Source: an uncultured Desulfuromonadales bacterium (GTDB lineage: Bacteria; Desulfobacterota; Desulfuromonadia; Geobacterales; CAIOGM01). Taken from it: 35,246 nt of DNA. A program made the position numbers and the translations under genes. The stretch spans positions 1 to 35,246 of the forward strand of contig CAIYUY010000163.1 in assembly GCA_903929485.1 (NCBI GenBank). The letters are read 5' to 3'. Below, one piece after another: positions 1-35,246 of this stretch. The notes under the pieces are model-generated. The model was not told where the DNA came from. It searched no databases and was given only the letters and a program-made list of their open reading frames with translations. Every line of letters starts with the position of its first letter. The first letter of the stretch is position 1.

Positions 1-243
1 CGAAGACTGAGCCTCCGCGTCACTGCATCCTTTCAGACAATCGGCCCTGCTTTTTTCGCAGGCAGCGATCAACTCTTCCTCTTCCTGAACATTGCCGGCG
101 GAAAGTCGCGCCTGTTCAGTACAGGAAGTCACGGAACTCTGCGAGCACCCCGCGACACAATCATCGTACTGGTCGGCGGAGACAGGAACGGCGGGGGAAA
201 GAAGCAACAGGCAAAGCACTACTCCCGACAGCATTTTACACAT
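1..243 (-). CDS. Small Cys-rich secreted protein (partial, C-terminus outside window)
   Basis: An open frame of 81 codons begins with ATG at 243 and runs off the window edge without a stop. A strong Shine-Dalgarno (GAGGAGG) lies just upstream, and the gene starts 13 nt after the stop of the ResB-like gene, so it is probably the next gene of that operon. Residues 1-23 form a signal peptide (hydrophobic LCLLLL core, likely cleavage after VSA). The mature part has six cysteines: a CX3C pair at 29/33, single Cys at 41 and 62, and a second CX3C at 69/73, with an acidic EEEE stretch at 54-57. The symmetric twin CX3C pattern suggests disulfide-bonded helices or metal binding, but I do not recognise the family. 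Function unknown; the call as a real gene is fairly secure, the role is not. Confidence 0.7.
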   Translation of the reverse strand, partial: MCKMLSGVVLCLLLLSPAVPVSADQYDDCVAGCSQSSVTSCTEQARLSAGNVQEEEELIAACEKSRADCLKGCSDAEAQSS

Positions 244-256
244 GAACAGCTCCTCC

Positions 257-1504
257 TCAGTTCGCATCATGTTTTGTGGTTTCCAGCAGATCCAGTGCTT
301 CATTAAATACTCCGGCATGCGTTCTCCTCGCTCCCTCGGCCCGGGAACATGCCCGGACGCTCTCCCCTTGGGAACGAAACAGCATCTCTCTTCGAGGAAA
401 GAGTAGACGGAGCGGAAGCCACAGAAAGAATGCCGCGGTAAAGAGGAATGCCGACCACCAGATGAGGAGTACGCCATAGTCGCTGACGAAATCGGTCATC
501 ACCATCCGCCGGAAATCGGGGATAGACAACCGGTATCCGTCCCGGCTGAACTCACCACCTTCGGGGAGACTCCCCGCCAGGAGAAGCTCCTTCCCCTTGA
601 GCAGCTTGAAGAGAAAGTGCATCTTACCGGTCATGTAGGGATCGGAGCCATCCTCCGGAGTCGCCAGCGACAGGGTGAGCCGGTAGGGAGTGCCGGAGAT
701 CTCCGCGGATGCTTCCCGTCCGGGGGGATAGAGTGGTAAAACCGCCGATTTTTCATACCCCCCCGGCAGATCAGGTGCAATGAACCGGCAGATCAGGGCG
801 ACCCCCAGATACCGGGGGTAGACAAACGTTCCCCTGAACCGGCCGGGAGGATAGACACCGAAGGCGCCACCACCCTTCCCCTCCCTGTTCGCCACCTCAA
901 TGAGCAGCTCCCGCTCCAGAATCGATCCGTTTGAGATCCCGAAGGTTATCTTCTCCACAATGCCGCCGTTCCCCCCAGGGGCCGGAAACGGCGCCCCTTG
1001 GATAACCGCCTGCCGATCCACGCTTCGGCTCATCAAGCTGACGAGTATCCCGCCGAAAAGGCAAAAGATCCCGGCCAGATACAGCAACCGGGCGGGGAAG
1101 AGAGAAACCCCTTGCAGAGCCACAAGAAATTCGCCGCTACTTCTGGTGGCATACCCCTCGGCCGAAAGACGAAGCTCAAGTTGAGGGAAGAGCGCGGGAG
1201 CAGACAGTTCGACACTCTCGTCAAAGAGATCGGCGTTTACCGACCTGGCCATGCCGGAGAGCGCCCGGTGTCGCTTCAGATGACGCCGGCTCTCCACGAT
1301 CATACGGCAGCCGCTGTTCAGCGGTAGAAGAGCCAGCAACCCGGCCAACAGGGGAATCCTCCGGGTGAGGGCCATGAGCGTGATCAGGGTCTCATCGGTA
1401 AAAAAGGCGATACCGATATACAGCACCAGAAAGAAACCGAGGACGACGGGAGGGAGCGCCCGAGACGATATGATTGCCCAGAGGGTACGGGGTAGACGGT
1501 TCAT
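257..1504 (-). CDS. ResB/Ccs1-like membrane protein, divergent, lacking the membrane His
   Basis: 415 aa. Two N-terminal membrane segments (about 18-35 and 48-62) are followed by a short soluble part, a third segment (about 139-157), a large extracytoplasmic domain (about 160-340) and a last segment (about 345-370). That is the topology of ResB/Ccs1 proteins of System II cytochrome c maturation. The end of the soluble domain (GYRLSIPDFRR, then the last membrane segment) lines up by eye with the true ResB at 7824-9182 (GYRLEMRDMPY). The third segment reads LLYLAGIFCLFGG where that ResB has IFHLSFFLILLGG, so a Tyr replaces the His. The start codon overlaps the stop of the DUF2318 gene by 4 nt (ATGA), so the two are translationally coupled. 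It may be a scaffold or redox partner of the ABC/DUF2318 system rather than a heme ligase. Similarity is weak, so the family call is tentative. Confidence 0.55.
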   Translation of the reverse strand: MNRLPRTLWAIISSRALPPVVLGFFLVLYIGIAFFTDETLITLMALTRRIPLLAGLLALLPLNSGCRMIVESRRHLKRHRALSGMARSVNADLFDESVELSAPALFPQLELRLSAEGYATRSSGEFLVALQGVSLFPARLLYLAGIFCLFGGILVSLMSRSVDRQAVIQGAPFPAPGGNGGIVEKITFGISNGSILERELLIEVANREGKGGGAFGVYPPGRFRGTFVYPRYLGVALICRFIAPDLPGGYEKSAVLPLYPPGREASAEISGTPYRLTLSLATPEDGSDPYMTGKMHFLFKLLKGKELLLAGSLPEGGEFSRDGYRLSIPDFRRMVMTDFVSDYGVLLIWWSAFLFTAAFFLWLPLRLLFPRREMLFRSQGESVRACSRAEGARRTHAGVFNEALDLLETTKHDAN

Positions 1505-2850
1505 TTACCTTCCCCGCTGCTCTTGGTCGTTGTCTGAACGGTCCGGTTCCAGCTGTTGACCAGGGTAAGCGCGTCAAGACGAACTCCATCTTCACGCTCC
1601 AGAAACGAAACCGGCACCGGGTTACATCCCCCTGGTTTTCCCACCGTATCCAGAGGGATGAGGGTCTTGCAGTAATAGCAGAGCACCATCCCCTCGGTCT
1701 GTCCATAGCCATCGGGCTTGCAGATGGCGCAAGCGTCCAGAACCACCGTCAGCTTTCCGGCAGGGGTCATGAGCACAAAGAACCGCACCTCTTTTCCTCC
1801 CTGTTTGTACAGGTACTTATGCAGTCTGCCGTCCTCCAGGTCAACCTCCCCCTTGCGGGGGATGAAGAGCTCACCGGCTGGGGTGGCGGTGACCGACAGC
1901 GGTTTCGGATCCCAGTACTCAACATTAGGGAAAGAGCTCCGATAGGCGGCCCCGGCAAGAGCCGCCAGGGCGATGGCGGGAATCACCAGGGTGCGCCTTT
2001 TTTTTGAGATGGCGGCTGCCAGCAACCTGCGTCTTTGGGCCCCTTGGCGAATCTGGGCCACCGACGGCAACGGCTCCAGGTAAATGGCCAGGGAGATAAG
2101 AATCACCGGGAAGAACCAGATGACCATCCCCCCCCAGAAACCGACCTCCTTGCCGAAGAGGAAGCCGATATACCCCCAGATGGCCGGTCGAATGAAGATA
2201 TGGTCAGGTATCAGGATTGATTCCATGAACTGATGCACAAAATCATGGGTCCCCTTCATCACCTTCATGCTCAGCGGCGAGAACAGATCAAGAACGAGGC
2301 TGGAAGAAGAAGAGAAGAGAAGAAGCGCCACCAGGACGGCCGGCAGGGATGAGGGAGTCACCCCGATGGATGGCGCCAGCCGCCACTCGACCTTGCGGGC
2401 GACAACCACCAGGAGCACGCCGGCCAAAGCCAGCGTCGAAAATACGAGGAATCGCACCGTGCCGCTCTCCGACCCGGGGAACAGGGAGGCGCTGATCCCC
2501 CCCGCCACCATGCCGACTATGGCGCCCCCCCCCCAGGCGCAGAAGGGACTCTCAACGAACCGCTCAACCCGGACCAGAGGGAAATCCCGGACGGTACTCC
2601 GGTAGACGGCGGCAACGGCAACCACCCAGAGGAGAAAAAAGCTTCCCCCCACCGCACACCTGATGATCCCCAGGGGAACCGTCCCCGAAGCAAGCCGGGC
2701 AAGGAGAGCATATCCGACGACCCCCATGGTAAACCCGCCGGCCGCCCAGAGGGATACGCCCCTACGCCGCCCCGGAATGCCTCGCAGAAGAAGCAGAACC
2801 ATGATTGTCCAGGCAATGAGCTGAGGGATCAGTTTGAATACGAATTGCAT
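1501..2850 (-). CDS. DUF2318 (Fe-S-type) domain membrane protein
   Basis: 449 aa. The first roughly 300 residues hold about eight hydrophobic segments. An extracytoplasmic C-terminal domain (about 305-449) has the DUF2318 cysteine pattern: C374-x2-C377 (DACAICK), C391-x2-C394 (CYYCK), C409 (GGCNPVP), and His344. DUF2318 proteins are annotated as Fe-S-containing or predicted metal-binding membrane proteins and sit beside MacB-like ABC genes in the FetM/P19 iron loci (for example Campylobacter Cj1658-Cj1665). Here it follows the ATPase gene by 41 nt, with an AGGAAA ribosome site before ATG 2850, and it is coupled to the next gene. No FetM-type permease or P19 protein is in the window, so the substrate cannot be fixed. 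Inferred role: periplasmic redox handling of a metal, with the ABC transporter. Confidence 0.8.
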   Translation of the reverse strand: MQFVFKLIPQLIAWTIMVLLLLRGIPGRRRGVSLWAAGGFTMGVVGYALLARLASGTVPLGIIRCAVGGSFFLLWVVAVAAVYRSTVRDFPLVRVERFVESPFCAWGGGAIVGMVAGGISASLFPGSESGTVRFLVFSTLALAGVLLVVVARKVEWRLAPSIGVTPSSLPAVLVALLLFSSSSSLVLDLFSPLSMKVMKGTHDFVHQFMESILIPDHIFIRPAIWGYIGFLFGKEVGFWGGMVIWFFPVILISLAIYLEPLPSVAQIRQGAQRRRLLAAAISKKRRTLVIPAIALAALAGAAYRSSFPNVEYWDPKPLSVTATPAGELFIPRKGEVDLEDGRLHKYLYKQGGKEVRFFVLMTPAGKLTVVLDACAICKPDGYGQTEGMVLCYYCKTLIPLDTVGKPGGCNPVPVSFLEREDGVRLDALTLVNSWNRTVQTTTKSSGEGK

Positions 2851-2891
2851 CCGGTTTCCTTCTATTCATGCAGGGCGCTGACCTTCAGCCC

Positions 2892-3572
2892 TCAGCCTTC
2901 AACCAGCTTTTTCTCTTCGCGCACCAGGACCCCGTCGTCCAGGTAAATGGTTCGGTCTCCCCAGGCAGCCACCTCCTGGTTGTGCGTCACCATGATGATC
3001 GTGAACCGCTCCTCGACCCGCAACTCCCGGAGAAGCTCCAGCACCATGGTCGTACTGCCATGGTCCAGATTCCCGGTGGGTTCATCCCCCAGGAGGAGCC
3101 GCGGACTGTTGATGATCGCCCGGGCGATACAGACCCGCTGCTGCTCCCCGCCGGATAGTTCACCCGGCCGATTTTTCAGACGATGACCAAGCCCCACTCG
3201 TTCCAGAGCCGATCGGGCCTCGGCCTCATCGGGAACAGAGTGAAAGTACTGGGCCAGCATGACGTTCTCCAGGGCGTTCAGGTAGGGGATAAGATGGTGC
3301 TGCTGAAAAATTATCCCGACGAATTCACGGCGGAAACGGGCCAAGCCGTCCTCATCCCGCCCCAGGAGATCCTCTCCCCCCACCTTCAGCATCCCGGCGG
3401 TGGGGCGATCCAGTCCACCCACTAGGTTCAGGAGGGTGCTTTTCCCGGAACCGGAGTGCCCCATAACCGAGAGCCACTCCCCCTCCGGAACCGTAAGATC
3501 CAGAGGTTTCAGGGCGCGGATCTCGCCGTAGCTCTTTGTGAGCCCTGCTGTTTCAATTATCATGGACGCCAT
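2892..3572 (-). CDS. ABC transporter ATPase, MacB/LolD type
   Basis: 226 aa, full length for this class. Motifs seen: Walker A GHSGSGKS (38-45), Q-loop Gln90 (IIFQQHH), signature LSGGEQQR (139-146), Walker B with catalytic Glu ([12 protein letters not shown], 159-170) and H-loop His197 (MVTHNQE). The LFQ/GNLD style is that of ATPases that pair with FtsX/MacB_PCD permeases (LolD, MacB, Cj1663-like). It follows the second permease gene after 8 nt, and ATG 3572 is preceded by AAGGA. It should energise the two permeases just upstream. With this gene set, a role in extracytoplasmic mechanotransmission or metal handling is more likely than lipoprotein export; that point is inference. Confidence 0.9.
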
Positions 3573-3580
3573 AAAAATCC

Positions 3581-4741
3581 TTACTCCCCTCGCAGGCTCC
3601 GAACCGGATCAAGCCGGAAAACGGAGATCATCGGCCCCAGGCTCCCCAGGAGCGCCAGGAGGAGGCTGACCCCGACCGAAACAGGAGCATACCAGAGAGT
3701 GATCCCGGCTGACACCCCGAAAACAGTCCAGGTGATGAACTGGGCAATACCGCATCCCAGAAGATACCCCACGACACCACCCGCCACTCCCAGAAGGAGC
3801 GCCTCGGCGGCAAAGATACGGAGCAGTTCCCATCGGGTCCCCCCCATAGCCTTCATGAGCCCGATTTCCCTACTCCGCTCCAGGACCGCCGTGCTCATGG
3901 TGCCGGTGACGCTGCTCCCGGCGGAGAGGAGCACCACCGCAGTCACCAGGAGCATGAGCAATTTGACTTTGGCAAGGAGTCCCTCGCTGGTCCGGGCGAT
4001 CTGACGGACCTCGGTTACTCTCGCCTGGGGAAGAAACTGCTGGAGTGTAGCGGCCCGCACTCTGAGGCTTACTCCATCGGCGGGAACCAAGAGCCGAACC
4101 GTGGAGAGCCGGCCATCCAGGTCAAGGATTTTCTGGAGTTCCGGGAGGTGGAGAAAGAGGAGCCCATCCTCTTCCCCCCCCGTGGCGACGATGCCGGCCA
4201 GGCGGAGTCGCACCGGTTCTCCGGCGCCGGCAAGCTCCACGGTGTCACCTACCTTGAGATGAAAACTCGACGCCAGATCACTCCCCACCACCACTTGGCC
4301 GGGAGCAGGCCACCCACCCTGAAGCTGCCACCAGGGAAAGAGCCGGCGGATCTCCACGAAGTCGACCCCCTCCACGAGGATATCGGCGCTCCCCAGACGA
4401 AGGGCGCCACGAAGGTGTTTGGAGCGTTCCGCAATGAGACCGCTCTTCGTCAAAGCTCCATCCACCTGCTCCTGCCGCAGATACGCAGGTTCGCTGACGA
4501 CCCCGAAATTCAGTCCCCCGCTCCCCACGTCCAGACGCGCACTGTTGGGTACGACCACCAGATTGGCGCCATATTTGCGCACCTCCTCCGCCACCCGCTT
4601 CCCCATGGAGAAGGAGACGATCCCCAGGGCCGTGGCAAGGCTGGACGCCATGGCAAGTACCGCCAACAGGAGCAGCGTTCGCCCTGCCCGATGGGCAAGC
4701 GCCCGAAAAACAAGATGTATAAGCCAGCTGCGTCGATTCAT
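3581..4741 (-). CDS. FtsX/MacB-type ABC permease 2
   Basis: 386 aa. One N-terminal membrane segment (about 16-42) is followed by a large periplasmic MacB_PCD-like domain (about 45-265) and three C-terminal segments (about 268-290, 315-340, 350-372) ending in PVRSLRGE. The stretch SREIGLMKAMGGTRWELLRIF just after the first C-terminal segment is the coupling region typical of FtsX-like permeases. It starts 10 nt after the stop of permease 1 (AAAGGAT then ATG 4741). Together with permease 1 it most likely makes a heterodimer served by the ATPase at 2892-3572. The same pairing of two MacB-like permeases with one ATPase and a DUF2318 protein is known from FetM/P19 loci. Confidence 0.88.
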   Translation of the reverse strand: MNRRSWLIHLVFRALAHRAGRTLLLLAVLAMASSLATALGIVSFSMGKRVAEEVRKYGANLVVVPNSARLDVGSGGLNFGVVSEPAYLRQEQVDGALTKSGLIAERSKHLRGALRLGSADILVEGVDFVEIRRLFPWWQLQGGWPAPGQVVVGSDLASSFHLKVGDTVELAGAGEPVRLRLAGIVATGGEEDGLLFLHLPELQKILDLDGRLSTVRLLVPADGVSLRVRAATLQQFLPQARVTEVRQIARTSEGLLAKVKLLMLLVTAVVLLSAGSSVTGTMSTAVLERSREIGLMKAMGGTRWELLRIFAAEALLLGVAGGVVGYLLGCGIAQFITWTVFGVSAGITLWYAPVSVGVSLLLALLGSLGPMISVFRLDPVRSLRGE

Positions 4742-4751
4742 CTAATCCTTT

Positions 4752-5981
4752 TCACCCTTTCAGCACCTTCACCGGTTCGATGAGAAACGCTCGGCGCAGG
4801 GGAGCGGCGCTCCCGGCTAAGGCCACGGCAAAGGCCGAAACCATGGCGGTGGGAAGGAGCCAGAGGGGAGACTTTATGGCCGAGTTGAAAACCGATTGAC
4901 TGATGAGAGCGGCAAGCTGATCACCCAGCAGATAGCCGACAATCCCACCAGCCAGGGAGATGATCAAGGTTTCCCCCAGGAAAATGGCGGAGATCTGCAA
5001 CCGGTCGGCGCCGATCGCCTTCATGAGGGCTATTTCGGGGCTCCGTTCGGCCATGGAGGCCATGAGACTGGTGGAGACGGCAATGGCCGAGGCCCCCAGG
5101 GCAAGGAGCGTCAGCAACAGGACGACGCTGTTCAGCTTGGTCAGAAGCGCACCTTCGGCGCTGGCTATCTGCCAGATCGGTTTGGCGCGACTCCCGGCCA
5201 TCACCTCTTCCACGTTCTTGGCCACCGAGGTAACGTAGGCGGTGCAGTACCACTTCTCATACTCTTCCTTGCTCATGGCGGCGGGATCTTTTTTCCCAAA
5301 AGCATCCATGGGGACCGTCACGGCGCTCACCAGAACCCGGGAGAGCTTTCCCATTTTCCCCAGCAACGACTGCACCGTCACCAAAGGGGCGAAAAACTGC
5401 TCCTCCTCGTACCCCCCCGTGGTCACGATTCCCACAACCCTGAACGGTTTGGTTGCTCCCCGTGCCAGGGCAACCACCCGGCTCCCCAAGACAACCCCCA
5501 AACGCCGCGCCAGGGAGGCTCCCACCACCGCCTCGTCCGCATCCTGGGGCATCCCACCTTGCAGTTCCCACCAAGGTGCGATAACCTGTATCCCCTGAAA
5601 ACTGGGCTCTTCCCCCTCTACCAACAACTGTTTATAAAACCAGCTCCCCGTGATCACTGCCCGTTCATGTTTCGTGCCGGCGGTCAGATCGACAAGGCCG
5701 AAAAGGTAAGGGGTAAAACCGGTGATGTTGTATTTCCAGAAGACCGTCTTGATCTTGGGAAGATCCACCTCCCGGAGAAAGCCCCCCCCTTCCACGGCGG
5801 AGGGCTCCAGAAGGATATTCGCCCCGTAACTCCGGAGCTCAAGGGACATCTTATGGGAGATCTCACCGGCGATTCCCAGGAAGGAGGTAGCCACGGCCGC
5901 TCCCATGGTGATGGAAAGAAACACGAGAAAAATCGACCGTGGACGCTTGAGAAAGGAGTTTTTGAGGATACGGAAGAGCAC
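4752..5981 (-). CDS. FtsX/MacB-type ABC permease 1
   Basis: 409 aa. Same plan as its neighbour: N-terminal membrane segment (about 15-40), periplasmic domain (about 42-285), three C-terminal segments (about 288-312, 335-358, 370-392) and the conserved end EPVKVLKG. The coupling stretch SPEIALMKAIGADRLQISAIF is clear. The periplasmic part has an insertion with an acidic/aromatic patch (KKDPAAMSKEEYEKWYC, about 228-245) including one Cys that permease 2 lacks. The start at 5981 is GTG (MLFRILKNSF) with only a weak AAGGT ribosome site; the sequence directly upstream is filled with heptamer repeats, which may have displaced the original leader. Probably first gene of the ABC/DUF2318 unit, or read from the genes further upstream. 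Confidence 0.87.
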   Translation of the reverse strand: MLFRILKNSFLKRPRSIFLVFLSITMGAAVATSFLGIAGEISHKMSLELRSYGANILLEPSAVEGGGFLREVDLPKIKTVFWKYNITGFTPYLFGLVDLTAGTKHERAVITGSWFYKQLLVEGEEPSFQGIQVIAPWWELQGGMPQDADEAVVGASLARRLGVVLGSRVVALARGATKPFRVVGIVTTGGYEEEQFFAPLVTVQSLLGKMGKLSRVLVSAVTVPMDAFGKKDPAAMSKEEYEKWYCTAYVTSVAKNVEEVMAGSRAKPIWQIASAEGALLTKLNSVVLLLTLLALGASAIAVSTSLMASMAERSPEIALMKAIGADRLQISAIFLGETLIISLAGGIVGYLLGDQLAALISQSVFNSAIKSPLWLLPTAMVSAFAVALAGSAAPLRRAFLIEPVKVLKG

Positions 5982-5994
5982 TTTTGTAAACCTT

Positions 5995-6088
5995 GTGAAT
6001 GGTGAATGGTGAATGGTGAATAGTGAATAGAACCTTGTGAAAGGTGAAAGGTAAAGATTTTATTCACCATTCACTATTCACCTTTCAC
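5995..6088. repeat. Heptanucleotide tandem repeats with inverted copies
   Basis: Five tandem copies of GTGAATR occupy 5995-6029, two copies of GTGAAAG lie at 6037-6050, and four inverted copies (ATTCACC/ATTCACT type) at 6062-6088. The inverted halves can pair into a hairpin. The block lies right before the GTG start of permease 1, so it forms that gene's leader. Heptamer arrays of this kind (STRR-like) are known in cyanobacteria and in some Geobacter genomes. Confidence 0.85.
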
Positions 6089-6103
6089 GGTTTTTTGTTT
6101 CTC

Positions 6104-6214
6104 GTTCCCAAGCTCCAGCTTTGCACGTTTTCGAAGGTCATGCCATATTTAGCCTGTCATCTCCGAAGCTGGAGCTTCACCCACAAGTATGTTCCCAAGC
6201 CGGAGCTTGGGAAC
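6104..6214. repeat. REP-like palindromic module (AAGCTCCAGCTT family)
   Basis: Three related pieces follow each other: GTTCCCAAGCTCCAGCTT at 6104-6121, a perfect palindrome GAAGCTGGAGCTTC near 6165-6178, and GTTCCCAAGC-CGGA-GCTTGGGAAC at 6191-6214 with 10-bp arms. The shared core suggests a dispersed, non-coding repeat family that inserted in the space between the membrane-protein gene and permease 1. No open frame or terminal direct repeat is visible. Confidence 0.7.
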
Positions 6215-6247
6215 AAGATAAACCCCTAAAACACCTGAAAGGTTCTC

Positions 6248-6296
6248 TTCACTCTTCACTCTTCACTCTTCACTCTTCACTCTTCACTCTTCACTC
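6248..6296. repeat. Heptanucleotide tandem repeat (TTCACTC)x7
   Basis: Seven perfect copies of TTCACTC (GAGTGAA on the minus strand) run from 6248 to 6296. The array overlaps the last codons and the stop (6277-6279) of the 146-aa membrane protein gene. The unit resembles the GTGAATR heptamers 160 nt away, so both may come from one expanding family. Confidence 0.92.
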
Positions 6297-6717
6297 TTTT
6301 TTCAAGCAGCGCCACCTTCTTCTGCATCCGACGCCACGCGAATCCACCCCAGACCACCGCCGTAAACATCATGACATGCTTCACCGCCAAAGCAGGAATC
6401 TGCAGCTTCTCCGCCGCGTTCGCCCACTCAAAACTCGTGTAGAAGATGGTCCTGGGGACGCCGCCAAGAAGCACCCACCAGAGGGCGAACTTGAAGAGCT
6501 TCACCATGGAGCGGTTCGTCTTCAGGAAGAAGAGCGTGGCTTCAGTACTGTTCACGGATGCTTGAATACGAAGGATCGCGTGAAGGGCGAACCCACTCCC
6601 CACCATCAGCCCGGTGGCCATGTCGTGGAGATAGTTGTTCATCATGATGGCGACACCGAATCCCGGAGTTATGGGGATCCGCCCGGTGACCATGGCGTGA
6701 AGAAAATTGTCCATCAT
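6277..6717 (-). CDS. Small polytopic membrane protein with membrane histidines
   Basis: About 146 aa from ATG 6717 (AAGGG ribosome site; a TTG at 6723 and an ATG at 6714 are alternatives). Hydrophobic segments lie near residues 12-30, 35-52, 70-90 and 110-130. Several His sit in or at the edge of them (FLHAMV, NYLHDM, ALHAIL, VKHVMMF), which would fit b-type heme or metal ligands, but I do not recognise the family. It begins 2 nt after the stop of the WG-repeat lipoprotein gene, so it is cotranscribed with it. Its last codons (RVKSEE) are written by the heptamer array at 6248-6296, so the C-terminus is set by repeat number. Function unknown; a membrane electron-carrier or accessory subunit is a guess from context. 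Confidence 0.75.
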   Translation of the reverse strand: MMDNFLHAMVTGRIPITPGFGVAIMMNNYLHDMATGLMVGSGFALHAILRIQASVNSTEATLFFLKTNRSMVKLFKFALWWVLLGGVPRTIFYTSFEWANAAEKLQIPALAVKHVMMFTAVVWGGFAWRRMQKKVALLEKRVKSEE

Positions 6718-6719
6718 GG

Positions 6720-7799
6720 TCAATTACCCTTTTTATCAGGTGTAAAATGAGTGTAGTAATGGGTGAACTGATCGATAATCCTCTGATCCCACTCAAAGCG
6801 CGGCTCGATGATCATCTTTCCGGTCCGGTCAATATAACCGCAGTTATTCCCCACCTTCACCGGCGCCAGACCATCCACAAAGATGGAGCCGGCGTCGAAC
6901 CGAGGCTTGATGACCATTGTTCCCGTCTTATCCATGTAGCCGACTTTCCCCTTCTCCATCACCGGCGCCAACCCTTCCGAGAAGATGGTCGCCGAGGCGA
7001 ATTCCCGAGGTATGATCGGTTTTCCCGTCGGGTCTATCAACTGCCAGCTCAGGGATTTCCTGACTGCGGCGACACCTTCATTAAAACTCGTCCCTTCCGA
7101 GTACTGGGGGGGGATAACCATGGTCCCCTTCCGATCCAGATAACCGACGATCCCGAACTTACCGTTGATCTTCACCATAGCCAGCCCGTCACGGAACATG
7201 GCGGCCTCATAAAATTGCGGCGGGATCACCATGACGCCGCTTTTATCGATGTAGCCATGCTTCCCGCCCACCTTCACGGAGGCGAGCCCTTCGGAAAACT
7301 GCGCGCCATCGTCAAACCGGGGCTTGATGATTAATTTCCCCACGGCATCGATGTAGCCGGCCTGGGCGCCGCTCCCCTTGGAGACGATAACCGCGGACAG
7401 CCCCTCGGTGAAGGCGAAGGTGGAGAGGTACTCTGCGTCAACCACACTCTTTCCTTCCTGATTTATGTACCCCCACTTGTCACCCTTGCGCACCGACGCC
7501 CTCCCCTCCAGGAAGATCGATGCGACATCAAAGGTGGGAGGGATGACCACCCTCCCGTTGACATCGATATAGCCGTTCTTCCCCTTGACCCGCACCGCCG
7601 CAAGCCCCTCCGAGAAGATGGCGGCGGAATCGAATTGAGCGGGGATGACCATGATCCCCCCACGGTCGCAGTAACCGTACCTCCCGTTAAATTTCACCAG
7701 CAGACGCAAGGATTTGTCCAGATCGACTTTTTTTTCCTGCTGCCGGCAGCCGGCGCAGAAAGTCAGAATGACCAGCAGAAGAATCAGGGACTTATGCAT
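6720..7799 (-). CDS. WG-repeat (KWG) lipoprotein
   Basis: 359 aa. A lipoprotein signal ends with the lipobox FCAGC (Cys18). The rest is made of nine repeats of about 34-38 residues with the pattern GKxGYIDxxGxxVIPPxFDxAxxFSEGLAxVK, the WG/KWG repeat found in many bacterial envelope proteins and thought to form beta-rich repeat folds. Ribosome site GGAGG precedes ATG 7799. It follows resB after 24 nt in the cytochrome maturation operon. The function of WG proteins is not settled; here it may be a periplasmic binding scaffold for envelope partners (inference). Repeats 6 and 7 are the most divergent, repeat 7 having lost the GY core (SLSWQLID). Confidence 0.9.
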   Translation of the reverse strand: MHKSLILLLVILTFCAGCRQQEKKVDLDKSLRLLVKFNGRYGYCDRGGIMVIPAQFDSAAIFSEGLAAVRVKGKNGYIDVNGRVVIPPTFDVASIFLEGRASVRKGDKWGYINQEGKSVVDAEYLSTFAFTEGLSAVIVSKGSGAQAGYIDAVGKLIIKPRFDDGAQFSEGLASVKVGGKHGYIDKSGVMVIPPQFYEAAMFRDGLAMVKINGKFGIVGYLDRKGTMVIPPQYSEGTSFNEGVAAVRKSLSWQLIDPTGKPIIPREFASATIFSEGLAPVMEKGKVGYMDKTGTMVIKPRFDAGSIFVDGLAPVKVGNNCGYIDRTGKMIIEPRFEWDQRIIDQFTHYYTHFTPDKKGN

Positions 7800-7823
7800 T
7801 ATTCACAACCTCCGTAATCTAAC

Positions 7824-9182
7824 CTAGCCTTTAACAGCTTTCCCTATTATTTTTTCCAGGAGTTCCACGAACTCATCTTCCGCGAGTTTTTTATAAAATT
7901 CGGAACGTCCCGCCACCAGCAGAAACCACTCCCCATTCTTCTCCCGCACCCTTCCCACGAGCTCCCTCTTGAAGAAAAGAAGTCTCCAGATGACACCGAT
8001 GGTGGCGAGGGCGAAACCGGAATAGAGGACCGAAAGGCCTCGCTGTTTCACCACGTAAAAACGGACCCAGTACGGCATGTCACGCATCTCCAGGCGATAC
8101 CCGGCGAATTCCAGCCTGCCGTTCTTAGGGATAAGCCCTTCGCCGATCTTCTTCCCATCCCGCTCCACGGAGATAAAGAACATGGGATTATTAAACTCCA
8201 TGGATCGGCTGGCCCGCTTCCCCTGCTCCAGAACGTAATCGGGATAGAAGGTCGCCGTAAAATTGCATCCGGCCAGGGAGAAACGGTCCGGCTTATGCTG
8301 CAGCACATCCAGCTTGACGCAGTTCTCGGCGAGAACAACTCCCGCGGGATCCTTCAAGGTAAAAAGCGGCGCCACCCCCAGATGCTTGAAAACAAAGGAG
8401 GTATGATCGGTCTTATAGGGAATGTTAATTCCGGCCACGTGGCTTCTTCCCTCGCTGTCCAAAAGACGAACATCGATGCTCGTTGGGGTATTACCGATGA
8501 CATGTGGCTCGATACTCTTGACGGTGAAGGTGGCGGCGGGGGTAGAGCCGAAAGAGGGAAATTTAGGGAGCGGTGACGCATTATAGCGCTCCGCCTCCCC
8601 CCGAAAGGTTTCCCCCTGGGCAAGATCCAGGTAACCGATGAACTCGGTGTAGACGCTGATGACTCCACCCAGCAGGATCAGGAAAAAACTCAGGTGGAAG
8701 ATGAGGAACGCAAGCGGCGACAACCGGTTTTTCACACCATAGAAACCATCGGCATCACCCAGAACCGTATAGCGCTTTTTACGGAGCAGGGAGATAATGC
8801 TTCCCCCCCCTACCCCCGAGGGGAGAAGAAAGGAACGGCTGAACGAATAGCCGGCGGCCTTCTCGGGATCAACGATATTCTTGGAGGAGAGAGAGATCCG
8901 GTGTCTCACCAGCGGAATCCGCTGCCGGATGACCAGCGACAGGTTGAGGAAAAAGAAAAACCAGAGGGTCACCGTGAGAGGCGACGTGTAAACCCTCGTC
9001 AGCCCCAAAGCATCAAGGAACGCCACCAGATTGGGAGAGTTCCTGTGCCACTCCAGGTAGAGCCCCTTCACCAGGGATATCTGGGGTACCCAGAGACCGA
9101 TGATGAACATCACCCCCAACAGAGAGATGAGCACGATGGTGAAACGGAGAGAGCTTAGGCTCTTGATTAGCTTCTTAAACAT
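7824..9182 (-). CDS. resB: Cytochrome c biogenesis protein ResB/Ccs1
   Basis: 452 aa. System II cytochrome c synthase subunit that works with CcsA/ResC to deliver heme to apocytochromes on the outer face of the inner membrane. Membrane segments lie near 14-32, 66-85, about 170-190 and about 385-405; the third carries the His expected of Ccs1 (IFHLSFFLILLGG). A large extracytoplasmic domain lies between the last two. The C-terminal tail after the last segment (RVREKNGEWFLLVAGRSEFYKKLAEDEF) is the usual cytoplasmic end. It starts 13 nt after the ccsA stop. Close packing with ccsA and a cytochrome island suggests the pair matures the many hemes encoded upstream. Of the three ResB-like genes in the window, this is the most canonical. 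Confidence 0.92.
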   Translation of the reverse strand: MFKKLIKSLSSLRFTIVLISLLGVMFIIGLWVPQISLVKGLYLEWHRNSPNLVAFLDALGLTRVYTSPLTVTLWFFFFLNLSLVIRQRIPLVRHRISLSSKNIVDPEKAAGYSFSRSFLLPSGVGGGSIISLLRKKRYTVLGDADGFYGVKNRLSPLAFLIFHLSFFLILLGGVISVYTEFIGYLDLAQGETFRGEAERYNASPLPKFPSFGSTPAATFTVKSIEPHVIGNTPTSIDVRLLDSEGRSHVAGINIPYKTDHTSFVFKHLGVAPLFTLKDPAGVVLAENCVKLDVLQHKPDRFSLAGCNFTATFYPDYVLEQGKRASRSMEFNNPMFFISVERDGKKIGEGLIPKNGRLEFAGYRLEMRDMPYWVRFYVVKQRGLSVLYSGFALATIGVIWRLLFFKRELVGRVREKNGEWFLLVAGRSEFYKKLAEDEFVELLEKIIGKAVKG

Positions 9183-9195
9183 AGGGCTGTAACCG

Positions 9196-10032
9196 TCACC
9201 GTACCTGGAAGATGTGCAGGCTGGTATTGACCACCAGATTCACCCCGAAGAAGCAGATAATCACGGTGCTCATGGCGGCGACAGCAAGCCAGGCCAGCTT
9301 CTTTTCCCGCCACTTGAAGGTTACCCGCAGGTGAATGGTAATCCCGTAAATAAGCCAGGAGATGAGCGACCAGGTCTCCACCGGGTCCCATGCCCAATAG
9401 CTCCCCCAGAGATTCTTGGCCCAGATAGCGCCGGCGCAGATCATGATGGTATCGGTGATGAAACCGAATACCACGTACCGAAAGATCAGCTCATCCAGTC
9501 GGTCCAGGGAGGGATACTTTTCGTAGGCCGGATTTGGAACGGGGAGGCCATCGCTTCTGCTCTTCAGCAGGTAGAGCGCCCCCGCCGACATGGCCAAGGC
9601 ATAAGCGCCGAAGGAGATCCAGGCGAAATAAACATGAATATAAAGCCAGACGGTCTTGAGACTGGCCGCCATGGGGGTAAGTCCCGGGTTCTGCATGTAG
9701 CCGTACCCCATCATGATGATCACCAGCGGCAGGGTGGCCACGGCCAGCCCCCGCAGCGACTTGTTCTGCAACCCCACGAAGAGGGTGCCGGCGATAATAA
9801 ACCAACCGCCCATGAGAACATATTCGTAGTGCCCCGACCAGGGGAGGTGCCCCGTGGCGAAGAACCGGGCAAGGATCGTGGAGGTATGGGCGGCGAACCC
9901 GCAGGCCACCAGAAGGGTGATCCTCGGCAATACGCGGGGGTTTTTGAAGACGATGGAGTAGATGAATCCTCCGGCCGCCAGCGAGTAGATTACCAGAGTT
10001 ACCCAGTAGAAAATAATTTCCCAGAATGCCAT
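9196..10032 (-). CDS. ccsA: Cytochrome c biogenesis protein CcsA/ResC
   Basis: 278 aa, start chosen at ATG 10032 (AGGAGAG ribosome site); an upstream in-frame start at 10104 would overlap the previous gene. Polytopic membrane protein with the Trp-rich heme-binding WWD motif (WGSYWAWDP, 209-217) and conserved membrane His (His49 AAHTS, His133 YIHVY, His234 IHLRV) that in this family ligate heme on its way to the cytochrome. It forms the synthetase with ResB, encoded 13 nt downstream. The gene begins 26 nt after the preceding ResB-like gene, making a compact operon. Confidence 0.95.
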   Translation of the reverse strand: MAFWEIIFYWVTLVIYSLAAGGFIYSIVFKNPRVLPRITLLVACGFAAHTSTILARFFATGHLPWSGHYEYVLMGGWFIIAGTLFVGLQNKSLRGLAVATLPLVIIMMGYGYMQNPGLTPMAASLKTVWLYIHVYFAWISFGAYALAMSAGALYLLKSRSDGLPVPNPAYEKYPSLDRLDELIFRYVVFGFITDTIMICAGAIWAKNLWGSYWAWDPVETWSLISWLIYGITIHLRVTFKWREKKLAWLAVAAMSTVIICFFGVNLVVNTSLHIFQVR

Positions 10033-10058
10033 GCGCTCTCTCCTGATCCTCGTATCTG

Positions 10059-11234
10059 TTACTTCATCTCTTGAATAAAAAGTCTGCTTTTTTTGCCGGA
10101 ACACCAGGCCCGGCAGCCGCCGGGTGACTCTTCCAGCCAGAGCCGTTCCGGCCTCACCGCGAGCCTCAGAATGAGAGCGGCCAAGGCCAGGAATCCCCCA
10201 AACATGAGGAGCTTCTTATGCCTTCTCCGAATCAGATGGATTTCCGACCACTGTCCCATCTTGGCGCAAGAAAGGATATACTCCCCCTGCTCGACCTGCT
10301 GGTCAACCTGAAACTTCAGATCGGTGACAATCCGTTGTCCATTACGGGTGATGACCACCATGAGAAGGCTTTTCTCCGGCTGATAGTAGACCCCACCCAC
10401 CAGATCGTTCCCCACATAGGGTCCGTAAAAGCCGAAATCTCCCCGTTTCTGAACCAACGGATCAAGGGTCACCAAGCTGTCGAACAGAACCTTTGAATCC
10501 CGGCTTTTTATGACCAGTTCAGGTTGAAAGACGAGCTTGGCCATGAAGAGATCATACTCACCGCAGCGAACCGGCTCACGAGGTACGAGGCGGTGCTGCT
10601 GAACAGACCCATCACCGGAAAGCAGAGATACATCCGTTGCGCCCCGCGGATACGTGCTGTCCGGCAGGTATTGCTTGTTGATCACCATCCGAGGAAGCGA
10701 ACCCGGCTTTGCAGCCAGCGGCCCCCGGCCGATGGAGCGATACGACTCCAAACTGTTCAGATCGGTGGCCGGCCCCATGCCGTCCAGCAGCACGCCGGAA
10801 AAGTTGTAAAGGTTGTCCCAGGACCCCACCGCGAGGAGGAGGAGGAGCCCGCCATACAGAATGATCGTTCCCGCGTAGCCCGCATCATGTTTTTCCCCAT
10901 AGAGGCCGTCGGGAGTAACGTAATACCCGGAGGCCGGGAGCAACGACCGGATCTCCCCGGGAGTGCGGGTAAGCTCCATCCCGCCTCGCCGGGAATGACC
11001 GGAGCAAGCGCCATACCTGATTTTTCTCCCCATGAAGGCCAGATACCGGAGCAGGCGGACGGCGACCAGAAGGGAGCAGCAGATATTGTTGGCCAAGAGA
11101 AGCGACGGGGCCACCGAGGGGAGTTGCCGATGAAACGCTAAACTCAGGATGACGGCGACGGGGATGACAAGAAAAAACAGCAACACCCAAGGGGAGGTCA
11201 GGAGGAGTCTTAATGGCTTCGAAACGTAAGACAT
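10059..11234 (-). CDS. ResB-like membrane protein, divergent
   Basis: 391 aa. Membrane segments near 12-30, 42-60, 118-137 and 345-362, with an extracytoplasmic domain between the last two, as in ResB/Ccs1. The approach to the third segment (GYYVTPDGLYGEKHD) matches the true ResB (RYTVLGDADGFYGVKNR). Inside that segment the ResB His position is Tyr (TIILYGGLLLLL). The end of the soluble domain (GEYILSCAKMG..SEIHLIRR) is shorter than in ResB. It lies directly before ccsA, where a resB gene is normally found. It could be a client-specific partner of CcsA for multiheme proteins, or a duplicate that lost heme contact. Ribosome site is weak (AAGGAA, about 15 nt from ATG). Confidence 0.72.
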   Translation of the reverse strand: MSYVSKPLRLLLTSPWVLLFFLVIPVAVILSLAFHRQLPSVAPSLLLANNICCSLLVAVRLLRYLAFMGRKIRYGACSGHSRRGGMELTRTPGEIRSLLPASGYYVTPDGLYGEKHDAGYAGTIILYGGLLLLLAVGSWDNLYNFSGVLLDGMGPATDLNSLESYRSIGRGPLAAKPGSLPRMVINKQYLPDSTYPRGATDVSLLSGDGSVQQHRLVPREPVRCGEYDLFMAKLVFQPELVIKSRDSKVLFDSLVTLDPLVQKRGDFGFYGPYVGNDLVGGVYYQPEKSLLMVVITRNGQRIVTDLKFQVDQQVEQGEYILSCAKMGQWSEIHLIRRRHKKLLMFGGFLALAALILRLAVRPERLWLEESPGGCRAWCSGKKSRLFIQEMK

Positions 11235-11339
11235 GGGACTTTTGTATTCCTTTTCAAACGGCGTGGAGAGTCACGACAACAGATCATATACCAGATTTGC
11301 GCCGGGATGTGAACCTAAAACGACTAACGGTAAGAGCTG

Positions 11340-11873
11340 CTACTTTATCGGTTCATCGTGCTGATTCAACCCTTCAAGGATCACGGCGCCGTTGGGGGAA
11401 TGAGAGAAGGAGAGGCGGCGATCCGTATGAAATTTATCATTCTCCAGGCGATAAATGATTACATGAGTATTATTGGGACCCGAGGTGAAGCTGACTTCCT
11501 GAGGTTTTTTCAGCGCCCCGGTTTTTTTACCCGTTTGCGAGAACGCGGCGATGAACTGATCCCTGGAGCCAAGTTTCTGAAATCCGGCGGAAGCTTCGTT
11601 ATAAATCGCGGCGAAGTCACCCGATTCCATCCGAGAGAGGACCAGGGCGGCGGCGCCCCTGACGGCGGCCTGATCCTGGGGAGAGGCGGTGGGGGCGCCC
11701 ATGGTGTTCTGACCGGAAAGGTACTTCCCCTCGCCGGACGCCGGCGCCGCTGCGGTGGGTGCGGCGCTTGTCCCCCCGCTTGCAACCGATTTATTCTTTT
11801 GAGAATCGCAGCCGACTATAGCGGCAAAGACAACGATGAGGAGCGCCAGTTTACTGAAAGATGAACGGTGCAT
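11340..11873 (-). CDS. Lipoprotein, DUF4019-like
   Basis: 177 aa. Lipoprotein signal with Cys22 (FAAIVGC), then a Ser/Ala/Gly-rich linker (about 25-70) and a folded domain (about 72-177) with the pattern ALVLSRMESGDFAAIYNEASAGFQK, resembling DUF4019-type periplasmic domains. Ribosome site CGGAG before ATG 11873. It lies 55 nt after the terminator of the 985-aa cytochrome gene and 105 nt before the ResB-like gene, so it probably heads the maturation operon. A short inverted repeat (GGGGATAATTCCCC, 11896-11909) lies just upstream. No enzyme motif is visible; function unknown. Confidence 0.75.
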   Translation of the reverse strand: MHRSSFSKLALLIVVFAAIVGCDSQKNKSVASGGTSAAPTAAAPASGEGKYLSGQNTMGAPTASPQDQAAVRGAAALVLSRMESGDFAAIYNEASAGFQKLGSRDQFIAAFSQTGKKTGALKKPQEVSFTSGPNNTHVIIYRLENDKFHTDRRLSFSHSPNGAVILEGLNQHDEPIK

Positions 11874-11928
11874 GATTTCTCCGTGAAAAAATAGTGGGGA
11901 TAATTCCCCGGATACGACGTTGGCGCTT

Positions 11929-11959
11929 AAAAAAAGGCCGGCGCCTTAAGCGCCGGCCT
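11929..11959 (-). terminator. Rho-independent terminator after the 985-aa cytochrome gene
   Basis: A GC-rich 9-10 bp stem (GGCCGGCGC / GCGCCGGCC, loop of 5 nt) at 11935-11959 is followed on the minus strand by seven T (A-run 11929-11935). Confidence 0.92.
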
Positions 11960-11973
11960 ATTACATCTTTTTG

Positions 11974-12008
11974 CGGTGTGAAGAGGAAGCATTCCCCTCT
12001 TCACACCG
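11974..12008 (-). other. Perfect 13-bp stem-loop in the 3' UTR
   Basis: CGGTGTGAAGAGG (11974-11986) and its exact complement CCTCTTCACACCG (11996-12008) enclose a 9-nt loop. It starts 9 nt after the stop of the cytochrome gene and has no T-run, so it is not itself a terminator; it could protect the message end or bind a protein. Confidence 0.8.
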
Positions 12009-12017
12009 GCGAAAAGT

Positions 12018-14975
12018 TTAGTACGTGATGGGACGGACAATCTTCTTCACGAAGCCGTGATTGCCGCCGCCACGCTTGGCGGTGTGATCAACGCAACCGC
12101 CCCAGGTATTGTAGAGATCCGTGGCAGCGCCATTCTCTCCGGTCACGGACGGTCCCTTGATACCGGCCGTGGTGTTCGTATCGGAGTTGGGGGTATTGCC
12201 AAGGGTGTAACAGCCGGCGCCGCCGGAAGCGGTGGCGTTCCAGACAGGTACAGCCGGGTTGGAGTTGTTCAAATTGGTGGTGGCGGTCTGCTGCCAATGT
12301 TTCTGCTCCCAGTTGGTATCACTGGAGATACCGCCGGTGATGTAGGTGTAGTTGGGACCGAAGGCGGTGTTGATCGGCACCACGCTGCCGCCGGTGAAGC
12401 CACCCAGGGTGCCGGGAACATGCTGGGCGTTGTTGAGGCCGGGGAGGAACCGCTCCACCTTGGTGGTGTTCCCCATGCCGTCGATATAGGCGCCGCCGGT
12501 TACCGAGGGATCAACAACACGAGGAGTCGTGTTAAGGGACGCCGTAGCGCTGGGGGTCCAGTTGGTATTCTTGGCTGAACCGTGGATACCGCCGAAGCCG
12601 TTGCCGGCGCCGGAGTTATGGCAGTTGATGCACTGGATGCCGAAGGCGTTGCTGAACTCGGGATCCTGCTCGCCAAGGTAAGGAGCCGGCGAGGAGTATT
12701 TGGTGATCGGCCCCATGAAACGGGAAACGAACTGAGTGCCGTCGGTCTTGGTGCCGGTGGTGTAGCCGTTGAAGGGAATGGTGTCGCCGATGCCGTTGCA
12801 ACGACCGGCGGCGTCGTACTCGCCGATATGGCCGCCGAGCAGGCCGGTCTGGAGGTAGACGCTGCCGTACTTGCTGTAGTTGTGGCAGTTGTAGCAGACC
12901 AGGAAAGCGCCGGTGGGGTTGGTGTAGGCTACGACGTTATAGGGTATGGCGGCGCCCACGGCGATGGTGTAGTACTGCTGGGGATTGGTGCCGGGAATCG
13001 GCGCTACCGCCCCGGCGGGCATGAGGATGGTGCCGGCTGCGTTACCCTGGAGGAAAGCATTCTGGGTGTGACGTTGGTCGGTTCCGATGCTATTACGGAG
13101 GAGATACTCGTTGTTGGAGCCGTGAGCGCCGATGGCCACCGGAGTGGGGGAGCCGTTGGCGGTTTCCGAGGAGCCGGCTTTCCACTGGCCTACGGTGTGG
13201 CAGTCGCCGCAGTGGAGGGTGGAATCGTCGCCCAGGGTCGCGGCGCCGGTGCGGGGAGCAGTTTCTCCACCGTTATTCTCCAGCGGGGAGTAAAGCTGGT
13301 TGAAGTTGCCGGCGTCATAGATGGTGCTGCGTTTCCCCTGCAGGAGCTGCGAGGAGTTGTTGGCGAAGGTAGCCGGTGAAGCGATCTGCCGCGAACCGGC
13401 GGTTCTGGTCCGGCCGGAGTAACGGGGACCCTTGACGCCATGGTGCGAGTTATTGGTGGCAGCGAACTGATCATTAACATTGGTGACGCCGGGACGCTGC
13501 ATCTTGTCATAGCGGTTGGAGATGGTGTCGCCGAAGGGGTTCTTGGCGGAAGCGGTCTTGCCGGTGGCGTTGATCCCTTTGACGTTGATGAATGTCTGGA
13601 TCGCCTGGCTCATGGTGGAGGTCGCCCCGGTTGCGGAGTGACAACCCATGCAGAAGTTATCCATGTTGCTGTGGTTAGGCTGCGCGGGATTCCACGCAAA
13701 CTCGCTGTCGTCGGCGACGTTACGCAGATGAACCAGATTGTCCACCATATGCTTGGAAGCGTCAACGACTACGTCGTCGGCTTCGGGGTCGATGGTTCCT
13801 TCCAGATGGCAGGCGGCGCAATGAGCGTTGTTAAGGGTAACGCCGGTCACATGGTGCGACCATTTGCCGAATTCCTGGGTGATGGAGCGGACACCGTTGT
13901 TGTCGTTCACCATGTTGGCCGCAACCTGAGGCTGCTGAACCGCATGGCAGTCCACACAACCGGGGAGCGGTTTGACGCTGTGAGCATCGCCGATGCCGTT
14001 ACCCTGACCCAGCGGATCGGTATGACAGCCGAAACAGGTTATGCCGGCGTTGAGGTTGGTGTTATGGGGAATGGCGTTGGCGCCGTTGTGGCACTTGGTG
14101 CAGTAGATATCACCCTTGGCGACTCCGTTGATAGTGCTGCTCAGAACCTTGAAGGTGGCGGCGCTTACCGTCCCCTTGTTGAGCGAACCCATGCCGACGG
14201 TCAGATCGGCCACGTGACAGCCATTGCAGGATGAGTAGGCGTTTCTGGCGTGGGGTGAAACCTTGTAATCGGCGACAATGGCAGGATCCCGCCCGTTGTG
14301 GCACGCGATGCAGACGGCGGAATCGCCGATGCCGGGGGCAAGGAACGTGGCAGTGGCCGAGTAGGTGGCGCTGGGGACAGCCGCCACGGACACGGAGAGA
14401 GTCACGGTGTAGGTGCCATAGGTGTCGGCGTACAATTTAACGGAAGAGCCGGTGATGGCTCCCGAAAAATGCGCTTCCGGAGCGGGAGTACCATCGGTGT
14501 GAGTTACCGTCCAGGTATAAACTACCGGAGTGGTCGGGCTCCCCACCGGGGTGACGGCATAAATGCCGGTAAAAGTCGCCAAGTTGGAGGAGGTTATGCC
14601 GCTTACGTTCTGCGTGGTTGGGGTTACTGAGGCGGAAACGACACCCGGCGCCTTGGCGTAGGATACGGTCACGGCGTTGGCTGCCGTGACATTGGCCAGT
14701 GTGAAGGTTCCGTCAGCAGCAACAGCGCTGAGGGTTCCGTTGGCGACGCTCTTCGTCACGCCGGTAATGACGTAGCCGAAATTCTTCGACGCCTTGAAGC
14801 TCGCCGTTCCGTTGCTGAGAACTTTTGCGTAGCCGAATCCGGCATTGGGAACCGGGGTCACCGTCCCGGCGATAGCCGGAGACGCCGAGTAGGTAACGTT
14901 GTACGTTGTTGCCGCCAACACCAGTGTCGGCAACAGGAGTAGCATCAGGGATGCCGTTGCGATTTTTTTAAACAT
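12018..14975 (-). CDS. Large secreted decaheme c-type cytochrome (985 aa)
   Basis: Start chosen at ATG 14975, with AAAGGAGACGC before it and a classic signal peptide (residues 1-21, LVLA|AT). Residues 22-110 form a first beta-rich domain (TPVPNxGxGYAKV), 111-213 an Ig/PKD-like domain (PVGSPTTPVVYTWTV). Ten CX2CH heme sites follow with first Cys at 222, 250, 292, 314, 340, 386, 442, 589, 694 and 782. The last 200 residues are heme-free, Gly/Asn/Thr-rich, with a late pair of Cys (GCYTLG, then GGCVDHT). It is a paralogue of the 813-aa cytochrome: the first two domains and the first two heme sites (FLAPGxGxSxVCIACHNGRDP) match closely. Probably an outer-surface or extracellular electron carrier. 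It has its own -24/-12 promoter and terminator. Confidence 0.92.
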   Translation of the reverse strand: MFKKIATASLMLLLLPTLVLAATTYNVTYSASPAIAGTVTPVPNAGFGYAKVLSNGTASFKASKNFGYVITGVTKSVANGTLSAVAADGTFTLANVTAANAVTVSYAKAPGVVSASVTPTTQNVSGITSSNLATFTGIYAVTPVGSPTTPVVYTWTVTHTDGTPAPEAHFSGAITGSSVKLYADTYGTYTVTLSVSVAAVPSATYSATATFLAPGIGDSAVCIACHNGRDPAIVADYKVSPHARNAYSSCNGCHVADLTVGMGSLNKGTVSAATFKVLSSTINGVAKGDIYCTKCHNGANAIPHNTNLNAGITCFGCHTDPLGQGNGIGDAHSVKPLPGCVDCHAVQQPQVAANMVNDNNGVRSITQEFGKWSHHVTGVTLNNAHCAACHLEGTIDPEADDVVVDASKHMVDNLVHLRNVADDSEFAWNPAQPNHSNMDNFCMGCHSATGATSTMSQAIQTFINVKGINATGKTASAKNPFGDTISNRYDKMQRPGVTNVNDQFAATNNSHHGVKGPRYSGRTRTAGSRQIASPATFANNSSQLLQGKRSTIYDAGNFNQLYSPLENNGGETAPRTGAATLGDDSTLHCGDCHTVGQWKAGSSETANGSPTPVAIGAHGSNNEYLLRNSIGTDQRHTQNAFLQGNAAGTILMPAGAVAPIPGTNPQQYYTIAVGAAIPYNVVAYTNPTGAFLVCYNCHNYSKYGSVYLQTGLLGGHIGEYDAAGRCNGIGDTIPFNGYTTGTKTDGTQFVSRFMGPITKYSSPAPYLGEQDPEFSNAFGIQCINCHNSGAGNGFGGIHGSAKNTNWTPSATASLNTTPRVVDPSVTGGAYIDGMGNTTKVERFLPGLNNAQHVPGTLGGFTGGSVVPINTAFGPNYTYITGGISSDTNWEQKHWQQTATTNLNNSNPAVPVWNATASGGAGCYTLGNTPNSDTNTTAGIKGPSVTGENGAATDLYNTWGGCVDHTAKRGGGNHGFVKKIVRPITY

Positions 14976-15131
14976 ACGTTGCGTCTCCTTTGGTTTGTAG
15001 GACGAAGTAAACATCCGCCTGTTGTCACTATTTCCAGCTCCGATACCCTCCTTTCCGCTTCTCATCCAGTAGTGGTCCAAGATCAAACATGAAGCCTGGA
15101 TTTCTTAAGCGATAAATCTCGAACAACGAAC
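14976..15131 (-). promoter_or_regulatory. Long 5' leader of the 985-aa cytochrome with an extra SD-like site
   Basis: From the predicted start of transcription (about 15132) to ATG there are about 157 nt. Within it, AAGCGGAAAGGAG (15048-15060) is a second strong ribosome-site-like sequence 73 nt before the start codon, with no start codon at a usable distance. The same 13-mer occurs in the tetraheme gene leader (21876-21888). Confidence 0.55.
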
Positions 15132-15141
15132 AACGCAGCAA

Positions 15142-15159
15142 CTGCAAGATCGATGCCGT
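15142..15159 (-). promoter_or_regulatory. Sigma-54-type promoter (985-aa cytochrome)
   Basis: On the minus strand CGGCATCGATCTTGCA gives GG (15157-15156), ten bases, GC (15145-15144), matching the -24/-12 consensus TGGCAC-N5-TTGCA. Nearly identical in form to the site at 18021-18034. Confidence 0.75.
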
Positions 15160-15450
15160 CATCCGGCACATTCTCACAGTGCATAGTACCTTCCCGATAA
15201 ATGTTTGTCAATCATTCATCCCTGAAAGCCACCAGTTCCATGATCCCCGTAATTGTTGATGTTCTATTCTCTATCGGCGTCGCAACACTCATCACGAACA
15301 GTTAGCCGGACGACCGGAGGGTATTCTTTCCCGAACCGAGGCAGGCCGGCTACCGTCATATAACGTAATTCCCCAGCACCGGGCTGGTCATTTCACCGAC
15401 CTGCCACTAAAATCGCCCGACAATCATCGCCCCGAAACCGTCCGTGGGAT
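15160..15450. other. Intergenic region with nested inverted repeats, likely activator region
   Basis: No gene is visible in this 291-nt stretch. GGCAGGCCGG (15340-15349) pairs with CCGACCTGCC (15396-15405, one G-T mismatch in RNA), and inside lies a perfect CCAGC-ACCGG-GCTGG hairpin (15373-15387). The block lies 180-250 bp upstream of the -24/-12 promoter, where an enhancer-binding activator would sit. Confidence 0.5.
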
Positions 15451-15452
15451 AT

Positions 15453-15481
15453 AAAAAAAGACCCCGCCTTTTCCGGCGGGG
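15453..15481 (-). terminator. Rho-independent terminator after the 784-aa cytochrome gene
   Basis: Stem CCCCGCC (15462-15468) / GGCGGGG (15475-15481), loop TTTTCC, followed on the minus strand by a run of seven T (15459-15453). Confidence 0.9.
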
Positions 15482-15507
15482 CCTTTGGTCCTGCGCAAAA
15501 AATACTG

Positions 15508-17862
15508 TTACCGGCGCGGTGTGATATAGGCCTGCGCCTTTAACTTGGTGGCTGAATCCACGCCGCTCAGGTTCTGAATCGTGGCGTAAACCGTATTGTT
15601 GTTCGGATTTCCATCATCCAAAAAGTCAATGGTGTCGTAGAGGAGCCGCTTGATGTACACATCGTTGTGAGCCCAGGAACCGCCATCGGCCTGGAGCAGT
15701 TTCAGATTGAAGGCTCCCCCCATGATCTTGGAGCCATGCGTGACCCCGCCAATGACGCGCTGCCAGTTAACGGTTCCGGTGGCGAAGTTCTGCTGAGTCG
15801 GATCGGAAGTCGTAAAGAAGTACGGATAGATATCCTTGTTGTAATAGATCCCCATGGCGCTCAGTTGCGTGGCGATTACCGACATGGCCGCCTTGTAACC
15901 ATCTTTCTGGTTCTGCAGGAATGAGCCGTTGAAGCTGCCGCTGTCATGACAGTAGGTGGCGAAACAGGTGCTGCTGGTAATCGCCTTGATGCTCCCCTGA
16001 CTGGACGATACCGGCGAGAAGAGATGCTTGCGGGCGGAACCGGCCATGTGACACTCGACACAAGGTCCGGTGAAGCTGTCACCCAGGCTTGGATGGGCGA
16101 AGTTGATGGAGCGGTAACTGCTCCAGGAACGGTATTCATAGCCGATCTTGAAGCTCGTGCCGGAAACAGCCTCCTGGTAGAGGAGTCCGGCCGCCCCCAT
16201 GTAGTGTGGGTTGATGAAAGGGACATTCTGCCAAAAACTCCCCGTCGCGCCGACAATTCCCTCCAGGTCGGTTATGTTCGAGCCGGCGCTCTTCCCCGTG
16301 TGGCAGGTGATGCAGATATTGGAATCACCACTGTCCGGGTAGACCTTTCTCCGGATATTTTTCTTGGATTTGAGTGATGAGTAGCCGTAATAGCCGTAGA
16401 CGTTGTACTGGGAACCATCGCCATAGGTATCCACCCCGACCACCCGCCGGTTGTAGGTCGTCCCCGAGTTGGGGTCTTCAAAGGAATTGAACGGAGTGTA
16501 GTGACAAGCCGAGCAGGCGATCATCTCCCGGGAACCGCTCGCCGGCGCGAAAGGGGCGATGTTGCTGAAGTTGCTTGAAACGTACTGGATATAGCCGGTG
16601 GTGGTGTGGCAGCGGACACAATCGTTACCGGTGCTGGTGGCGGGAGTAGCCGGGGCCGCGCTCCCCATGCTCTTGAACTGGTAAGTCACCCAGGTGGGAG
16701 AAGTGGGGTTCCCCTTGCCGGACGCAGCCCAATCGGTGTTGGCGGATAAGACGTCGAAGGTGACATTACCGCTCACATCCAGGGACTGATGGCAGTTGAC
16801 GCATTGGGTGTTGGGGTTAACATACTGGGCCGACGTGGTGGAGTTGGCAAAGTGCGGGGTTGGAAGATTCCCGTTGAAAAGGGTTGAATGGGGATCGTGG
16901 CACTCAACGCACCTGCTGCCGCCGGTGTAGGCGGTGTGAAACGGGAAACCGGCCGGCGGCCAGGAAAGGCTGACGCTGTTGCCGGGAACGTGACAGGTGG
17001 AGCACGCGGTTACCGGCTGACGACCCACAACGGAGGAGCGCGGCGGCAAGATCGAACCGTTAGGATAAATATGTCCGCCCGGATAATCAGGATACTGATC
17101 TTTAGTCCCCAGATGACATCTCTGGCAACTGGGCCCTTGGGGCTTGAGGTTATGATTTGACAAGTCGTACGCGGCGACGACCAATGGCGAACGGGCCGTG
17201 TGACAGGTCTTGCAATATGCGGAGTCGGGACTGTAGGGGATGGTTACCGTGACCGAAGTCATGTTCACCGGACTGCTGACCCCTCCCGCCGTGGCGACCA
17301 GTGAGACGGAATAGACCCCGGCGCTGTCGGCATAGAACCCGGTTATCTGGCTGTCGGGAGCCGTCAGGTGTGCATTGGAGTCATTCACCGACCAGTGATA
17401 GGTGAAGACGAGTCCGGAAATCACCGGAAAACTTGTGGCGGAACCCGCGAGATTAACCTGGTGAGCAATCCCCACTCCGCTGAGGTTCTGGGAGGGACCC
17501 GCGACCGCGGTCACCGTTGTGGGAACGGTTTGGGGGCCGAAGACCACCGTCAGGCTCAGGGTTGGTGCGCCGGCTTTAGGGGTGACCCTAAAGCTGCCGT
17601 CAGCCGCCAGCGCGGAAACATCGGCGTTAATGGCGGGCGCTATGGACACCGACTTTACCACGTTTCCGGCGTTTGGTTTGGTTTTGAAGGTCATGTAGGT
17701 ACTGGGCGTTGTGACTAATGCATACGTAGCGTATCCCTGATCAGGAGACGGCAAAATACCGCCACCAACAACAGCTCGGTTAAAGTTGATTCGGTAGGTA
17801 GTGGCCATGACGACGCTGGGGAGGAGGAGCAACAAGAGTACCAGTGAAATTTTTTTAACCAT
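15508..17862 (-). CDS. Large secreted multiheme c-type cytochrome (784 aa, 9-10 hemes)
   Basis: Start chosen at ATG 17862 (AAAGGAG ribosome site, signal peptide 1-20, VVMA|TT). Two N-terminal beta-rich domains (about 22-110 and 112-210) precede the heme part. CX2CH sites have first Cys at 217, 246, 287, 318, 354, 415, 450, 517 and 601, and a tenth, CFATYCH (CX4CH), is at 633. The C-terminal 145 residues are heme-free and carry GSWAHNDVYIKRLLYDTIDFLDD, a motif also seen in degenerate form at the end of the 813-aa protein (GSWWLHG..LLFDSLD). It is the most diverged of the three large paralogues: the beta domains keep the layout but little sequence. Likely secreted or surface-exposed; role in extracellular electron transfer is inferred. 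Confidence 0.9.
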   Translation of the reverse strand: MVKKISLVLLLLLLPSVVMATTYRINFNRAVVGGGILPSPDQGYATYALVTTPSTYMTFKTKPNAGNVVKSVSIAPAINADVSALAADGSFRVTPKAGAPTLSLTVVFGPQTVPTTVTAVAGPSQNLSGVGIAHQVNLAGSATSFPVISGLVFTYHWSVNDSNAHLTAPDSQITGFYADSAGVYSVSLVATAGGVSSPVNMTSVTVTIPYSPDSAYCKTCHTARSPLVVAAYDLSNHNLKPQGPSCQRCHLGTKDQYPDYPGGHIYPNGSILPPRSSVVGRQPVTACSTCHVPGNSVSLSWPPAGFPFHTAYTGGSRCVECHDPHSTLFNGNLPTPHFANSTTSAQYVNPNTQCVNCHQSLDVSGNVTFDVLSANTDWAASGKGNPTSPTWVTYQFKSMGSAAPATPATSTGNDCVRCHTTTGYIQYVSSNFSNIAPFAPASGSREMIACSACHYTPFNSFEDPNSGTTYNRRVVGVDTYGDGSQYNVYGYYGYSSLKSKKNIRRKVYPDSGDSNICITCHTGKSAGSNITDLEGIVGATGSFWQNVPFINPHYMGAAGLLYQEAVSGTSFKIGYEYRSWSSYRSINFAHPSLGDSFTGPCVECHMAGSARKHLFSPVSSSQGSIKAITSSTCFATYCHDSGSFNGSFLQNQKDGYKAAMSVIATQLSAMGIYYNKDIYPYFFTTSDPTQQNFATGTVNWQRVIGGVTHGSKIMGGAFNLKLLQADGGSWAHNDVYIKRLLYDTIDFLDDGNPNNNTVYATIQNLSGVDSATKLKAQAYITPRR

Positions 17863-17932
17863 TGATCTTCTCCTTTGTGGCACTAGAATGGATTTATCCC
17901 TAAACGGAAGAGACGGTGTCGAGGCGGAAATC

Positions 17933-17941
17933 CTCCTTTTT
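17933..17941 (-). promoter_or_regulatory. Extra SD-like AAAAGGAGG in the 784-aa cytochrome leader
   Basis: This perfect ribosome-site-like run lies 71 nt before the true start (which has its own AAAGGAG), with no start codon at a usable distance. It has the same placement as in two other cytochrome leaders. Confidence 0.45.
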
Positions 17942-18018
17942 ATGTTATTTTCATACTGCATAAAAGTGACCCGACATGGTTCCGAAAGATCAGATGAGTG
18001 GAGGACGACATGATACCT

Positions 18019-18036
18019 ATGCAAGATTAATGCCGA
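18019..18036 (-). promoter_or_regulatory. Sigma-54-type promoter (784-aa cytochrome)
   Basis: Minus strand CGGCATTAATCTTGCAT: GG at 18034-18033, ten bases, GC at 18022-18021. It fits TGGCAC-N5-TTGCA at all but two positions. Predicted leader about 147 nt. The 260 nt between it and the previous terminator hold no gene. Confidence 0.75.
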
Positions 18037-18297
18037 TACATAGAAAAAAACAGATCCAACCACTCAAACCCTCCATCATAAGCGAACCATCGCTCGGAGA
18101 GCGGGAAAAAGCGCTGCGACATGATGAAAAACAACATGTCAGGATTCCCACCGGATTAACTCCGTTTTCAGGGAAATTTTCCACGCCCCCGGAGAAAAAA
18201 CTTTGTTTCCGAATGACGCCATTTCACGGCATGAAATCAAAGGTACCGCCATCTCGCCAGACGAGCCGGTGAAAGGAGTGTTCAGAAAAGCAGCCAT

Positions 18298-18326
18298 AAA
18301 AAAACCCCGCCTCTTGCGAGGCGGGG
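18298..18326 (-). terminator. Rho-independent terminator after the 813-aa cytochrome gene
   Basis: Perfect 9-bp stem CCCCGCCTC (18305-18313) / GAGGCGGGG (18318-18326) with loop TTGC, then seven T on the minus strand (18304-18298). Confidence 0.93.
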
Positions 18327-18355
18327 CATGTTCAAGGATGAACCCTGACGATCAG

Positions 18356-20797
18356 TTAGTAGGGGAACGGTCGAGTGCTGCCGGCGTTACCGAACCAGGT
18401 CAGGGTTCTGCTCACCTGACTAACCGTCAGATAGGTGGGATTGGCTGCCTGGAAGGCGACCAGGTCGGCCACTGAACCGGTGATATGGCCATGCAACGCC
18501 ACGTCCAGGGAGTCAAAGAGAAGCTGTTGTGACTGGAGCGGCCCATGAAGCCACCATGAACCGGTAAGAGTACTGTTCAGGAGCGCGCCCTGGTACAGGC
18601 TGCGGTTATCGTACCTGAAATCGCCGGATAAAGCGGAGGATCCGACATAGAATCGCACGGGGTTGGTGGCGCCGGCCGCCAGACTCTTGTCGGCTGCGTA
18701 CCCAAGGTTAACCCGCAGGACGCGCTTGACCGAAGACTGGGCGCCAAAAGCCCCCGCCTTGGAGAGTGCAAGAGATGCGTTGCCAAAGGGAATAAAACTA
18801 TTCTGAGGATGGCACTTTTCGCAGGTTGTTTTCGTCATCTCGGTGGTGGAACTGCTCCAGTTCTTCCAGGCGGCAAAGGTATGCCCCCCCTTGCTGCTGC
18901 TCTTATCCGCGCTCAGATGACAACCGGCGCAGGGTCCACCGGTGCCGGTGTCCGGATAACCGGGAAGAACCGAACCGATCTTGTTGTGAGTACCAAGGTC
19001 GTAGACCATGCCGGCGAATTTATAGACAAACCCGCTGTTGGTGAGTACCGGTACTACCGCGATGGTAGTGCCGTGACTCCCCACCGCGCCGATATTGGCG
19101 CGAACCACTGAGTAGCTGGAGAAGGTGTTCAGCTGTTTCACCAGGTTTCCGGAAATCTGGGTCTTGCTCTTGCCGCCATGGCTATGGCAAGAGACGCAAA
19201 CGTCGGATTTACCAAGGCTTGAGACTGAAAAAGTGGGGAGAACGAACTTACCGACTGTTCCCGACCGCTGGTTGGAGGCGGTGGAGTAACCGAGATAAGG
19301 GGTCCAGGGAGCAACGGTCCGGACGGTCCCTACCGTATCGGTGTGGCAAGCGCCACAAGCCAAAACTTCCTTGGCCTTATCCGTGGTCGGATCCTGCCAG
19401 GCAGTGACCGTGACATAATTGGAGGTTACAAAGTTGACAAAGCCGGTCTTGGTGTGGCAGCGGACACACTCCATCCGGCCGGCAACCGGATTGTTATTGG
19501 AAAGATTGTTCTGGTAATTCAGACCGGAGTCGGCGGAAACCCCCATGGAGCCCATGCCGTTGGGAGCTAGCGCGGCTGTTCCCGTCCAGACCATATGGGT
19601 AGTGGAGGTATTGGCGTGGGCATTATCTTTCCACTGAGTCAGCTGCATGGTCAGGTCGCCATGTGGCTCATGACAGCCGGAACAGCTGTTATTGGGAGTG
19701 AAATACTGAGCATTGCGGTTCGGCCCGGCGGTATAGGCCGCGAAGGCGGGATTGTTCCAGTTGCCGGGAACGTTGGCGACGGCATAATGATTCGCTCTCT
19801 GAATCCCCACCGGGGGAGTATCCGATTGACCGCTGTGGCAGTTGAGACAGGAGACGCCGGCCAGGGTTGAGTGGGGGTTATGGCATTCGACGCACTTGAC
19901 ACCGGTCTGGAGGGTAACGGGATTGGTGTAATAGGTCGTACTCTTGTGTTTGGAACTGTTCCAGGCAATTCCCTGGGGAGTGGCGGAGTGACAGGTGTAG
20001 CAGACCGCATGATCCTTGTTTCCCATGTACGCGTTGGCAAGATCCGACTGATGACAGCCGTCGCAGCTGGAGATTGCGCTGTTGATATGCGGTGACGAAT
20101 TATACAGGGAAACGATGAGCGGATCCCGTCCGTTATGGCACGCAATGCAGACGGTTGAGGAACCCAACCCGGGGGCTAGAAACGTGGCCATGACCGAGTA
20201 GGGAGCGCTGGGAACACCGGCCACGGTAACGACCAGAGAGAGGGTATAGACACCATAGGCATCCACATACAGTTGGGCAGTGGGAGTGGTGATTCCGGTA
20301 AGGTGTGCGCCGGTGGCGGGATATACCGACCAGGCATACGTTACGGGGGTGCTGGGGCTTCCTACCGGACTCACGGTATAGGAACTGGTAAAGCTCGCTG
20401 CATTGGCGATGCCGAGCCCTTGCACATTAAGGTTTGCGGGGAGAACAGAAGGAGAGACAATTCCCGGCGCCAGAGACAAGGTAACAGTGACAGTGCTGTC
20501 GGCGGTCACGTTAGAGACAGAAAAGGTACCGTCAGCCGCAACGGCCGTGGCGATCGCCCCACCCGTAACGGAAGGAGGGTTCACAACCGCGTAGCCGAAA
20601 TTTTTCGATACCTTGAAGTTCGCGGTACCGGTAGTGCCGACGACTTTCGCGTAGCCCATACCGGTGTTGGGGACAGGTGTCACCGAACCGGAGGTAGCGG
20701 GGCTCGCCTTGTAGTAGAGTTTATACGTCGTTGCCGCCAACACCATGGTCGGCAGCAGGAGCATCATCATGACAACCAATGCGATTCTTTTCAACAT
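18356..20797 (-). CDS. Large secreted 11-heme c-type cytochrome (813 aa)
   Basis: Start chosen at ATG 20797: AAAGGAGACGC precedes it, as in the 985-aa gene, and a signal peptide follows (1-21, MVLA|AT). Beta-rich domain 22-110, Ig/PKD-like domain 111-208 (PVGSPSTPVTYAWSV), then 11 CX2CH sites with first Cys at 217, 245, 266, 302, 317, 372, 444, 481, 534, 623 and 659. The last 150 residues are heme-free. The N-terminal 260 residues align closely with the 985-aa protein, and several sites are followed by CHNPH or CHEPH, giving extra His as distal ligands. I see no clear promoter of its own; it may depend on read-through from the tetraheme gene. Likely surface or extracellular electron carrier. 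Confidence 0.92.
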   Translation of the reverse strand: MLKRIALVVMMMLLLPTMVLAATTYKLYYKASPATSGSVTPVPNTGMGYAKVVGTTGTANFKVSKNFGYAVVNPPSVTGGAIATAVAADGTFSVSNVTADSTVTVTLSLAPGIVSPSVLPANLNVQGLGIANAASFTSSYTVSPVGSPSTPVTYAWSVYPATGAHLTGITTPTAQLYVDAYGVYTLSLVVTVAGVPSAPYSVMATFLAPGLGSSTVCIACHNGRDPLIVSLYNSSPHINSAISSCDGCHQSDLANAYMGNKDHAVCYTCHSATPQGIAWNSSKHKSTTYYTNPVTLQTGVKCVECHNPHSTLAGVSCLNCHSGQSDTPPVGIQRANHYAVANVPGNWNNPAFAAYTAGPNRNAQYFTPNNSCSGCHEPHGDLTMQLTQWKDNAHANTSTTHMVWTGTAALAPNGMGSMGVSADSGLNYQNNLSNNNPVAGRMECVRCHTKTGFVNFVTSNYVTVTAWQDPTTDKAKEVLACGACHTDTVGTVRTVAPWTPYLGYSTASNQRSGTVGKFVLPTFSVSSLGKSDVCVSCHSHGGKSKTQISGNLVKQLNTFSSYSVVRANIGAVGSHGTTIAVVPVLTNSGFVYKFAGMVYDLGTHNKIGSVLPGYPDTGTGGPCAGCHLSADKSSSKGGHTFAAWKNWSSSTTEMTKTTCEKCHPQNSFIPFGNASLALSKAGAFGAQSSVKRVLRVNLGYAADKSLAAGATNPVRFYVGSSALSGDFRYDNRSLYQGALLNSTLTGSWWLHGPLQSQQLLFDSLDVALHGHITGSVADLVAFQAANPTYLTVSQVSRTLTWFGNAGSTRPFPY

Positions 20798-20892
20798 ACG
20801 TGGCGTCTCCTTTATACGTTGGGATAACTCATCAAAAGTATCCACCCCTGACCGATTTCCTTCTTGCACCAATAAACGTCAATTAATCATGT

Positions 20893-20924
20893 AAAAAAAC
20901 GGCCTTCCTTTTCAGGGAGGCCGT
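20893..20924 (-). terminator. Rho-independent terminator after the tetraheme gene
   Basis: Stem ACGGCCT (20899-20905) / AGGCCGT (20918-20924), partly extended inward, followed on the minus strand by seven T (20899-20893). Confidence 0.85.
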
Positions 20925-20952
20925 ATTCCAAGTTAGACAATTTAACTGATGA

Positions 20953-21798
20953 TTAGAAGGTACCAGCCTGGGCGTGACAGGTGACACAAAGAGCCGAACC
21001 TGCCTGGGGGGCCAGGGTAAAGTAGAACTGCGCGGTACCGGTCCCCGGGCCTTCGCTGGCGGGGGTCAGTTTGTTGTGAACATCGTGGCAGGTGGCGCAG
21101 GTCATGTACCCTGTGGAGCCATCACCCATGGTGTCATACAACCTGTTGGCGACGGTGATCGTCGTGCCGGCGTTAACATACTTTTTATCGGGAAGACCTG
21201 TCTGGAACTCACCCAGAGTTTTGGTTGCATCGGTAAGGAACTGTTTGAAGTCGAAGCCGATAGGGTGGTTGCGAGCCATGCTGAAAGTACCGACGCCTGC
21301 CGCGCCGATGCCGATATTGTTCCCGCCGAAATCATTAGCGCCGCCGATCTTGACGCTCCCCTTATTATCGGTGAAGGCCGCCACGCCGGTGGCGGGCTGG
21401 TAGTAGGAATCCACGGCGATAACACCGTCATGGCAGCTCATGCAAAGACGGCTCGGTCCGATGAGGGTATCATCGGCGCGCAGACCATCCGTGCGTGCGT
21501 TGAAAACTGGGTTGGCGTAGGCATCGTAGTAGTTGAGGTCAACGGCGTGGGCCCAGAGGGGAGTATACTCGGGCGCATTGGGAATTCCCGCCAGCATGTC
21601 GGGGGTGAGCGAATGATGCGGAGTGTGGCAGCCGGCGCAGATACGGGTCTCGCTGGGGTGGAGGGTGGACCCTTTGCCATTCAGATAATTTCCGATGTCA
21701 TGGGACGTGCCGAGGATGCCCGGGCCGGCGAGTGCGGCAGTGGCGCTCAAGGCGGTGATTGCTACGATGGTGATGAGACTGGTCAACTTGCTTTTCAT
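20953..21798 (-). CDS. Secreted tetraheme c-type cytochrome
   Basis: 281 aa; ATG 21798 with AAAGGAG. Signal peptide 1-24 (ALA|G). Four CX2CH sites at 54, 119, 234 and 271 in the arrangement SHD..CAGCHTPHH, LCMSCHDG, NHPIGFDF, CATCHDVHN, LCVTCH. The mature part has seven further His besides the four in the motifs, enough for bis-His ligation. The same four-heme layout makes up the first 220 residues of the 594-aa cytochrome (SPHN..CIFCHTPHH, LCLSCHDG, THPISM, CTACHNAHN, LCTACH), so the two share an ancestor. Length and four hemes recall the filament-forming OmcE type of Geobacter, but I could not compare sequences. Monocistronic by its own -24/-12 promoter and terminator. Confidence 0.92.
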   Translation of the reverse strand: MKSKLTSLITIVAITALSATAALAGPGILGTSHDIGNYLNGKGSTLHPSETRICAGCHTPHHSLTPDMLAGIPNAPEYTPLWAHAVDLNYYDAYANPVFNARTDGLRADDTLIGPSRLCMSCHDGVIAVDSYYQPATGVAAFTDNKGSVKIGGANDFGGNNIGIGAAGVGTFSMARNHPIGFDFKQFLTDATKTLGEFQTGLPDKKYVNAGTTITVANRLYDTMGDGSTGYMTCATCHDVHNKLTPASEGPGTGTAQFYFTLAPQAGSALCVTCHAQAGTF

Positions 21799-21946
21799 CG
21801 AGTTTCTCCTTTCAATGGTGTTTTACCGACTGGGTTCATGACGACTCTACATAACTTAAAATCGCTGCCGTACATCTCCTTTCCGCTTTTTATGCGCTGG
21901 TTTTATGTCTGCACTCCTTGGGATCATGGTCATGCCGCCAACGTTT
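21799..21946 (-). promoter_or_regulatory. Long 5' leader of the tetraheme cytochrome
   Basis: About 149 nt from predicted start of transcription to ATG. It contains AAGCGGAAAGGAG (21876-21888), the same 13-mer as in the 985-aa gene leader, 78 nt before the start codon. Confidence 0.55.
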
Positions 21947-21956
21947 TGTTGATTCA

Positions 21957-21974
21957 ATGCACTTTTGATGCCGG
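21957..21974 (-). promoter_or_regulatory. Sigma-54-type promoter (tetraheme cytochrome)
   Basis: Minus strand CCGGCATCAAAAGTGCAT: GG at 21972-21971, ten bases, GC at 21960-21959. The -12 part is GTGC rather than TTGC, so this is the weakest of the four on the -12 side. Confidence 0.65.
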
Positions 21975-22304
21975 TTATTCATAAAAACTGGAAATATTCC
22001 AATTCGCGATTAATCCTCGCTTTTCCACCGGCGCCCTCCCCCATATCATTTCACCAACCAACTGAAATTGTTGATTTTTACGAGGTATCCCCGCCATATA
22101 CCAGCTGCGGGGAGCCAATCCGCCACGTACCGACGGCAGAATTGTTTGGCAATATAACAGTTATATAGCGATACTGCTAGTTACAAATTGCGTCAAAGCA
22201 CGGATTATTATTCAGCCGGCCTCCCCACCCTCAGAAGACCGCCAAATGACTTGACCACCTAGCGAATTGACGGAGTCCGCCCCGTGGAATAGGGCTCGTC
22301 TACC
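21975..22304. other. Intergenic region with palindromes
   Basis: No gene is visible in these 330 nt. It is AT-richer than its surroundings and holds a perfect palindrome ATATAACAGTTATAT (22152-22166) and a stem TCCCCGC / GCGGGGA (22088-22094 / 22107-22113, 12-nt loop). Both lie 115-210 bp upstream of the tetraheme -24/-12 promoter and could be activator sites. No terminator with a T-run is seen after the 594-aa cytochrome gene. Confidence 0.5.
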
Positions 22305-24089
22305 TTAATAACTATGAGGACCGGCCACGCTATGGCACCCGACGGCAAGAGTGCCGCAACTGCGTAAACCGGGACCACCGGAACCATTGTACAGGGCGCT
22401 CAACCCGGCCCGGTTCTTGTCAAAATTTATAAGGTGGTCATTAGCGCCCGGGGTAGCCGCGCCGGCAGCCGTGGAGATACCGTGAGGATCATGACAGACG
22501 GAGCAGGCCACACCTTTATTGTAGTGTGACGCATGAAGAGCCGTCGTTCCCCCCGCGGTAAAGCCGGAGGCTGTCGTCATGACAAAGGTAGATACGTTAT
22601 GACAGCGGGAACAAAGATCGTAGTTCAAGGTTCCGTCACCAACATCGTAGGAGTTCTTGAAGAGCATGGGATAGGCGGAACCGTGCGGCTCATGGCAATC
22701 GCTGCAGAAGATCTTCTGGTCGTTCTGATACGACGTTTTCAAACTATTGTAGACGGCAGTTCCACCGGCGTAGCGGCGCGGCAGCAACTCCGAAACCGGA
22801 TGTCTTGAAATAGTGGAATTGAACCGGTTCTGCTCCCGGTAATCGGTGATGACCCGGCTGGGGCGGGAAAGAGACGAGAGGAAGGTCACGTCACTGCCGT
22901 TCGTCCCGGCATGGCAACGATAGCAGACCTGGTATTCGTAAATAGCGGGGTTGACAACCTGAAGGTTCGAATCCACGCCCCTGACACCGCGCAGGGCATC
23001 GCTTATGGCCGGCGCGAGAAGAGTAGAACCCAGGGGGACATTGGCATAACCGGACTGATGGGGATTGTGGCAGTCGACGCACTCCACATGCTTGGATGGT
23101 GGAGGAAAAGTCTCATTCACCGCATGGGTGCTGGGAGGAGCCAGATCATGGCGATACGTCAAGGTCATGGCCGCGGCGATATTAACTCGGTAATTGCTGC
23201 TGTCGTTGTGACAGGTGAGAATACAGTTGCTGTTGACGGGGTTGGAGCCGATATTAATCGGATTAGCATTAATTTTACTGAGCTTGAGCAGATCAATGGC
23301 GGTTTCGTTGTGGTGTGATTTGTGACAGTTCCCGCAGCCGTTGGCGCTGACGATTCCGCCAACAGACGCATTGAACGTACCGCCGCTCTTGTGCGCGGCG
23401 CTGCCGTCCCAGCCGGCCTTGTTGTGGCATGCGGTACAGAGAGGCGAACCCAAGCTGTTGTCCAGTACAAGAAAATTTCCGTACTGATTGTTGTGGGCGT
23501 TATGACAGGCAGTGCATTCCACTACATTTTCCACCAGTTTGATACGCTTGTCCAGCGTTACGGGGTCAACGTATTCCGGAGTGGAGAGACCATCGAAATA
23601 AGACATGGAGATCGGGTGGGTGGTGGAGAGGTCACTCCCCAGATACGAATCATAGGCGTGATTCATTGAGTGAAGCGCAGCATCAAGGAGAAATCCGCCA
23701 TTAAGCACCCCCAACGCGATAGTGCCGTCATGACAGCTCAGGCAAAGCCGCGAGGAACCGGTAGGGAGCCCCGGCTTATTTTTGATGCTGGGAGAATCGT
23801 AAGGGGTATAAGTACTGACATTGGGTAAATCACGGCTCCAGAGTGGAGCGACGACCTCCGGATACTCCGGGACACTCCTGTCAACGGTGGCGTGATGCGG
23901 AGTGTGGCAGAAGATACAGACCCGTGTTTCCCTAACGGAGCTGTATTCAACCTTTCCCGTGGAGGAGACGGAAAGATTATGCGGCGAGTCAAGGATTGAC
24001 GTGGACGCTCCTCCACCGTATGAAGGGATCAACAGTCCGACGGCCATGAAAGCAATGGCGAAAAAGCGGTGGGATGTTTTTGCTATCAT
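22305..24089 (-). CDS. Multiheme c-type cytochrome, 10 canonical plus 2 unusual sites (594 aa)
   Basis: Start chosen at ATG 24089, placed 5 nt after AGGTGA; a GTG at 24098 overlapping the previous stop is the alternative. Signal peptide about 1-28. CX2CH sites at 58, 116, 192, 218, 252, 337, 389, 462, 493 and 529; CILTCH (CX3CH) at 289 and a last CGTLAVGCH (CX6CH) at 578. About 12 hemes, the number found in several Geobacter conduit cytochromes. Residues 30-222 match the separate tetraheme protein. It is the last gene of the conduit operon, 4-nt overlap or close coupling with the NHL gene before it. There is no lipobox, so it is either periplasmic or exported past the outer membrane; side of the membrane not decided. 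Confidence 0.9.
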   Translation of the reverse strand: MIAKTSHRFFAIAFMAVGLLIPSYGGGASTSILDSPHNLSVSSTGKVEYSSVRETRVCIFCHTPHHATVDRSVPEYPEVVAPLWSRDLPNVSTYTPYDSPSIKNKPGLPTGSSRLCLSCHDGTIALGVLNGGFLLDAALHSMNHAYDSYLGSDLSTTHPISMSYFDGLSTPEYVDPVTLDKRIKLVENVVECTACHNAHNNQYGNFLVLDNSLGSPLCTACHNKAGWDGSAAHKSGGTFNASVGGIVSANGCGNCHKSHHNETAIDLLKLSKINANPINIGSNPVNSNCILTCHNDSSNYRVNIAAAMTLTYRHDLAPPSTHAVNETFPPPSKHVECVDCHNPHQSGYANVPLGSTLLAPAISDALRGVRGVDSNLQVVNPAIYEYQVCYRCHAGTNGSDVTFLSSLSRPSRVITDYREQNRFNSTISRHPVSELLPRRYAGGTAVYNSLKTSYQNDQKIFCSDCHEPHGSAYPMLFKNSYDVGDGTLNYDLCSRCHNVSTFVMTTASGFTAGGTTALHASHYNKGVACSVCHDPHGISTAAGAATPGANDHLINFDKNRAGLSALYNGSGGPGLRSCGTLAVGCHSVAGPHSY

Positions 24090-24094
24090 GATCT

Positions 24095-25165
24095 TCACCT
24101 GCCTGAAGGCATCGACGCTACGGATAAAGCGGCGGGTTGCCGCTGTCGCCCATGGTACTGAAACATCTGAATCCGGTTGTTATAGGAATCGGCCACGTAA
24201 ATGGTGTCTTTCCCGTCGATGAAGAGTCCCGACGGCATCCAGAACTCCCCCGGTCGTGAACCGCGGCTGCCGAACGCCATGAGAAGCCTGCCGGATGGAT
24301 CGAAAATCTGCACGGCGTCCTGAAGAGAATCAACCACGTAAATGTTCCCGTCACTATCAACCGCCACCCCCTTGGGCTTGTTGAAGGCGCCGGAAGAATC
24401 TCCCGATGAACCAAAAACAGTGATGAACTCTCCCGTGGCGGAGAGAGTCTGAACCCGAAAATTCAGGGCATCGGTGACGATGAGTCGACCTGAGTGATCC
24501 AGAGCCAGGTCGGTGGGGTGGTTGAACTCTCCAGGGCCATCGCCCAGCAGGCCGAATTCAAATTTACGCACTCCCTCCCGGTCGAAGACAACGATCTTAT
24601 GATTGGCGGTGTCGGTGACGTAGATCTCCCCCGTCCGGGGGGCATAAACGATCCCGGTAGGGCGGGTAATAACCCCGACAATGAACGGCTCAAGGAACTC
24701 GCCACCGGGAGTATGGCGAAAGACCGTCCCCGAGGCGGAGTCGGTGACATAGATCGTCCCCTTGCCGTCACCGGTGATCCCGATGGGGCTTAACAGCGGC
24801 GCCTTTGCGGAACCGGTGAGACGGCGATACACCCCATCCTTCTTGTCATAGAAATGGACGCAACCGGCGCCCGTGTCGGCCAGATAGATACGCCCCTCAC
24901 CGTCGGCGTGAACACCATAGGGGCGAACAATACCGTTGAACTCTTCACCGGTGATGACCTCCGCAAGGCGTTTCCAAAAACCTTTGCCGATTTCCAACTC
25001 GTCCGGGCCATGAAATTCCTTCAGCCACTCTATCCGCGCCTGTTGGGGGGGAGGAGGCCAGAGGAGGATTACTCCCGGAGGAACCGGTGACGGCCGACCG
25101 GAGGCGCATCCACAAAGGGTAAGGAGAGCCACTACAGGGAGCAGGCGGCGCAACAGATGAATCAT
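24095..25165 (-). CDS. NHL-repeat lipoprotein 2 (six-bladed propeller)
   Basis: 356 aa. Lipobox TLCGC, Cys20. After a Pro-rich stretch (WPPPP, 36-40) and a RIEWLKEF helix, six NHL blades can be read from their third strands: IYLADT (93), IYVTDS (138), IYVTDT (181), LIVTDA (228), IYVVDS (276), IYVADS (322). NHL propellers bind proteins or other ligands; no catalytic motif is seen. Starts 21 nt after the porin gene, and its end is coupled to the 594-aa cytochrome. It shares its N-terminal plan (PPPP, then R-V/I-x-F/W-L) with the other NHL protein at 28016-29263, so the two are paralogues flanking the porin. Likely role: docking or assembly of the conduit (inference). NHL proteins are also found beside other Geobacter surface cytochrome genes. 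Confidence 0.9.
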   Translation of the reverse strand: MIHLLRRLLPVVALLTLCGCASGRPSPVPPGVILLWPPPPQQARIEWLKEFHGPDELEIGKGFWKRLAEVITGEEFNGIVRPYGVHADGEGRIYLADTGAGCVHFYDKKDGVYRRLTGSAKAPLLSPIGITGDGKGTIYVTDSASGTVFRHTPGGEFLEPFIVGVITRPTGIVYAPRTGEIYVTDTANHKIVVFDREGVRKFEFGLLGDGPGEFNHPTDLALDHSGRLIVTDALNFRVQTLSATGEFITVFGSSGDSSGAFNKPKGVAVDSDGNIYVVDSLQDAVQIFDPSGRLLMAFGSRGSRPGEFWMPSGLFIDGKDTIYVADSYNNRIQMFQYHGRQRQPAALSVASMPSGR

Positions 25166-25186
25166 GAACTTTATCCCCGTTCACCA

Positions 25187-27235
25187 TCAGAAGTAGCGAC
25201 GAAGCAGCAACCGGACGGTAGTGTCGTTCTGGGCGGAAGCGGACAGCCACAGCCAGTTTGTGGAGGCATCCAGGACCAGATAAAACTTGCCCAGTTTCAT
25301 CTGGTAATTCATCGTGCCGTTGATCACATCCCGGTCAATGGAACTCCCGCGAGTCATGAGATAGTTGAGTGAGAGTCGGAACATGCCGTTACGCAGAAGC
25401 GGCCGGGCATAGGTAGTCTGTACCGAAAGGAGATTGTCCGTGCCGCTGGTCGCGGCAACCATCGAACCTCCGAACCGATACCACGAATAGGTGTCGACGA
25501 CCGAGGCGGTTACAACATTCACTCCGAAAGGGGGGGGAGTAAGCGCCCATCTCCCCTGCACGGAGTCGCGGCGATCATTGTCGCTCTCCACACGACTGTA
25601 CTCAACCGCCAGGAAATTACTCGGGACTCTCATCTCTCCACCAATCCTGAGACTACTCTGGGAGCTGAGATAAAGCATATCGGAACGGCCGGAGATCAGA
25701 TTCTGGGAGATGTCATTATAATAGGCGAAAAGTCTGTACCTGTTTTCAAAGAGTGAGAGATTGGCGTTGGTGGCAAAGGTCGTCGTGGAAAATGAGCTGG
25801 TGGGATCAACGAGATACTGGTACGTCACGGTCACTGCATCGCCTGCCTTGAGATGAGAACTTGCGACGTTTATATCCAGGTAGGTGAAAGAGCCGTGAGT
25901 AACAACCGTATAATCGACTATATTCGAATACACGACCGGCCCGATGGAGACTATCGGGATGAAGGAACCGTCAACGTTCCCATTGGCCAGCTGATTCTGC
26001 GGGTAATTGAGAGAAAGCGTCATTTTTTCATTATTTGCGATCTGTACCGCCGAGGTCAGGTCGCGATCGGTGACCCCGTACCGCTGGGAGACCTGCAACT
26101 GCAGTGTACTGGCGCGGGGAAGATTTTTGGTGTATCCCAGCGAGCCCCCTCCCGAAATAGTGCCGGTGCTGCCGGTGTTATAATCGCTCTTCGTCCCCGC
26201 TACATCCAGGTGTGTGCTGAGACTGTCAAACAACTTGTGATTCACCCATGCCGAGCCGGTATTGGAGGTGGTTGACTGGCTGATGCTCTTCCCCCCCCCA
26301 TACTCGGAACTGTTGAACGTGTAGGCGACGGCGCTCTGCAACGCTCTCCCGAAATCAAGGAAAGCAGATTCGCTCAAGTTGCACGACCGACTGCTGAAGA
26401 GACCGGAACTGTTGTCAAACGTGACCACGGATTGAACTCTTTTATTATGGTAGGAGCGAAAGTCCCAGGTGAGAGAGTTATTCAGGGTGAGAATCAGGTT
26501 GTCCATGGAGTAATTCGTGGCGTAATAACTGTTTTTCCCCTGGGAATTCACGGTGGTAGAGGAAGAGTTATCGGACTGATTATAGTTGAGAGTCAGGGTT
26601 GTGTAGCTGTACTTACCGGCCTTGTTGGCGCTCTGAAGAGTGAACAGATGATATTTTTGAGACCAGCTGTCATCACCCGAGCTGCTGTCGGAGCCGGACC
26701 ATGAATAGAGCAACTGAGTCGGAAGATACGCGTTACGGATGGTGACTCCGACGCCATAGGTCTCGATTGTCTGATTATAACCGGCGCTGAAATCCTGCTG
26801 TATCCACTGCTGTTCCCGTTGGGCGAAAAAAGTAACGGGAAGCAGCTTTTTTTCGAGTATTTTACCGTTAATATTGTAATTCAGATCCAGATTATTGTAA
26901 TTGCTCCCCGACCCGTCCCCCCGTGAAACCATGTTCATGTCGTATTTCAGATACAGAGATGCGGAACCGTGAAGCAGCCGGGGATCATAGACGGCATAGT
27001 CGGTGGAAACTGAGTAAGCCGGTGTGACGGCATTACGATTATTCGTGATGGAGCTGTCCGCTCCCCCCCCCTGTCCATTGTGCGTATACCCGCTCCCCGC
27101 GTAAAGATACTGCACCTCGGCGTATTGACGCACATTTCCGTACATAAAAATAGGCATCTCTTGGGCGGCGCCGGGAGAGACAGAGCCAAGAAGCGAAAGG
27201 AGCAGCAATGCGATGATCAGGAATCGAGGCGTCAT
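25187..27235 (-). CDS. Outer-membrane beta-barrel of a porin-cytochrome conduit
   Basis: 682 aa. Signal peptide about 1-24 (PGAAQ), then alternating polar/aromatic strands throughout, rich in Ser, Asn, Tyr and Thr, with no Cys near hemes and a final Phe (LLLRRYF), the outer-membrane insertion signal. Length and composition suit a barrel of 20 or more strands, as in the OmbB/ExtB/MtrB-type porins, though sequence is too divergent to name. It is set between a pentaheme lipoprotein and, one gene on, a roughly 12-heme cytochrome; this neighbourhood is the main evidence for a conduit. The ribosome site is weak (AGGTAA, 14 nt away) and the gene starts 11 nt after the cytochrome stop, so translational coupling is likely. 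Confidence 0.85.
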   Translation of the reverse strand: MTPRFLIIALLLLSLLGSVSPGAAQEMPIFMYGNVRQYAEVQYLYAGSGYTHNGQGGGADSSITNNRNAVTPAYSVSTDYAVYDPRLLHGSASLYLKYDMNMVSRGDGSGSNYNNLDLNYNINGKILEKKLLPVTFFAQREQQWIQQDFSAGYNQTIETYGVGVTIRNAYLPTQLLYSWSGSDSSSGDDSWSQKYHLFTLQSANKAGKYSYTTLTLNYNQSDNSSSTTVNSQGKNSYYATNYSMDNLILTLNNSLTWDFRSYHNKRVQSVVTFDNSSGLFSSRSCNLSESAFLDFGRALQSAVAYTFNSSEYGGGKSISQSTTSNTGSAWVNHKLFDSLSTHLDVAGTKSDYNTGSTGTISGGGSLGYTKNLPRASTLQLQVSQRYGVTDRDLTSAVQIANNEKMTLSLNYPQNQLANGNVDGSFIPIVSIGPVVYSNIVDYTVVTHGSFTYLDINVASSHLKAGDAVTVTYQYLVDPTSSFSTTTFATNANLSLFENRYRLFAYYNDISQNLISGRSDMLYLSSQSSLRIGGEMRVPSNFLAVEYSRVESDNDRRDSVQGRWALTPPPFGVNVVTASVVDTYSWYRFGGSMVAATSGTDNLLSVQTTYARPLLRNGMFRLSLNYLMTRGSSIDRDVINGTMNYQMKLGKFYLVLDASTNWLWLSASAQNDTTVRLLLRRYF

Positions 27236-27246
27236 GAATTTGGCGA

Positions 27247-28035
27247 TTACCTGAGGAAATAACGTGCAGCCCCTTTATGGGGGTTATGGCATTCGGGACA
27301 AGCGATCTCGGCCTTTGCCGACCGATCGTGCATCCGTTTTGCCAGACGAGGCTCCTGATGGCATTTGGAACAGAGCGTGGGTCCGTCGGACTTCAAGAGG
27401 AACCTGTTCACCGAACTGTGCGGATCATGACAGGCTAGACAGTTACCGGCGGCTGCAGGTGCGTGAACGGAAGCCCCCTTGGCGATGGTGTCATGACAGG
27501 TGACGCAGAGCTCTCCCAGCGGGACAATGAAGCCGCTTTCAGTGGTCTTGTTGTGACAGTAATCACAATGCTTATCCCGATACGGCGGGTGCTCCGAAGC
27601 CCCTTTTTTCACGGAACCATTGCCGCTACCGTTACTCCCCCCATTGGCGTGTCCGTTGGGATGCCCGTTGCCGCCGCCGTTGCCGTTGCCGCCGCCGTTG
27701 CCGTTGCCGTTGCCGTTGCCGCCGCCGTTGCTGACGCCGCCGTTACTGACGCCGTTGCTGCCGCCGTTACTGACGCCGTTGCTGCTACTTACGCCGTTAC
27801 TCTTCTTGGGGAGCTGACGCGACTCCAACCAGTTAGCGCAGTATGTATCCGGAGGAGGCGGGGCGGGAACCCCGTCGAAGATGTACGAACTAAGGTTGTC
27901 CCTGATCGCGGGAGTACACCCCACGCAGAGAGATAACAAGATAGTTGTCAGGCAGCGCCCGCCCCAAAGAGGGATTTTGCGGCGAGGCGTTATAACAGTC
28001 CCACGCTGATCCTGCTCAAGGCTTACGCGTTTCAA
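27247..28035 (-). CDS. Pentaheme c-type lipoprotein with Gly/Asn tether
   Basis: 262 aa from TTG 28035, supported by AGGAGGAG 7 nt upstream; it overlaps the end of the NHL gene by 20 nt. Lipoprotein signal with Cys40 (LCVGC; Cys at -3 is unusual). Residues 41-78 contain YIFDGVPAPPPPDTYCANW. Residues 79-140 are almost only Gly, Asn and Ser, a flexible tether. Five CX2CH sites follow at 157, 177, 199, 222 and 246, with PH after two of them. A five-heme lipoprotein beside a porin matches the ExtC/ExtF-like part of Geobacter Ext conduits. The tether would let the heme domain reach away from the membrane. Whether it faces the periplasm or the outside is not visible. Confidence 0.9.
   Translation of the reverse strand: MKRVSLEQDQRGTVITPRRKIPLWGGRCLTTILLSLCVGCTPAIRDNLSSYIFDGVPAPPPPDTYCANWLESRQLPKKSNGVSSSNGVSNGGSNGVSNGGVSNGGGNGNGNGNGGGNGNGGGNGHPNGHANGGSNGSGNGSVKKGASEHPPYRDKHCDYCHNKTTESGFIVPLGELCVTCHDTIAKGASVHAPAAAGNCLACHDPHSSVNRFLLKSDGPTLCSKCHQEPRLAKRMHDRSAKAEIACPECHNPHKGAARYFLR
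27660..27798. repeat. In-frame GC-rich micro/minisatellite coding the Gly/Asn tether
   Basis: Tandem GCCGTT/GCCGCC hexamers and longer units of the type CCGTTACTGACG fill this part of the pentaheme gene. All units are multiples of 3, so copy-number change alters tether length and keeps the frame. Confidence 0.85.
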
Positions 28036-29263
28036 GAAGATCTCCTCCTACTGCCGCGTTAGAGCTGCCTGTACCCGCCGAACTCTTGCTTGAGGGGATC
28101 GGAACCGCTTTCCCGGGTGGGATACTAACGGGAGCATTCCCCTGGGGCGAGGTAACGGGTTGTTTGCCCCCTTCCTTCAGGTGGCCCAAGCCATAGACCG
28201 AGACAGCATCGTGGCCGAACTGGTTGGCCACATAGATAAGCTCTTCCAATTGGAAAGAGTGGTCGGTGAATTTGCTGAAGTATTCCAAGTTGTTTTTACT
28301 CAGCCAGATGCTGGTGGGGACGTTCAGTGAACCAGCGGGCAAACCCGGATTGCCGAAGTACATGAGAAGGCGCCCTTCGTCGTTGAATATCTGTACATTC
28401 TGAAGGCCCGAATCAACAACAAAGATCCTCCCCTGGGCGTCCACGCTTATTCCCTTGGGACGGGCGAATTCACCGAATCTGTCGCCCAGCCTGCCGAAGT
28501 TCAGCAGCACATGCCCATCCCTATCTATTTTTATGACATGCCCATCCATGTTGGTAACATATAAAACCCCCTTATCATCCAGCGTAATACCGATGGGACC
28601 GGCTAGATCGCCGTCCTGACCACCAGTATCGAAGCTCCTGATCAGGGTGCCGCTGTTACGGTCCAACACCTTTATGTTTGCCTCTTCGATATCAACCCAA
28701 TAGATATGGTCGTGATCAACGGCTATGGCCGACGGCTTTTTCACGAGATCCTTGCCCAAGGATTGAACGAAATCGCCGTCGGCGGTGAAGACCAAAATTT
28801 CCTTGCGTTTGGTATCCACCACGTAGAGCCTGCCGTTCTCATCAACCGCCAGCCAGGTCGGCTTTTTCATCTGTCCCTGGCCGCCGTTTCCTCTCAGGGG
28901 GGCGAAGGTCTTACGGTTCAGATCAATGCGGAAGATGGTGTTGGTAGCGGTGTCGGTTACATAAACAATTCCCTGGTAATCAACCACCGAGTAAGGCTTC
29001 TGGATGTTCAGCAATCGATCCGGCTGGTCAGTACCGGAAATAAATTTCTCCAGCCAGCTCTTTTCCGCTTCGATAATTTTCGAGCTATTGAAGCTGACCA
29101 GAAACTGGACGCGCGGCTCATTGGGAGGCGGGGGGAAAAATACGGGGAGAGCTTTTCTCGTGGCGGCGGTGTTGGAACAGCCCGCCAGCAGGTTGCCCCC
29201 AAGGAGGAGCAGCAACAGCAGTGAAAAAAAACGTCTTGAAAAAGAGATGACAACGGACGGCAT
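28016..29263 (-). CDS. NHL-repeat lipoprotein 1
   Basis: 415 aa from ATG 29263, which overlaps the stop of the preceding cytochrome gene by one base (TGATG). Lipobox LLAGC, Cys29. Then FFPPPP and RVQFLVSF, followed by NHL blades visible at VYVTDT, LYVVDT, IYWVDI, LYVTNM, IFVVDS and a last YVANQF, about residues 75-365; the C-terminal 45 residues are a Pro/Ser-rich tail. Paralogue of the NHL lipoprotein at 24095-25165. It lies between the 459-aa and the pentaheme cytochromes, so it is part of the conduit operon. No enzyme signature; a structural or docking role in the conduit is inferred. Confidence 0.9.
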   Translation of the reverse strand: MPSVVISFSRRFFSLLLLLLLGGNLLAGCSNTAATRKALPVFFPPPPNEPRVQFLVSFNSSKIIEAEKSWLEKFISGTDQPDRLLNIQKPYSVVDYQGIVYVTDTATNTIFRIDLNRKTFAPLRGNGGQGQMKKPTWLAVDENGRLYVVDTKRKEILVFTADGDFVQSLGKDLVKKPSAIAVDHDHIYWVDIEEANIKVLDRNSGTLIRSFDTGGQDGDLAGPIGITLDDKGVLYVTNMDGHVIKIDRDGHVLLNFGRLGDRFGEFARPKGISVDAQGRIFVVDSGLQNVQIFNDEGRLLMYFGNPGLPAGSLNVPTSIWLSKNNLEYFSKFTDHSFQLEELIYVANQFGHDAVSVYGLGHLKEGGKQPVTSPQGNAPVSIPPGKAVPIPSSKSSAGTGSSNAAVGGDLLETRKP

Positions 29264-30642
29264 CAGTGCGCTCCTTGACGTGCGGAAGGGGGCTGGCCGG
29301 ATCCGGCCGGGCCCGCGGGATGGTACTCCACCGGGCTGAGACGGTCGTAGGAGAGGCTCTTGTGACAACCGGAGGCGCATCGCCCTCCTGTTTCCGTTAT
29401 CTCCAACTTGAAGGGAATCTTCCACTCCCCGAATGTCGATCCAACCGAATTGGTCAACTTCGGACCATTGGCAGCGTGGGGTTCGTGGCAAGCGCGACAG
29501 CTTCTCCCCTTGAGGTTGTTCACCACATGAACATAATGAAGATTCCGGTTGCCGTTACGGAACTTGGTGTAGATGGTGGTATCGGCAAAACGAAGCAGAT
29601 TTTTTTCATGGCATTTAAGGCAAAGAGCATACGCCCCTTCCGTGTACGGCGCGTAGTAGGTGGCGGGATACGGAGCCGTCAGCAGTCTGAAATTATCGGT
29701 GCCATGGGGGTCGTGACATCCGGTGCATCGTCCCTGGGCGATGGGGCCGTGAATCTGTGTTTTTCCCTTCAATTCATCGGCGATATTTTTCAGCGGCGCC
29801 AATTTGTTGTCTCCATGACAGCCGAGACAGAGCGTCTTTTCGTCCACGGGAAGGAGTTTTTTGAAGTTTGAGGCGTGAGGTGAATGACATGCGCCGCAAC
29901 CGCGCTCTTGGGTAAGAGGCTTGTGCAACCGCTTGACCTTGACCAACTGGCTTTCTATGGTTTTATGACATTCAAAGCAGAGTTCAGGCATCTTCCTGAC
30001 GCCGAGATTAAGATTATTGGAACTGTGCGGATCATGGCATGATGTACAACCCGAGACCTCAATGGGTGGATGGATAACCTTGGACGTTGACATCAGGTTT
30101 TTGATATCGTCGTGGCAGCTCAGGCAGAGGGAATTTACCGGTCCTTTCAGAAGGGTTTTCGCAACAGTCCCATGAGGATCGTGGCAGGAAGAGCAGGATC
30201 CCGTGGCCACCGGCGCATGAACATGCTCCTTGGTAAAAGCCCCCTTGTCATGGCAGCTGAGGCAAAGCCCGCTGAGATCTTCACTATTTTTCAGGAGGAA
30301 CCGGCCGTCGGCGCCGTGGGGCTGATGGCAGGCGAGGCACTCACCCTCCTTTACGGGGAGGTGCGACACCGGCCCCTTACCGGGAGAATCATGGCAGGTG
30401 GCGCAGAGTTTTCCTCCCTGGAGAGCAAGGGTGAAACTCTTCTCCCCTGCAACGGGGTGCCGCGGAGAGTTTTGCTTATGACAGGGAGCACACTCCCCGG
30501 ACTTCACCGGGTCATGCGGTCTTTTAACGGAGGTCACCGTGATATGACAGGTTCCCGTCAGGCAACCACCGGCTGCCGCGCAGAGGGATGGAAGTAAAAA
30601 AAAGAGGGCGACTACCGGCGCCAGGATGTGGCTGCGTAGCAT
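29263..30642 (-). CDS. Multiheme c-type cytochrome, doubled-CXXCH type (13 canonical plus 2 unusual sites)
   Basis: 459 aa from ATG 30642 (AAGGA ribosome site; signal peptide about 1-24). CX2CH sites have first Cys at 51, 80, 102, 127, 150, 173, 199, 222, 249, 272, 306, 341 and 382. A CX4CH (CLTGTCH) at 27 and a CX3CH (CASGCH) at 422 bracket them. Most sites come in pairs, one followed by a D/Q/S-PH, the doubled CXXCH motif; linear arrays of this kind act as electron wires. Lysine-rich, no lipobox, so soluble periplasmic (or secreted). It is the first gene of the conduit operon, about 160 nt downstream of a -24/-12 promoter. Most likely the periplasmic input to the porin. Confidence 0.93.
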   Translation of the reverse strand: MLRSHILAPVVALFFLLPSLCAAAGGCLTGTCHITVTSVKRPHDPVKSGECAPCHKQNSPRHPVAGEKSFTLALQGGKLCATCHDSPGKGPVSHLPVKEGECLACHQPHGADGRFLLKNSEDLSGLCLSCHDKGAFTKEHVHAPVATGSCSSCHDPHGTVAKTLLKGPVNSLCLSCHDDIKNLMSTSKVIHPPIEVSGCTSCHDPHSSNNLNLGVRKMPELCFECHKTIESQLVKVKRLHKPLTQERGCGACHSPHASNFKKLLPVDEKTLCLGCHGDNKLAPLKNIADELKGKTQIHGPIAQGRCTGCHDPHGTDNFRLLTAPYPATYYAPYTEGAYALCLKCHEKNLLRFADTTIYTKFRNGNRNLHYVHVVNNLKGRSCRACHEPHAANGPKLTNSVGSTFGEWKIPFKLEITETGGRCASGCHKSLSYDRLSPVEYHPAGPAGSGQPPSARQGAH

Positions 30643-30753
30643 AAGTGGCGATTCCTTGAATGGTGAAAAAGCCTGCGAGGTCGCGGCGTGTATCTGCATG
30701 TGCGCTGCTTCTTCTACCATATAACCCTGCCGAATAAAAGTTAATAATGTCCT

Positions 30754-30767
30754 CTTCCCTCGGGAAG
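30754..30767 (-). other. Hairpin in the leader of the conduit operon
   Basis: CTTCC-CGAG-GGAAG on the minus strand, 5-bp arms and a tetraloop, lies mid-leader about 112 nt before the ATG. No T-run follows, so it is not a terminator. Confidence 0.5.
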
Positions 30768-30811
30768 CACGGGGATCTTGGCCGTTCCAGGGGAGACGAC
30801 TCTTTTTGCGG

Positions 30812-30829
30812 ATGCAGGGATCGTGCCAA
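30812..30829 (-). promoter_or_regulatory. Sigma-54-type promoter (conduit operon)
   Basis: Minus strand TGGCACGATCCCTGCAT: GG at 30827-30826, ten bases, GC at 30815-30814. It is the best match of the four to TGGCACG-N4-TTGCA, and it lies only 24 nt after the trmL stop. Leader length about 160 nt. Confidence 0.8.
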
Positions 30830-30852
30830 CCCTTCCCCACCCACTCCAGGGA

Positions 30853-31323
30853 CTAACTGAGTCCGTCGCACTGGCGAAGCGCCTCATAAAGAACAATTCC
30901 CGCCGCGGTTGACAGGTTGAGACTCCGGACCGGTCCGGAGATCGGTATCCTGATACAGGTCGCATGGTTCGCCGTCAGAAGCTCTTCGGGAAGCCCCGCG
31001 GTTTCCTTCCCGAAGACGAGAAAGTCTCCCTCTCGAAAGGAGAAGGAGACATGGTTGCACTCCCCCTTTTTGCTGGTGTAGACAAAGCGGGCATGGGGAA
31101 AAGCCACCCGCAGTTCGTGAAGATCCAGCCAGTAACGTATATCCACGGCATGCCAGTAATCCAGCCCGGCCCTCTTCAGGTGACGGTCGTCGGTGGCGAA
31201 ACCCAACTTCCCCACCAGGTGTAGTGTTGTGCCGGTGGCGCCGCAGAGTCGTGCGATATTACCGGTATTGGGAGGGATCTCCGGCTCAACAAGAACGATG
31301 TTAAAAGATTGGGACAACGGCAT
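30853..31323 (-). CDS. trmL: tRNA (cytidine(34)-2'-O)-methyltransferase TrmL
   Basis: 156 aa, normal length for TrmL, a minimal SPOUT methyltransferase that 2'-O-methylates the wobble base of certain tRNA-Leu. The three SPOUT motifs are clear: NTGNIARLC (19-27), VFGKETAGLP (104-113) and the trefoil-knot motif PISGPVRSLNLSTAAGIVLYE (about 127-147). GGAGG precedes ATG 31323. It diverges from serA and is unrelated in role to the cytochrome genes that follow it on the same strand. Confidence 0.95.
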   Translation of the reverse strand: MPLSQSFNIVLVEPEIPPNTGNIARLCGATGTTLHLVGKLGFATDDRHLKRAGLDYWHAVDIRYWLDLHELRVAFPHARFVYTSKKGECNHVSFSFREGDFLVFGKETAGLPEELLTANHATCIRIPISGPVRSLNLSTAAGIVLYEALRQCDGLS

Positions 31324-31382
31324 GAAAACCTCCGAAAGATGGGATACCCGTAACCATCTATCACGAAAACCGCCCCGTAGTC

Positions 31383-31411
31383 TTGCATTTTTTTCCCGAC
31401 AGGACTATAAT
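31383..31411 (+). promoter_or_regulatory. Sigma-70 promoter for serA
   Basis: TTGCAT (31383-31388), 17 bp, TATAAT (31406-31411), an almost ideal housekeeping promoter about 80 nt before the serA start, in the trmL-serA divergent space. Confidence 0.8.
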
Positions 31412-31492
31412 ACTATTCCTGTTTTATCGGCGGGAAAAGAACTCCCTACCCTGGAACCGTTACCTATTCTTGACACCAATGAAGGAGCCGTG

Positions 31493-33097
31493 ATGAAGAT
31501 CATCGTGACCGACGAAGTCGCCCGTGAAGGGCTTGCACTGCTGGAACAAGATCCGCGGATACAACTGGATCTCCGTCTCGGCCTCACGGTGGAGGAACTC
31601 AACGCCGTCATGGGTGAGTATGAGGTTATCATCACCCGGAGCGGAACCACCGTTGACCGACCGCTCCTGGACGCTGCCCGAAACCTTAAGCTTGTGGCGC
31701 GGGCAGGTGTCGGTATCGACAATGTGGACGTGGAGTATGCCAGCAGCCGCGGAGTCATCGTGGTCAACGCCCCCTTCGGCAACACCAACAGCGCCGCCGA
31801 GCATACCATGGCGCTCCTTCTTGCGGCCTGCCGGAACGTCACGGCGGCCAACGCCAGCCTCAAGGGGGGGAAGTGGCAGCGCGCCCCCTTCACCGGCATC
31901 GAGCTGAAGGGTAAAGTTGCCGGGGTTATCGGTCTGGGCAAAGTCGGCGGAAGGGTGGCGACCCGGCTCAAGGCATTCGAATGCGAGGTCCTGGCCTGCG
32001 ACCCCTACATAGCGGTAAAACGGGCCCACGACCTGGGGGTGAAACTGGTATCCCACGACGAGATTTTCCAGAACTGCGACATCATCACGGTCCACACCCC
32101 CCTGAATGGTGAGACCCGCGACATGATCGATGCACGAGCCTTTGGTCTCATGAAACAGGGGGTCATCGTCCTCAACGTGGCGCGGGGAGGCATCGTCACC
32201 GAATCAGCGCTGCTGGAAGGGCTGCTGTCCGGCAAGGTGGCCGTGGCCGCCATCGACGTCTACAGCAAAGAGCCCCCCAATACCCCCCTTCTCCTGGAAC
32301 TTATCGGCCAGGAGCGGCTGACGGTCACCCCACACCTGGGGGCGAATACCATGGAGGCGCAGGTAAACGTGGCGGTGGATGTGGCGCGGGAAATACTCAA
32401 TTACCTGGACGAGCTTCCCCTGGAAAACGCCGTGAATATCCCCCGCTTCGATCAGGCGCTCATGGAGCAGATGCGACCGTTCCTCAACCTCATGGCGGTC
32501 ATGGCGGAGTTCGACATCCAGCTTCTGGAAAGCAATCCCAACAAAGTCACCTTCACCTATTCCGGGGCCATCGGCCACTATGACTGTACCCCCATGACGG
32601 TCTACGGCCTGGCTTCGTTCCTCAACCGGATGGTGGACCAGGACGTGAACATGGTAAATGCGGCCCTGGTGGCCGAATCCATGGGAATAGAGGTGAGCGA
32701 GGTCAAATCCACCCATGCGGAGGGATTCTCCAACATGATCACCCTCTGCATCGAGGGGGAGTCGGAGAAACGGCTCATTGCCGGAACCCTCTTCGAAGGG
32801 CGCCCCCGCATCGTCAGACTGCGGGATTACCAGATGGATTTTTCCCCGGAAGAGCATATGCTTCTCCTCAGCTATGAAGACCGCCCCGGCATGATCGGCA
32901 AGATCGGCACCATCATGGGAGAACACGAGATCAATATCGCCGCCATGAACCTGGGGAGGAGAGAAAAGAAGGGGGAGGCGATGGTCATCCTTTCCCTGGA
33001 TTCCGCCGTCCCCGCCGAGGTCATCGAGGAGCTCCGCCGAGCCACCGACGCCACCTTTATCAGGCCGCTGCACATCGCCGGCGCGTGCAGGCAATAA
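31493..33097 (+). CDS. serA: D-3-phosphoglycerate dehydrogenase
   Basis: 534 aa from ATG 31493 (GAAGGAG 7 nt upstream); the frame is open further upstream but that part is non-coding. It oxidises 3-phosphoglycerate to 3-phosphohydroxypyruvate with NAD, first step of serine synthesis. Substrate domain 1-100 and 285-315, NAD domain with GLGKVG (147-152) and Asp170, catalytic Arg231 (NVARGG), Glu260 and His281 (TPHLGAN). An ASB-type domain (about 320-455) and a C-terminal ACT domain (about 460-530, LLLSYEDRPGMIGKIGTI) make it the long, serine-regulated form. Own sigma-70 promoter. Confidence 0.97.
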   Translation: MKIIVTDEVAREGLALLEQDPRIQLDLRLGLTVEELNAVMGEYEVIITRSGTTVDRPLLDAARNLKLVARAGVGIDNVDVEYASSRGVIVVNAPFGNTNSAAEHTMALLLAACRNVTAANASLKGGKWQRAPFTGIELKGKVAGVIGLGKVGGRVATRLKAFECEVLACDPYIAVKRAHDLGVKLVSHDEIFQNCDIITVHTPLNGETRDMIDARAFGLMKQGVIVLNVARGGIVTESALLEGLLSGKVAVAAIDVYSKEPPNTPLLLELIGQERLTVTPHLGANTMEAQVNVAVDVAREILNYLDELPLENAVNIPRFDQALMEQMRPFLNLMAVMAEFDIQLLESNPNKVTFTYSGAIGHYDCTPMTVYGLASFLNRMVDQDVNMVNAALVAESMGIEVSEVKSTHAEGFSNMITLCIEGESEKRLIAGTLFEGRPRIVRLRDYQMDFSPEEHMLLLSYEDRPGMIGKIGTIMGEHEINIAAMNLGRREKKGEAMVILSLDSAVPAEVIEELRRATDATFIRPLHIAGACRQ

Positions 33098-33102
33098 GAT
33101 GC

Positions 33103-33137
33103 AGGTTCAAGGTTCAAGGTTCAAGGTTCCAGGTTCA
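33103..33137 (+). repeat. Heptanucleotide tandem repeat (AGGTTCA)x5
   Basis: Five copies of AGGTTCA (the fourth is AGGTTCC) fill the space between serA and acpS. The last copy supplies the only AGG near the acpS start. Confidence 0.9.
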
Positions 33138-33142
33138 CCCCT

Positions 33143-33520
33143 TTGATAGTCGGGACAGGGGTGGATATTGTGGAAGTGGCGCGGTTCCAGCGATTCGTGG
33201 ACGAAGGGAACGAGGCGCTCCTGGAGCGTATATTCACACCCGCCGAACGGGAATACTGCCGCCCGCGGAGGGCCTGCGCCCAGCACTACGCGGCTCGCTT
33301 CGCCGCCAAGGAGGCCTTCGTCAAGGCGCTGGGGATGGGAATCAGGGAGGGAATCGGGTGGCGGGACGTGGAGGTTACCCATGACAGCCTGGACAAACCG
33401 CTCTTCAACTTCACCCCTGTGGCGCAAGCGAGGCTCCAGGAACGCCGGGTACTCCGATCCCACCTCTCCCTCTCTCATGACGGCGGCATGGCCATAGCCA
33501 TGGTGATTCTGGAGTCCTAG
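33143..33520 (+). CDS. acpS: Holo-[acyl-carrier-protein] synthase AcpS
   Basis: 125 aa. Transfers the phosphopantetheine arm of CoA to the Ser of acyl carrier protein. Typical N-terminus IVGTGVDIVEVARF with Mg-binding Asp8, the FTPAEREYC stretch, and AARFAAKEAFVKALG with the catalytic-site Glu; the C-terminal LSLSHDGGMAIAMVI is also conserved. The start is TTG 33143; no good Shine-Dalgarno exists except AGG in the last heptamer copy, nine bases upstream. Its stop is directly followed by the next ATG. Confidence 0.95.
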   Translation: MIVGTGVDIVEVARFQRFVDEGNEALLERIFTPAEREYCRPRRACAQHYAARFAAKEAFVKALGMGIREGIGWRDVEVTHDSLDKPLFNFTPVAQARLQERRVLRSHLSLSHDGGMAIAMVILES

Positions 33521-35065
33521 ATGAAACTTTACACGGCAGAGGCGATGCGGGAAGCGGACCGCCGGACCATCACCGAACTGGGGGTGCCGGGAATCACCCT
33601 CATGGAAAACGCCGGCAGCGGCTGCGCCGGGTTGATCCACCAGCGGTACGGAGCAACCCCCTCCCGGAAAGCGGTGATCGTCGCCGGCAGGGGAAACAAC
33701 GGCGGTGACGGCTTCGTCATCGCCCGACTGCTCCAGGAAAAAGGGTGGGATGTAATCACCCTGCTTCTTGGCGGTCGGGAGGAGATATCCGGCGACGCCC
33801 TGACCAACCTGGAACGTCTCCCTCCTGACCTTGTCCGCTTCTCTCCCGACGGGATTATCCCCTTCGCCGGGGAACTGGCGGAAGCGGCGGTCATCGTGGA
33901 CGCCCTCTTCGGCACCGGCCTGACCAGGAAAGTTGACGGCCCCTGGGGCGAGGCGGTAAACCTCATCAACGCCGCCGGCCGCCCGGTGGTGGCGGTGGAC
34001 ATCCCTTCCGGCATCCACGGCACCACGGGGAAAGTCCTGGGGACGGCCGTGCGGGCCGATCTGACGGTGACCTTCGCCGGGGCCAAACCGGGCCACGTCC
34101 TGTATCCCGGCGCGGAGTACGTGGGGGAGCTCCGGGTGGTGGAGATCGGCATCCCCCCATCGCTCCTGGCGGAGAGTCCGGGGTATGACTACCTGGACGA
34201 AGACGCAGTGCGACTGCTGATTCACCCTCGTGGCAGAAGCACCCATAAAGGCTCCTTCGGCCACCTCCTTATCATTGCCGGTTCCCGGGGAAAAACGGGG
34301 GCCGCGGCCATGGCTGCCAACAGTGCGGTGAGAGCCGGTTCGGGACTCGTCACCCTGGCGGTACCGGCCATGCTCCACGACATTCTCGAGGTCAAGACCA
34401 CCGAGGCGATGACCGTCCCCCTGGACGACGCGGGGCGGGGTTATCTGGGTTTCCCGGCTCTGCCGGAAATTCTCGCACTTCTTTCCGGCAGGAGCGCCGT
34501 GGCCATGGGGCCGGGGCTCTCCCGGAACCCCGAGACCACGGAGCTGATCCGCCGATTGCTGCCCGAGATCCATCTCCCCCTCCTCCTGGATGCCGACGCC
34601 CTCAACGCCGTCTCCGAGAAACCGGAAAGCCTCCGCTCGGCCTGCTCCCCGGCTCTGGTTCTCACCCCCCATCCCGGCGAGATGGCCCGCATCTGCGGCT
34701 GTTCCGTTGCCGACATCGAGTCGGACCGGGTTGCCGCGGCGAGAGACACCGCGGCGCGCCATGGCGTCTATCTGATTCTCAAGGGGGCGGCGACGATCAT
34801 TGCGGCCCCCGACGGCCGGATCGCCATCAACGGCAGCGGCAATCCGGGCATGGCCACCGGCGGCATGGGGGATCTCCTCACAGGGATCGTGGGCTCTCTC
34901 CTGGGACAAGGGTACCCCCCCTTCGACGCCTGCAAACTTGGTGTCTACCTCCACGGCTGCGCCGCCGACCTGGTGGCGTCGGACAAGGGTGAAATCGGCA
35001 TCCGCGCCACGGATGTCCAGGAAATGCTGCCGTATGCGTACAAGAAGATTCTAGGTTCAGTGTAA
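33521..35065 (+). CDS. nnr: Bifunctional NAD(P)HX epimerase / NAD(P)HX dehydratase
   Basis: 514 aa. Repairs hydrated NADH/NADPH: the N-terminal YjeF_N domain (about 1-215) interconverts R and S forms, the C-terminal kinase-like domain (about 225-510) dehydrates the S form using ADP (bacterial type) or ATP. Seen: GRGNNGGDGFVIAR (about 56-69) and VDIPSGI in the first domain; THKGSFGHLLIIAGSRGKTGA, TPHPGEMARI and GSGNPGMATGGMGDLLTG in the second. ATG follows the acpS stop without a gap, so acpS-nnr is an operon; the same pair is found together in many bacteria. Confidence 0.96.
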   Translation: MKLYTAEAMREADRRTITELGVPGITLMENAGSGCAGLIHQRYGATPSRKAVIVAGRGNNGGDGFVIARLLQEKGWDVITLLLGGREEISGDALTNLERLPPDLVRFSPDGIIPFAGELAEAAVIVDALFGTGLTRKVDGPWGEAVNLINAAGRPVVAVDIPSGIHGTTGKVLGTAVRADLTVTFAGAKPGHVLYPGAEYVGELRVVEIGIPPSLLAESPGYDYLDEDAVRLLIHPRGRSTHKGSFGHLLIIAGSRGKTGAAAMAANSAVRAGSGLVTLAVPAMLHDILEVKTTEAMTVPLDDAGRGYLGFPALPEILALLSGRSAVAMGPGLSRNPETTELIRRLLPEIHLPLLLDADALNAVSEKPESLRSACSPALVLTPHPGEMARICGCSVADIESDRVAAARDTAARHGVYLILKGAATIIAAPDGRIAINGSGNPGMATGGMGDLLTGIVGSLLGQGYPPFDACKLGVYLHGCAADLVASDKGEIGIRATDVQEMLPYAYKKILGSV

Positions 35066-35075
35066 TTGGTTATTC

Positions 35076-35102
35076 GTAGGGGCGAGGCATGCCTCGCCCT
35101 AC
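35076..35102. repeat. REP-like palindrome (GGCGAGGCATGCCTCGCC core)
   Basis: A 27-bp near-perfect palindrome (GTAGGG arms, core GGCGAGGCATGCCTCGCC, one unpaired G) stands between nnr and the CBS gene. Elements with this core are scattered in many genomes. It may also serve as a weak bidirectional terminator, though it lacks a T-run. Confidence 0.75.
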
Positions 35103-35123
35103 AAAAAGGTCACAGGAGATTCC

Positions 35124-35246
35124 ATGCAAACCGTCGGTGAAATAATGACCACGCAATTGATTACCGTAACCACCGAGACCTCGGTTCGGGAACTGGCGAA
35201 CCTCTTCACCACCCATCGAGTCGGGAGCATCCCGGTGGTGGACGGA
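35124..35246 (+). CDS. CBS-domain protein (partial, N-terminus)
   Basis: 41 codons from ATG 35124 (CAGGAG ribosome site) to the window end. VGEIMTTQLITVTTETSVRELANLF..HRVGSIPVVDG is the first half of a CBS domain, which binds adenine nucleotides. What follows cannot be seen. Confidence 0.85.
   Translation, partial: MQTVGEIMTTQLITVTTETSVRELANLFTTHRVGSIPVVDG

Follow-up and report, generated by a model that had tools for sequence, protein, structure and literature searches.

To our knowledge, little is understood of how bacteria come to make conductive cytochrome nanowires. The window, that is, the whole stretch of 35,246 nucleotides that was analysed, constitutes an entire contig from the draft genome (5.36 Mb) of a Geobacter relative. 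Among named genomes, those of uncultured Geobacteraceae come closest to it. Its minus strand carries ten cytochrome-related genes, namely those of the conduit operon A-F and the genes G, H, I and J. The analysis of their upstream DNA suggests that an OmcE-type nanowire gene and the neighbouring large cytochromes are probably under the control of RpoN (sigma-54).

The conduit operon (22305-30642; this and all the window features located below lie on the minus strand) comprises six genes. The cytochromes A, C and F contain 13, 5 and 10 hemes, respectively, and B and E are the NHL proteins. D, for which a Pfam search returned no match, is a candidate outer-membrane barrel on the grounds of its position. 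Three large cytochromes, H (18356-20797), I (15508-17862) and J (12018-14975), carry 11, 9 and 10 hemes, respectively. H has no sigma-54 site of its own here, whereas a relative of H in L061 has one that scores 15.9 bits. Terminator-like hairpins are found 3' of H (18304-18327) and of I (15457-15486), and therefore I and J need their own promoters. The gap between G and H (20798-20952) also contains a terminator-like hairpin, read by eye.

The remaining gene, G (20953-21798), encodes a tetraheme cytochrome. It is assigned to the OmcE family because a 40-relative profile of G matches the OmcE filament protein (PDB 7tfs) over the whole length with E=1.1e-57, and because its family presents four CXXCH motifs and four further invariant histidines. 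The assignment was made via this profile match; the AlphaFold model was too poor for a structure search. The similarity is distant, and G is longer than OmcE (281 versus 232 residues). The G. sulfurreducens OmcE used as a query gave no match at E<=1e-80 in the genomes searched. On the basis of this kinship, G may form filaments.

With regard to the promoters, the initial annotation had reported four GG-N10-GC sites on the minus strand, and all of them are present. They were scored with a weight matrix whose values were chosen by hand after a published consensus, mrNrYTGGCACG-N4-TTGCWNNw (as cited in PMC2725144). The conduit operon site (30813-30829; TTGGCACGATCCCTGCA) is the best of the window with 18.3 bits, followed by those of I (18020-18036; TCGGCATTAATCTTGCA; 14.0 bits), J (15143-15159; ACGGCATCGATCTTGCA; 12.1 bits) and G (21958-21974; CCGGCATCAAAAGTGCA; 9.8 bits). 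The GG at -24, the GC at -12 and the ten bases between them are found at all four sites, and the G site is weak when taken alone, with GTGC where the consensus has TTGC. The comparison with shuffled DNA, also proposed in the initial annotation, gave a divided answer. Over the entire window the loose GG-N10-GC pattern shows no excess (88 matches versus 91 expected), whereas the matrix, at a threshold of at least 9.5 bits, retrieves just these four sites from 3.5 kb of intergenic DNA searched on both strands, with about 0.7 expected, and each of them is correctly oriented and precedes cytochrome genes.

The G and J sites are also conserved within the genus. The G site is retained in all four species and is stronger in the three congeners, which reach 14.4, 18.0 and 15.0 bits at the position aligned with it. 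The J site is retained in L057, the sole congener with closely aligned J upstream DNA, and the I site has no ortholog comparison, since in the nearest species the contig stops inside gene I. The weight matrix had been proposed for related genomes as well, and there it shows an association with OmcE. Of 80 OmcE-family genes from 20 genera of the order, 62 are preceded, at no more than 400 nt, by a site scoring 12 bits or more, against 0/80 on the antisense strand and 1.4% in shuffles. A strong example is the site of the cultured relative Oryzomonas japonica (L070), with 16.2 bits. At least one OmcE-family gene bearing a site is found in 18 of the 20 genera, and a matrix-free pattern agrees with the matrix (49 versus 1 for the OmcE-family genes). 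A control family of decaheme cytochromes has the site in 0/20 members, a weak control since some of these are perhaps inside operons. Furthermore, in a cross-phylum set, some members of which are 11-heme proteins, the site precedes 31/49 genes versus 3/49 for the antisense strand.

The conduit operon presents a different picture. Its site is found in three of the four species, being retained in L058 and L059 and absent from L056, and just 7/40 conduit homologs across the order have one, which speaks against its proposed membership of a single regulon with the other units. RpoN control of this operon is still likely. By informal inspection, many homologs of conduit A across the order have a same-strand OmcE-family gene no further than about 15 kb away, which suggests a conserved nanowire-conduit locus.

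Upstream of the promoters of I and J, at about 190-240 bp, lies a 16-bp element, TCSGTGAAATRRCSGA, which is frequently paired, with copies 21 or 32 bp apart. The heptamer GTGAAAT was initially spotted upstream of I, J and their relatives, and is the top 7-mer in the OmcE upstream DNA of other genera (17 occurrences versus 2.9 expected). As the motif search was seeded by eye from this genus, the evidence consists of the unseeded ranking and the held-out scores. Both the ranking and the training of an enhancer matrix used 55 non-redundant OmcE upstream regions, with the genus of the window left out. The matrix exceeds the 99% null (12.8 bits) in 36/55 training sequences and in 7/9 non-conduit promoters of the held-out genus. 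The candidate J enhancer (15384-15399; TCGGTGAAATGACCAG) scores 19.0 bits and has a second copy 32 bp on (15352-15367; TACGTTATATGACGGT; 13.5 bits), the pair occupying the same positions in L057, and the candidate I enhancer (18215-18230; GCCGTGAAATGGCGTC) scores 17.8 bits. A block upstream of G that is conserved with L056 (22157-22204) holds two weak enhancer-like sites, again 32 bp apart, which reach 10.7-11.9 bits in the window and L056, and G scored 11.4 bits in the held-out test. At the conduit promoter the matrix gives 3.2 bits and finds no copy. Second copies are seen 21 or 32 bp off in most promoters of the genus, and the exact 32-bp spacing occurs in 3/7 versus 0.003 in flank shuffles (p=0.003, which is the floor for 300 shuffles, the spacing having been noticed prior to testing). 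In other phyla the element was not significant. TCSGTGAAATRRCSGA is a likely activator enhancer.

Across the genome of the window, the enhancer precedes a sigma-54 site in the right order, at a spacing of 180-226 nt, at I, J, an 18-heme cytochrome gene on C152 and a bacteriohemerythrin gene on C47. One extra pair is weak (10.6 bits) and points in the opposite direction. About 0.9 such pairs are expected by chance, and the list is incomplete because two fixed patterns were used. The gene on C152 (L065 5149) encodes a relative of I and J, and its sigma-54 site, of 11.0 bits, has the enhancer 199 nt upstream. The bacteriohemerythrin gene (L361 8006-9300) has the same enhancer 203 nt from a 15.9-bit site, and is possibly co-regulated with the cytochromes. 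The genome encodes one RpoN and about 20 bacterial enhancer-binding proteins (bEBPs), counted as strong Sigma54_activat matches. In the search for a linked activator, bEBP motifs were found in just one of the loci examined, and none is linked here. The bEBP near the hemerythrin on C47 was considered as a candidate; however, its neighbour is a divergent aldehyde dehydrogenase gene, which is its more likely target.

RpoN control of G, I and J, a prediction from sequence, finds good support in the genus orthologs, in the OmcE family of the whole order and in the matching upstream element. The best explanation, to which we assign a probability of roughly 0.85, is that these are RpoN promoters activated by a bEBP via the upstream element at I and J, and possibly at G. 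RpoN polymerase would occupy the -24/-12 site of the OmcE-type gene, I and J and, less firmly, that of the conduit operon, and would be opened by a bEBP. This activator would bind helically phased TCSGTGAAATRRCSGA copies about 190-240 bp upstream of -24 at I and J, possibly also at G, so that cells may turn on parts of the extracellular electron-transfer apparatus together, on a signal. The idea of one regulon for all four units is only partly supported, since the activator site is strong at I and J, but the copies at G are weak and the conduit has none. An activator common to I and J is likely and could possibly extend to G, and for the conduit it is unsupported. For the wider picture, in which one orthologous bEBP would act on helically phased TCSGTGAAATRRCSGA pairs ahead of nanowire and companion cytochrome genes in an order-wide OmcE sigma-54 regulon and sigma-54 dependence would reach into other phyla, we consider the odds to be even.

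A different account starts from the leaders. It holds that a single RpoN regulon comprises all four units and that their equal leaders of 150-160 nt serve a common post-transcriptional control, for example through CsrA and GGA motifs. Measured from an assumed transcript start, 12 nt past the GC, to the chosen start codon, the predicted leaders are 160 nt for the conduit operon (30643-30802), 149 nt for G (21799-21947), 147 nt for I (17863-18009) and 157 nt for J (14976-15132), which reproduces the earlier values of 161, 149, 147 and 157 nt to within one nucleotide. The chance of four leaders falling within 13 nt is about 0.006 when drawn from order-wide OmcE leaders and 0.013 from same-genome sigma-54 leaders, in a post hoc test that takes the starts as given. 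The even spacing is thus unlikely by chance, as had been claimed, but it does not extend across the order, where OmcE leaders range from 29 to 295 nt with a median of 111 (start codons were picked by a rule favouring a signal peptide and a ribosome site, which adds noise to these lengths). In the genus, lengths of 140-159 nt are kept by the leaders of the conduit, G and J, whereas the leaders of other sigma-54 cytochrome genes measure 81-129 nt, among them 129, 106 and 118. Leader control would find some backing in the effect of CsrA on electron transfer in G. sulfurreducens (PMC11934962) and in the enrichment of GGA in the leaders (17 versus 9.4, p=0.006 in mononucleotide shuffles), although no stable hairpins accompany these motifs. 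Folding gave no advantage over shuffles for any of the four leaders, they share no structure, and Rfam gives no match at gathering scores. A riboswitch or another known leader RNA was rejected on this Rfam result, with just weak matches to terminator-containing sRNA families, and so was a small leader ORF, as orthologs do not share a start codon suitably spaced from the internal AAGGAG that precedes it. This AAGGAG is absent from the conduit leader, the unit that also has no enhancer. The whole 5.36 Mb genome holds exactly two copies of the 13-mer AAGCGGAAAGGAG, at 15048-15060 in the J leader and at 21876-21888 in the G leader, about 85-90 nt ahead of the start codon. The 13-mer is conserved in L056 and L057; it is a real trait of two leaders and not a design common to the four. 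The common post-transcriptional design put forward in the initial annotation accordingly loses its footing, and there remain for it the GGA-rich make-up and the 13-mer of two leaders. The equal lengths have the look of a local feature and not of a mechanism, leader length has no demonstrated part in the mechanism proposed above, and we hold this account as a whole to be quite unlikely.

It may also be that some units, chiefly J, are mostly transcribed by sigma-70, with the -24/-12 site in a secondary role. A sigma-70-like TTGACA-N17-TACTAT box (15211-15183), which precedes the J site by 24 bp and is conserved in L057, fits this idea; however, J is the only one of the four units with such a box, and its -24/-12 site is conserved too and is accompanied by a strong paired enhancer, so that we regard predominant sigma-70 transcription as unlikely. 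That the sites are chance matches chosen by eye would agree with a loose pattern as frequent in the window as in shuffles, but the conservation, the order-wide enrichment, the controls and the paired enhancer motif all weigh against it, and for G and J it is already contradicted. As an account of all the sites chance is highly improbable, though it may explain the conduit site alone.

If sigma-54 control holds true, the production of nanowires would require an ATP-driven activator and therefore a dedicated signal. The conserved promoter type and the candidate enhancer provide a direct handle, as they predict the class of the activator and offer a DNA bait. Moreover, promoter and enhancer together mark candidate co-regulated cytochromes in uncultured genomes. 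In the freely accessible main texts searched, no description of sigma-54 control of OmcE genes was found, and such control is provisionally regarded as new.

Several known systems resemble this locus in part. In its gene content, the conduit operon A-F is similar to the porin-cytochrome conduits (Pcc) of Geobacter in having a candidate outer-membrane barrel surrounded by multiheme cytochromes, and differs from them by its two NHL-repeat proteins. In G. sulfurreducens, the RpoN regulon covers pili and also, on expression evidence, cytochromes such as omcB (Leang 2009, PMC2725144). That study describes the same promoter consensus in a member of the same order; its main text does not mention omcE (GSU0618) by name, and the part considered here describes no common enhancer of nanowire genes. 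A further likeness is to PilR-pilA of Geobacter, in which a bEBP and RpoN act on extracellular appendage genes (PMC2725144). Whereas the activator gene adjoins its target in PilR-pilA and no activator is linked to the locus in the window, here too a predicted bEBP would work with RpoN, on the gene of a putative extracellular nanowire.
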